41,746 nt of DNA, taken from positions 1 to 41,746 of IMG/VR virus record IMGVR_UViG_3300032160_000017; one strand, written 5' to 3'. The stretch is from a virus. This document shows positions 1-41,746 of the stretch, in pieces. Position 1 is the first letter of the stretch; each line of letters starts with the position of its first letter. Both the position numbers and the translations under genes were made by a program. The notes beneath the pieces are model-generated. The model ran no database searches. It worked only from the letters and a program-made list of their open reading frames with translations, and was not told the DNA's origin.

Positions 1-240
1 TGGCGCGCGTCAGGCTGATCAAGACGACCCAGGGCCAGCAGCAGCTCCAGCAGCAACAGATCCAAGAGGGCGCGCTGAGACTGCAGCAGACTAAGGCCCT
101 GAACGACGCCTACCGCTCCGCGCTGGTCGTCAATCCGGACGGCTCAAACGACATCGACACCAGCCGCCTCACGCAATCTCTCGCCGCCTCCGGCGTTGCT
201 GGATCCGCGATTCCGTCCGTCCTCAAGGGAGTGACGGATT
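1..240. repeat. Terminal direct repeat, left copy (assembly overlap of a circular or permuted genome)
   Basis: The first 240 bases match 41507-41746 with two differences: G at 13 against T at 41519, and G at 129 against A at 41635. Both fall inside one gene that reads through the join, and both change an amino acid (Arg/Met and Val/Ile). The repeat begins and ends in mid-gene, so it is best read as sequence overlap of a circular or circularly permuted genome from a mixed population, not as a biological terminal repeat. The unit length is about 41,506 bases. Confidence 0.9.
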
Positions 241-1778
241 ACAAAAAGGGCCTGGCTGACCTGCAGGATACCCAAGCCAAGGTCGCGGCCGCGCACGCCG
301 ATAATGGCGGTGCGCTGGGCTCGGCGGTGAAGGCCGCCGGTTACGACCCGAATTTGTTCCTCGCGTTGACACAACACGGCATCAACCAAGGAGCGATCGA
401 CCCGAAAGGGGCTACGCCGTACGTGCAGGCCGTGACGCAGGCGCTACAGCAGGACCCGTCCGGCGCGAGGGCCAAGCAATTGGTCGAGCAGCTCGCCGAT
501 ACCTGGATCGCGCAGAGCCCGGCACAACAAAAATTGATAACCGAAGCCACCAGCGCGCAAGGCGCCGCGCAGCGCGGACGCGCGGCCGTAGGTGAGCTCG
601 CCCTCAACCAAGAAAAACAGACCGCCGCGCGGACCGACCGCGCCCACCTGGAGGCGGTCGGGCGGCTCTCCGCAAATCCTCCCGCCGATCAGGCGGGCTA
701 TGCCCAGTTCGTGCAGCAGCAGGCTCCGGACGTGCAACAGCGCCTGCTGGCAACCGTGCCAGCCGCGCAATACGATCCCGCCAAATCGCCCGGCATGCTG
801 AACCAGGCCGCGATGACACCCGAGCAACGGTTTAATGCCAGCAAACCCGCGCCGGCGCGGAATGTGACCGAGGCGGATCTGGCACAGCAGGTGGCCAAGG
901 GCCAGGCGCCGGGCGCTACTCCCGCCGACGTGGCCGCGGGCAAGGCGGCCGATGCCGCGCTCAAGCGCCTGGATCAGTCGAAGATAGCGGCGCGCCCGAA
1001 CATTAACGTCAACATGACGCCCGAGCAGGCGACCTCGACAGCCGCCAGCATCGCCGTCGGCACCATCGATCCGGCGACGACGCGGATGATGCTGCGCCGG
1101 CAGCCGGGCCTGATGGCCGAGGTTTTGAAGGTCGATCCGGCATTCGACGAAGCGCAGATCGACAAACGCTACGCAGTCGGCCGCGAATTCGCCAGCAGCT
1201 CCAACAGCAAGGCCGGCGGCCAGGTGATCGCGCTGAACACGTTGATCCACCACGCCGACCTGTACCAGCAGGTGGGCGAGGCGCTGAAAAATGGATCGTT
1301 CAAGCCCGGCAACATGGCTTACAATGCGATTTCATCAATGATGGGATCGCCTGCCCCGCAGAACGCCGGGCTGGTGGCCCGATTCCTGGCGGGCGAAACT
1401 GCCAAGGTGGCAACCGGCGGCATCCCGGCCGAGGGCGAAGTCAACGGCATTCTGCAGAGCCTGGGCACAAATGCGAGCCCGGATCAGATCAGAGGCGCGG
1501 GCCAAACTCTCCTGCAGATCGCGAGCGGCCGTATGATTCCGCTCTCCGAGAAAGCGAAAGACGCCCACCTCGATGGCGTGTACCCGATCGTCGGAGCAGA
1601 CGCGAAAGAAATTCTGACGCGGCGCGGCTATGATCCCGCGACCATGAAGCCGGCCGCGGCCCAGACTGCGGGGGCCACGCCCGCAACCCACACGCTCAAC
1701 GGGCGCCCGATCGCGCTCAACCCGAAGAACAACCAGCAGTGGCTTTATACCGATGCTCAGGGGGGCGTGGTGAAATAA
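3..1778 (+). CDS. Large Gln/Ala-rich ejection-type internal virion protein (3' part; the 5' part is at 41431-41746)
   Basis: The frame is open from the window edge. Joined to 41431-41506 it makes a protein of 617 residues. The N-terminus is Gln-rich with coiled-coil character (several QQQ runs), and the rest is Ala-rich and mostly helical with no transmembrane segment. I recognise no catalytic motif. It lies directly after the DNA-transfer-like gene at 40620 and before the ParB-domain protein at 1780, the position of the P22 gp7/gp20/gp16 ejection genes, so a role as an internal virion protein released with the DNA is inferred from length, composition and position. The GTG at 231 is an internal codon, not the start. 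The gene ends in TAA, and the next start (GTG 1780) follows after one base. Confidence 0.75.
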   Translation, partial: ARVRLIKTTQGQQQLQQQQIQEGALRLQQTKALNDAYRSALVVNPDGSNDIDTSRLTQSLAASGVAGSAIPSVLKGVTDYKKGLADLQDTQAKVAAAHADNGGALGSAVKAAGYDPNLFLALTQHGINQGAIDPKGATPYVQAVTQALQQDPSGARAKQLVEQLADTWIAQSPAQQKLITEATSAQGAAQRGRAAVGELALNQEKQTAARTDRAHLEAVGRLSANPPADQAGYAQFVQQQAPDVQQRLLATVPAAQYDPAKSPGMLNQAAMTPEQRFNASKPAPARNVTEADLAQQVAKGQAPGATPADVAAGKAADAALKRLDQSKIAARPNINVNMTPEQATSTAASIAVGTIDPATTRMMLRRQPGLMAEVLKVDPAFDEAQIDKRYAVGREFASSSNSKAGGQVIALNTLIHHADLYQQVGEALKNGSFKPGNMAYNAISSMMGSPAPQNAGLVARFLAGETAKVATGGIPAEGEVNGILQSLGTNASPDQIRGAGQTLLQIASGRMIPLSEKAKDAHLDGVYPIVGADAKEILTRRGYDPATMKPAAAQTAGATPATHTLNGRPIALNPKNNQQWLYTDAQGGVVK

Positions 1779-1779
1779 C

Positions 1780-4377
1780 GTGGCTTCTCCTGCTGCCCCG
1801 CCGCCCGGCGCGATCGCACTCCAGACAGCCGCACCGCCGCCGCCCGGCGCCGTACCCATCGGAGAGCCGTCCGGAGTACAGAAAGCGGACGCCGCGGTGG
1901 TCCAGGGCGCGAAAGACCTGGCGACCGGCGCCTGGTCGAAGCTCAATCCGATGAACATGCTGAGCGGCCTGGGCGACATGGCCCAGCACCCGATCGAGAC
2001 CGCCATGCACGTGCTGGGAGCCCAGTATTACTCGCTCCAGAAGGCTAAAGACGCCTATATGGCGGGGAAGCCCGAAGAGGCGGCCATTCATCTCGCCCAC
2101 GCGCTCGAACCGGCCGGATTTGCCACAGAAGAAAGCGAAGTGAAGGCCAGCACTCCCGGCACACGCGCCGAGGGTATCGGCGAGCTGCTGGGAACCGGTC
2201 TTGGGGCCTACTTGAGCGCCAAAGCGCCAGAAATAGCGCAGGGCGCCGCGAGCGCGGTCAAAAAGTTGGCCACGGCATCTCCTACCCTCGCGCCGAGCGC
2301 CCTGGGCATCATTAGCCCACGGGCGGGCTATATTGCGCGCTTTGCGCAGGGCTTGGCCAAGCTGTACGGCGAGAGCACCGACGAAGCGTCTTCCGCAGCC
2401 CAGCCCCCGCCCTCGGCCGCCGAGCCGGCCGTAAATCCGAATGCGCCCCCGCCGTTGCCAGCTCAACCGCCGCCGTTGCCCATCGTCGCGCCCCAGACCC
2501 CCCCGCCAGGCACGATGAGGGTCCCCAGCCCAGCCTTACAATCAGCGCTGCAGAAGCCGGGCGCTTTGGCGGCGGCCCAAGCGCTGCAGGAGGAGCTCAC
2601 CCCAGCGCCCCAGGAACCCCCTCAAGCCGGCCCTGTACCTTCGCCCCAGCCAGGCCTCGCCGGCGCCACAGCGCGCGTCCCTGCCGCCGCGCCCGAACCT
2701 ATAGCGGCGGTGTCGGCCGAACCGGCCTTCCGGACATATACGCCGCCCACCGCGCGAGATTACCTGGCAAAGGGCTACCCTGCTCCGGCGGCAGCGCTCG
2801 CCAAAGATCTCCAGGTCGCCGACTTTCTGCGCGAAAAGGGGATCACCGGCGATGTGTTCGACAACGTGAGCCAGGCGCAGCGGAACGCCTGGGGCCAGGC
2901 CGCCGGCAAAAGTGGCATCAGCACCACCCGATATGCCGACATTTCGGCACTATTGCGTGGCCAGCCCCCCACTAAAGTACTAACCGATGAGACCGAAGCC
3001 GAAATACTAAAGTTTGCCCAAAATGAGATCGGCCGGAGCTTGCAACCGGCGCCCAAGGGGCGCACACTGGAGTCGAATGATGCCTACGCCACCACGGGAG
3101 CAGCACCTCAAGGAATACCGGTTCCGCAACCGCCTTCACCAGGCGGCGGGCCAAGCCCGGCGCCGAGAGCTGGAACGGATGGCGCGACTACAGCAATCCC
3201 TGTCCCGGGCGAAGGCCGCACCTACGCGGCCCAATACCGAGTCCGCGAGCTAGCCGACATCCAGGCCAGCCACAACGGCCAAACGTTCCAACCCAATCCC
3301 GATTACAGCCTCACGAACGACCGCGACTATGGGCGGCCGGAGAACCGGGGTAAGATTCTGGCTGGCGCGCAACAGTTCGATCCCCGGTTTCTGATCAACG
3401 ACAACCCGGACGCCACCAACGGACCGCCGGTGCTCAACAGCCAGGGAGAAGCCCTGGGCGGGAACGGCCGCACCATGATCCTCCAGCGCGTCTACGCGGG
3501 GATCCCACGAGCCGCGCAGGCCTACCGCGACCTGCTCGAGGCGAAGGCACCGCAATTCGGGATCGATCCAGCGGACGTCCAGAACTTCAAGCAGCCGGTG
3601 CTGGTGAGAGAGATCCCGGATCAGGAGCTCGCCAAGCCCCAGAACGCGGTCAGTGATTTTAATAAAACGGGCACGGCGGCCATGCGGGGATCCGAGCGCG
3701 CGATCGCGGACTCGCGACGCGTCTCCCAAGGCACCCTGGATGAGGTCGGGACCAGACTCGAGGCGGCGGGGCCGAGCGCCACTCTCTCCACCATCCTCAA
3801 GGGCGAAGCCGGGCCTGAGATCCTGGATAGACTCGTCGCAGACGGCGTCATAACGCCCCAGGAACGGGCGGGATTGCAGGATGTCAATGCGCTGACCACA
3901 GAGGGCCAAAGGCGCATCGCGAGCCTATTGTTGGCGCGTTTCTTTCGCGATCCAGCGCAGCTCGACAGCATCCCCACACCCATGCGCGCCAAACTGGAGC
4001 GCGCCGCAGGGCCGATCGCGCGCACCGAATCTGGAGGGCCGTGGAACCTGACCCCCAAAATTCAGGAGGCCGTTGATCTCATGGAAGAGGCGCGCCTGCG
4101 CGGGGGTAAGATCGACGATCTGGCCGCACAGAACCCCCTGTCGGGCGAGCCGTACTCACCCCAGGCAGTTACGCTAGCCAATCGGCTGCGCGGTGCCAAG
4201 CAGCGCGATTTTGTCGACGCGGTAAGCAATTACTCTCGCGACGCGGCGTATGCCGAGCAACCAAATCTGTTTGGCAACGCCCCCACCCAGGGCGACTCGT
4301 TCCAGAGAGCCTTTAGCCGGCCGGGCCCCCTGCGAAATAAGGCGCCAGCCGGCGCGCCTGAAAAATCGGTCAAATGA
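1780..4377 (+). CDS. Large ejection-region protein with a ddrB-like ParB-superfamily domain
   Basis: This is an 865-residue protein with a GTG start one base after the previous stop. Residues 1-170 are helical and Ala-rich. Residues 200-330 are a Pro/Ala-rich linker. From about residue 482 to 740 there is a domain resembling the ddrB-like ParB superfamily found in large phage and plasmid antirestriction proteins: an opening RVRELADIQASHN, then FDPRFLINDNPDATNGPP, then the glycine-rich GGNGRTMILQRV near residue 560. The C-terminus is helical. Its place between the ejection protein and the tailspike suggests it is packaged and delivered with the DNA; that and any antirestriction or nuclease role are inference. 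The last base pairs overlap the next start as ATGA, so translation is probably coupled. Confidence 0.7.
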   Translation: MASPAAPPPGAIALQTAAPPPPGAVPIGEPSGVQKADAAVVQGAKDLATGAWSKLNPMNMLSGLGDMAQHPIETAMHVLGAQYYSLQKAKDAYMAGKPEEAAIHLAHALEPAGFATEESEVKASTPGTRAEGIGELLGTGLGAYLSAKAPEIAQGAASAVKKLATASPTLAPSALGIISPRAGYIARFAQGLAKLYGESTDEASSAAQPPPSAAEPAVNPNAPPPLPAQPPPLPIVAPQTPPPGTMRVPSPALQSALQKPGALAAAQALQEELTPAPQEPPQAGPVPSPQPGLAGATARVPAAAPEPIAAVSAEPAFRTYTPPTARDYLAKGYPAPAAALAKDLQVADFLREKGITGDVFDNVSQAQRNAWGQAAGKSGISTTRYADISALLRGQPPTKVLTDETEAEILKFAQNEIGRSLQPAPKGRTLESNDAYATTGAAPQGIPVPQPPSPGGGPSPAPRAGTDGATTAIPVPGEGRTYAAQYRVRELADIQASHNGQTFQPNPDYSLTNDRDYGRPENRGKILAGAQQFDPRFLINDNPDATNGPPVLNSQGEALGGNGRTMILQRVYAGIPRAAQAYRDLLEAKAPQFGIDPADVQNFKQPVLVREIPDQELAKPQNAVSDFNKTGTAAMRGSERAIADSRRVSQGTLDEVGTRLEAAGPSATLSTILKGEAGPEILDRLVADGVITPQERAGLQDVNALTTEGQRRIASLLLARFFRDPAQLDSIPTPMRAKLERAAGPIARTESGGPWNLTPKIQEAVDLMEEARLRGGKIDDLAAQNPLSGEPYSPQAVTLANRLRGAKQRDFVDAVSNYSRDAAYAEQPNLFGNAPTQGDSFQRAFSRPGPLRNKAPAGAPEKSVK

Positions 4378-6911
4378 AAACCTTCATTCTGTTTCTATTC
4401 GCGCTTGCGGCCGCATTTGGCCAGACGCTGCCAAACGCAGTACCTCTGCCGAATCCCGAGGTGCAGTTCCTCAACCAGAACGGCCAGCCCCTGGCCGGCG
4501 GCCTGGTCTACACCTACGCGGCGGGGACGACTACCCCGATCGCGACGTACACCGATTCCTCTGCCGCCACCCCCAACGCGAACCCCATCGTGCTCGACAG
4601 CGCCGGCCGGGCGAGCATCTGGATCGGCGCGGCTGCGATCAAGCTCGGCGTGTACGACGTAAACAGCGTGCTCCAGTGGACCCAGGACAACATCTCCGAC
4701 ACCACGCTCTACTTCGTCAACTACGTGAAGGCGGCTGGCACGGCGACGCTGATCAGCTACGATCCCCCGAATTCACAGCCACAGGAAACGGTCGCAGCCG
4801 CGCTGACCGGATTGACCAAGCACTATGTTGACCCCATGGACTACGGCTGCGTTGGCGACGGCTCAACCGACGATACCGCCTGTTGGACGGCAGCCATCGC
4901 CTCGGCAATTTCACTCAACACCCCGCTGATCTGCCCAGCATTTACCTTCGCGGTGAGCAAGCAGGGGACAACGTCCTACGCATGGGACGGCCGAAACCAT
5001 CCCTACATTTTCCTGATCACCAGCCCGATTTCAATCACCGGGCCGTGCGCCTTCAACGTAGACATGACGGATGCGGGCACCGCGAACGCTTTCGTCTTTC
5101 AGAGAACTCAGCACGTCCGGATATCGAGTCTGACCTTTAACGGCATCGGGTCTCAGTCCAACCAAATTCTTTACGCCGGCGCGGCCGTATCCTTCGTGAA
5201 CTGCAATGATTGCTACGCTGACCACATCCAGTCGTACAATATGCGGGGCAACACCCTGGCGTTCAACTCGGTCGATACCGGATGTTCGCATTGTTTTTCC
5301 GCGGCCAACCCACCCCCAGCCAACTGGCCAACGCCGGGGAGCGGCGGCTATCAAGGTGCGCACTGGGCCGCCTATGGATGCAGCGGGGCGGTGTTTTCCG
5401 AGGATACCGGCTACGGAGGAACGACGGACGGCGACCTGAGCCTGTTCGGCCAGGGCACCAACGGCGCCCAGGGGAACCGCGCGGTCAACAATCACCTTTA
5501 CAACTATGCCTACGGCGACACCACGCGCACGATCGTCTATAACAACGCGCAGGGGTTTTTGGCGGATTCGGGGCAAAGTGCGGCCGTTTTCAGCGGGAAC
5601 TACGGCTATGGGTACTACTACTGCTTTGACGTAAAGACTGAAGCGGACGGAACTGCGATCGTCGCGAACACCTCGCAGGCCTGCAAGGTCGGCATCGACG
5701 TGCGGCTCGGCGAAAACCCTATCCTCACACAGAACACGACCATCACCGGAAACGTGGTCCAGCCCCTCGGCGGGAACGGCAACAGTGTGAGTTTCGGTGG
5801 CCTGACGGCGACGGTGGGAATTTGGATCCAGGATTCGTTTGGGGTGACCGTCGCAGACAACCTAGTGGAGGCTTCCTATCAGGTGGGCGGCAATCAAGAC
5901 TTCATCCCCATCCTCGCGCAGCTCGGCACCACATCTGCATCACTTTTGCCCTTTTCGCACGGCCTGAACATCCATGACAATATCCTGGCCATGGAAGGCC
6001 AGCAAGGCGCCTCCTACGAGTACAGCGACAACTACGCGATCTACGTGGCGGGCAACAGCACCAATTCATGGCCTGGCGTCAACGTCCACGACAACACCAT
6101 CAAACTCCGAACGGATGCTGCCATCAGCTTTCCGCCGATTTTTTTCGAATACGTGAACAATGCGCGCATCAGCGCGAACAGTTTTATCGGCCAAGTCGGC
6201 ACGCCCTCGGTGTACGAAATCGTTTGCTCTTCCTGCGTGGCGGTGAATGTCAGCGGCAACCAAATGTCCGAAATCGGCGGATTTTTGAGCATGGCGAACT
6301 CGGATCAGATCGTGGTCGCGGACAACATTCTGGGCTCGCAGGTCTCCTACCTCATGCCGCTGATCCATTCGACGGCTTCGACCAATTGGAACATCCACGG
6401 CAACATTCGCACGCAGTACCCGTACCCTACCAACGTTCAGAATGGGCGGTTTTTCCAAAGCGACACGTCCGACACAACCGCCAACGTCATCATTGCCGAC
6501 AATATTTTCTATCAGACCGTCTTTGAGGCGGACTGGTACCAGGTCAAGGGAGTCTCGTTTCCCAACACCCCGGACCTGGACACCCTCAGAAATGTGCGGG
6601 TGGGGCCGCTGAACGGTGCGATGCGCACCTACACCGGCATCACCGGATCCCTGGGGGGCTCAGCGATGCTCACGGGCGCTTGCGTGCTCGATACCACCTT
6701 GGTAATTGTCGGCGCCCACAGTGCCAGCGGAGATCCACCGCTGCAGGTTGAGGTTTCCCCGACCAACCAAGCCGGACCTGGCGCCGGCTTCTACTATTAC
6801 GCATTCATGGTCGATGGAGGCGGAGGAACTGGAGTCGTGAATCTGGAGCTGTGCGCGGCCAAAGCCGGCACTCCAACGGCCACGACATACTCCGCTAGAA
6901 TTTTCCAATAG
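4374..6911 (+). CDS. Tailspike with a pectate-lyase-like beta-helix, preceded by a Sec signal peptide
   Basis: This 845-residue protein starts at ATG 4374 (ATGA overlap). Residues 1-18 form a typical signal peptide, MKTFILFLFALAAAFGQ, with likely cleavage at about AFG/Q. Residues 25-110 match the short phage fibre module that reads FLNQNGQPLAGGLVYTY followed by TDSSAA and LDSAGRASIW. From about residue 155 (DYGCVGDGSTDDT) a Pectate_lyase_3-type right-handed beta-helix begins, with repeated N-I-x-x-N and V-x-x-N turns through residue 740. The family usually degrades or binds surface polysaccharide at the phage baseplate. No other ATG, GTG or TTG lies between the signal peptide and the fibre module, so the signal sequence is not a mis-called start. 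Catalytic residues cannot be assigned. It closes the late block. Confidence 0.85.
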   Translation: MKTFILFLFALAAAFGQTLPNAVPLPNPEVQFLNQNGQPLAGGLVYTYAAGTTTPIATYTDSSAATPNANPIVLDSAGRASIWIGAAAIKLGVYDVNSVLQWTQDNISDTTLYFVNYVKAAGTATLISYDPPNSQPQETVAAALTGLTKHYVDPMDYGCVGDGSTDDTACWTAAIASAISLNTPLICPAFTFAVSKQGTTSYAWDGRNHPYIFLITSPISITGPCAFNVDMTDAGTANAFVFQRTQHVRISSLTFNGIGSQSNQILYAGAAVSFVNCNDCYADHIQSYNMRGNTLAFNSVDTGCSHCFSAANPPPANWPTPGSGGYQGAHWAAYGCSGAVFSEDTGYGGTTDGDLSLFGQGTNGAQGNRAVNNHLYNYAYGDTTRTIVYNNAQGFLADSGQSAAVFSGNYGYGYYYCFDVKTEADGTAIVANTSQACKVGIDVRLGENPILTQNTTITGNVVQPLGGNGNSVSFGGLTATVGIWIQDSFGVTVADNLVEASYQVGGNQDFIPILAQLGTTSASLLPFSHGLNIHDNILAMEGQQGASYEYSDNYAIYVAGNSTNSWPGVNVHDNTIKLRTDAAISFPPIFFEYVNNARISANSFIGQVGTPSVYEIVCSSCVAVNVSGNQMSEIGGFLSMANSDQIVVADNILGSQVSYLMPLIHSTASTNWNIHGNIRTQYPYPTNVQNGRFFQSDTSDTTANVIIADNIFYQTVFEADWYQVKGVSFPNTPDLDTLRNVRVGPLNGAMRTYTGITGSLGGSAMLTGACVLDTTLVIVGAHSASGDPPLQVEVSPTNQAGPGAGFYYYAFMVDGGGGTGVVNLELCAAKAGTPTATTYSARIFQ

Positions 6912-6915
6912 CGCT

Positions 6916-6947
6916 GGGCCCGCCCTACTTCTTCCCCCACCGGGCCC
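6916..6947. terminator. Possible bidirectional hairpin at a convergent gene end
   Basis: GGGCCCG at 6916-6922 pairs with CGGGCCC at 6941-6947 around an 18-base pyrimidine-rich loop. It lies where the tailspike stop (6911) meets the stop of the minus-strand gene (6925). There is no U-tract after the stem, so intrinsic termination is only possible, not shown. Confidence 0.35.
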
Positions 6948-7164
6948 GCGCCGCCTGCTGGCCGCGCTTGCGCCGCGCGGCCGCGCTCAGCACCGCGGTG
7001 CCTTTGGGCACCTTGACCTGGCCACCTTTCCGGCCGATGCGAGCGAGGTAGTCGCGCGTCGCCTGGTCGAGGCTTGACTTTCCCCCTCCACTTCCCCTAG
7101 ACTCACTCCTGTCCTTCTTCGATCCCCCCCCCCCATTCGCCCTAGTCTGTACAGACTGCTTCAT
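6925..7164 (-). CDS. Small basic protein with a G11 tract in its coding sequence
   Basis: This is a 79-residue protein rich in Lys, Arg and Gly. The C-terminal half (GRKGGQVKVPKGTAVLSAAA then RRKRGQQAARARWGKK) resembles small basic proteins common in phages and plasmids that end in an 'AARARW' helix; DNA binding is plausible but unproven. ATG 7164 is chosen because the longer in-frame extension runs through the promoter region. The first codons contain a 14-bp palindrome (7144-7157), and codons 11-14 are a run of eleven Gs, which could slip. It is transcribed away from 7319 from a shared divergent promoter, the usual place for a regulatory gene. Confidence 0.55.
   Translation of the reverse strand: MKQSVQTRANGGGGSKKDRSESRGSGGGKSSLDQATRDYLARIGRKGGQVKVPKGTAVLSAAARRKRGQQAARARWGKK
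7124..7134 (-). repeat. Homopolymeric tract, eleven Gs on the coding strand
   Basis: Eleven consecutive C on the plus strand read as Gly codons in the 79-residue basic protein. A gain or loss of one base would shift the frame in the first third of the gene. Tracts of this length are prone to replication slippage and also to sequencing error. Confidence 0.8.
7144..7157. promoter_or_regulatory. 14-bp perfect palindrome AGTCTGTACAGACT, possible operator
   Basis: The perfect dyad lies over codons 4-8 of the minus-strand basic-protein gene, just downstream of its putative promoter. Its core CTGTACAG is shared with the palindromes inside the replication gene at 16836 and 17097, although the flanking AGT/ACT differ in order. 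The same DNA-binding protein might read both; this is inference. Confidence 0.4.
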
Positions 7165-7171
7165 CCCATCT

Positions 7172-7199
7172 AGCGTAACCGGATTACAATAATTGTCAA
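7172..7199 (-). promoter_or_regulatory. Putative promoter for the minus-strand basic-protein gene
   Basis: A perfect -35 hexamer TTGACA (minus strand, 7199-7194) is followed after 16 bases by a weak TACGCT -10. Transcription would enter the gene starting at 7164 with almost no leader. Confidence 0.4.
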
Positions 7200-7212
7200 C
7201 AGGCCTATTGAC
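7195..7212. promoter_or_regulatory. 18-bp near-perfect palindrome between back-to-back promoters
   Basis: GTCAACAGGCCTATTGAC is symmetrical at 16 of 18 positions. It overlaps the -35 boxes of both divergent promoters, so a dimeric regulator bound here could repress or balance both directions, as at phage genetic switches. No cognate repressor is identified. Confidence 0.45.
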
Positions 7213-7237
7213 CAGCGTTACCCGCTTATGGCATGAT
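7208..7237 (+). promoter_or_regulatory. Putative promoter for the plus-strand cluster 7319-9857
   Basis: TTGACC at 7208-7213 and CATGAT at 7232-7237 are separated by 18 bases, a fair sigma-70-type match. The first gene starts at 7319 after a leader of roughly 75 bases, which holds an orphan AAGGAG motif near 7247. Confidence 0.45.
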
Positions 7238-7318
7238 GTGGATGTAAGGAGACGGAAACGCGGCCAGCACTGCGAGCCGGCCGCGCCCCTAAACATGGAA
7301 GCTGAAAGGAGCTTGCCA

Positions 7319-7717
7319 ATGTCTAATGTCAATCTACCAGCAGGATGCCCGGAGTGGTTGGACCGCGCCCCTTGGGACGATCTCGACCCGCCGGAGCCGA
7401 CCGAAGCCGAACTCGATGCCGACTACTTGGATCGGATCGAACTCGCGGCAGACGACGCGCCGCCCATCGTATTTTCCGAGTGCGGCGTGCCCGCGCTGAT
7501 TTGCCCGGCCTGCGAGGCGGGCGATCACGAGCACGCTTACCTGTGCGAGGCAGATTACAAATGCGCGTGCGCGTGCCACGAGCACGCGCCGCCGCGCAAA
7601 CTTCCGATCGCCGCGATGTTTCGGCAATCGGCGCGCGACACGGAGGGCCACTGCCCGGTGTGCGGCGCCCGCGCGATCAACGGCCAGTGCGTGCTCGATT
7701 GCGGGAGGGCGTCATGA
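7319..7717 (+). CDS. Cys-rich putative zinc-binding protein
   Basis: This is a 132-residue protein. ATG 7319 has a strong AAAGGAG eight bases upstream, which decides the start over longer in-frame options. The N-terminal half is acidic. Cysteines cluster as CPAC near residue 63, a CACACHEH segment near residue 85, and CPVC followed by CVLDC at the C-terminus, consistent with one or two zinc-binding units. I do not recognise a family. It is the first gene of the cluster led by the promoter at 7208, and its stop overlaps the next ATG. Confidence 0.75.
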   Translation: MSNVNLPAGCPEWLDRAPWDDLDPPEPTEAELDADYLDRIELAADDAPPIVFSECGVPALICPACEAGDHEHAYLCEADYKCACACHEHAPPRKLPIAAMFRQSARDTEGHCPVCGARAINGQCVLDCGRAS

Positions 7718-8301
7718 ACCCGGCTACTCGCGTCCGCCGGCAAAAGCTCACGCTCGCAAACGGCGTGCCGGTAAGGATCGCGCTCGAATACACGAGCGGG
7801 CAGCGGCGGCGATCGCGCATCCCAGGCGCGCCCGACCAGATGTACTATAGCCTGACGGGCGAACGCGAGGCTTATTTCCCGCTCGAAGTGGGTCGCATGA
7901 TTGACGAACTGCACCTCGATCCGCGCGAGCCGTTCACCATCTGCAAATACGGCCCGCGCGAATGGGATATCCAGCGCGTCGCGCCAGACGCCAGACGCCA
8001 GACTCCGGACGCGGATCCGGAGCTGCCGCCATTCGCGCCGATACCGCCACCGTTGCCGCCGGCGATTGCCAGGCGCGACGAGGGGATCCGCCACGTGCCA
8101 GCCGCGGCCCCGTCACCCACGAATGGCGCGGGCGAGGATCTCGAGGCCATCCTCATGCGCTCTTACGCGAGCGCGATCATGGTCACCAAAGCCGCCCTCG
8201 AGGCCGCGCGCGCGGAGGGGCTGCATTTCGCGCCCACGCATGACGCGCTACAAGCGTGCGCCGCAACGCTGTTCATCGCGGAGACAAGGAGAAATTCATG
8301 A
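7714..8301 (+). CDS. Protein of unknown function with a proline-rich middle
   Basis: This is a 195-residue protein, ATGA-coupled to the gene before it. Residues 1-85 are mixed alpha/beta (for example RRQKLTLANGVPVRIALEY). Residues 85-130 are Pro/Asp-rich and unstructured, and the C-terminal 55 residues are helical and Ala-rich. No motif gives a function. A 7-bp tandem repeat, CGCCAGA three times at 7982-8002, lies in the linker; because seven is not a multiple of three, a change in copy number would shift the frame. Confidence 0.7.
   Translation: MNPATRVRRQKLTLANGVPVRIALEYTSGQRRRSRIPGAPDQMYYSLTGEREAYFPLEVGRMIDELHLDPREPFTICKYGPREWDIQRVAPDARRQTPDADPELPPFAPIPPPLPPAIARRDEGIRHVPAAAPSPTNGAGEDLEAILMRSYASAIMVTKAALEAARAEGLHFAPTHDALQACAATLFIAETRRNS
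7982..8002 (+). repeat. Three tandem copies of CGCCAGA inside a gene
   Basis: Three exact 7-bp units lie head to tail in the linker-coding part of the 195-residue gene. Loss or gain of a unit would change the reading frame downstream. Confidence 0.7.
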
Positions 8302-8615
8302 GCGCGACTCGCATCGCCCTGTTGAGCGAGCTCGGCCGAGCGCTGGGCTGCGCGCCGTCGCGATCGCCCATCGCCAGCAGCGACGCTGGATGCCTGCGGC
8401 GCCCCACGCCGGGCCTGCCCGACCGCTGCTACTACTCGGGCGACGATTTCGGCGTCGCGCCGCCGCCGGTCCGGATACGCGACGAAACCCGCATCGCGAC
8501 GGCCTCAGAGCGCGAGGCGCAAGAAATGATTGAGCGCGATCGCGCCGCGCTGCGGCGCTTCTTCGCGGGCCGCTATTCGCGCCGGCTGGGGCGAGTGGTG
8601 AGGCCGCGGCCATGA
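8298..8615 (+). CDS. Small basic protein of unknown function
   Basis: This is a 105-residue protein starting at ATG 8298, four bases inside the preceding gene and preceded by AAGGAG at a good distance. The N-terminus is helical (TRIALLSELGRALG) and the C-terminal third is a strongly charged helix ending in Arg-rich sequence (RFFAGRYSRRLGRVVRPRP). No family is recognised. Tight overlaps on both sides place it in the same operon as its neighbours. Confidence 0.65.
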   Translation: MSATRIALLSELGRALGCAPSRSPIASSDAGCLRRPTPGLPDRCYYSGDDFGVAPPPVRIRDETRIATASEREAQEMIERDRAALRRFFAGRYSRRLGRVVRPRP

Positions 8616-8953
8616 GCGATCAGAAGCTACCCGACGATGTTCTGTGGCATCAATCCGGGGTGAACGCCCAGGGTGAGCCGTTCGTGCAGCTCATCCAGGG
8701 CACCGCGGTCATTGCGCAGATGAGCTGCGAACAGGCTCGCGATCATGGGCATGCGATTCTAGAGGCCGCTGAGGCGGCCGAGCAGGATGCGTTTATTTTC
8801 GACTGGGTTCTCAATCGAGTGGGCGCGGGCGCGAGCCAGGCGGCTGGACTGCTGGCTGATTTCCGTAAATACCGAGGCGAGCGCACGAACAAAAAGGGCG
8901 GCCCTGCCCGACCCGGCGACTGGGTGATGCCGCCTGGGAAGGATAAGCCATGA
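8612..8953 (+). CDS. Small acidic helical protein of unknown function
   Basis: This is a 113-residue protein, ATGA-coupled to the previous gene. Residues 15-35 look like a small beta unit (EPFVQLIQGTAVIAQMS). Residues 37-85 are helical and include EAAEAAEQDAFIFDWVLNRV. The tail is basic. It has no cysteine motif and no transmembrane segment. No family is recognised. Confidence 0.65.
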   Translation: MSDQKLPDDVLWHQSGVNAQGEPFVQLIQGTAVIAQMSCEQARDHGHAILEAAEAAEQDAFIFDWVLNRVGAGASQAAGLLADFRKYRGERTNKKGGPARPGDWVMPPGKDKP

Positions 8954-8971
8954 CGCGCCTGGGAGGACACA

Positions 8972-9256
8972 ATGCCCGATCCGCAAGCTGAAGTCCACGC
9001 GATCATCATCTCGATTCCGCAAGCATCATTGGTGGAATATCTGACGGCACGGCGATGCTTGCCGGAGCTGCCCCCGGATGCGACGGTGGCGGCCGCGTGG
9101 ATAGAGCGGCAATTCGTCGATGGCGCGGAACAACCGTGTCATCTCGTGCTGCGACTGGAGCATCCGTCGTTTCCGCTGATACCTGCCGGCAGCCGCGTTC
9201 CACGCGTCAAAACGCGATTTCGGCGACTATCAGAGCATGAGCAAGCTCAAACCTAA
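8972..9256 (+). CDS. Small protein of unknown function upstream of the recombinase
   Basis: This is a 94-residue protein with a good GGGAGGA ribosome site eight bases before ATG 8972. It looks alpha/beta (VHAIIISIPQASLVEYL, HLVLRLEHPSFPLIP). Its end overlaps the start of the serine recombinase by 20 bases, so the two are probably translated together. No function can be assigned. Confidence 0.65.
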   Translation: MPDPQAEVHAIIISIPQASLVEYLTARRCLPELPPDATVAAAWIERQFVDGAEQPCHLVLRLEHPSFPLIPAGSRVPRVKTRFRRLSEHEQAQT

Positions 9257-9857
9257 ACTCTCCAGTGCGACGCCGGGACAAACGCTGTGCGCGATCTACG
9301 CGAGAGTCAGCACGAGCGACAAAGGCCAGGACACTGAAAACCAGCTGTTCCAACTCCGCGAGTATTGCAAGCGCTCGGGCTGGCGCATCTCGAAGGAATA
9401 CGTCGATCACGTCTCCGGCAAAAGCGGCGAGCGCGATGCGTTCAAGGATCTGTTTGCGGACGCCAGCCGGAAGCTCTTCGACGTCGTGCTGGTGTGGGCG
9501 CTCGATCGCTTCACGCGCGAGGGCGTCTGGAAGACCTTCGATTACGTGCAGCAGCTCACAGCGAACGCGATCCAGTTCGAGAGCTACACCGAGGCGCACT
9601 TCCGCACCACTGGCCCCGCTGGCGAGCTGATGCTCGCGATCGCGGCCTGGATCGCCAAGCAGGAACGGCTGCGCATCAGCGAGCGCACCAAGGCAGGGAT
9701 CGACCGGGCCAGGCGCGCCGGCAAACGGATCGGCAGACCAGCGCGTGTATACGATCGCGTGCGGATCCGCGAAATGCACCGGGGCGGAATGAGCCTGCGC
9801 TCGATCGGCCAGAAGCTCGGGATCTCATTTATGACGGTCTCGCGCGCCCTGAAATAG
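9237..9857 (+). CDS. Small serine recombinase (resolvase/invertase type)
   Basis: This is a 206-residue protein of the usual length for Tn3-resolvase/Hin-Pin invertases, far too short for a large serine integrase. The catalytic domain has YARVSTSD with the nucleophile Ser25, the conserved LVWALDRFTRE segment near residue 88 and the E-helix region AAWIAKQERLRISERTKAG. The C-terminal helix-turn-helix is MSLRSIGQKLGISFMTVSRA. It cuts and rejoins DNA at paired sites, giving resolution or inversion. A 14-bp inverted repeat starts 25 bases after its stop and could be its site. Possible roles are resolving genome multimers after circularisation or inverting a segment; integration is less likely. Confidence 0.9.
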   Translation: MSKLKPKLSSATPGQTLCAIYARVSTSDKGQDTENQLFQLREYCKRSGWRISKEYVDHVSGKSGERDAFKDLFADASRKLFDVVLVWALDRFTREGVWKTFDYVQQLTANAIQFESYTEAHFRTTGPAGELMLAIAAWIAKQERLRISERTKAGIDRARRAGKRIGRPARVYDRVRIREMHRGGMSLRSIGQKLGISFMTVSRALK

Positions 9858-9871
9858 GGCTGTTACAGCCC
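9857..9871 (+). terminator. Short hairpin at the end of the recombinase gene
   Basis: GGGCTG, a three-base loop, and CAGCCC form a 6-bp stem that starts on the last base of the TAG stop. There is no T-run afterwards, so it is at best a weak terminator or part of a recombination site. Confidence 0.3.
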
Positions 9872-9881
9872 GCTGTCACTC

Positions 9882-9983
9882 GTGTCACACAACCGCCGGC
9901 CGGAGTGCACCCCGCATCTGGCGTTATAGCGCGACGGAAGGTTGCCTTTGTTACGCTCACGGATTCGGTCGGTTGTGTGACAC
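9882..9983. repeat. Inverted repeat flanking 74 bases, next to the recombinase gene
   Basis: GTGTCACACAACCG at 9882-9895 and CGGTTGTGTGACAC at 9970-9983 are a perfect 14-bp inverted pair. The left arm is preceded by a partial copy, CTGTCACT. The 258-base stretch 9858-10115 holds no gene and separates the plus-strand cluster from the convergent minus-strand operon; near its right end there is a G8 run at 10097-10104. The arms are too far apart for a simple terminator, and res- or inversion-type sites fit the neighbouring recombinase. Confidence 0.6.
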
Positions 9984-10115
9984 ACGGCCGAGCGACAAAG
10001 TGCGATTTGCTGGCCTTTTCCGCCAATCTGCATTAATCCAGTGCAATTTCTCGCAACGCGCCAGGCGCGCGAACTCGCACGCTTCTATACGCGGGCGGGG
10101 GGGGCCGGAAAGTCG

Positions 10116-10745
10116 TTAATTCGTGGACGCGCTATAAGGCGTCGTGGGCGTAGTGCCAGCTTGGAACTGGATGTCGCATGACCATGTGCCAAACAGGATA
10201 TCGGTGCAGCTGATAGTGTCGCCGGCAAAGCCGCCGGAAGGCTTCGTGCCCGCAAAAGGCATCTGGATGGAGTGATAAGTGTTCGCGCTCCCCCAGAACA
10301 CGATCGGGGTGCTCGCATTTTCCCCGACCGCGATGCCGGTGATGGCGTCGGTTTTCGTGTTGACCAGCACCCGGTCTGCGCCGCCGGTAGTGGCGACGGT
10401 AATCCGCTCCCGAATGATGTTCCCCGCGCCGATCGAGCTGGGCAGCGTCATGGTGCAGCCGGCCACCGTCGCGCAGACCACAAACCCCGATGAGGGCGAA
10501 CACGCCGCGCCGCAGGCGACCGGAGCGCCCGCGCCCTGTAGATTGATGGATGCCCGCAAGCTCGCATTGTTCGCGTTCTGCTGGTTGACGATCGCGGCGA
10601 TCGCCGCGACATTGTTCGGGCCGAGGAGCGCTTGGGGAGCGGGAAATACGTTGATCTCCGGAAGACTGTTAAGCGTCGTCTCGACGGCGGCGGCGCCGGC
10701 GGCGAGCAGCACGCAGACCGCGACCAGCTTTAGTAGAGGTTTCAT
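10116..10745 (-). CDS. Exported 4-Cys protein, paralogue A of a three-member family
   Basis: This is a 209-residue protein. The N-terminus MKPLLKLVAVCVLLAAGAAA is a signal peptide with likely cleavage before VETTL. Residues 24-60 carry the helix NNVAAIAAIVNQQNANNASL. The remainder is a beta-rich domain opening with APVACGAACSP and closing with SCDIQFQAGTTPTTPYSAS. It is clearly homologous to the gene before it (10742-11377) and to 31267-31965 on the other strand. Cysteines are placed as in an oxidised extracytoplasmic domain. Its start overlaps the upstream stop as ATGA. It is the last gene of the minus operon. Function unknown; fibre, decoration or host-surface roles are all possible. Confidence 0.8.
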   Translation of the reverse strand: MKPLLKLVAVCVLLAAGAAAVETTLNSLPEINVFPAPQALLGPNNVAAIAAIVNQQNANNASLRASINLQGAGAPVACGAACSPSSGFVVCATVAGCTMTLPSSIGAGNIIRERITVATTGGADRVLVNTKTDAITGIAVGENASTPIVFWGSANTYHSIQMPFAGTKPSGGFAGDTISCTDILFGTWSCDIQFQAGTTPTTPYSASTN

Positions 10746-11377
10746 GTGGTTGACGTGCTGTACGGCGTGGTCGGCGTCGTCCCGCCTTCATAGACCACGT
10801 CGCACGCCCACGTCGTCGCACTGATATCGGTACACGTGATCGTGTCCCCGATGAAGCCGCCCGAGGGTTGCGAACCGGCGTACGGCATCTGTAGCGAATG
10901 GTACGTGCCGGCGTTGCCCGCAAATACGATCGGCGTGCTGCCGGTCCAGCCGATCGCCGTGCCGATGATCGTGTTTGACGTCGTCGTGAGCAGCACCTTT
11001 TCCGCCGCGCTGGTGGTGGTGGCCGTGATGCGCATCCGGATGATGTTACCAGTGGCGGCCGCGGTGGGCAGCGTTACGGTCGAGCCAGCACCCTGGTTGA
11101 GTAGGATGAGGCCGCTGGTGGGCGAGCAGCTCGCACCGCACGCCACTGGCGCGCTGACGCCCCCCAGGTTGATGGACGCCCGCAAACTGGCGTTATTGGC
11201 GTTCTGCTGGCTGACGATCGCGGCGATCGCCGCGACATTGTTCGGTCCGAGCACGGCCTGCGGCGCCGGAAACGTGTTGATTTCGGGCAGCATCGAGAGC
11301 GTATTCTCAATCGCAAACAGGGTGAGACCGGCTAGAGCAACCGCGACGGCAGCGATGGTAAAGAGCTTCTGTCTCAT
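10742..11377 (-). CDS. Exported 4-Cys protein, paralogue B of a three-member family
   Basis: This is a 211-residue protein preceded by a clear GGAGG site. The signal peptide is MRQKLFTIAAVAVALAGLTL followed by FAIENTL. The mature part repeats the plan of paralogue A: a NNVAAIAAIVSQQNANNASL helix, then a domain with APVACGASCSP, NQGAGSTVTLPT, YHSLQMPYAGSQPSGGF and TCTDISATTWACD, ending TTPTTPYSTSTT. It is closer in sequence to the plus-strand member at 31267 through its C-terminal domain than to its neighbour A. Tandem duplication within the operon is inferred. The molecular role is unknown. Confidence 0.8.
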   Translation of the reverse strand: MRQKLFTIAAVAVALAGLTLFAIENTLSMLPEINTFPAPQAVLGPNNVAAIAAIVSQQNANNASLRASINLGGVSAPVACGASCSPTSGLILLNQGAGSTVTLPTAAATGNIIRMRITATTTSAAEKVLLTTTSNTIIGTAIGWTGSTPIVFAGNAGTYHSLQMPYAGSQPSGGFIGDTITCTDISATTWACDVVYEGGTTPTTPYSTSTT

Positions 11378-11398
11378 GATCTACCTCCGGATTCTAGC

Positions 11399-12025
11399 CT
11401 ACGACGAGGTCGAGCCGATAGCCATGTCGAGCCACTTGAGCCAATTCGCTCGCCGGCTGTCGGGATAGCACGCGACGTACCGCTTGAGAGTACCGTCCGG
11501 GGCGTATTCGTCGTGCGTCTGGCCCTGCTGGATTGGATTCGCGGTCTTCTGGACCGCAGCGGCGGTGGCAGTCGGCTCGTAATAGCCGCCGCCCATATAA
11601 CGGGTCGTATCGACCCACAACTCGCCGGGATTCGGCTGCGGTTGGCCGGGGATTTCGAACTCTGGAAAATCCGCGTCATCGAGCGTGGTCGGGACGGCGT
11701 CGACCGGGAGCGGAGCCGTTTTGAATTCCGCCGGCAGCAACGGCATGCCGACGCAGGGGACGCCCATCACGCCGGTGGCCGTGCGCTCGCTCATCGTGAG
11801 CAGCGGATCGGCGCCGTCAGCGACTATGGGGCCGTCAATGATTAAGCCGGTGGCGAGCGCGAGTTTGATCGCGGCGGCGACACGCGAGATGCCCTGCGGC
11901 ATAGCCATGATTGCCTGCACGCGCGGATCCTGGGCCGCGATATACAGGTTCATGAAATTGAGCTGCAGGCGCGCCCGGTTGGGGTTCCCCTGCAGGTCGG
12001 TTTCGGAAGTAAGTGGATAAATCAT
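11399..12025 (-). CDS. Unrecognised protein, possibly structural
   Basis: This is a 208-residue protein with a strong AAAAAGGAG ribosome site four bases before ATG 12025. It has no signal peptide, although genes on both sides encode exported proteins. Residues 1-70 are helical (LQLNFMNLYIAAQDPRVQA). Residues 95-140 are Pro-rich, then comes PGELWVDTTRYMGGGYYEP and a basic, Trp-containing C-terminus (RANWLKWLDMAIG). The LWVD-type segment is seen in virion proteins, but this is too short to name a family. Confidence 0.65.
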   Translation of the reverse strand: MIYPLTSETDLQGNPNRARLQLNFMNLYIAAQDPRVQAIMAMPQGISRVAAAIKLALATGLIIDGPIVADGADPLLTMSERTATGVMGVPCVGMPLLPAEFKTAPLPVDAVPTTLDDADFPEFEIPGQPQPNPGELWVDTTRYMGGGYYEPTATAAAVQKTANPIQQGQTHDEYAPDGTLKRYVACYPDSRRANWLKWLDMAIGSTSS

Positions 12026-12041
12026 CGGTCTCCTTTTTGGG

Positions 12042-12788
12042 TTATTGCACCGCGACCGTAAAGGTGATGGTGCTCGATCCGGACGGAACCACTATCGACG
12101 GTGGCACCGCCAAGCCCGGCGCGCCTGCGGTAACAGCAGCCGAAAATCCGCCGGCGCCCGCCGGCTGGGAAAGAGTGACTGTGCACGTGGTCACCTCCCC
12201 CGGCTCGATATCGTAAGTCCCGGCGGGATTGCCGTCGCTTGAGTCCCACGCGGGAACGACGCAAGTTACAGAAGAAACGACCGGTGGAACCGCGATCGAT
12301 CCGATCGCCGGGTTGAGCACGGATGTGAGCGCCGTCCCAGCTACGCTTGCGGTCACGGGCGCGCTGATGGTGATCGTGGATCCGGCCGTCACCGTCGCGG
12401 AAACGATGGCGGCCACACCGTTGGCGATGGTGTTTTGATTGACTCCGGAGACGATGCACCGCTCGTCGCCGGCCGATACGACGTTGCATGCGATCGCCTT
12501 TGAGGCCGCGGTTGATACCGGGCCTGCCGTAACCGTCAACGCGGTGACGGTACTCGGGTAGAGGAGATCGAATTGCAGGCCAGCCGGAGGCATCCGGGAC
12601 GTCGCGATCGAGATATTGAGCACCGCCGTGCCCGCCGTGGCCGTGACGCTATCGATCGAGTATGTCACCGTCGAAACCGGCAGACGATTGAAGTTGACGA
12701 TGTACCCGCCGATCGTGACCACGATCTGCTGGACCTGGGCCATGGTCGATGCAAACAGCACGACGGTGAGAACTAACAGCTTTTTCAT
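12042..12788 (-). CDS. Exported cohesin-like plus Ig-like domain protein
   Basis: This is a 248-residue protein starting at ATG 12788 (ATGA overlap with the gene before). The signal peptide is MKKLLVLTVVLFASTMAQVQ. Residues 35-155 resemble a cohesin-type beta-sandwich (LNISIATSRMPPAGLQFDLL, then a SGVNQNTIANG loop and VSATV strands). Residues 165-248 resemble the bacterial Ig-like repeat that reads CTVTLSQPAGAGGF and ends in VPSGSSTITFTV, which is frequent in Acidobacteriota surface proteins. These folds mediate binding and adhesion. In a phage this could be a host-derived surface-binding protein; the family calls rest on pattern only. Confidence 0.7.
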   Translation of the reverse strand: MKKLLVLTVVLFASTMAQVQQIVVTIGGYIVNFNRLPVSTVTYSIDSVTATAGTAVLNISIATSRMPPAGLQFDLLYPSTVTALTVTAGPVSTAASKAIACNVVSAGDERCIVSGVNQNTIANGVAAIVSATVTAGSTITISAPVTASVAGTALTSVLNPAIGSIAVPPVVSSVTCVVPAWDSSDGNPAGTYDIEPGEVTTCTVTLSQPAGAGGFSAAVTAGAPGLAVPPSIVVPSGSSTITFTVAVQ

Positions 12789-13258
12789 GGGATCTTGACC
12801 AGCGTCCAATCTTTGCGGATCCCCTGCTGCGCGTCGAACAGCGGCATTTTGAGCGAGCACACGGCGCGTCTGAGCGCGTTCTCGACCTGGTCCTTCTCCC
12901 GCGCGCCGGGGGTGGGGGCGTAGGGTTCGGGCCAGAGGTTTGCGATATCGTTCGAGCCGCCCAGCTCGAGCGAGATCAAATGGTCGATCTCGTAGAGCGC
13001 GGCGTCGCGTGGATCGATACCGTACTCGAAAAACACTTTCAGCTTTACGGATCGTGAGACGTTGCGGACTGTGGCGGAATAGCCGGCCGCGCAGAGCGTT
13101 CTGAGTGGGGCGTCCAACACGTCGCCAGGTGTAATTTTCAGATCGGGGAGCGCGGCGCCGTTTGCGGCGCGGCCGTAGTGCGCAGCCGGGAACTGCTGCG
13201 ACGGAGCCTCGCCGCAAGAAAAGAGCAGCGACAAAAGCAAATAGAGCAGGCAGCGCAT
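12785..13258 (-). CDS. Exported HNH-type nuclease-like lipoprotein
   Basis: This is a 157-residue protein. The N-terminus MRCLLYLLLSLLFSCGE is a lipoprotein-like signal with Cys15. The core motif YEIDHLISLELGGSNDIANL followed by WPEPY is that of a widespread secreted HNH-like family; the IDH histidine and the SNDIANLW Asn are the expected metal and catalytic positions, and KDQVENALRRAVC follows as usual. A periplasmic or outer-membrane nuclease could cut DNA of competing phages or salvage host DNA; that is inference. ATG 13258 is chosen because the signal peptide starts there, although no strong ribosome site is visible. Confidence 0.75.
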   Translation of the reverse strand: MRCLLYLLLSLLFSCGEAPSQQFPAAHYGRAANGAALPDLKITPGDVLDAPLRTLCAAGYSATVRNVSRSVKLKVFFEYGIDPRDAALYEIDHLISLELGGSNDIANLWPEPYAPTPGAREKDQVENALRRAVCSLKMPLFDAQQGIRKDWTLVKIP

Positions 13259-13270
13259 GGCGGTTTCAAT

Positions 13271-13322
13271 TCGGGGCGGTTTGCTGATATGGCCCGCCTG
13301 GGCGCACAGTACGCCGCCCCGA
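13271..13322. repeat. 9-bp inverted repeat in the gap between two minus-strand genes
   Basis: TCGGGGCGG at 13271-13279 and CCGCCCCGA at 13314-13322 are complementary around a 34-base loop. The pair lies between the stop of the 163-residue gene and the start of the lipoprotein gene, and could form a hairpin in the minus-strand transcript. Confidence 0.3.
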
Positions 13323-13343
13323 TTCTCCCCGAAAGGAGAAGTG

Positions 13344-13835
13344 TTAGGCGGCCGGGGCCTTGGTCTGCGACGGCGTCGACGCGCCGCCGGCGGCGGTGAC
13401 CAGCACCGGCACCAGCGCCGCGATGGTCTGGGAGATGGCGGTTGCAAGAGCCGAGGCGATCACCGGCGTGAGTGAGGTGAACAGATTCGCGACGTTGGCA
13501 GTAATTGCCTCCGCGCTGACTGCCTCTCCGGCGGCGGCGGTGCCCACCGCGCCCTTGATGGCTTCGCTCGCCGAAGTGCCCGCCGGCGATACCGTCTGCT
13601 GACCCTCGGTCGTTCCGACCTGGCCGGCGAGCACAATGCCCGCATTGATGGCGTGGTCAATCGTGGCGGCGTTCGACGCGCGTCGCAACGAGAGGTCCTC
13701 CCAGGCGCGCTGCCGCGCCAACGTTTCGCGCCGGTTATCCAGCTCTTCGTCAAACAGCAGCTTGATGTTCTCCGCGCCGCCCAGCAGGCTGGGTTGATGG
13801 GTGACGTTCGGAGTGAGATTTACGTTCGGCTCCAT
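13344..13835 (-). CDS. Unrecognised Ala-rich protein with a hydrophobic C-terminus
   Basis: This is a 163-residue protein. ATG 13835 has AAGGAG nine bases upstream, preferred over an upstream in-frame start. The N-terminus is PNVNLTPNVTHQPSLLGGAE. Residues 35-70 form an Arg-rich helix (NRRETLARQRAWEDLSLRRA), then NAATIDHAINAGIVLAGQVG and a TVSPAGTSASEAIKG segment. The C-terminal third is a long hydrophobic, Ala-rich stretch (SALATAISQTIAALVPVLVT) that could be membrane-associated. I do not recognise a family. The pattern distantly recalls R-body (RebB-like) proteins, but not enough to call it. Confidence 0.6.
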   Translation of the reverse strand: MEPNVNLTPNVTHQPSLLGGAENIKLLFDEELDNRRETLARQRAWEDLSLRRASNAATIDHAINAGIVLAGQVGTTEGQQTVSPAGTSASEAIKGAVGTAAAGEAVSAEAITANVANLFTSLTPVIASALATAISQTIAALVPVLVTAAGGASTPSQTKAPAA

Positions 13836-13899
13836 GGATGCTCTCCTTGTCTCGGGGATGCTGGATCGGCGCACCGGCCGCCGGGCCGGCGCTAAATCG

Positions 13900-14058
13900 C
13901 TAGGGCTTGGCCGCGGCGAGCGAAGGCGGCGGAGTTGGATGCGGGCCCGAGTATTTGGCCTGCCACTCGATGCGAAAGAGCCGCTGACAGCGCGGGCAGC
14001 GGCCCTCGGTGGCCTGGGTATTGACCGTCTCGCCGCAGATACACTCCAGGCCGTACAT
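13900..14058 (-). CDS. 52-residue zinc-ribbon-like protein
   Basis: The small ORF starts at ATG 14058, one base overlapping the upstream stop (TGATG), and ends in TAG at 13900. It reads MYGLECICGETVNTQATEGR then CPRCQRLFRIEWQAKY. The pair CIC and CPRC, spaced by 15 residues, is a typical four-Cys zinc ribbon. The coupling and the intact cysteine pairs support it as real. Function unknown; nucleic-acid binding is usual for such ribbons. Confidence 0.65.
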   Translation of the reverse strand: MYGLECICGETVNTQATEGRCPRCQRLFRIEWQAKYSGPHPTPPPSLAAAKP

Positions 14059-14189
14059 CAGGCCGCGTGGGTACCCTCCCCGCCGCGCGCGAGACGAGCA
14101 CGCTGCGCACCGCCTACACCGGGCGCGTCTAACACTTTGATGGCGAGGGCACTATCGCCCTCGACGATGTGGTCGGTCAGGAGGCGCAT
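14058..14189 (-). CDS. 43-residue protein of unknown function
   Basis: It starts at ATG 14189, four bases after the stop of the preceding gene, and ends in TGA overlapping the zinc-ribbon start. The sequence begins MRLLTDHIVEGDSALAIKVL and then turns Gly/Arg-rich. The opening resembles the N-terminus of a longer small-protein family seen in phages, so this copy could be truncated by a frameshift after DAPGVGGA; I cannot show that here. Confidence 0.5.
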   Translation of the reverse strand: MRLLTDHIVEGDSALAIKVLDAPGVGGAQRARLARGGEGTHAA

Positions 14190-14193
14190 GTGA

Positions 14194-14463
14194 CTAGTTG
14201 CCGGCGGCGCTAGCGCGCTTGGCGGCGGGGCTGCGGCGTTGCTGCGCCTCGGCGAGCAGCGCATACAGCGCCTTGTTCTCGCCCCAGAACCGGGCCACGC
14301 TCCCCATCGAGCGCATCTGCGTCCGAATGTTGAGCGGGATGCGCGCGGTGCTCGTGCGCAGGCCTTCAAGCGTCACGCATAGATCGCGCGCCATATCGAT
14401 CGCGCGCAGGAACTCCCCGGCGGCCGGGAGTGGAACGGACTTGCGGGTCTTGGGAGGTGCCAT
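14194..14463 (-). CDS. Small basic helical protein of unknown function
   Basis: This is an 89-residue protein with almost no hydrophobic segment. Residues 15-60 look helical (GEFLRAIDMARDLCVTLEGL), and the C-terminus contains WGENKALYALLAEAQQR. No motif points to a role. It lies between the exported muramidase-like gene and the 43-residue gene on the minus operon. The start at 14463 lacks a good ribosome site. Confidence 0.6.
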   Translation of the reverse strand: MAPPKTRKSVPLPAAGEFLRAIDMARDLCVTLEGLRTSTARIPLNIRTQMRSMGSVARFWGENKALYALLAEAQQRRSPAAKRASAAGN

Positions 14464-14496
14464 GCGGACTACTCTATACCCGCGCGAGACACGGCG

Positions 14497-14820
14497 TCAA
14501 TATGGCAGATATGCCCAGCCGATGCTAAGCGGCATCCCGTCGCGCCGCTTGGCGGCCACGTCGCGCTCTAACGCCTCCCAACCCGCCCGGTCATCGGCAA
14601 AGGCAGCATAGCGGCCAGGACCGCGCAGGGCGCCCGCCTGGTGGGCGAACACTAAGCTGCCAGGGTTGTGCAGGCGCTGAGGGAGCGAGCCCGCCACGTA
14701 GAAGCCCTCCTGGCGTGCGATGCGATGGAGCACGATCGGCCGTGCGGTGCAGACAGCCGGCGGCGTCTCCGGGCCCATCCCAGCTCCCACCAGTAAGATC
14801 AGCCAGGCCGCGGCTCTCAA
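14497..14820 (-). CDS. Exported muramidase-like protein (TTG start)
   Basis: This is a 107-residue protein. The start is TTG 14820, which overlaps the upstream stop as TTGA and has GGAGG just upstream; no ATG gives the signal peptide. Residues 1-22 (MRAAAWLILLVGAGMGPETP) are a signal sequence. The body reads HRIARQEGFYVAGSLPQRLH then NPGSL, followed by AAFADDRAGWEALERDV. This resembles the 'EGF..SLPQRNNNPGNL ... F....GW.AL' pattern of small phage lysozyme-like domains, with the usual RNNNPGN changed to RLHNPGS. A cell-wall role is likely but not certain. The preceding 51-residue membrane protein is translationally coupled to it. Confidence 0.6.
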   Translation of the reverse strand: MRAAAWLILLVGAGMGPETPPAVCTARPIVLHRIARQEGFYVAGSLPQRLHNPGSLVFAHQAGALRGPGRYAAFADDRAGWEALERDVAAKRRDGMPLSIGWAYLPY

Positions 14821-14972
14821 ACACCCTCCGGGGGCGCGTGACGTATAGCCGCGCGCTTGAGTTCGCGGCGGCTGGCCTCTCGTTGCTGGTTGTGCCGATC
14901 GATCGCTCGCAGTAACCACCCGCCCAGCATAAGGCTCGCGAGCGCGGCGACGACGCAATCGAAGGTGCTCAT
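14817..14972 (-). CDS. 51-residue membrane protein, coupled to the muramidase-like gene
   Basis: ATG 14972 overlaps the upstream stop and has AAAGGAG five bases before it. Residues 5-24 (DCVVAALASLMLGGWLLRAI) are one transmembrane helix, followed by a basic, charged helix with QQREASRRELKRAA. The layout (N-terminal anchor, charged tail) is spanin-like, but the protein is shorter than typical i-spanins. A lysis or membrane-anchor role is inferred from the coupled exported muramidase-like gene. Confidence 0.6.
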   Translation of the reverse strand: MSTFDCVVAALASLMLGGWLLRAIDRHNQQREASRRELKRAAIRHAPPEGV

Positions 14973-15502
14973 AGCGCTCCTTTCAGTGCTACTGCTCGCC
15001 GGCTTTGCCGCGCCAAACGCTTCTCCCAGCCCGCCTCCCACCGCGCACGCTTCTCGGCCTCGCTTAAAAACCGCGGGCTCCTCGCCGTCGCCGGCGTTGG
15101 CGGATCCATGGCGTCGTAGGCCGCAAGAAGCCGCGCGCGGCTGCGACGCAGCACGGCGCAATGTTCGACCGCATTCTCAAAAGCGCGGAGACGCCCGATC
15201 CGGCGCGAGAACTGGTCCAAGTGGGAGCAGCACGCGCTCCCGATCGCAAGGAACTTGAAGACTTCCTCGAATAATCCGGGCGCGGCAATCACGCAGGTGG
15301 TAATGGCGTTCGCCCCGAACGGCACTCCTCGACGCAGATGCCGGAACTCGATCTGGAACGTACGATTGAAAACTTCGAGACGGATCATGCGGTAATCTCC
15401 TTCTGTTAAACAGGGAATTACGATCTTCAACGCCCAAACCTCTTTGTGGCAGCGGTAAAGTGGCATCGGCGTCGAAGCGCCAGTATCAAGCGGATGTCTC
15501 AT
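14969..15502 (-). CDS. Phage protein of unknown function with a YRCHKEVWALKI motif
   Basis: From ATG 15502 the frame gives 177 residues and has AAAGGA upstream. It overlaps the HNH gene by 17 bases. Residues 13-27 (MPLYRCHKEVWALKI) resemble a short motif recurrent in small phage proteins, which supports the long start. A second, strong site (AAGGAG, eight bases before ATG 15388) would give a 139-residue form beginning MIRLEVFNRTFQIEF. Either two forms are made or the upstream 38 codons are a remnant of a separate gene. The C-terminus is Arg-rich and helical. Function unknown. Confidence 0.55.
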   Translation of the reverse strand: MRHPLDTGASTPMPLYRCHKEVWALKIVIPCLTEGDYRMIRLEVFNRTFQIEFRHLRRGVPFGANAITTCVIAAPGLFEEVFKFLAIGSACCSHLDQFSRRIGRLRAFENAVEHCAVLRRSRARLLAAYDAMDPPTPATARSPRFLSEAEKRARWEAGWEKRLARQSRRAVALKGAL

Positions 15503-15911
15503 TGTTTTCCTTTGTTTCCTGTAGTAGCAGCGGTCGTGCGGCGTCTTTGCGTGCCGCGCGCGTTTCGTAGTGGTGGTTCTTGTCGAGCGCCAAATGGCAC
15601 CACTGACAAAGCGCCCGTAGGTTCTCGTGGCGGTCGTCGCCCGGCGTGTGGTTGAGGTGCGCGACGGTGAGAACCACGCGGATCCGACGAAGCCTACTTG
15701 TCGGAAGGCACCCCGTTGAGCGGCGCCGGCCTTTTTCATCGTGCCAGAAGCCCACACCCTTGTCCCACCAGCCGGCTGCTCGGGTGACAAGCGCATGGTT
15801 TGGGACGCGGCAAAATTCGCACCGGTTCTCGGCCCGCTTGAGAATGCGTGGCCGCACGACCTTGCGCCAGGCGCGGCCGTAGAAGCGCCGGTATTCACGC
15901 CGGATCGGCAT
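15486..15911 (-). CDS. HNH endonuclease
   Basis: This is a 141-residue protein. ATG 15911 has GGGAGGAGG upstream, which outweighs a longer in-frame start. Residues 1-30 are basic. CEFC near residue 32 and CQWC near residue 112 form the zinc-binding pairs, and VAHLNHTPGDDRHENL (about 95-110) is the HNH core with His, Asn and the following His-containing helix (HLALDKNHH). It cleaves DNA. In phages such enzymes act in packaging, as homing nucleases or in host DNA breakdown. It lies far from the terminase genes, so a direct packaging role is not supported by position. Confidence 0.85.
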   Translation of the reverse strand: MPIRREYRRFYGRAWRKVVRPRILKRAENRCEFCRVPNHALVTRAAGWWDKGVGFWHDEKGRRRSTGCLPTSRLRRIRVVLTVAHLNHTPGDDRHENLRALCQWCHLALDKNHHYETRAARKDAARPLLLQETKENNETSA

Positions 15912-16149
15912 AACCACCTCCTCCCAGAACGTGTGCGCGAGGAACACCGTGTATGCGCCATCTGTGATGACCGTGCTGTAGATCACCGTCGTCGCGCAAG
16001 ATGAATTCGAACAGCCGTCCATTTGACTCAAAATACACCAGCTCGACGGTTCTAAATCGGAAGACGCCCCGGCGTTGGTCGGCTGGAGGATCGTCGCGGC
16101 GGAGCTCGACCTTCTCGCCGGGGACCAGATCCCAGTGTTTGAGTATCAT
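15895..16149 (-). CDS. 84-residue protein of unknown function
   Basis: It is ATGA-coupled to the preceding gene at 16146-16149, and its end overlaps the HNH gene by 17 bases. The N-terminal 65 residues look like a beta-rich small domain (MILKHWDLVPGEKVELRRDD, FRTVELVYFESNGRLFEFIL). The last 20 residues are His/Gly-rich. Coupling on both sides supports expression. No function is evident. Confidence 0.6.
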   Translation of the reverse strand: MILKHWDLVPGEKVELRRDDPPADQRRGVFRFRTVELVYFESNGRLFEFILRDDGDLQHGHHRWRIHGVPRAHVLGGGGYADPA

Positions 16150-16601
16150 CTCGCCGCCCTCAGTTCGCTAGTCATCGCTCGCAACTCGCGCGCGAGCTCC
16201 GTTTCATGCCGGCCGTGCTTCCCGATTTCTTCGATGCGCAGCCGTAGAACTTCCAGGTGCCGATCGGCCAGTGGGTCCCGGCCGAGCGCGAAGATGCCCC
16301 CCACCATCCGCTGGATCGGATGAGCGGCCTCGCGCTTCCATTGTTCGATGTCGCGGATGGCCTCGCTCTCCTCCCCGCGTTCGTTCTCGGCTGCGATGGC
16401 CTGGTATAAATCCGCGGGCTTCGGGCACTCGCGGTTGCTGGCGATCCATTCGTCGACGACCCACACGGCGATCGCCGCAGTTTTGGCGGTCCGCAGCGCG
16501 TTGACTAGGTCCAGTTGCGCCTCCTCTGTGGGCGGGAAAAAATTCATTGCGACGAGTCTGCGGATTAATTGCTCGATGATCTCCTTGGCTTGAATCATCA
16601 C
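16146..16601 (-). CDS. Helical protein, possible helicase-loader-like replication partner
   Basis: This is a 151-residue protein. It starts at GTG 16601 or ATG 16598; both overlap the stop of the initiator-like gene, and GGAG lies upstream. It is all-helical: EIIEQLIRRLVAMNFFPPTE, then AAIAVWVVDEWIASNRECPK and PADLYQAIAAE. The arrangement directly after a putative initiator recalls the lambda O/P pair, and the N-terminal half has the look of small loader-like proteins. No ATPase motif is present, so it would not be a DnaC-type enzyme. The replication role is inference from position and fold type. Confidence 0.55.
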   Translation of the reverse strand: MMIQAKEIIEQLIRRLVAMNFFPPTEEAQLDLVNALRTAKTAAIAVWVVDEWIASNRECPKPADLYQAIAAENERGEESEAIRDIEQWKREAAHPIQRMVGGIFALGRDPLADRHLEVLRLRIEEIGKHGRHETELARELRAMTSELRAAR

Positions 16602-17599
16602 GAACCTGCTCCCTTGGTCTGGAACGCGCGATCGATCACCCCCTCTATCTGCCGTAGGCGCTTTGAAGTTTTTCGTTCGAGGTTCCGGTTATAGCGGCCA
16701 TTCTGTGAGCCCCCCTGCGCGAGCGGGGGGGTAGGGGGGGAAGATCTCTGTTCTTCTCTCTGTATCAATAGGGATGCCGGAGACGGTACAGTCGCCGGTT
16801 CCGACGCCGGTACGATCGATGACCGTACAGGGGTAGACTGTACAGTCGCATCGATGAGCGCGCTGAGCACCACTGGAACGTTAACTGGCCGACGTTCCGA
16901 CGGAAAACGTTTTTTAAGTAGACCAAAGTCGCCACGTATGGTATCCTCGATTCGTTGTGACGCTTCCCGAGCCCGCCAGATCGCGTCCCGAGCAAGCTGC
17001 CGCCGGTACGACTGCAGCCCATCCCACAACTCAAAGAACTGAGCGGCGCGCTCCTTCGGCCACGATTGAACCGTCGAGATTTCAGTTTTCGAGAGGTAGA
17101 CTGTACAGTCTATCTTGCGCCTTTTCTTCGCCTCTATAATTTGAGTCATATTCCCGTCGCCGGCGAGCCATAATCGCTGCTTCTCATCGCGACGCCAAGC
17201 GCCGTAGCGTTCACCCTCAGCCCAAGCGCGACCCACCAGCGCACGTTGCATGGGGATTTCTCGGGCGGCGTCGGCGAGCGTCGCGGGCCGCCCCTGCCGC
17301 ATGGCATAAGCCGAGCGCACGCCCTGCACCACGGTATGCCCGCACATCCAGCTCCACAACCGAGCAAGCGGCGATTCGGCAACCGCGCCCTGCCACTCAT
17401 GCTGGAACGGCGGAATGGGATCGAGCCCCCGTTTCGAGCCGAGCTCGCGGGCGAAGCGCTGCAATTCGCTCTCGCGGTTGGTTCCTTGCGCGGGCTTCCG
17501 GGCGGGCATCGGGGCGCTCACAGCGCGCGCCTCGGTAGACAGAATCGGATCATGAAATCTTTTCTCCTTTGGATTTTTCGGGCGTGGGTTGCCGGGCAC
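16598..17599 (-). CDS. Putative replication initiator (O-like, origin inside the gene)
   Basis: The 333-residue frame runs from GTG 17599; ATG 17509 (303 residues) is an alternative, and neither has a clear ribosome site. Residues 60-160 could form a winged-helix region (RLWSWMCGHTVVQGVRSAYA, PATLADAAREIPMQRALVGR). Residues 165-235 are basic and helical. The C-terminal third is Pro/Ser-rich. The coding DNA carries a cluster of GACTGTACAGTC-type palindromes and a G7-TA-G7 run, a layout like origins embedded in initiator genes. It heads the minus operon and is followed by a coupled helical protein. I recognise no polymerase or helicase; the initiator call is inferred. Confidence 0.5.
   Translation of the reverse strand: MPGNPRPKNPKEKRFHDPILSTEARAVSAPMPARKPAQGTNRESELQRFARELGSKRGLDPIPPFQHEWQGAVAESPLARLWSWMCGHTVVQGVRSAYAMRQGRPATLADAAREIPMQRALVGRAWAEGERYGAWRRDEKQRLWLAGDGNMTQIIEAKKRRKIDCTVYLSKTEISTVQSWPKERAAQFFELWDGLQSYRRQLARDAIWRAREASQRIEDTIRGDFGLLKKRFPSERRPVNVPVVLSALIDATVQSTPVRSSIVPASEPATVPSPASLLIQREEQRSSPPTPPLAQGGSQNGRYNRNLERKTSKRLRQIEGVIDRAFQTKGAGS
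16725..16740 (+). repeat. G7-TA-G7 run, potential G-quadruplex
   Basis: Two runs of seven Gs separated by TA can supply four G-triplets with very short loops. A C6 run at 16710-16715 can instead pair with the first G run as a hairpin. The element lies inside the putative initiator gene, about 40 bases from the nearest GTACAG repeat. Confidence 0.5.
16782..16847. repeat. Cluster of GACnGTACAG repeats inside the initiator-like gene (candidate origin)
   Basis: GACGGTACAGTC (16782-16793), GACCGTACAG (16821-16830) and the perfect palindrome GACTGTACAGTC (16836-16847) share a core, and a fourth, larger copy lies at 17097. Starts at 16821 and 16836 are 15 bases apart. Repeats of this kind in an initiator gene are typical binding sites of the initiator itself. 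Confidence 0.5.
17097..17112. promoter_or_regulatory. 16-bp perfect palindrome TAGACTGTACAGTCTA
   Basis: This perfect dyad contains the same GACTGTACAGTC core as 16836-16847 and lies about 260 bases away from it in the same gene. It may be a strong site for the initiator or a regulator. Confidence 0.5.
17518..17553 (-). other. Possible 11-residue leader ORF upstream of the initiator gene's internal ATG
   Basis: AAAGGAG at 17570-17564 precedes ATG 17553, which opens MIRFCLPRRAL and stops at 17518, eight bases before ATG 17509 of the initiator frame. It overlaps, in another frame, the longer GTG form. If ATG 17509 is the true start, this leader would couple its translation to the strong ribosome site. 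Confidence 0.3.
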
Positions 17600-17618
17600 C
17601 GACCGCGTGGGCTATACT
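17589..17618 (+). promoter_or_regulatory. Putative promoter for the late plus-strand block
   Basis: TTGCCG at 17589-17594 and TATACT at 17613-17618 are spaced by 18 bases. The 200-base divergent region 17600-17799 between the minus operon and the first plus gene holds no other gene that I can support. A second AT-rich hexamer, TATTAT, at 17774-17779 has no good -35. Confidence 0.4.
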
Positions 17619-17799
17619 GCGGGGGACTATTGGCTGGGCCCGTCACGCGCTTAGGACGCTGGCGGGCCTCTCTCATTTTTGGGCCTCATTGGCTTACGGG
17701 AAACAAGTCTACCTCATCCGCCAGGCGAAAAAAAACCGGCTCTCGATTCGAACCAGATCCTTCTCTTTTCGGCTATTATGGGCCAATTGGAGGTGGGTA

Positions 17800-18030
17800 T
17801 TGCACTTGGTCCCTCCGCTGCCCGCCGAACGAGTCCTCTCGCGGCCATATTCCGCCCCGGTATGTCGCGCCCTGGTCCACATCCGTTCGGCGAAGCTCGA
17901 TGCGGAACGCGATCTCGATCCGGCCCAAATCCGCGAGCTCAGCGGGGCGCTGCAGATCCTGTGGCTGGCCGCGCTGCTTGAAATGCAACTCTCCCAGTGG
18001 GAAGAACGCTCGCTCGCACGAGCCGATTAG
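17800..18030 (+). CDS. 76-residue helical protein (TTG start), first gene of the late block
   Basis: TTG 17800 has GGAGGT five bases upstream, which decides the start. Upstream in-frame sequence crosses the promoter region and looks non-coding. The protein is helical throughout (HIRSAKLDAERDLDPAQIRE, then LSGALQILWLAALLEMQLSQ), moderately amphipathic, with no clear membrane segment. The gene ends inside an 18-bp tandem repeat just before the first sigma factor. No family is recognised. Confidence 0.6.
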   Translation: MHLVPPLPAERVLSRPYSAPVCRALVHIRSAKLDAERDLDPAQIRELSGALQILWLAALLEMQLSQWEERSLARAD

Positions 18031-18047
18031 CTCGCACCAGCCGACTA
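18012..18047 (+). repeat. Two tandem 18-bp units ahead of the first sigma-factor gene
   Basis: The unit GCTCGCACGAGCCGATTA is repeated directly with two changes. It spans the stop of the 76-residue gene and ends six bases before GTG 18054. It could be an operator or a recent duplication; in the sigma frame it would encode LARTSR twice. Confidence 0.6.
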
Positions 18048-18053
18048 GGTCAT

Positions 18054-18683
18054 GTGACGCTTGCAGAGCGGAATTCGCTCGTCGAAACTCACCTTCCCTT
18101 GGTTCGGCCAATCGCGCGCCGCGTCAAAAAACATCTCCCGCCTTCGTTCGAACTCCAAGACCTCATCGCCGAGGGCAGCATGGGCCTGCTCAACGCGGCA
18201 ACACGCTATAACCCCGCCGACCACGATGGCACGCCGTTTGCAGCGTTTGCGCGGCCTCACATTCACGGCGCGATTGTCGACAGCGCGCGCCGGCGGGCGT
18301 GGCTCGACAACACCGCGTATCCCCTTGACGATGCCCCCGAGCAGGCGCACCAACGGATCCTGCCGTTTCTCCTGCGGAGTAAAGAGCTGGCCATGCATCG
18401 GCGGCCTGGCCCCGGACGCGCGGAGTCCCCGTTTCCGCGCAAACGGATACCCCGCGCCCTCTATTTAGCGCTTCGTCGCCTTACGTCGCGGCAGCGGGCC
18501 ATCCTGGGTGCGGTCTATAACGACGGCGCGTCGTTTGCGCAGATGGGCCAGTTGCTGCACTGCGCGCCCCGCGAAGCCCAGCAAGAACACGCCCGGGCGA
18601 TCGCAATTCTCCACGCCGCCCTGCTCCCAAATGTGAGTATTATGCCCTCAACCTTAGTTTTTCTTTCGGAGCGCGCCGCGTGA
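18054..18683 (+). CDS. Sigma-70-family RNA polymerase sigma factor (first of two)
   Basis: This is a 209-residue protein. GTG 18054 is preferred because the sigma fold begins right there; an in-frame GTG at 17997 would only add the duplicated LARTSR repeat. Region 2 is clear: NSLVETHLPLVRPIARRVKK, ELQDLIAEGSMGLLNAATRY and FAAFARPHIHGAIVDSARRR, a FliA/sigma-28-like pattern. Region 3 looks shortened. Region 4 is LALRRLTSRQRAILGAVYND followed by a degenerate helix-turn-helix (FAQMGQLLHCAPREAQQEHA). It should redirect host core polymerase to phage promoters. It is coupled to a second sigma gene by ATG/TGA-type overlap (GTGA at 18680). Confidence 0.85.
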   Translation: MTLAERNSLVETHLPLVRPIARRVKKHLPPSFELQDLIAEGSMGLLNAATRYNPADHDGTPFAAFARPHIHGAIVDSARRRAWLDNTAYPLDDAPEQAHQRILPFLLRSKELAMHRRPGPGRAESPFPRKRIPRALYLALRRLTSRQRAILGAVYNDGASFAQMGQLLHCAPREAQQEHARAIAILHAALLPNVSIMPSTLVFLSERAA

Positions 18684-19234
18684 CGGCAGAAGAGCGCGAC
18701 CAGCGCATTCTGAGTCTGGGGCCGGCGGTGCTGGGAATCGCCAGACACCGGCTCCGGGCTCTGCCCGCTTGCGCGTCGCTCGACGACTTAATCGCGGCCG
18801 GGTGGCTGGGCGCGATTGACTGTGTCGATTCCTTCGATCCCCGGCGCGGGGCGGGGCTACGGACCTACGCGAAGTGGAAGATCAACTGGGCTATTGGGGA
18901 TTACCTGCGTGAGATTGACCCGCTCTCGCGCTGGCATCGCGCAGGGGTCAGAAACGGTGAACAGCTAAAGGTCCCTGCCGCCAGAGCGCTGGGTGACTTG
19001 ACCACAGAACCTGCGGACCAACGCGCCGGGGAAGATTTCGCGGCAATCGATCGCAGGCTTACTCTGGTCGCTCTAAAACGCCAGGCTGCGTTATCTCCGC
19101 GTTATTCCGAGATCCTGGAGCGGCATTGCGCCGGGGAGCGGCTGGTGGCGATCGGACGCAGCCTAGGGATCGGAGTAAGCCGCTGTTCGCAGATTTACAA
19201 GCGCGCGTTGACCAAGCTGCGCGCGGCGGCCTGA
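18680..19234 (+). CDS. Sigma-70-family RNA polymerase sigma factor (second of two)
   Basis: This is a 184-residue protein starting at GTG 18680, overlapping the previous stop. Region 2 reads ASLDDLIAAGWLGAIDCVDS, then RTYAKWKINWAIGDYLREID with the expected aromatic residues for -10 melting. Region 4 reads LSPRYSEILERHCAGERLVA then IGRSLGIGVSRCSQIYKRAL, a good helix-turn-helix. The two tandem proteins are only distantly similar, so this is unlikely to be a recent duplication. They may act sequentially, recognise different promoters, or one may antagonise the other; the sequence does not say which. Confidence 0.85.
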   Translation: MTAEERDQRILSLGPAVLGIARHRLRALPACASLDDLIAAGWLGAIDCVDSFDPRRGAGLRTYAKWKINWAIGDYLREIDPLSRWHRAGVRNGEQLKVPAARALGDLTTEPADQRAGEDFAAIDRRLTLVALKRQAALSPRYSEILERHCAGERLVAIGRSLGIGVSRCSQIYKRALTKLRAAA

Positions 19235-19247
19235 CGACTAAAGAAGC

Positions 19248-19673
19248 GTGCCCCCTGCAGCGGCCCGCAAAGTCACGCCCGAGCTCGCCCGCATCGTCGA
19301 CGAGCTGGGCCAATTGGAGAAAGAATATGCGCTCGCGATCGCGCCGTTCGAAATGAAGCTACCGCGCATCAAGGCTCTAAAAGAAGCTCTGCAGCGGGCC
19401 TGCCCCGCTACCCCCGAAAAGGAATGGGTGCTCGAAGGCTCCCACTTCGGCGCCCGGCTGGGCCCCTGCGCCATGGTGAAAACGATCGACGTCGCCAGAC
19501 TGGCTGAGCGCATCGGACTCCCAGCGCTGATCAAGTTTGTTGCCCGGACCTTTGCCAAGTACCAGAGCTGCGGCGTCTCCGCGCTCACAGCCAAAGACGC
19601 CGCAGACGTCGTGCGCGAGGCCCAGACCGGCCCCCGCCGGTTGAGTAGCTACGAAAAGGGGATCGCTGCGTGA
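19248..19673 (+). CDS. Conserved-looking protein of unknown function
   Basis: This is a 141-residue protein starting at GTG 19248, with AAAGAAG as a weak ribosome site. Residues 8-50 form a helical hairpin-like segment (ELARIVDELGQLEKEYALAI, KLPRIKALKEALQRA). A strand-rich part follows (KEWVLEGSHFGARLGP), then LAERIGLPALIKFVARTFAK. No known motif. The small genes between the sigma factors and the antiterminator may be regulatory; that is guesswork from position. Confidence 0.65.
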   Translation: MPPAAARKVTPELARIVDELGQLEKEYALAIAPFEMKLPRIKALKEALQRACPATPEKEWVLEGSHFGARLGPCAMVKTIDVARLAERIGLPALIKFVARTFAKYQSCGVSALTAKDAADVVREAQTGPRRLSSYEKGIAA

Positions 19674-19792
19674 TCGACGATCTATTTGAGTCCTGTGCGC
19701 CATCGGATGCCTGCGCCGGGGTATTCGCGCAAACATTGGGAACATCGTGCAGGCGTGCACGGAGAAAGCCGAGGCGCCGTGCCAAGCGATAA
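19670..19792 (+). CDS. 40-residue protein, coupled
   Basis: GTG 19670 overlaps the previous stop as GTGA, and the frame ends in TAA at 19792. The sequence begins MIDDLFESCAPSDACAGVFA and ends in a strongly basic RRARRKPRRRAKR tail. The acidic head and basic tail and the exact coupling suggest a real small gene, but there is no homology to lean on. Its end overlaps the next gene by 14 bases. Confidence 0.45.
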   Translation: MIDDLFESCAPSDACAGVFAQTLGTSCRRARRKPRRRAKR

Positions 19793-19985
19793 CGTCGTTG
19801 AGATGCATGATCGGAGCGTCCACGTGCGGCTGGCGCTGCTTGAGAGGATCGCGACGGACATGGGTAGGATCCTGGAAGACCACGAATCCCGGATGCGCTG
19901 GGGCGAACGCCTGTTAATGTATGGCGCCGGTACGCTCGGCGTGGGCGGCTTTTTGCTGAACCTGTTCACCAGCCTGAAGCACTGA
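19779..19985 (+). CDS. Holin-like / XhlA-like small membrane protein
   Basis: This is a 68-residue protein from GTG 19779 (ATG 19803 is an alternative). Residues 9-45 form a soluble helix (VRLALLERIATDMGRILEDH, ESRMRWGERL), and residues 47-64 (MYGAGTLGVGGFLLNLFT) are a C-terminal transmembrane segment. This is the plan of XhlA-type hemolysin/holin-like proteins encoded near phage lysis genes. A transglycosylase and a second holin-like gene follow about 1 kb downstream. Confidence 0.6.
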   Translation: MPSDNVVEMHDRSVHVRLALLERIATDMGRILEDHESRMRWGERLLMYGAGTLGVGGFLLNLFTSLKH

Positions 19986-20049
19986 CCTGGCGACTAGAAA
20001 AGCGACGGCACAACCGGAAACATTCGCTCGAATGGGACCGACAGTTGCC

Positions 20050-20091
20050 ATGCGTGTGCCTGGTTTCCTTCCTTTTCCCAGGCACGCGCAT
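20050..20091 (+). promoter_or_regulatory. 14-bp hairpin just upstream of the NusG-like gene
   Basis: ATGCGTGTGCCTGG (20050-20063) pairs with CCAGGCACGCGCAT (20078-20091) with thirteen Watson-Crick pairs and one G-U around a 14-base pyrimidine loop. It ends eleven bases before the ATG of the NusG/UpxY-type gene, and no U-tract follows. The gap 19986-20102 holds no gene. It could be an attenuator, an autoregulatory site, or the RNA/DNA element read by the antiterminator, by analogy with the hairpin targets of LoaP and the RfaH ops element. Confidence 0.7.
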
Positions 20092-20102
20092 CCCAAAAGA
20101 CT

Positions 20103-20597
20103 ATGGAATGGTACGCGCTGTGGGTGCTCTCGAACGCGGAATTTCTGGTGGCCGACGCGCTGCGCGCGAAAGGCATCGCGGTATTTCTTCCAACGTGGAC
20201 GGACGTGACCCAGTGGAGCGATCGCAGGAAGGAAGTCCAACGTCCTTTGTTCCGCGGCTACCTATTTGCGCGCTGCGAGCCCCGCGCGTTTCGGGCGATT
20301 CTAGATATCGCCGGCATGATTGACATTCTGCCCAGCAGCATGCACCCCCTGTCCCTCGACAAAGCGGAGATCGACAACGTCCGCCACGCGCTTAATTCCG
20401 GACTCAAGGCGCTGCCTTGCGAATACCTCACCGGTGACCCGGTGCTGATCGACCGGGGTCCGCTCGCCGGCGTAAAAGGCATCGTGCAGCGCACCAAGAA
20501 CGGCACGCGCGTAGTGGTCAAAATCGAGATGCTGCAGCGCGCGGTGAGTGTCGAAGTAGACTCGCGCGATGTGGTCGCAGAAAAGAAGGCCGCATGA
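20103..20597 (+). CDS. NusG-paralogue transcription antiterminator (UpxY/RfaH/LoaP type)
   Basis: This is a 164-residue protein. The NGN domain spans about residues 1-105 (EWYALWVLSNAEFLVADALR, TQWSDRRKEVQRPLFRGYLF), with the typical 'W..RRK....PLF.GY.F' signature. The KOW domain follows (YLTGDPVLIDRGPLAGVKGI, VVVKIEMLQRAVSVEVD). Such proteins bind elongating RNA polymerase and suppress pausing and termination. Specialised paralogues are recruited by a leader element. Being placed ahead of a block of more than 20 kb that contains internal hairpins and a terminator, it is a good candidate for late-operon processivity. A strong hairpin precedes its start, whose own ribosome site is weak. Confidence 0.9.
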   Translation: MEWYALWVLSNAEFLVADALRAKGIAVFLPTWTDVTQWSDRRKEVQRPLFRGYLFARCEPRAFRAILDIAGMIDILPSSMHPLSLDKAEIDNVRHALNSGLKALPCEYLTGDPVLIDRGPLAGVKGIVQRTKNGTRVVVKIEMLQRAVSVEVDSRDVVAEKKAA

Positions 20598-20845
20598 GCC
20601 GCAAGCTGGTCATTCACGATTCGACGCAGGGCGGCCCGGCCCGGGTCACGAGCCGTGGCCGCATCAGCCGCGACAAGCGGTCTGTTTACCATCGCAGCTT
20701 TGCCCTCCCTCATGAGGTGCTGCGGTTCGGATCTGCGGCCGAGGCGGGCGATTATGTCAGCCAGCAGATACTAGCCCGTGAGGAATTCGACTCCCAGCAC
20801 GGCCCGGTTAAGATCCTGTGGAAAGATGGAAAACCGGTTCGATGA
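20594..20845 (+). CDS. Small basic protein of unknown function
   Basis: This is an 83-residue protein with an ATGA overlap at both ends. The N-terminal half is basic (SRGRISRDKRSVYHRSFALP). The C-terminal half is alpha/beta (GSAAEAGDYVSQQILAREEF, GPVKILWKDGKPVR). No family is recognised. Strict coupling between the antiterminator and the transglycosylase suggests co-expression. Confidence 0.65.
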   Translation: MSRKLVIHDSTQGGPARVTSRGRISRDKRSVYHRSFALPHEVLRFGSAAEAGDYVSQQILAREEFDSQHGPVKILWKDGKPVR

Positions 20846-21264
20846 CCGCTCCGGAAATCTACGCGCTCGCCCGCGCGGCGGGTTTTCCGCCAATCGTCGC
20901 GGTGACCATGACGGCAATCGCGCTGCGCGAATCGGGAGGCATTCCGACGGCATTTAATGGCAACGCCGCCACCGGCGATCGAAGCTATGGCCTCTGGCAG
21001 ATCAACATGCGGGACCCCGCCGTGGCGGCGCTGCTGCAGAAAGAGAAACTGCTTGTCGTCGATCCCACTGCATCAGGCGACGAGGAAAATCAACTGTTCC
21101 ACCCGGCGACGAACGCCCGCGCCGCGTTTCTGCTCTGGAATGGAAACAATCACAATCTCAACGTCGCGTGGTATATCGATCGCGACGAATATCAGAGGCG
21201 CTACGAAGCGCACCTTCCCGTAGCCCAGGCTGCGGCGCTGGCCCTGGAGACCCAGACCCCATGA
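20842..21264 (+). CDS. Endolysin: SLT-type lytic transglycosylase
   Basis: This is a 140-residue protein; ATG 20842 is ATGA-coupled. It has the lysozyme-like SLT pattern: AVTMTAIALRESGGIPTAFN with the catalytic Glu in ALRESGG (near residue 27), then GDRSYGLWQINM, and late in the fold FLLWNGNNHNLNVAWYI. There is no signal peptide. It cleaves peptidoglycan glycan strands and is probably released by the holin-like protein encoded immediately after (ATGA overlap at 21261). It could also be virion-associated, but its place in a lysis-like group favours endolysin. Confidence 0.8.
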   Translation: MTAPEIYALARAAGFPPIVAVTMTAIALRESGGIPTAFNGNAATGDRSYGLWQINMRDPAVAALLQKEKLLVVDPTASGDEENQLFHPATNARAAFLLWNGNNHNLNVAWYIDRDEYQRRYEAHLPVAQAAALALETQTP

Positions 21265-21446
21265 AATTCTTGTCGTTTCTAAAATCGCCGACATTCTGGA
21301 AGACCGTGGCGCACATCGCAATCATCGGCGGCGGCTCCTATGTGTCGTTTCTGTCAGGGACGCCGCTGCCGCTAGTGATCTCAAGCGGCGTGAACGCTCT
21401 GTTGCCCAGCCCGATGCCGTCGCAGTCGCCAGTAACAACGCCCTAG
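21261..21446 (+). CDS. Holin-like small membrane protein
   Basis: This is a 61-residue protein starting ATGA on the transglycosylase stop. A short basic, Phe-rich head (MKFLSFLKSPTFWKTVAHIA) leads into a single hydrophobic segment IIGGGSYVSFLSGTPLPLVI, and a Pro/Ser-rich tail follows. Size, topology and coupling to a muralytic enzyme indicate a holin or other lysis membrane protein. Single-segment holins usually have an N-out, C-in topology, but I cannot determine that here. Confidence 0.65.
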   Translation: MKFLSFLKSPTFWKTVAHIAIIGGGSYVSFLSGTPLPLVISSGVNALLPSPMPSQSPVTTP

Positions 21447-21646
21447 TGAGCCGGAAAGACACCGCAAAACGCGAGCGTAAACGATTTGAAGAAGTCCTCG
21501 AAGCCCAGTCCGACACGGCCCGGTGCCAGCGCATTACCGCCCACGCTAAGTATCGAATGGTGGCCGATCGCGCGGCCGCAGCCCTATCCGCACAATGCGC
21601 GAAAACTGAGCGCACGCGCGATCGAGACCCTGGCGAAATCACTTAA
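21446..21646 (+). CDS. Doubtful small basic ORF overlapping the methyltransferase 5' end
   Basis: GTG 21446 shares one base with the preceding stop and gives 66 residues (SRKDTAKRERKRFEEVLEAQ and a basic remainder). It overlaps most of the first 53 codons of the methyltransferase in another frame. Either a small gene lies here and the methyltransferase starts within it, or the frame is spurious. Confidence 0.3.
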   Translation: MSRKDTAKRERKRFEEVLEAQSDTARCQRITAHAKYRMVADRAAAALSAQCAKTERTRDRDPGEIT

Positions 21647-22868
21647 GGAATTCGGCTGGCGCCAGCCCATCGTCGTCGACAAAAAGGACGTGATCGTGGC
21701 GGGCCACACGCGACTGCTCGCCGCGCAGGCCTGCCAGATGCAAACCGTGCCGGTACACGTCGCGCGTGAATTGACCGCCCCGCAGATCCGCGCGTACCGG
21801 ATCATGGACAACCGCTCGGCGGATGAGACCGAGTGGGACATGCCCACGCTCGAGGCGGAGCTCGCCGAATTGCATTCGCTCGAGGTGGACCTTTCGATCA
21901 CGGGGTTCACGCAAAACGAAATCGACCGCGCGCTGCGCCACCAGGGAGCGAACGAGGACCTGGTGCCTGCGATCCCGACGACGCCCACGAGTAAGTTGGG
22001 CGATCTGTGGATCCTGGGACCGCACCGCATCATCTGCGGGGATTCCACTGACCGCAAGACCGTGACCGCGCTGCTGGGCGACCGCAAACCACGCCTGCTG
22101 GTGACCGATCCGCCGTATGGCATCTTGCTCGATTCGGAATGGCGCGACCGAGCGGGCCTGAATGGCTGCGGCCCTGCCGAGTCGAGCTACATGAAGAAGC
22201 GGACGAAAGGGCACACCAACACCGCGATCTCGGGGGACACCCGAGCGGACTGGTCGGAGGCCTTTTCCCTGGTCCCGAGCCTCGAAATCGCTTACGTGTG
22301 GCACGCCTCAAAGTTTACGCGCGAAGTGCTGGACGGCCTCCTACGTATTGGCTTTCTGCACCACCAGCAGATTATCTGGAACAAGGGCGTCGCGGTCATG
22401 ACCCGGACGCATTACTGGTTTCAGCATGAGCCGTGCTGGTTCGTCCTGAAGCACGAACCCTGCTGGTATGTCCGCAAAAAGAACGCCCCCTGGTTCGGCC
22501 AGGCCGGCAAAAACTCGACGATCTGGGAATCGCCGTCGCCCAAGATGATCATGGGCGGCTCAACTGAGATCAAGTACGACCATCCGACGCAGAAGCCGGC
22601 GATCCTGATGCAGCGTCCCATCCAAAATCACCTGCAGCGCGGCGAGCTGGTATATGACGGATTTCTGGGGAGCGGCACGACGCTGATCGCCGCAGAAATG
22701 AGCGAGCGCGTCTGCCTGGGTTGCGAATTGGCACCCGAGTACGTGGACGTGATCATTCTGCGGTGGCAGACGTTCGCCGGCCTCGAGGCGACGCTCGACG
22801 GCGACGGCCGCACCTTCGCGCAGGTGGCCACTGCCCGCTCAAAAAAGCATGCCAAGAACGCAGGCTGA
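21486..22868 (+). CDS. ParB-like domain fused to a beta-class DNA methyltransferase
   Basis: This is a 460-residue protein from TTG 21486, the only usable start codon in the frame before the ParB-like domain. Residues 25-110 are ParB-like (PYPHNARKLSARAIETLAKS, QPIVVDKKDVIVAGHTRLLA). The methyltransferase domain follows: a core with ILGPHRIICGDSTD, the catalytic motif DPPYG near residue 208, and a late SAM-binding motif DGFLGSGTTLIAAE near residue 395. Motif IV before motif I is the beta-class order of N6-adenine/N4-cytosine enzymes. These fusions are common in phages and protect DNA from restriction or mark it. Its end overlaps the terminase small subunit by 20 bases. Confidence 0.9.
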   Translation: MKKSSKPSPTRPGASALPPTLSIEWWPIARPQPYPHNARKLSARAIETLAKSLKEFGWRQPIVVDKKDVIVAGHTRLLAAQACQMQTVPVHVARELTAPQIRAYRIMDNRSADETEWDMPTLEAELAELHSLEVDLSITGFTQNEIDRALRHQGANEDLVPAIPTTPTSKLGDLWILGPHRIICGDSTDRKTVTALLGDRKPRLLVTDPPYGILLDSEWRDRAGLNGCGPAESSYMKKRTKGHTNTAISGDTRADWSEAFSLVPSLEIAYVWHASKFTREVLDGLLRIGFLHHQQIIWNKGVAVMTRTHYWFQHEPCWFVLKHEPCWYVRKKNAPWFGQAGKNSTIWESPSPKMIMGGSTEIKYDHPTQKPAILMQRPIQNHLQRGELVYDGFLGSGTTLIAAEMSERVCLGCELAPEYVDVIILRWQTFAGLEATLDGDGRTFAQVATARSKKHAKNAG

Positions 22869-23262
22869 GGCTAACGCGCGGGCGTTCCTGGCGGCCTACC
22901 GGCTGTCGGGCGACGTCACCGCGGCGGCCGAAGCGGCCAAGATCACACGCGGCGCGCACTATCACTGGCTGAAAACGTCGGAGAGCTATCGAGGCGCCTT
23001 CGAGCGCGCTCGCATCGTGGTCGCCGATTCCATCGAGGCGGCTGCGATCAAGCGCGCGCGGGAGGGCGTGCTGGAACCGGTATTCTACCAGGGCATCAAA
23101 TGCGGGGCGGTGCGACGGTATCCCGAGGGCACCGCAATGTTCTTGCTGCGTGGCCTGAAGCCGGAGGTCTACGGTGCGAAAACCGAGCTGACCGGCGCCG
23201 GTGGCACTCCGCTGTCGATCGAGGTGAGATTCGTTGACCCCCAGCCCCGCGATAACGATTGA
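22849..23262 (+). CDS. terS: Terminase small subunit
   Basis: This is a 137-residue protein. Residues 8-50 form the DNA-binding helix-turn-helix typical of small terminases (AFLAAYRLSGDVTAAAEAAK then ITRGAHYHWLKTSESYRGAF). A helical oligomerisation region follows, and a C-terminal tail ends in PLSIEVRFVDPQPRDND. It selects the packaging site and hands DNA to the large subunit, whose gene overlaps its last 29 bases. The methyltransferase directly upstream could modify pac-site DNA, but nothing shows this. Confidence 0.85.
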   Translation: MPRTQAEANARAFLAAYRLSGDVTAAAEAAKITRGAHYHWLKTSESYRGAFERARIVVADSIEAAAIKRAREGVLEPVFYQGIKCGAVRRYPEGTAMFLLRGLKPEVYGAKTELTGAGGTPLSIEVRFVDPQPRDND

Positions 23263-24538
23263 CGCCGCGTTCCCTCGGGCGTTTGACTTTCTACTGACCG
23301 CGGCCGCGCGCAATAAGGGCGTTTTTAGCGGACGTGGCGCTGGCAAATCGTGGTCATTCGCGACGGCGCTGCTATTACTGGCAGCCCGCGCCGGCCGCAA
23401 GCGCGTGGTCTGCGCGCGCGAGACCCAGCGCTCGATCGAGGACAGCGTGCATGCGCTGCTGGCCGATCGCATTCGGGATCTCCAGCTCGGCAACTTCTAT
23501 ACGGTCCAGCGCAAGACGATCGAAGGCGCGAACGGGTCGGAGTTTCTGTTTCACGGTCTGCGCCACGATCCGGCGGCGATCAAGAGCCTCGAAGGCGCGG
23601 ATTACTGCTGGATCGAGGAAGCGCAGTCGGTGGGCCCCGAGAGCTGGGAAATGGTCATTCCGACCATCCGGAAGCCCGGGTCCGAGATCTGGGCGAGCTG
23701 GAACCCGCGGCTCGAAACCGACGCGGTCCATCAGCGTTATGTGATCCATCCGGCGCCCGACACGATCTGCCGCAAGGTGAGCTGGCGCGACAATTTCTGG
23801 TTCCCCGAGGAACTCCGGATCGAGAAGGACCATCTCAAGGAAATCGATCCCCAGGCGTATCAGCACGTTTGGGAAGGCGAGTGCAAGGGCGCGGTCGAAG
23901 GCGCGGTGTATGGCGCCGAGATCGAGGCCGCCACGGCCGAAGGTAGAATCACGGTGGTGAGCGTCGACAGGACGCGGCCGGTGGATACGTTCTGGGACAT
24001 TGGTTTCGGCGATTCGACCGCCATCTGGTTTGCGCAATCGCTGCCAACCGGCCAGATCCGGCTGGTCGACTATCTGGAAAACCACGGCAAGACGCTCGAA
24101 TGGTACGTGATCCAGCTCCAACAGCGTGGATACATGTACGGCGAGGACTGGCTGCCCCACGACGGGGTCGACGCGATCATTCACGCGCGCTTCAGCGCCG
24201 ACAAGACGAAATCGCCCGAGCAGCTGCTGCGCGCCGCCGGGCGCAAGGTGCGGATCGCGCCCAAGCTGCACGTGCACAGCGGGATCAACGCCGTGCGGAC
24301 GATTCTTTCGAACTGCTGGTTCGACGAAACGAAATGCGCCGACGGTTTGCAGATGCTGCGCCACTATCAGTGGGGCGCCCCGGGCCCGACCGGACTGGTG
24401 AAAACCCAACCGCTGCACGATTTCGCCTCGCACGGCGCCGACGCCATGCGAACCCTCGCGATTTGCATCAAAACGCCCTTCGCGCCGGCGCAGCGCCGCA
24501 ATGAACGCCCGCCGCCGGCGTTGAGCCCCTGGAGTTAA
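23234..24538 (+). CDS. terL: Terminase large subunit (PBSX/Terminase_3-like)
   Basis: This is a 434-residue protein. TTG 23234 gives MTPSPAITID and is the first usable start. The ATPase domain has Walker A FSGRGAGKSWS near residue 33 and Walker B YCWIEEAQ near residue 128. The nuclease domain has DIGFGDSTAIW near residue 255, a middle acidic residue in PHDGVDA, and a closing DFASHGADAMRT. It pumps phage DNA into the procapsid and cuts it. The P22-type portal and coat, with the permuted assembly, would fit headful packaging, but the cut mode is not visible in the sequence. Confidence 0.95.
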   Translation: MTPSPAITIDAAFPRAFDFLLTAAARNKGVFSGRGAGKSWSFATALLLLAARAGRKRVVCARETQRSIEDSVHALLADRIRDLQLGNFYTVQRKTIEGANGSEFLFHGLRHDPAAIKSLEGADYCWIEEAQSVGPESWEMVIPTIRKPGSEIWASWNPRLETDAVHQRYVIHPAPDTICRKVSWRDNFWFPEELRIEKDHLKEIDPQAYQHVWEGECKGAVEGAVYGAEIEAATAEGRITVVSVDRTRPVDTFWDIGFGDSTAIWFAQSLPTGQIRLVDYLENHGKTLEWYVIQLQQRGYMYGEDWLPHDGVDAIIHARFSADKTKSPEQLLRAAGRKVRIAPKLHVHSGINAVRTILSNCWFDETKCADGLQMLRHYQWGAPGPTGLVKTQPLHDFASHGADAMRTLAICIKTPFAPAQRRNERPPPALSPWS

Positions 24539-24543
24539 AACTT

Positions 24544-24699
24544 ATGCCATCTGGAGACGTACTGTTGATCGCCGCGCTCGCCGCGATGGGCTTCTATGGC
24601 GCTGCGAAAATCGGACACCTTGCCAAAAAAACCTTGCACGAAAGCGTCTGCCTGGCGAAGACCGCGCATCGCTGCCCCCCGAAGGCACCGGCGAAATAA
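24544..24699 (+). CDS. 51-residue membrane protein
   Basis: It starts at ATG 24544, five bases after the terminase stop, and ends in TAA immediately before the next ATG at 24701. Residues 4-24 (GDVLLIAALAAMGFYGAAKI) are a hydrophobic helix, and the tail is basic with two cysteines. The exact fit between neighbours supports it as a gene. Role unknown; possibly a small lysis or membrane protein. Confidence 0.6.
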   Translation: MPSGDVLLIAALAAMGFYGAAKIGHLAKKTLHESVCLAKTAHRCPPKAPAK

Positions 24700-24700
24700 G

Positions 24701-24892
24701 ATGCCCTGGACGCGCAAGCAAGTTAAATTATTTTTCTCCAAGGGCTCGCCGCTCAATAGCCAGCAGCAAGCGAAGTTCGAAGCTGAGCTTCACGCGAACC
24801 CTGGCATGGGCCACGCGCGCAAAGGCAGCAAGGCGCTCTCCCGCGCCGCCGCTGACCGCATCAGGAAAAAAGTCAATGGCGTTTCCGCTTAG
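24701..24892 (+). CDS. Small basic phage protein
   Basis: This is a 63-residue protein beginning MPWTRKQVKLFFSKGSPLNS, with a GMGHARKGSKAL motif and a basic helical end. Short proteins with 'GSPL... Q ... M..EL' and 'GHA.KGS' elements recur near terminase and portal genes in phages, but no function is known to me. It overlaps the next gene by 17 bases. Confidence 0.65.
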   Translation: MPWTRKQVKLFFSKGSPLNSQQQAKFEAELHANPGMGHARKGSKALSRAAADRIRKKVNGVSA

Positions 24893-25190
24893 CGCGCCGG
24901 CCCGCAACGCGATCGCATACGCGGAAACCAACGTGCCGCAATCGCCGTGGACGCAGCCGCCCGCGAAAGGACCGAGACCACCCAAAATGGCAAAACTCAA
25001 CGCCGCCGCGCGGAACAAGATCCCGAGCTCGAAATTCGGCCTACCCAAGCAGCGCAAGTATCCCATGGAAGACCGCAAGCACGAAATCGCCGCCAAAGGC
25101 CGCGCGACGCAGATGGTGAAAAAAGGCAAGCTCTCCCCCGCGAGCGCCGCCCGAATCCGCGCCAAGGCAAACGCCCTGTTAGGAAAATGA
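24876..25190 (+). CDS. Small basic protein with a 'KFGLPKQRKYPMED' motif
   Basis: This is a 104-residue protein. The N-terminus is Ala/Pro-rich. From residue 47 it reads KIPSSKFGLPKQRKYPMEDR then KHEIAAKGRATQMVKKGKLS, and a helical basic end follows. The central stretch resembles a recurrent phage/plasmid small domain of the form 'F..P..R.YPI.D..HA..A..R', whose role is unclear. It is ATGA-coupled to the next gene. Confidence 0.65.
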   Translation: MAFPLSAPARNAIAYAETNVPQSPWTQPPAKGPRPPKMAKLNAAARNKIPSSKFGLPKQRKYPMEDRKHEIAAKGRATQMVKKGKLSPASAARIRAKANALLGK

Positions 25191-25744
25191 GCCAAGACCC
25201 CGCATTCCTGATCAACCACGAGCTCAAGCGCCGCGGCCTGGCCTCGCTCGCAGAGGCCGGCGCACTGATCACGCAGCTCGCTTTTTTCGTGCGCGACCAT
25301 GCGCACTTCCGTGCGCTAATCAACGCCTGCGAGCCCGAAGAACGCCGGCACATGTACGACGCGATGGAGCCATATCTGAGCTTCCGGCCGAAGCCGCTCG
25401 CGGACTTATTGATCGAGCTGGCGCAGGACGCCGAGCACCGGCAACTCCCGACCATCACGCCTCAGGGCGGCCTAAAACCGTTCACTGTGCCGGAACTGAA
25501 CAGCGATGACGCGCTGGCCACGCGCGCCGTGGCGGTCGAGCTCGCTAAGGAGCATTTGCACGTAGTGTGCGGGTTGTGCACCTTCGAAGACGTCTTCGAC
25601 GGCATCACCAAAGCCGACGCCGTTCGCGCGCTGCGCAAAGCCGGCTGGCGAAGGGCAATGAAACACGGCGACCTGGCCCGACAGACCCTCGAATTGTGCC
25701 CCCGCTGCGTGCGCTCCCGCGCGCCCCGGATCCACGCCGCATAG
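25187..25744 (+). CDS. Protein of unknown function with two CxxC pairs
   Basis: This is a 185-residue protein. Residues 1-100 are helical (INHELKRRGLASLAEAGALI, ALINACEPEERRHMYDAMEP). The C-terminal part holds CGLC near residue 127 and CPRC near residue 174, with AVRALRKAGWRRA between them, consistent with a zinc-stabilised domain like those found in small phage proteins. It lies directly before the portal gene; a head-related or packaging accessory role is possible only by position. Confidence 0.6.
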   Translation: MSQDPAFLINHELKRRGLASLAEAGALITQLAFFVRDHAHFRALINACEPEERRHMYDAMEPYLSFRPKPLADLLIELAQDAEHRQLPTITPQGGLKPFTVPELNSDDALATRAVAVELAKEHLHVVCGLCTFEDVFDGITKADAVRALRKAGWRRAMKHGDLARQTLELCPRCVRSRAPRIHAA

Positions 25745-25750
25745 GAAACG

Positions 25751-27841
25751 ATGGATTACGATCCGAACAACACGCCCGCCGGCGAGGACGAGGAACTGCT
25801 GCGCGAAATCCGCGAGCGGTACACATACGCCTCGGCCGCGTTCCGCGAGATTTACGAAGAATCCCGGATTGATCGCCGCTACATCGGTGGCGACCCGTGG
25901 GATGACAAAGACCGCAAGGCGCGCAAGGACACCGGCCGGCCCTGCCTAAACCACGACGAGCTGAACCAGTACGTCAACACCGCGGTCAATAACCTGCGCC
26001 AGAACAAGCGCGGGATCAAAATCGACCCGGACGCCTACGGCGCCGACGCGAAAACCGCGGAGCTGAACCAGGACCTGGTCCGGACCATCGAATATCGATC
26101 GCAGGCGCAATCCGCCTATATCACCGCGTACCAGGCACAACTCGAAGGTTCGCTGGGATTCTTCCGCATCTCGCGCCGCTACAGCGAGGACGATCCCGAG
26201 AAGCTGACCCAAGAGAACTGGGATCACCAGGAGCTGGTCGTCCGCAACATTGCGAATCCGGAGTCGGTGCTGTTCGATCCGGATTGCAAAGAGGCCGATT
26301 GGTCGGACGCTGAGTACTGCTTCGTGCTGAGCCCGATCTCGCGCGAAGAATTCAAGCGGCGCTATCCGAAAGCGCGGATCAGGGATTTTTCGACCGAGCA
26401 GATGCGCGTGGCTCATGACTGGCTTCAGGACCGCATGGTTCTGACCGCCGAATACTGGCGCATCGAGACCGGCAAAGAGGAAACCTCGATCTTCGCGGGC
26501 GGCAAGCGTACCACGCGGGCGCGCCGCATCATGCAGTATGTGACCAACGGTATCGAGATTCTGAGCCGCACCCCGGAGCCGGGCAGCATTCTGCCCATCG
26601 TGCCGGTTATCGGCAAAGAGGAATACGTCGACGAGGGCGCCGGGCCCCAGCGCCGCATTAAGAGCTTGGTTCGCCTGGCGCGCGACCCGCAGATGTCTCT
26701 CGCCTACCTGGTCAGCCAGGAAGCGGAAGAGGCCGGGCTGACGCCGAAGGTACCGTACAAAGGCTATGTCGGGCAGTTCGAGACCGACTCGGACGCGTGG
26801 AGCAAGATCCACAGGGTCCCGCGCGCCTACATTCAGGCCGATCCGATCGTCGACGGCGCAACGGGCGCGGTGCTGCCGCTGCCGGTGCGGGAGCAGTTCA
26901 CGCCCAATTTCCAGCAGTACGAAATCGCGAAAGACAGCGCTCGGCGCGCAATCCAGGCCGCCATGGGCATCAGCTCGCTGCCGACGGCGGCGCAGCGCGA
27001 TAACCAGAAATCGGGCGTCGCGATCGAACGGATTCAAAGCGCGCAGGACGTCGGATCGTTCCACTTCCTGGATAATTTCGACCGCGCGTTGATGCTCGCG
27101 GGCCGGATCATCGAGGAGCGCAAAGAGGTAGTTTACGGCCAGCCCGACCGCGAGATGATGCTGCGGCGCGCCGACGAGTCGCACCGCAAGGTCCGGCTCA
27201 ACACCGAGGAACCGTACCTCGACGCCGAATCGAATGAAATGGTGCACTACCCGATCGACAAGGGCACCCACACGGTCACCATTTCCGTGGGACCTTGGCA
27301 TGAATCGCAGAAAGCCGAACAAGGCGCGTTTGTTGACACGCTGATCGGGAACCTGAAAAACCTTCCGATCACTCCGCCGGCCGCCGCCAAGATCCTGGCG
27401 ATCGCGATTCGCATGAAAGAGCTGGGGCCGCTCGGCGACCAGTTGGCCGACATCATCAGCCCGCCCGAGCCCCCAGGCGGCGAGCAGATTCCGCCGCAAG
27501 CGCAGCAGGCGATCGCGCAGGCCCAGCAGATGATGCAGGGCATGCAGGCCGAGATGCAGAAGCTCCAGCTCGAAAAGGCTGGACACGTGATCCAAGGCCA
27601 GTTCGACGTTCAGATCGAAAAAATGAAGCTGGAAAACGCCCTAGCGGTCGCGGAAATATCGACCAAGGCGCAGCAATTGAGCGAGCGCGTGCAGTTGCTG
27701 AGCGACATGATGAGCCAGTTTCACGATCAGGCGCACGACGCCGCGCTCCAAGCGCAGCAGCAGGCTCACGAGCGCGACCAGGCCACAGCAGCGGCCCAGC
27801 AGCAACAGCAGGCCGAGCCACAGCCTGCCCTGGTTCCATAA
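25751..27841 (+). CDS. Portal protein (P22 gp1-like)
   Basis: This is a 696-residue protein with AGGAAA upstream of ATG 25751. The N-terminal half has the P22-type portal pattern: AAFREIYEESRIDRRYIGGD, LNHDELNQYVNTAVNNLRQN and EYRSQAQSAYITAYQAQLEG, with the usual NPESVLFDPD segment near residue 170. The C-terminal 130 residues are a Gln-rich helical barrel-like extension (QQAIAQAQQMMQGMQAEMQK). The portal forms the dodecameric DNA gate at one capsid vertex. Its length is close to the P22 protein. It is followed by the scaffold-like gene after 36 bases. Confidence 0.9.
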   Translation: MDYDPNNTPAGEDEELLREIRERYTYASAAFREIYEESRIDRRYIGGDPWDDKDRKARKDTGRPCLNHDELNQYVNTAVNNLRQNKRGIKIDPDAYGADAKTAELNQDLVRTIEYRSQAQSAYITAYQAQLEGSLGFFRISRRYSEDDPEKLTQENWDHQELVVRNIANPESVLFDPDCKEADWSDAEYCFVLSPISREEFKRRYPKARIRDFSTEQMRVAHDWLQDRMVLTAEYWRIETGKEETSIFAGGKRTTRARRIMQYVTNGIEILSRTPEPGSILPIVPVIGKEEYVDEGAGPQRRIKSLVRLARDPQMSLAYLVSQEAEEAGLTPKVPYKGYVGQFETDSDAWSKIHRVPRAYIQADPIVDGATGAVLPLPVREQFTPNFQQYEIAKDSARRAIQAAMGISSLPTAAQRDNQKSGVAIERIQSAQDVGSFHFLDNFDRALMLAGRIIEERKEVVYGQPDREMMLRRADESHRKVRLNTEEPYLDAESNEMVHYPIDKGTHTVTISVGPWHESQKAEQGAFVDTLIGNLKNLPITPPAAAKILAIAIRMKELGPLGDQLADIISPPEPPGGEQIPPQAQQAIAQAQQMMQGMQAEMQKLQLEKAGHVIQGQFDVQIEKMKLENALAVAEISTKAQQLSERVQLLSDMMSQFHDQAHDAALQAQQQAHERDQATAAAQQQQQAEPQPALVP

Positions 27842-27843
27842 TT

Positions 27844-27857
27844 CGCCCGCGCGGGCG
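27844..27857. repeat. 14-bp GC palindrome between portal and scaffold genes
   Basis: CGCCCGCGCGGGCG is perfectly self-complementary and could form a short hairpin in the late transcript. It lies three bases after the portal stop, and no T-run follows. Confidence 0.35.
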
Positions 27858-27877
27858 TAAAGCGCGCACACAAAAAC

Positions 27878-28924
27878 ATGGAAATCCAAACGGCAGCACC
27901 GGCCGCCCCGCCAGCGGCACCGCAGAGTTACGAAATTCCCTCCGATCCAGTCCACAACCTGGAATGGAGAAAGACCGGTGAAATCCCGGCCCCCAAGCCG
28001 AAAGCGGACCCGACACCCGCCAAACCAGCCAGCGTGGACAAAACCACGGAACCTTCTCCCGCCTCGGCAACGGGCCCCAAGCAGGAAAAGAAATCGGAAG
28101 CAGCCGGGCGGCTCGAAGAGCTGCTCGCGGACCTGAAAACGGCCGGGCTCACCCCGGCCGAGCTGAAGTCGTTCAAGCGCGAAGCGAAAGCCGCGGAGGC
28201 CACCGCGCCTGCGAAACCCCCGGAGACAACCGCAAATCCGCAGGAAGGGGCGGCCCCCGTAAAGCCAGTCCAGAAGGACTTCGACACCTGGGAGAAGTAC
28301 GAGGAAGCCAAAGACAAGTGGGTCGAGGACCTCACAAAATTCCGGGCCACCGAAGCGGTGCAGGCAGACCGCCAGGCACGGGCGGAGGCCGATAGCGAAC
28401 GCGCATTAGCCGCCAAGGTGGCGGAAGCCAAGGCCCGCTATGGCGAAACGACCGAGGCGACCATTCAGGCCGCGACTAGCAAGCTCGTGAACGACGACAA
28501 AGTGAACGGCGTGGTCAAGGCGATGCTCAACGATTCGCCGGTCCTGGTCGACGTCATGTACGTGCTCGGCTCAAAAGCCGAGGACCTCGAGGCGTTCATC
28601 AATCTGGCGAAAACGGATCCCGGCAAGGCGATCCGCAAGCTCGCGCTGATCGAGCGCGAGGTCGAAATCGAGCTGGCAAAACCCGCGAAAGCGGCCGAGC
28701 CGGGCGAGGTGGCCACCACCGCCGAGCGCGGCGAGGACGGCAAATTCCTTCCGAAAACTCCTGCTAAACCGAAACCCGCGGCGCCGCCGCCGCCCGAGGA
28801 GCTGAGCACACGCGGCTCGGCGCCCACGGACGCGATCGAGGCGGCCGTCCGCACTAACGACTTCTCGGCGTTCAAAGCCGAAGAGGATCGGCGTGATTTA
28901 TCCCGGCGCAGAGGAGCGTCGTAA
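27878..28924 (+). CDS. Scaffolding-like protein
   Basis: This is a 348-residue protein. It is highly charged and rich in Ala, Lys, Glu and Pro, with long helices (EKKSEAAGRLEELLADLKTA, DFDTWEKYEEAKDKWVEDLT) and Pro-rich linkers. The C-terminus contains GEDGKFLPK and a basic tail (EDRRDLSRRRGAS), the kind of positively charged end that binds coat in P22 scaffolds. Its place between portal and coat is the scaffold position. There is no enzymatic motif; a protease-scaffold fusion is not supported. No clear ribosome site precedes ATG 27878. Confidence 0.75.
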   Translation: MEIQTAAPAAPPAAPQSYEIPSDPVHNLEWRKTGEIPAPKPKADPTPAKPASVDKTTEPSPASATGPKQEKKSEAAGRLEELLADLKTAGLTPAELKSFKREAKAAEATAPAKPPETTANPQEGAAPVKPVQKDFDTWEKYEEAKDKWVEDLTKFRATEAVQADRQARAEADSERALAAKVAEAKARYGETTEATIQAATSKLVNDDKVNGVVKAMLNDSPVLVDVMYVLGSKAEDLEAFINLAKTDPGKAIRKLALIEREVEIELAKPAKAAEPGEVATTAERGEDGKFLPKTPAKPKPAAPPPPEELSTRGSAPTDAIEAAVRTNDFSAFKAEEDRRDLSRRRGAS

Positions 28925-28932
28925 AAAACTGA

Positions 28933-30165
28933 ATGGCAAACCAATTCCTGAACACCAACTGGGTGTCCATGAAAATCCTCCGGCTGTTAATCAACATGCT
29001 GGAGGTCACCGAGTACTTCAACCGCGACTGGGAGCGCGACTTCAACAAAGAGTTCGCGCCCGGCTCGCAGATCAGCGTGAAGTTTCCGCAGCGCTTCACG
29101 GTGACCGACGGCATGGGTTACGCCCCGCAAGGCATCAACCGGCTGTCGACTCCCGTGAACTTGGACCAATGGCTACAGATCGCGTTCGAGTGGGACGACT
29201 ACGAAGCGGCTGTGAACCTGGAACGCTCGGAGGCTGAACTGACCGAGAACTATTTCCAGCCCGCGGCGGAAGCCATGGCGCAGGAATGGGATTCCCGGTG
29301 CGCCAAATTCGCCTACCAGAACGCATCGAACGTGGTGGGCGCGCTCGGGACCGACCCGGCCGGAGTTGCCACCTATTACCAGGCCCGCCAGCGCCTGATG
29401 GAAAAGGCATGCCCACCCGGCGGCCGCTGCATGCTGATCAGCTCGTCCATGATGGCGACGCTCGGTTCGAACATTACCGCGATCTTCCACCCGTCGGACG
29501 AACTGACCCGGATGTTCAAGAAGGGCTCCCTCGGCAATCTCGCCGGGTTCGAATTCTTCGAGTCGAATTCGCTGTACTCGCAGACCGCCGGAACCTGGGC
29601 CAGCACGGTCACCGTCACCGGCGCCAACCAGAGCGGCAGCTCGCTGAACATCACCGGCACGACCGGCGACACGATCAAAGCCGGGGACAAATTCTCGATT
29701 GCGGCCGTCAACGCGGTGAACCCCATGACGCGCCGCATTGCGGGCAAAGCCACCCTCCAGCAGTTCACGGTGACGCAGGATTATACGCTCACCGCCGGCC
29801 CGGACACGATCAACATCCTGCCAGCGATCTACGGGCCGGGCTCGCAGTATCAGAACGTCGACGCGCTGCCGCTCAACGCGGCGGGGTTGACCTTGTGGCC
29901 CGGAACCACCTCGCCCAACGGCAAGGTGGGGACGGTGGGCCTGGCACTCTCGAAATTCGCGTTCGCCTTCGTCGGCGCGAAGCTGTTCGTGCCCCAGGCC
30001 GTCGAAAAGTCCGGTTTCGCTTTCGACTCGCGCACCCAGATCGGCGTGCGGAAAGTGAAAGCCTGGGATCCCGTGCGCTCCATGCAGATCAACCGCATGG
30101 ATTCGCTCGGCGGATTCGGCAACCTGTATCAAGACAACGGCGCGTGCTGCGTCGCCGGGGCCTAA
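28933..30165 (+). CDS. Major capsid protein (P22 coat-like)
   Basis: This is a 410-residue protein, close to the P22 coat length of about 430. It opens ANQFLNTNWVSMKILRLLIN then NRDWERDFNKEF, with GSQISVKFPQRFTVTDG and the A-domain-like YEAAVNLERSEAELTENYFQ. An inserted domain of about 90 residues (near 215-300, with TVTVTGANQSGSSLNITGTT) corresponds to the extra domain of P22-type coats. The C-terminus has FAFVGAKLFVPQAVEKSGFA. It forms the HK97-fold capsid shell. The ribosome site is poor for such an abundant product, so translation may rely on coupling or mRNA structure. Confidence 0.9.
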   Translation: MANQFLNTNWVSMKILRLLINMLEVTEYFNRDWERDFNKEFAPGSQISVKFPQRFTVTDGMGYAPQGINRLSTPVNLDQWLQIAFEWDDYEAAVNLERSEAELTENYFQPAAEAMAQEWDSRCAKFAYQNASNVVGALGTDPAGVATYYQARQRLMEKACPPGGRCMLISSSMMATLGSNITAIFHPSDELTRMFKKGSLGNLAGFEFFESNSLYSQTAGTWASTVTVTGANQSGSSLNITGTTGDTIKAGDKFSIAAVNAVNPMTRRIAGKATLQQFTVTQDYTLTAGPDTINILPAIYGPGSQYQNVDALPLNAAGLTLWPGTTSPNGKVGTVGLALSKFAFAFVGAKLFVPQAVEKSGFAFDSRTQIGVRKVKAWDPVRSMQINRMDSLGGFGNLYQDNGACCVAGA

Positions 30166-30174
30166 ACTACCAAG

Positions 30175-30219
30175 TGTGCGAGTCGGGTCCCCTTCGGGGG
30201 GCCTGACTCCGCTCGCACA
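30175..30219 (+). promoter_or_regulatory. Long hairpin with a C(UUCG)G tetraloop after the coat gene
   Basis: TGTGCGAG (30175-30182) pairs with CTCGCACA (30212-30219), and an inner stem of ten pairs (30183-30192 with 30197-30206, two G-U) is capped by UUCG; five bases are bulged on the 3' side. A ribosome site (AAGGA) follows instead of a U-tract. It may stabilise coat mRNA against decay or act as a pause or attenuator between coat and the exported fibre genes. Confidence 0.7.
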
Positions 30220-30232
30220 AGGAAAAAACACC

Positions 30233-31213
30233 ATGACTTTCATCAAACGAATAACCCTCATCGGCGCGGCCTTGGCCGTCAGCCTTCCCGCTTTCGGCCA
30301 AACGCTTCCGACCATCACTACGCTGTCGGCGGCCATCACCACCTCCGGCCAGCGTCTCATCGTGCTCACGAGCGCGACCGGCGTATCCGCGCCCACCTCG
30401 AACCAGCAGCCCACCACGGACCTGTGGATCGACAAGGAATTGATGGCGGTCGAGGCCGTATCCGGTACCACCATCACCGTGCGCCGGGGGGCGAGTGGGA
30501 CGCGCTCGGCGGCGCATCTTTCCGGCGCGCAGGTCTTCATCGGACCCCCGCAGCAGTTCGGATCGAATCCGAACCCAGCCGGAGATCCTTCCGGCACCTG
30601 CACGCGCGGCGCGTCGAGCGCCACATCGGTAAACCCGCAGATCTACCTGCCGTATTTCAACGCGGCGACCGGTAACATCTCGGATTGCCTGGGCGGCCAG
30701 TGGGTCAACGGGGTGCGGACTCCGCTCACGGGCTACCGGCTGTCCTATCCCGACCCTGGGGACGTCGCCTACACCTCGATCAATACCAGCGGAACCACGG
30801 TCGGAGCGACCACGGTCTATTGCACCGAGGTGAACCTTCCATACAACAAACTGATCACTGGCCTTGCGTTCCTCAGTGGGACCACCGTCACCAATGACCA
30901 TCGGTACTCGATCCTATACGACAGCGCGGGAAACGCGCTGGCTCACGGCGCGCTTACGGGCGTAGTGACCGCCACCGCGTCGATCTACCAGGCTTTCGCG
31001 TTCACCACGCCGTTCTACGCGATCGGGCCAGCGAGATACTTCGGGTGCTTCCAGGATTCGGTCGGATCAGACTCCGTCCGCATGACTATCACCGGCACGC
31101 ACGACAACTTCCTGACCGCTGGCCAGACGGGCGCGACGTTCGGGACAGTTCCGGCTCTGACGGTGCCGACGAGCTTCACCACGGCGGTGGGGCCGTATCT
31201 GTACGTTTACTGA
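30233..31213 (+). CDS. Exported protein with a phage head-associated 'W[IV]D..LM.V' domain
   Basis: This is a 326-residue protein. ATG 30233 has AAGGA upstream. The signal peptide is MTFIKRITLIGAALAVSLPA with likely cleavage at about AFG/Q. Residues 30-110 hold a beta domain (LWIDKELMAVEAVSGTTITV then RRGASGTRSAAHLSGAQVFI) that resembles a module common in phage proteins encoded just after the major capsid. The remaining part is beta-rich (YNKLITGLAFLSGTTVTNDH) and could be a decoration or fibre fold. A Sec signal on a protein with a virion-type domain, directly after coat, is unusual. Virion location is inferred. Confidence 0.75.
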   Translation: MTFIKRITLIGAALAVSLPAFGQTLPTITTLSAAITTSGQRLIVLTSATGVSAPTSNQQPTTDLWIDKELMAVEAVSGTTITVRRGASGTRSAAHLSGAQVFIGPPQQFGSNPNPAGDPSGTCTRGASSATSVNPQIYLPYFNAATGNISDCLGGQWVNGVRTPLTGYRLSYPDPGDVAYTSINTSGTTVGATTVYCTEVNLPYNKLITGLAFLSGTTVTNDHRYSILYDSAGNALAHGALTGVVTATASIYQAFAFTTPFYAIGPARYFGCFQDSVGSDSVRMTITGTHDNFLTAGQTGATFGTVPALTVPTSFTTAVGPYLYVY

Positions 31214-31220
31214 GCAAATT

Positions 31221-31244
31221 GGGGCCGGGCACGAAGCCGGCCCC
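31221..31244 (+). promoter_or_regulatory. GC-rich 8-bp hairpin between two exported-protein genes
   Basis: GGGGCCGG (31221-31228) pairs with CCGGCCCC (31237-31244) around an eight-base loop, eight bases after the upstream stop. No T-run follows; the next ribosome site (AAAGGA) is close by. It may tune expression of the downstream paralogue. Confidence 0.5.
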
Positions 31245-31266
31245 GCTTCTTAAAGGATTTCATCCA

Positions 31267-31965
31267 ATGAAAAACCGTTTCATCCAAATCTTCGCGCTCG
31301 CCTCCTTGCTGGTGGTGGCCGCCTACGCCGTCGAGACTACGCTGGCTCCGCTGCCTTCGAATACCTTCGCCGCGCCGGTGACCACAGTCACCCAGGCGCA
31401 CGTCGACGCGCTCAACGCGGTGGTTTCCGCGCAGAACGCCAACAACACCAGCCTGCGGGCGTCATTGACCAGCATCCTCACAGGGGGCGCTACCCTTGTG
31501 AGCAACGTGCTCACGACTCCGACCCTGAACAATCCCGTGATCATCGGGCCCGCGCCGGTGGCGTGCGGCGCAAGCTGCTCGCCGACAGCGGGTCAACTCG
31601 TTCTCTTAAATCAGGGAGCCGGCTCAACCGTCACTATTCCAACTTCGGCGGGCACTGGCAACGTCATCCGGATGCGGATTAGCGTTATCACTGGCAGCGG
31701 AGGGGAGAAAGTCCTGCTCGCTACCACCAGTGACGCGATTATTGGTACCGCCAGCGGTTTCACTGGCAGCACCGCGAAGATTTTCGTGGGCAACGCCTCG
31801 ACCTATCATTCGATCCAAATGCCCTACGCGGGCTCGCAGCCAAGCGGGGGCTTTGTCGGCGACACGATCACTTGCACTGACATCGCCGCCGGGACCTGGG
31901 CATGCGATGTGCAGTATCAGGCCGGCACCACGCCGACCACGCCCTACAGCGCCTCCACGACCTAG
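31267..31965 (+). CDS. Exported 4-Cys protein, paralogue C (late-block member of the family)
   Basis: This is a 232-residue protein, ATG 31267 with AAAGGA upstream. The signal peptide is MKNRFIQIFALASLLVVAAY followed by AVETT. A short helix (NANNTSLRASLTS) and an extra linker (TLVSNVLTTPTLNNPVIIGP) precede the shared C-terminal domain: APVACGASCSPTAG, NQGAGSTVTIPT, YHSIQMPYAGSQPSGGF, TCTDIAAGTWACD and TTPTTPYSASTT. The C-terminal domain is strongly similar to that of the minus-strand paralogues at 10116 and 10742. Its position in the head gene region suggests a virion or surface role. A rho-independent terminator follows it. Confidence 0.8.
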   Translation: MKNRFIQIFALASLLVVAAYAVETTLAPLPSNTFAAPVTTVTQAHVDALNAVVSAQNANNTSLRASLTSILTGGATLVSNVLTTPTLNNPVIIGPAPVACGASCSPTAGQLVLLNQGAGSTVTIPTSAGTGNVIRMRISVITGSGGEKVLLATTSDAIIGTASGFTGSTAKIFVGNASTYHSIQMPYAGSQPSGGFVGDTITCTDIAAGTWACDVQYQAGTTPTTPYSASTT

Positions 31966-32007
31966 CGCGTGGAAATGTTGTAAACTTCGGACCGTATCCT
32001 CCGTCAT

Positions 32008-32043
32008 GGCCGCGGCCTTCCATTTCCGCCGCGGCCTCTTTTT
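32008..32043 (+). terminator. Rho-independent terminator after the exported-protein pair
   Basis: GGCCGCGG (32008-32015) and CCGCGGCC (32029-32036) form an 8-bp GC stem around a 13-base loop, followed by TCTTTTT at 32037-32043. It lies between the exported 4-Cys gene and the rest of the tail genes, so tail expression needs read-through, which the phage NusG-like antiterminator could provide, or a new promoter. Confidence 0.75.
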
Positions 32044-32054
32044 CCCACGAATCC

Positions 32055-32243
32055 ATGCCCTTGAATGAGGCGAGCGCTCCGGCGTCCGGTCTAAACCCGA
32101 AACAGCAAGCCGACGCGCTGCGCGAAATTTACGGCCTACCGGAATTGCCCGTCCCGTGCAAGCGGGACGGAACACCAAACCTGCCAGCCATCCGCGAAAT
32201 CGATGAACTGCGCGCGCGGCTCGCCGAGCAGTCAGAGGAATGA
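32055..32243 (+). CDS. 62-residue acidic protein of unknown function
   Basis: It starts at ATG 32055, twelve bases after the terminator T-run. The sequence is helical and charged: NPKQQADALREIYGLPELPV, then a C-terminal coiled-coil-like REIDELRARLAEQSEE. No family is recognised. It lies with the next small gene between the coat region and the gp4-like genes, where small head-completion or chaperone-like proteins are often found. Confidence 0.6.
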   Translation: MPLNEASAPASGLNPKQQADALREIYGLPELPVPCKRDGTPNLPAIREIDELRARLAEQSEE

Positions 32244-32252
32244 GGAAATCCA

Positions 32253-32606
32253 ATGCCCCCAGTTAACGCCGCCACCTTCACCGATGCCGAAATCGAAAAG
32301 ATGCGGCTTTTTGTGACTGAGCACGACAAGTCCAAAGGATCGAACAACACATTCGATCTGAACAATCCGCCCCGCGTGCCCTACGTCTATCAGGAATTCC
32401 CGCGCCTGGTCTACCACCACGGCGCGCGAAAGCACAAGCCGGTCCATTCAGCAGATGAGCACAAGGCCGCGCTCGCCGACGGCTTCCAGAATGAGCCTTT
32501 CCCGGCTGAGGCAGCCGTACCCGAGCTCGATCCGGCGGAACAGGCCGAAGTGGCCGCCTTGGATAAGAAGCTCGCAGAGAAGAAAAAGACCGCCAAGGCG
32601 CGATAA
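32253..32606 (+). CDS. Small charged protein, possibly a head-completion accessory
   Basis: This is a 117-residue protein. Its central part, PRVPYVYQEFPRLVYHHGAR followed by HSADEHKAALADGFQNEPFP, resembles small proteins found after capsid genes in other phages. The C-terminus is a highly charged helix (EQAEVAALDKKLAEKKKTAK). Ribosome site GAGGAAA lies upstream. Specific function unknown. Confidence 0.65.
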   Translation: MPPVNAATFTDAEIEKMRLFVTEHDKSKGSNNTFDLNNPPRVPYVYQEFPRLVYHHGARKHKPVHSADEHKAALADGFQNEPFPAEAAVPELDPAEQAEVAALDKKLAEKKKTAKAR

Positions 32607-32609
32607 ACT

Positions 32610-33533
32610 GTGACCTTCGTTTCCGACATCCTGACCGACGCGATGCAGGCGTGCAACGCCTATGGGACCGGGCAAACGCCCGATGCCGAGGACTCGCAGC
32701 TGGCCTTGCGCTGGGCGAATCGCCTGCTCGATTCGCTCTCCGCTGAGAAGCTGGGGATTCTCGGGATCGCCACGGTGACGATTCCGCTCGCCGGCGCAGC
32801 CGCAAGCTACCCCTTGGGCGCGCTTCCGCAAATGGTTACCGCCGCGAGCGCCGCAGCCGCAGCCGTTCTCACGGTGGCGGCGAGCGCGGGCTATTACGTG
32901 GGGATGCGGGTGGCGCTGAGCGGGATCACGCAGGCCGGGTGGAACGGATCTTACTTGGTGACCGCCATCCCTGGTGGAACGAGTATCACGATCGGCCTCA
33001 ATTCGATAGGCCTCGCGGCGATAGTCGGTGGGGCGCCGCTGGTGACCCCGATGCGCTGTATGAAGATCAAGGCGGCCTCGGTCTCTGCCGCCAACACTGT
33101 CGACCAACCGGTTGCCGTCGTGCCGGCCGAGAAGTGGCGGGCGATTCCGGACAAAACGCGCACCGGCATCTACATCGAATCGCTGTTCTGGGATGCAGTA
33201 TTCCCGGTCGGCGCGCTCAGCGTAACGCCGAAGCCGAGTGCGGGCAACCTGCTGCTCGAAATCTATGAGCAATATCCGGGCTTTGTGAATCTGACCGACG
33301 TGGTGGTGCTCCCGCCTGGCTTCGAACTGCCGCTGATCAATCTGCTGGCGCTTTATCTCTGTGTGCCATTTGGCAGGCCGGTTCCCCCGGCGCTTCCGAA
33401 GATGGCGGCCGACGCCAAGCAAACCATCCAGCGGCTGTACGCCGAAGTTATGGGCACCTCGCCGCCAGCCCAGCTCGCCCCGCCTGAAGAGGCGGCCGCG
33501 CAGCAGCCCGCGGCGCCGGCACAGGCCGTATGA
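32610..33533 (+). CDS. gp4-like tail accessory / packaged-DNA stabilisation protein (first copy)
   Basis: This is a 307-residue protein starting at GTG 32610. Its opening, TDAMQACNAYGTGQTPDAED then LALRWANRLLDSLSAEKLGI, matches the N-terminal helical pattern of P22 gp4-type proteins, which bind under the portal after packaging. An inserted beta domain (about residues 75-155, with GYYVGMRVALSGITQAGWNG) is followed by the conserved part with AEKWRAIPDKTRTGIYIESL and a C-terminal helical region (PLINLLALYLCVPFGRPVPP). It overlaps a second gene of the same type. The inserted domain is not part of the minimal fold. Confidence 0.75.
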   Translation: MTFVSDILTDAMQACNAYGTGQTPDAEDSQLALRWANRLLDSLSAEKLGILGIATVTIPLAGAAASYPLGALPQMVTAASAAAAAVLTVAASAGYYVGMRVALSGITQAGWNGSYLVTAIPGGTSITIGLNSIGLAAIVGGAPLVTPMRCMKIKAASVSAANTVDQPVAVVPAEKWRAIPDKTRTGIYIESLFWDAVFPVGALSVTPKPSAGNLLLEIYEQYPGFVNLTDVVVLPPGFELPLINLLALYLCVPFGRPVPPALPKMAADAKQTIQRLYAEVMGTSPPAQLAPPEEAAAQQPAAPAQAV

Positions 33534-34315
33534 GCGTCATCGCCTCGCTCGCCGGAGACGTCATCTATCAGGCGTACCGCCATGCGCGCCTGCTGAAGCG
33601 CCCGCAGGCGGGCGTCTCGACATCCGAAGGCCTGGACGGGCTGACGTTTCTGAACCAGATCGTCGACCAATGGGCCGCGCGTAAATGTTACGCCTGGGCG
33701 ACGCCCTTTACGGAGTACACGCTGACCCCGAACCACCAGCCGCATCTGCTCGGCCCTGGACTGTTATCGCCCGATTTCGCGACGGCGCCGGCGGGCTCGC
33801 CGCGGCCGCCGAGGATCGAAAGCGCGGCGCTGATCCTGAACAACGTGACGCCGAACGTGGACGTGCCGCTGAACGTCCGGGATGCCGGATGGTGGGCCAA
33901 CCAGCGCGTCAAGGCGCTCGCGACCAATGTCCCGACCGATGTGTACTACCAGCCGGATTTTCTCGGCGCATCGCCCGCCGGCGCGCTGTGGCTGTGGCCG
34001 GTCCCGACATTTGCCTATGGGATGCGCCTGCAAACTTGGGAGCAGCTCTTGCAGTTTGCCACGGTGGGGACGTCATTTGTGGCGCCGCCGTCGTATCTCG
34101 CGGCCGCTGCGCTGACGCTGGCCGAAGTGCTGGCCGATATGTGCCCCGATCCCTTGTACCGGCCGCCACCGGGCCTGCCAGCGCGCGCAGCACGGGCCCG
34201 CGCCATTCTCGGGATGAACAATAATTCGAGCCCGCGCATTGCCAGCGCCGACATCGGCATGCATCCCAGTGGTGGGGCACGGCGCGGGGACTTCAATTAC
34301 TATTCCGGGCAATAA
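33530..34315 (+). CDS. gp4-like tail accessory protein (second copy)
   Basis: This is a 261-residue protein, ATGA-coupled to the first copy. The N-terminal pattern SLAGDVIYQAYRHARLLKRP, LDGLTFLNQIVDQWAARKCY and FTEYTLTPNHQPHLLGPG again fits the P22 gp4-type fold. The middle has VRDAGWWANQRVKALATNVP and YQPDFLGASPAGALWLWPVP. The paired genes are diverged, and may form successive rings beneath the portal or have taken separate roles. Its last 23 bases overlap the convergent methyltransferase gene. Confidence 0.7.
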   Translation: MSVIASLAGDVIYQAYRHARLLKRPQAGVSTSEGLDGLTFLNQIVDQWAARKCYAWATPFTEYTLTPNHQPHLLGPGLLSPDFATAPAGSPRPPRIESAALILNNVTPNVDVPLNVRDAGWWANQRVKALATNVPTDVYYQPDFLGASPAGALWLWPVPTFAYGMRLQTWEQLLQFATVGTSFVAPPSYLAAAALTLAEVLADMCPDPLYRPPPGLPARAARARAILGMNNNSSPRIASADIGMHPSGGARRGDFNYYSGQ

Positions 34316-35015
34316 CCTGGATCTTCTCGCCGGAAATGCCGCTATCGGCGATCGCTGAGAGCAGCGCCTGGCGTTCAAGTGTGGGCATGTTCTCGAGGCG
34401 GGCGACCCAACGGCGCTTTTTGCGCTTGATGCGCTCGCGCTCGCGGAAACCTTCGCCCAAGTACCGATAGTCATGGAGAGCGATGGGCGCCGGAAAGTTA
34501 AACCACAGCCACTCGGTCATGGGATACCCGCCTCGAGTCATCGACTGGTAGCAAATGTGATTCCAGCCGGCGAGCAGCTTTTTGTACATGGTCGACTCGT
34601 AGCCCGAGATCATGACCATACACGGCAGCGCGATCGCCACTCGCAGCAATCGGCGATGGTCGACGTCGGACATTTCGTGCTCATACAGCCGCCTGTCTGT
34701 ACGGGTCTCAGCCAAATAGGGCGGATCGCAATAGACGAGCTCGCCTCCGGAGAATAGGTAACTTTTCAGAAACTCGATGCCGTCGCGGCACTGGAACCGA
34801 AAGCTGCTCGCCTCGCCGTTTTTGGTGTAGGGCGCGTCCATCGCCGCAATTGCCGAAGCCGCCAGGTCCGTACCGATGTTCAGCCGCGCCGGCCGCTTCA
34901 GCCGCATGACCGCGCCGCCGCCCAAGAACGGCTCGATATAGATGTCGTGGGGCGGCATCAGCGAGATGATCCGCTGGTAAACGCCAGCGCCGTTTTTCCC
35001 TCCGGGATAACTCAT
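34293..35015 (-). CDS. Dam-like (class D12, alpha) adenine DNA methyltransferase, antisense in the late block
   Basis: This is a 240-residue protein from ATG 35015 (MSYPGGKNGAGVYQRIISLM); ATG 35027 is an alternative. Motif I is YIEPFLGGGAVM near residue 30 and catalytic motif IV is VYCDPPYLAETR near residue 100, with a short target-recognition part, the D12/Dam order. It methylates adenine in double-stranded DNA using SAM. It is the only minus-strand gene between 17800 and 41746, overlaps the end of the second gp4-like gene, and must be transcribed against late transcription. That arrangement suggests later acquisition (a moron). A weak upstream TTGACT lies at 35052-35047. Confidence 0.9.
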   Translation of the reverse strand: MSYPGGKNGAGVYQRIISLMPPHDIYIEPFLGGGAVMRLKRPARLNIGTDLAASAIAAMDAPYTKNGEASSFRFQCRDGIEFLKSYLFSGGELVYCDPPYLAETRTDRRLYEHEMSDVDHRRLLRVAIALPCMVMISGYESTMYKKLLAGWNHICYQSMTRGGYPMTEWLWFNFPAPIALHDYRYLGEGFRERERIKRKKRRWVARLENMPTLERQALLSAIADSGISGEKIQVIARNSN

Positions 35016-35064
35016 CCTGGCCAGCATCGCCGATTCCGGCGCGGAAGTCAAGGAGATCAGAAAC

Positions 35065-35406
35065 GTGAAACGATTCGCCATCTGCCTTATCATGTTGCTC
35101 GCCGTGGCCCGCGCGGCCCGCGCGGGGAGTCCGACAACCATCACGATCACCTGCGCGACAGCGACCGTCGCGGTCGTCTCAGTCGACACCGACGCGAGCT
35201 CGATCCAGATCACCGCGCCATCGACAAACACCGGGACCACGCGGATCGGCGATGCGACCACCAGCTCAACCGTTGGCGAGTTGCTAGGCGCGGGCGCCGG
35301 CCAGTATTTCCCGCCGCGCTGGCAGGGCAGCTATAACCTGAAGAATTTCTTTGTGTATTGCACAACCGGAGACAAGATCACCGTGATCTGGGTGGATAAC
35401 CAGTGA
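35065..35406 (+). CDS. Small exported protein, likely virion-associated
   Basis: This is a 113-residue protein. GTG 35065 has AAGGAG upstream. The signal peptide is MKRFAICLIMLLAVARAARA with cleavage before GSPTT. The mature part is beta-rich: DASSIQITAPSTNTGTTRIG, GAGAGQYFPPRWQGSYNLKN then YCTTGDKITVIWVDNQ. It looks like the short beta-sandwich proteins that phages place among tail genes, and its N-terminal signal is unexpected in that setting. GTG of the next gene overlaps its stop. Confidence 0.7.
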   Translation: MKRFAICLIMLLAVARAARAGSPTTITITCATATVAVVSVDTDASSIQITAPSTNTGTTRIGDATTSSTVGELLGAGAGQYFPPRWQGSYNLKNFFVYCTTGDKITVIWVDNQ

Positions 35407-36350
35407 GGCGCTGGTTTGGGACGGCACTGTTACTGCTCGCGCTAGCCGCGATCGCAGTGACCGTCCATCTTCCGCTCACGGCACAATACGTGCCGCCGTA
35501 TTCGCTGGGGACGGCGGGCCTGGGAACGGGCGTCGCGACGGCGCTGGCTCTGAATGTCGGGAGTCCCGGCGCGCCGCTGGTGAACGGAGGCGCCCTGGGA
35601 ATCCCTTCTAGCGGCACCCTCACCTATGCAACGGGCTTGCCGATTGCGACTGGCGTGGCCGGCCTGGGAACGGGCATTGCGAGCGCCCTGGCCGTGAACA
35701 CCGGAACCGACGGCGCGCCGGCGATAATGGGCAATCCATCCGTCACGGTCGGGATTCCAACCGGAATACCCGGCGCCCAAGAATGGGGAATGATCGTCAG
35801 CTCCCCGTACGGCGTGCTGCTGCTGAAAGACATCACTAATAACGTTGTCCCATTCAACATTCAGGCGAACTCTCCAAACTGCGACTGGTTCATGTTCAGC
35901 ACAGGGGATGTTGCGCTTAACAACGGCTGCAACGCCGATCCCGCATACGGACTATATATAGGAGCCGCAGGTTCCTCGGGCTACTTCCATGCCGGCAATT
36001 TCTCGGTGAACGCCTCCGGCAATACGGTGCTCGCAGGTCTCTCGTCCGTCACTGGGATTGCCTCCGGCGGCACGAAGTTTACTATCAGCGGCTGCTCAGC
36101 CGGAACGACGGTGGGCGGCGCTACGGCGGGGCAGTTCGCCTCCGGCACGAGCGGGGCATGCCCAGTGGTAATCACGATGAACGGCGCCACGGGCCTTACG
36201 GCCCCGAACGGCTGGTCCTGTTTTGCGGCCGATATTACAGCCGGGCACCTGGTGGATTTCACGCAAACTGCAAGTTCACAGACGACGTGTACCGTGAGCG
36301 CGACGACGACCAGCGGTGACACGGTGGTGTTCCATGCGATTGCATATTAG
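35403..36350 (+). CDS. Exported or membrane-anchored fibre protein with GLGTG repeats
   Basis: This is a 315-residue protein starting at GTG 35403 in the overlap. Residues 1-28 (MRRWFGTALLLLALAAIAVT, then VHLPLTAQ) are a signal peptide or anchor. Residues 33-95 contain repeats (LGTGVATALALNVGSPGAPL and GLGTGIASALAVNTGTDGAP) that are widespread in phage tail fibres. The C-terminal domain has four cysteines (ISGCSAGT, GACPVVIT, WSCFAADI, TTCTVS) and resembles the exported 4-Cys family in style but not clearly in sequence. A fibre displayed through the Sec pathway would be unusual. It lies just before the lipoprotein and gp10-like genes. Confidence 0.75.
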   Translation: MRRWFGTALLLLALAAIAVTVHLPLTAQYVPPYSLGTAGLGTGVATALALNVGSPGAPLVNGGALGIPSSGTLTYATGLPIATGVAGLGTGIASALAVNTGTDGAPAIMGNPSVTVGIPTGIPGAQEWGMIVSSPYGVLLLKDITNNVVPFNIQANSPNCDWFMFSTGDVALNNGCNADPAYGLYIGAAGSSGYFHAGNFSVNASGNTVLAGLSSVTGIASGGTKFTISGCSAGTTVGGATAGQFASGTSGACPVVITMNGATGLTAPNGWSCFAADITAGHLVDFTQTASSQTTCTVSATTTSGDTVVFHAIAY

Positions 36351-36564
36351 TCTCATGCTGGTTTTCGCGCTCACGGGCTGCGCGCGGGAATCGCGCACGG
36401 AGAAGTGGCACCGGCTGCAGCGCGATCTCTATGACATGCAGACGAAGTGGGATGCGGATTGCAAGTCCAAGTCAAGGCAGTTGGCTCTCCGGCTGAATGC
36501 CATCGGAGATCCGGATTGCTTGGCGGTAGAGTCGTCGCCGGGCGCTCCAGCGCCCGCGAAATAA
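36334..36564 (+). CDS. Small lipoprotein
   Basis: This is a 76-residue protein from ATG 36334, overlapping the previous gene by 17 bases. The signal MRLHISLMLVFALTGCARES carries a clear lipobox (LTGC, Cys16). The mature part is a charged helix (SRTEKWHRLQRDLYDMQTKW) with two further cysteines and a Pro/Ala tail. It would be anchored to a host membrane. O-spanin is one option because of size and lipobox, but the setting inside tail genes does not match a usual spanin pair; superinfection exclusion is another. Confidence 0.7.
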   Translation: MRLHISLMLVFALTGCARESRTEKWHRLQRDLYDMQTKWDADCKSKSRQLALRLNAIGDPDCLAVESSPGAPAPAK

Positions 36565-36570
36565 CGCACC

Positions 36571-38070
36571 ATGGCCGTCTTTAAGGGTTTCGTCGGGGGC
36601 AGCTACAGCCTACCTTCGCGCATCGCCGCCTCCGACGAGTGCATCAATTGGTACCCCGAGCGGATCGAGGCGCAAAACGAAAAAAGCGACATGATCCTGG
36701 TGGGGACGCCGGGGCTGAAGGTGTTCTGCACGCTGCCCACGTCGCCGGTCCAGGGGGTCTATGAGGTCCTGGCCCGCGTTTTCGCGGTCGCGGGCGGCGT
36801 GCTGTATGAGATTTCCGCAAATGGCGCCTACAAATCGCGCGGCAATCTGGGCGTGAGTGGCGCTGGCACGGCGATCTTCACCTCAAACAACGTGGAACTC
36901 GTGGTCGCGATCGCGGGCACGCTGAACGCCTGGGCGCTGACGCTGGCGAGCAACATACTGACGCCGATCAGCGACGCGATGCGCGCCGCCGGAATTATCG
37001 CCGTTGGATCGCTCGCCTACATCGACGGCTATGTGATCGCGTCCAGCGTCGGGACGCGGCGGTTCTACTTGTCGACGCTGTACGACGCGACGAGCTGGCC
37101 TGGGCTGTACTTCGCGTCGAAGGAAGGGGGCGCCGACAATCTGGTCGCCCTGGTTGCGAACCAGCGGGTGTTGTATCTACTGGGTGCGGAGACGAGCGAG
37201 GCATGGTGGGACGCAGGCCCGGCGAATTTCCCGTTCGCCTACATCCAGGGATCCTTTATGGAAAAAGGCTGCGCGGCGGCGCTTTCGCCCGCGCAGTTTG
37301 ATAATACGGTCGCCTGGCTCGGCCGCGATAAGCGGGGCCAGGGCGTCGTTTACCGCGCCAACGGCTATACGCCCAAGCGCATCTCGACGCATGCGATCGA
37401 GTCCGCGATCGGCGGCTATCCCAGCATCAGCGACGCGATCGGCAGCACGCACCAGTATCGCGGACACGAATTCTATCGGCTCGATTTTCCGAGCGCCAAG
37501 CCCGCCCCTCCGAACGGCACGTCGGCGGGCGCGACCTGGCTATACGACGCGGCAACAGGGCTATGGCACGAGCGCGCCTTCTGGCAGTCGATCACGCCGC
37601 GCTTCGAGGGACACCGCGGCCGCTATTACTGCTCCGGCTTCGGGCTGCACCTGGTCGGCGATTACGCCTCTGGCGCGGTGTACCAGATGGACGCGCAGTA
37701 TCTGACCGATTTCGGCAACCCTCTGCGATCTCTCCGGACCGCACCGCATCAATTCACCGAAGGCAACTGGCAGTTTTTTAACTGGTACCGATTCGATCTG
37801 CAAGTGGGGGCGGGCACGACGGGTATCGGAGCGGGTCAGACTCCAGGCGTTGCCCCGGCCTTTGCGATTCTGCAGGTCTCAAATGACGGCGGAAACACGT
37901 GGTCGAACGAGCGGTATCAAAGTATGGGATCGATTGGACGCTACAAGCGATCAGTGATCTTCCGCCGGACCGGCCGCGCGCGCGATCGCGTCGTGCGCCT
38001 GGTAATCAGCGACCCGGTATCGCGCGTCCTGGTGGGCGCCTTTTACGACTCTACAGAGGGCCTGCCCTAA
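36571..38070 (+). CDS. Packaged DNA stabilisation protein, P22 gp10-like
   Basis: This is a 499-residue protein, close to the 472 of P22 gp10. The N-terminus MAVFKGFVGGSYSLPSRIAA then DECINWYPERIEAQNEKSDM is the family signature, followed by LVGTPGLKVFCTLP and beta-propeller-like repeats. Near the C-terminus are RTAPHQFTEGNWQFFNWYRF and VLVGAFYDSTEGLP. In P22 it closes the portal channel together with gp4 and the tail needle. There is no signal peptide, unlike the three genes before it. It is followed at once by GTG 38071. Confidence 0.85.
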   Translation: MAVFKGFVGGSYSLPSRIAASDECINWYPERIEAQNEKSDMILVGTPGLKVFCTLPTSPVQGVYEVLARVFAVAGGVLYEISANGAYKSRGNLGVSGAGTAIFTSNNVELVVAIAGTLNAWALTLASNILTPISDAMRAAGIIAVGSLAYIDGYVIASSVGTRRFYLSTLYDATSWPGLYFASKEGGADNLVALVANQRVLYLLGAETSEAWWDAGPANFPFAYIQGSFMEKGCAAALSPAQFDNTVAWLGRDKRGQGVVYRANGYTPKRISTHAIESAIGGYPSISDAIGSTHQYRGHEFYRLDFPSAKPAPPNGTSAGATWLYDAATGLWHERAFWQSITPRFEGHRGRYYCSGFGLHLVGDYASGAVYQMDAQYLTDFGNPLRSLRTAPHQFTEGNWQFFNWYRFDLQVGAGTTGIGAGQTPGVAPAFAILQVSNDGGNTWSNERYQSMGSIGRYKRSVIFRRTGRARDRVVRLVISDPVSRVLVGAFYDSTEGLP

Positions 38071-39750
38071 GTGCCAACGCCGCTTATCCCCGCAATTGCA
38101 CTGCCGCCGCTTACGGTGCCGATGTTCGACGCCACAGGCGGAATGGCGCCGGTTTGGCAGTGGTACTTATATCAGGTGTTCACCAGCGCCCAAGCGATTC
38201 AGGCCCAACAGGTGCTCGAGGCTTTTGACGCGTCGAGTGGCGACCATGCGCTTGAAGCGGCCAGTGACGCGGCGGTAAACGCCGCCGCAGGGGACCTAAC
38301 CGCGGCGATAGCCCTGGCTCTCGATGCGCTGCGAAAGCAAGTTGCGGCGATCGCTGAGATTTCCGACCCGGCTGCCGCACTCGAGGCCATACGAAAGCAG
38401 CTTACCGCGATCGCCGAGGGGCCGCATCAGGCGGCGCGCATCGACTCACTCGAAAAGTTAATCTGGATCCTCACGGGCGCGGGCAATCCTCCGAGCAGCG
38501 CCGGCGGTGGCGTCGTTCTCTTCGATACTCACGCGAACCGCCTTGCCAGCTATCCGGCCGCTGATTATAAGCCGGGCGCGCTGTTCTACGAGACGGATCG
38601 CCAAGTTTTTTACATCGACAAGCTGGTGAGCGGTACCCCAACATGGGTGTATGCCTCGGGCGTCTACACCACCTACGGCGGCGGAATGCCCTCCGATCTC
38701 GGAGCAGCCGATGACGGCTTCATCGTTCAGGCGCAACAGGGGACACCGGGGGGCCAGTTCTTCCGCTGGGACAGCTACGGCTCGGCGTGGAGCATTCTTC
38801 AAGCGCTCGCGGACATCCTGTTCGACAACCACGCGAATCGCGGTAGCTACCCGCCCGCCAATTACGCTGCGGGGACGCTCTTTTTCGAGGCGGACCGGCA
38901 GATTTTCTACCGAGTTCAATATATTTCTGGCGCTTACCGGTGGGTCCTCTGCACCGGAGCCATGCCCGCCGCGACCGCGAGTCGGCCATCTGACCTGGGA
39001 ATCTACGATGTCGGATTTCTCTTCATCGACACAACCCTGGGCAACCTCGAATACTGGACCGGCTCGGCGTGGGTGACCGTGGGCGCACCTCCGAGCGGGT
39101 CCGCCGGTGGCGATCTCTCGGGAACTTACCCGAATCCGACCGTCGCGAAGATCCAGGGCAATGCGGTAAAAAACGCGGCGCCGTCCGACGGCAACGTCCT
39201 GACTTGGGTGGCCGCTGACAGCAAATGGGAACCCGTGGCGCCCCCTGGCGGGAGCGGTTCAGCGGGCGGCGACCTTTCGGGAACTTACCCCAATCCAACG
39301 GTCGCGAAGATCCAGGGCAATGCGGTAAAAAACGCGGCGCCGTCCGACGGCAACGTCCTGACTTGGGTGGCCGCTGACAGCAGATGGGAACCCGTAGCTC
39401 CTTCGGCGGGCTCGCCCAGCTTCCCGGCCTCGACGGGCTACAGTCCATCCACCACCAACCTGAGCAGCGTCAGCGCAACATGCGCTTATGCGACTTACGG
39501 AAAGATGACGTTCGTCCGCATCTTGGTGATCGGCACGACCAACGGATCGGTGCCTACAATCTCTTTGCCCGTTTCTCCGCTGAATGAATATCAGACGCTC
39601 GCCTGTGTGGCTATCATCACCGGGGTGCCGATCGGGGTTTGCGCCGTGTTCGGCTTCGGCGGCGCTCTCTATATTTACCAACTGAATGGGGTGGCCTGGG
39701 GCACCTCGGCGACCTCGTTCATTATTTCAGGCTGGTACGAAAACTCCTGA
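38071..39750 (+). CDS. Tail fibre / structural protein with internal repeats
   Basis: This is a 559-residue protein starting GTG 38071 directly after the gp10-like stop. The N-terminus (LTVPMFDATGGMAPVWQWYL) and a helical, Ala-rich region to residue 140 resemble virion attachment parts. Residues 150-340 hold two copies of a module (DTHANRLASYPAADYKPGAL with DRQVFYI, and DNHANRGSYPPANYAAGTLF with DRQIFYR). Residues 345-450 hold two copies of GGDLSGTYPNPTVAKIQGNA and NVLTWVAADS, typical fibre repeats, nearly identical at DNA level. The C-terminal 100 residues are a beta-rich head (GKMTFVRILVIGTTNGSVPT). It is a likely host-binding fibre. Confidence 0.8.
   Translation: MPTPLIPAIALPPLTVPMFDATGGMAPVWQWYLYQVFTSAQAIQAQQVLEAFDASSGDHALEAASDAAVNAAAGDLTAAIALALDALRKQVAAIAEISDPAAALEAIRKQLTAIAEGPHQAARIDSLEKLIWILTGAGNPPSSAGGGVVLFDTHANRLASYPAADYKPGALFYETDRQVFYIDKLVSGTPTWVYASGVYTTYGGGMPSDLGAADDGFIVQAQQGTPGGQFFRWDSYGSAWSILQALADILFDNHANRGSYPPANYAAGTLFFEADRQIFYRVQYISGAYRWVLCTGAMPAATASRPSDLGIYDVGFLFIDTTLGNLEYWTGSAWVTVGAPPSGSAGGDLSGTYPNPTVAKIQGNAVKNAAPSDGNVLTWVAADSKWEPVAPPGGSGSAGGDLSGTYPNPTVAKIQGNAVKNAAPSDGNVLTWVAADSRWEPVAPSAGSPSFPASTGYSPSTTNLSSVSATCAYATYGKMTFVRILVIGTTNGSVPTISLPVSPLNEYQTLACVAIITGVPIGVCAVFGFGGALYIYQLNGVAWGTSATSFIISGWYENS
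39142..39382 (+). repeat. Direct repeat of 82 identical bases within the tail-fibre gene
   Basis: Bases 39142-39223 recur exactly at 39301-39382 with a 159-base period (53 codons). Each copy encodes the GGDLSGTYPNPTVAKIQG module end and NVLTWVAADS. The near identity indicates recent duplication or gene conversion and could change copy number in frame. Confidence 0.85.
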
Positions 39751-39776
39751 CGCTCCGCAGCTAGAGAAAACAACCT

Positions 39777-40115
39777 ATGGTCTCCTCCGTCAAACTCATC
39801 GAAGGCACGAAACTTACCGCTGCGCCCGCGTTGTACTATACAGCGCCGGCCGCGACGCAAACCATCGTGAAAAAAATCACGGTGGTGAACATCGACCCCA
39901 CCAACGCGCACGCGGTCACTATTTGGTTCGTGGCGAGCGGGGGCACCGCCGTCAGTTCCCAGCTTTTGGTTGATGCGCGCCCAATCGGTCCCCTGGCGAC
40001 CTATGACGTCACTGAGGCGCAGAACCACGTGCTCGCCCCAGGCGACACGATCTGGGCCGAGGCCGACGACGCGACCAACCTGCAAATCCAGGCGAGCGGA
40101 GTGCAAATTGTCTAG
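39777..40115 (+). CDS. Small beta-rich virion protein
   Basis: This is a 112-residue protein. It reads KLIEGTKLTAAPALYYTAPA, TIVKKITVVNIDPTNAHAVT and ends in GDTIWAEADDATNLQIQASG, a beta-sandwich pattern seen in small structural proteins near fibre genes in many phages. There is no signal peptide. It overlaps the start of the acetyltransferase gene by eight bases. The exact location in the particle is unknown. Confidence 0.7.
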   Translation: MVSSVKLIEGTKLTAAPALYYTAPAATQTIVKKITVVNIDPTNAHAVTIWFVASGGTAVSSQLLVDARPIGPLATYDVTEAQNHVLAPGDTIWAEADDATNLQIQASGVQIV

Positions 40116-40641
40116 TCCTGGCGCCGAGCCCGCTTCGGCGATCGCGTTGATTTCGCCCTTTCCGCGCGAGCACTACCGGCTGCTCGATCGGTGGACCCGC
40201 GGCTCGGAATACATGCGGGACGATTTTTGGCCGCGCGAATTCGGCGCGCTGGCGACCGAGCTCGACCGCCGCGCGGGCCAGGAACTCACCTGCCTGGTAA
40301 CCCTCGATGGCGAACCGGCCGGATTCATCGGCTATGCCGCAATATCCGCGCATTTGGGAATGTTGCGCGGCGTGATCTTTGCCCCGCGCTTTCGCGGCCA
40401 CGGGACCGCGGTCTGTGCGCTCCGGACGTTTCTGGGGCAGCGATTCGCGGGCGGTGTACACAAAATTCTAGCGGGACCTTTTGCCGCTAATAAGCGCGCT
40501 ATCGCGTTTCTGTATAAGCTTGGCGCGCGCGATGAGGGCCTGCTCCGGGAGCACACCGTGCGCACTGGCCAGATGATCGATGTGCGCTTAATGGCGTTTT
40601 TCGCGCCCGAGGAGATAGAATGCCGTTCTCCGGTTTGTTAA
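40108..40641 (+). CDS. GNAT-family acetyltransferase
   Basis: This is a 177-residue protein. TTG 40108 has GGAG seven bases upstream and overlaps the previous stop; no ATG lies before the fold. The GNAT core is visible: GEPAGFIGYAAISAHLGMLR, then VIFAPRFRGHGTAVCALRTF with the acetyl-CoA loop RFRGHGTA near residue 94, and AANKRAIAFLYKLGARDEGL, the usual 'N..AI.FY...GF' motif. It would transfer an acetyl group from acetyl-CoA to a protein or small molecule. Enzymes of this family appear among tail genes of some phages; the substrate is unknown, and modification of host or virion proteins is speculation. Confidence 0.8.
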   Translation: MSSPGAEPASAIALISPFPREHYRLLDRWTRGSEYMRDDFWPREFGALATELDRRAGQELTCLVTLDGEPAGFIGYAAISAHLGMLRGVIFAPRFRGHGTAVCALRTFLGQRFAGGVHKILAGPFAANKRAIAFLYKLGARDEGLLREHTVRTGQMIDVRLMAFFAPEEIECRSPVC

Positions 40642-41426
40642 CCGCGTCCTTGCTGAGTACCGGCGCCGGAATTTTCGGCGCCGAGACAGCGGCCGGCACG
40701 CAACAGCAAGCCGAGGCGGACGTTCTAAAGCTACTCAACCAGCTTACTCCCCAGGAGCTGACCGCGATTTCAGGCGGGGTAAGCGGCGCCAATTCGACAC
40801 TCGGGGAGCAGTACGGCACAAATATGGGGCTGCTCGCCCCGTATACATCCAGCGGCACAAACGCTCTCGCCCAACTGAATGGGCTGACCGCCTCCGGAGG
40901 CTTTCGGCCCCCGTCGCTCGCAACCGCCGAGCAATACCCGGGCTACCAGTTCCAGCAGGAGCAAGGCGAGCTCGCCCTGAACCAGTCGGCGGCGGCCGCC
41001 GGAGGCGCGCTGAGCGGCGGCGCGCTCAAAGCCGCAGAGCAGTATGGGCAAGGCCTGGCTCAGACGGATTACTCAAACGTCTACAACCAGGCACTCGGCA
41101 CGTATCAAACTAATTTCGGGAACCTGGCGCAGCTCGCAAACCTGGGCATGGGCGCGACCAACACCGGCGTGCAATCTGGAAATATCCTCGGAAGTCAGCA
41201 GGCCGCGAACACCTACGGCGGCGGCCTCGCGAGCGCGCAGATTCTAGGCCAGAATTTCGGCTCTACAGCCGCCGCCATCACCGGAAGCGCCAACGCGAGC
41301 GCAGCTGGTACCATCGGCGCGACCAATGCAGTCTCGGGCGGCGTCAACAATCTCAGCAATCTGATGCTACTTCAGTCGCTCCTTAAGCCAGGCGGATCCG
41401 GCTCCTCCGGCTCCTCCTACGTCTAA
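40620..41426 (+). CDS. DNA-transfer / ejection protein (gp7-like)
   Basis: This is a 268-residue protein with GGAG before ATG 40620. It is rich in Ala, Gly and Gln. The central signature YPGYQFQQEQGELALNQSAA, GGALSGGALKAAEQYGQGLA and YNQALGTYQTNFGNLAQLAN is common to podovirus DNA-transfer or internal virion proteins. The tail is Gly/Ser-rich. It is thought to leave the particle with the DNA and help it cross the cell envelope. The much larger ejection protein (41431 onward) and the ParB-domain protein follow, giving the three-gene ejection group of P22-like phages. Confidence 0.8.
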   Translation: MPFSGLLTASLLSTGAGIFGAETAAGTQQQAEADVLKLLNQLTPQELTAISGGVSGANSTLGEQYGTNMGLLAPYTSSGTNALAQLNGLTASGGFRPPSLATAEQYPGYQFQQEQGELALNQSAAAAGGALSGGALKAAEQYGQGLAQTDYSNVYNQALGTYQTNFGNLAQLANLGMGATNTGVQSGNILGSQQAANTYGGGLASAQILGQNFGSTAAAITGSANASAAGTIGATNAVSGGVNNLSNLMLLQSLLKPGGSGSSGSSYV

Positions 41427-41430
41427 ATCT

Positions 41431-41746
41431 ATGGGCAGCGTTCCGCAGGTCAACCCGAATATCATCCTGGCCGGCCAGCAGCCCCAGTCGAATCCGCTCG
41501 ACGCTTTGGCGCGCGTCATGCTGATCAAGACGACCCAGGGCCAGCAGCAGCTCCAGCAGCAACAGATCCAAGAGGGCGCGCTGAGACTGCAGCAGACTAA
41601 GGCCCTGAACGACGCCTACCGCTCCGCGCTGGTCATCAATCCGGACGGCTCAAACGACATCGACACCAGCCGCCTCACGCAATCTCTCGCCGCCTCCGGC
41701 GTTGCTGGATCCGCGATTCCGTCCGTCCTCAAGGGAGTGACGGATT
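41431..41746 (+). CDS. 5' part of the large ejection-type internal virion protein
   Basis: ATG 41431 lies four bases after the DNA-transfer gene. The protein begins MGSVPQVNPNIILAGQQPQS then NPLDALARV, with a Gln-rich coiled-coil start. The frame stays open to the window end and continues, across the genome join, at base 3. Bases 41507-41746 duplicate the window start, so only 41431-41506 are new sequence. The full protein is 617 residues. It belongs to the ejection group together with the flanking genes. Confidence 0.75.
   Translation, partial: MGSVPQVNPNIILAGQQPQSNPLDALARVMLIKTTQGQQQLQQQQIQEGALRLQQTKALNDAYRSALVINPDGSNDIDTSRLTQSLAASGVAGSAIPSVLKGVTD
41507..41746. repeat. Terminal direct repeat, right copy
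   Basis: This copy matches bases 1-240 except at 41519 (T for G) and 41635 (A for G). It shows that the two ends of the window overlap, so the genome is complete or very nearly so. Confidence 0.9.

Follow-up and report, generated by a model that had tools for sequence, protein, structure and literature searches.

Predicted Sec export of the tailspike and of a probable capsid decoration in P22-like podophages of Acidobacteriota

The P22-like podophage genome analysed here (the window: 41,746 nucleotides, positions 1 to 41,746 of record IMGVR_UViG_3300032160_000017) belongs to a group whose sole tailspike and likely capsid decoration carry predicted Sec signals together with paired cysteines, which points to viruses that probably complete particle assembly outside the cytoplasm, a route not known from any tailed phage. 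Tailed phages are taught as assembling wholly in the cytoplasm. From the sequences compared below, we consider it rather likely that this virus and its relatives form a clade of P22-like Acidobacteriota podophages that would build their virions in two compartments, with docking at lysis.

The window corresponds to a circular genome, its ends being near-identical over about 230 bp. Portal, scaffold, P22-type coat, gp4, gp10 and ejection genes are found in order, and are like those of Salmonella phage P22, Rhodoferax phage P26218, Xanthomonas phage PBR31 and Pseudanabaena phage Pam1. Genes are designated by their first coordinate. Those of the plus strand without a signal include the major coat protein (P22 coat family, HK97 fold; 28933..30165), a small virion-block protein kept in relatives (32253..32606), two gp4-like proteins, the first a tail accessory protein (32610..33533 and 33530..34315), and the gp10-like head-closure protein Hc3 (36571..38070). 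The tail-fibre or needle protein encoded at 38071, which could act as a receptor binder, has no signal either.

Signals were called with a rule-based Sec/lipobox detector calibrated on E. coli K-12 (49 kb), where the known exported proteins TolB, Pal, CpoB, YbgS, ModA and YbhC were all recovered (6/6), with one false call among 38 other proteins. In the window it was positive for 10 of 58 genes, including the tailspike and genes 30233, 31267, 35065, 35403 and 36334; the initial annotation had put the total slightly higher (about eleven of some sixty genes), and four minus-strand genes (10116, 10742, 12042, 12785) were positive where five had been announced. In three related cultivated or aquatic phages, positives amounted to 1/44, 2/44 and 1/42. 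Sec signals cleaved by signal peptidase I were recognised by a positive n-region, an h-region of 8-16 residues and small residues at -3 and -1, and the predicted Sec export is well supported. Similar calls might arise from wrongly chosen starts or from hydrophobic stretches that occur by chance in a GC-rich genome, since 46/1050 spurious-frame starts pass the rule (6/417 for in-frame internal starts), but Shine-Dalgarno sites at several starts, the E. coli calibration and the recurrence of the signals in 37 relatives and in three Acidobacteriota genomes make this explanation extremely improbable, and it was rejected because shuffled window proteins, which define the chance level, gave a mean of only 0.9 calls.

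All five genes for which an export signal had been noted within the coat-to-gp10 block were confirmed by the detector and lie in that block, so that virion-block proteins do appear to be exported, against the usual rule. Gene 30233 (30233..31213, +), directly behind the coat gene, begins with MTFIKR-ITLIGAALAVSL-PAFG/QTL (the slash denotes the predicted cleavage site), its signal peptide occupying 30233..30298 (+) according to the detector and to a conserved junction. The product of 31267 (31267..31965, +) is a fibre-like protein with a signal at 31267-31329 (MKNRFIQ-IFALASLLVVAA-YA/VET, junction AYA/VETTL) and four invariant cysteines; the exported genes 10742 (10742..11377, -) and 10116 (10116..10745, -) are its paralogues, and the AlphaFold model of the family is poor (pLDDT 47), with no more to be discerned than a beta domain behind a possible coiled coil. 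Gene 35065 (35065..35406, +) encodes a small protein with two cysteines and a signal (MKRFAICLIMLLAVARAARA/GSP, junction ARA/GSP) extending to about 35124. The protein encoded by 35403 (35403..36350, +) contains six cysteines and, as judged by eye, glycine-rich repeats of the tail-fibre type, behind a signal at 35403-35483 (MRRWFGTALLLLALAAIAVTVHLPLTA/QYV, junction LTA/QYV). For 30233, 31267 and 35065, the start codon (ATG or GTG) is preceded by a good Shine-Dalgarno site. The weakest of the five is 36334 (36334..36564, +), a small lipoprotein (MRLHISLMLVFALTG/C) whose LTG/C lipobox fits the signal peptidase II pattern [LVI][ASTVI][GAS]C near residue 16; support for its start codon is weak, as it overlaps 35403 and has no Shine-Dalgarno site. 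The two other minus-strand genes encode a protein with four cysteines and a TMA/QVQ junction (12042..12788, -) and a small protein with an HNH-like DHLISLELGG motif recognised by eye and a lipobox-like LFSC (12785..13258, -), for which no Pfam match was found. Searches of Pfam, PHROGs and PDB sequences returned little for 31267, 35065, 35403, 36334 and the minus-strand exported genes. Few relatives are available for the first four of these.

The initial annotation had proposed to look for the same layout in related phage contigs, and comparison with 82 related soil contigs indicated that the signals are not peculiar to this record. They were detected in 37/37 post-coat proteins and 10/12 spikes (the two negatives being start-choice errors, positive in a separate spike analysis), versus 0/365 core virion proteins (coat 0/78, portal 0/58, scaffold 0/72, gp4 0/75, gp10 0/51, ejection 0/31). 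In nearly every spike the signal stands immediately ahead of the head-binding domain. The small protein of 32253 carried a signal in 0/67 relatives. In about half of the sister contigs, a different, unexported protein is encoded after the coat gene.

Post-coat proteins of the 30233 family consist of a signal, a mature N-terminal domain matching phage tail-tip proteins, a linker and a variable C-terminal beta domain. Their signals all (33/33) present A, G or S at -1 and Q at +1, with a net charge of +1 or +2, and their identity stays at about 0.33 at any mature identity below 80%; the physical form of the signal is therefore conserved, and not its sequence. Mature proteins have an even number of cysteines in 32/32 cases, one pair being invariant and another present or absent as a unit. 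The sole full-length homologue without a signal adjoins a coat gene, begins at the mature N-terminus and has zero cysteines. N-terminal hydrophobic segments can anchor proteins, and the initial annotation had raised the case of uncleaved anchors, which would serve here as plugs or anchors for assembly or membrane penetration. The evidence runs against this reading, which we hold to be very unlikely: the small-x-small (AxA/Q) site with Q at +1 is conserved and resembles host signals ([AGS]/Q junction in 15/19 signals of an isolate host), the segment itself drifts, mature cysteines are even and paired, and relatives with a head-binding domain beginning at residue 5-13 lack the segment. An anchor-only role was rejected on the conserved junction and the drifting signal sequence.

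The post-coat protein is probably a capsid decoration, as its gene is adjacent to the coat gene and its AF2 model resembles a capsid accessory protein, the fold match being moderate (best PDB match 9jwb_Z from the cyanophage A4 capsid, E 2.3e-4, TM 0.53 on target). This match, ORF25 of Anabaena phage A-4L, differs in having no signal peptide, a single cysteine and a gene located beside tail-fibre genes rather than beside the coat gene. Dec of phage L is likewise a peripheral capsid protein, able to bind mature capsids at a late stage and in vitro (PMC6449081, PMC7602432), but it has an OB fold and is produced in the cytoplasm, whereas the post-coat family has another fold and is predicted to be exported and disulfide-bearing.

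The tailspike (4374..6911, +), already thought to be exported, was confirmed by the detector, with a signal at 4374-4421 (AFG/QTL). Its residues 33-80 form a P22/Pam1-type head-binding domain matching the solved domains 7eeq and 9vyg (PHROG 26190), starting straight after the cleavage site, and no other protein of the window has such a domain. The same domain occurs in the tailspikes of P22, P26218, PBR31 and Pam1; in the cultivated relatives checked, however, the spike lacks a signal and the domain lies at or near the start codon. A cytoplasmic spike pool does not fit this clade, as nearly all its soil members have the signal, which is absent from 42 spike homologues of other phages. Among spikes sharing the domain, those with a signal have 1.96 cysteines per 100 aa (17/18 even) and those without 0.52 (15/26 even), a roughly fourfold difference in density. 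An odd count was found in the window spike (15), and also in L118 and L196.

Considering all signal-bearing clusters, 44 had an even and 3 an odd number of cysteines, versus 143 and 102 for the others (Fisher 7e-7, related sequences not being independent); the bias was weaker outside the post-coat family (17 even, 3 odd; p = 0.02), and host exported genes showed little of it (8 even, 4 odd), both of which weigh against the parity argument. Even, paired cysteines are tied to the presence of a signal, a pattern that supports real export. Inefficient signals could alternatively divide each protein between a cytoplasmic part that assembles normally and an exported part with a second job, and P22 spike trimers do fold stably in the cytoplasm (PMC9576892). 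We regard such a division as quite unlikely: the signals are strong and conserved, and the functional form appears to be oxidised, because cysteines are even and paired and the signal-less homologue has none. Internal starts yielding an additional unexported form were rejected, as a plausible one was found in 0/47 cases.

Exported proteins may also act off the virion, in the periplasm or at the host surface, in superinfection exclusion or receptor masking, or as free depolymerases or adhesins, in the manner of phage morons. Exported accessory genes occur in the late regions of other phages, such as the morons Lom and Bor of lambda, Llp of T5 and Cor of phi80 and N15; here, 36334 encodes a small lipoprotein, may well be no more than an accessory gene of the usual exported kind and could belong to the morons or superinfection-exclusion genes, and the exported genes of the minus strand are not part of the virion block. 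For the set as a whole this explanation is unlikely, and the spike and the post-coat protein do not have the features of morons: those listed are not virion-domain proteins, whereas the sole head-binding-domain spike keeps its domain directly after the cleavage site, post-coat genes share the strand of the coat gene and follow it closely, in most cases by no more than 90 bp, and an unexported homologue occupies the same slot. PBR31, a cultivated relative, also has proteins called signal-bearing by our detector (gp35 and gp40), encoded near its spike and lysis genes, but the PBR31 spike has no signal, unlike the clade spike; a signal was described for gp40 only (PMC10975493).

In the two-compartment scheme, the cytoplasm would be the site where portal, scaffold, coat, gp4, gp10 and ejection proteins assemble, while the tailspike, the post-coat protein and further fibre-like proteins would enter the host Sec system, be cleaved by signal peptidase and fold with disulfide bonds in the oxidising periplasm. 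Lysis proteins would open the cell, the periplasmic pool would meet DNA-filled heads, and spikes, through the domain exposed after cleavage, and decorations would dock onto them. The sequences themselves show the signals and their conservation, their confinement to peripheral parts, the even and paired cysteines, the lack of an internal start and the Acidobacteriota hosts; from these we infer the actual cleavage and oxidation of the signal-bearing proteins, the decoration role of the post-coat protein, and docking at lysis. Of three purposes suggested earlier, attachment of decorations outside the cell at release fits best, because the exported genes coincide exactly with the peripheral parts that are added late, the only spike bearing a head-binding domain is among them and has no unexported form, and core virion proteins never carry a signal. 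Fibre display and remodelling of the host surface against rivals are less explanatory, failing to account for the retained head-binding domain or for the unexported homologue in the post-coat slot. On balance we lean towards DNA-filled heads maturing in the cytoplasm and exported spikes and decorations that become oxidised in the periplasm and join the heads only as the cell lyses, so that particles would turn infectious at release and could share spikes with co-infecting phages. Against this, export could strand the spike away from the heads, and we know of no outer-membrane retention or release step for such proteins. Further points against the proposal are the different protein behind the coat gene in about half of the sister contigs, the odd cysteine counts mentioned above, the small number of relatives of 31267, 35065, 35403 and 36334, and the signal-less 38071 protein as a potential receptor binder. 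Binding of phage L Dec to P22 capsids in vitro is a precedent for late docking (PMC6449081, PMC7602432), and in P22 itself the tail machinery, gp9 included, joins the particle last (PMC9962691). Coat proteins of filamentous phages (inoviruses) are also virion proteins using Sec (PMC8310372), but they are membrane-anchored and assemble during extrusion, whereas the present virions are tailed and DNA-packaging. The open-access literature searched yielded no account of a tailed phage whose spikes or decorations are exported through Sec.

If correct, this would be a new assembly route in tailed phages, in a clade infecting abundant soil bacteria, with virions whose outer parts are disulfide-stabilised and whose infectivity is completed only at lysis; it is also suggested that phages sharing a cell undergo phenotypic mixing of their exported spikes, and annotators should bear in mind that a signal-bearing contig gene labelled "host" may in fact encode a virion part. 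The hosts are Acidobacteriota, and the isolate Acidicapsa dinghuensis 4GSKX carries a 40-kb prophage of this group (contig NZ_JAGSYH010000002.1, about 641-681 kb). Two VKOR genes of this isolate count in favour of disulfide formation in the exported proteins.

The 41,746-base virus record is a complete circular genome, as its ends are near-identical over about 230 bp and one gene reads through the junction; the few mismatches between positions 1-230 and about 41517-41746 point to strain variation. Gene order is of the P22-like podophage type: terminase, portal (25751), scaffold (27878), coat (28933), two gp4-like genes (32610 and 33530), gp10-like (36571), ejection proteins (40620, 231 and 1780) and tailspike (4374), genes being named by start coordinate. 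A Dam-like DNA methylase gene lies on the minus strand within the virion block (34293-35081).

N-terminal Sec and lipobox signals were called with a self-written rule which was calibrated on E. coli K-12 (49 kb), where it found 6 of 6 exported proteins and made one false call, a polytopic membrane protein, among 38 others. The rule was positive in 10 of 58 window genes: 4374, 10116, 10742, 12042, 12785, and all five virion-block genes to which the initial annotation had assigned export signals (30233, 31267, 35065, 35403 and 36334, the last being the least secure). Shuffled window proteins gave a mean of 0.9 positives, in-frame internal starts 6/417, and three related phages from other hosts one or two each. 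Strong Shine-Dalgarno sites were found at the start codons of 30233, 31267, 35065 and 10742.

Searches with the coat gene retrieved 80 further viral contigs, whose called genes were grouped by homology to window genes and then scored for signals. The layout proposed from the window recurred: a signal was present in 37/37 homologues of 30233 (hereafter the post-coat protein, encoded immediately 3' of coat, usually with a gap of 3-90 bp) and in 10/12 spikes, the two negatives being start-codon errors that were positive on re-examination. No signal was called in coat (0/78), gp4 (0/75), scaffold (0/72), portal (0/58), gp10 (0/51) or ejection (0/31) proteins. The pattern is a property of the clade, beyond the window alone. 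About 32 contigs form a sister set in which the post-coat slot holds a different, unexported protein, and several of these contigs (L027, L028, L042-L044) nonetheless have a signal-bearing spike; HNH homing-type endonuclease genes lie directly 3' of coat in sister contigs L033, L040 and L050-L052. Further signal-bearing proteins occur either in the gp4-gp10 interval or close to the spike in L008, L013, L037, L042, L056, L067 and L080, one of which (L013, 10652) carries a tail-fibre repeat, judged typical by eye (VFGRTGAVTAQTNDYTATQVGLGSVTNNAQTRA). In contig L029, two large signal-bearing proteins are encoded in the portal-scaffold interval.

Post-coat signals drift in sequence: in pairs whose mature parts are less than 80% identical, signal identity is about one third at every level. 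Length (19-25), charge and cleavage site are nevertheless conserved, including +1 Q in 33/33. Mature post-coat proteins contain 2, 4 or 6 cysteines, an even count in 32/32; two positions are invariant, and a second pair, where present, varies with the type of C-terminal domain, its two members being gained or lost together. Across all loci, signal-bearing clusters were 44 even and 3 odd, versus 143 even and 102 odd among signal-less proteins that have two or more cysteines (Fisher, 7e-7); without the post-coat family the signal-bearing counts were 17 and 3 (p = 0.02). Spikes sharing the same head-binding domain had 1.96 cysteines per 100 residues (17/18 even) when signal-bearing and 0.52 (15/26 even) when signal-less, the window spike being an exception with an odd count of 15. 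The drift with retained form and the independent cysteine test argue that the signals function as export signals. L197, a more divergent member found in the same bacterial class, provides a natural experiment: its post-coat homologue (E 5e-25), directly 3' of coat, begins at the mature N-terminus, lacks a signal and has no cysteine in 240 residues.

The head-binding domain is the spike's joint to the tail machine. In the window spike, residues 33-80 match head-binding domains of solved tailspikes (7eeq, 9vyg), and the domain begins directly after the predicted cleavage site; in signal-less relatives it starts at most about a dozen residues from the start codon. The segment between signal and domain in 47 spike and post-coat genes revealed no start codon that has a plausible ribosome site, and thus gave no evidence of an unexported form; in contig L089 the spike is the sole protein with this domain. 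The best PDB match to the post-coat model (pLDDT 81) is a cyanophage A4 capsid protein, chain Z (E 2.3e-4), which was identified as A-4L ORF25 and, unlike the post-coat protein, lacks a signal; the N-terminal domain of the post-coat protein has sequence matches to tail-tip proteins (8vjh, 8rk3).

Gene 31267 belongs to an exported fibre-like family with four invariant cysteines and three paralogues in the window (31267-31965, plus strand, and two at 10116-11377, minus strand, far from the virion block), which could be interchangeable tips. Signals are likewise present in relatives from two further phage contigs, L092 and L093, the L093 gene lying between terminase-like and portal-like genes (neighbours named by eye). 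A small exported protein with an HNH-like motif (DHLISLELGGSNDIANLWPEPY; 12785-13258, minus strand) may be a phage-carried, secreted nuclease.

Export of these proteins is very probable and well supported. The predicted exported set comprises spike, post-coat protein and fibre-like proteins; all parts for building and filling head and neck are never exported. Exported parts are those that can be added last in P22-like phages: phage L Dec binds to mature capsids of P22 in vitro (PMC6449081, PMC7602432), and P22 morphogenesis ends with incorporation of the tail machinery, gp9 included (PMC9962691). The simplest account would be that exported parts are held, oxidised, in the periplasm and dock on heads when lysis mixes the compartments. 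It is possible instead that exported proteins act off the virion, above all 36334 and the minus-strand genes; for spike and post-coat protein we infer docking on the virion because the spike keeps its head-binding domain and is present as a sole copy, and because the post-coat gene occupies the slot next to coat. The parts themselves belong to known kinds, and the novelty lies in the proposed assembly route: the open-access literature searched yielded no account of tailed phages with Sec-exported spikes or decorations. For Xanthomonas phage PBR31, a studied relative, the only published signal is on the esterase (PMC10975493). The PBR31 gene directly 3' of the spike (24674-25483), annotated as a putative structural protein, has a signal (TSAFG|ATLNP) that the published analysis does not mention (PMC10975493).

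Across 84,980 bacterial and archaeal genomes scanned, coat matches were confined to Acidobacteriota: an Acidiferrales MAG, an Acidobacteria MAG and the isolate Acidicapsa dinghuensis 4GSKX. All three carry a signal-bearing post-coat gene, and two of them a signal-bearing spike within the retrieved stretch. The Acidicapsa prophage (at about 641-681 kb in a contig of 1.16 Mb, adjoining an integrase-like gene) encodes two additional Sec-signal proteins, fibre-like or of unknown kind. Of 19 host signals called within 140 kb of the Acidicapsa genome, 15 have an [AGS]|Q junction, and the genome encodes two VKOR-type disulfide oxidases. Five coat carriers beyond Acidicapsa were found among 399 genomes of the same class, and four of their loci were inspected: one has post-coat and spike signals, one a spike signal only, one breaks off at coat, and the fourth is L197, with its signal-less post-coat homologue. 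Some Acidobacteriota prophages carry, between spike and ejection genes, a small acyl-carrier-protein-like gene (L088, 17819-17956; L193, 10978-11166 in coat orientation; Acidicapsa contig, 655445-655624) with an acetyltransferase-like gene behind it; the window, too, has an acetyltransferase-like gene (40108-40641).
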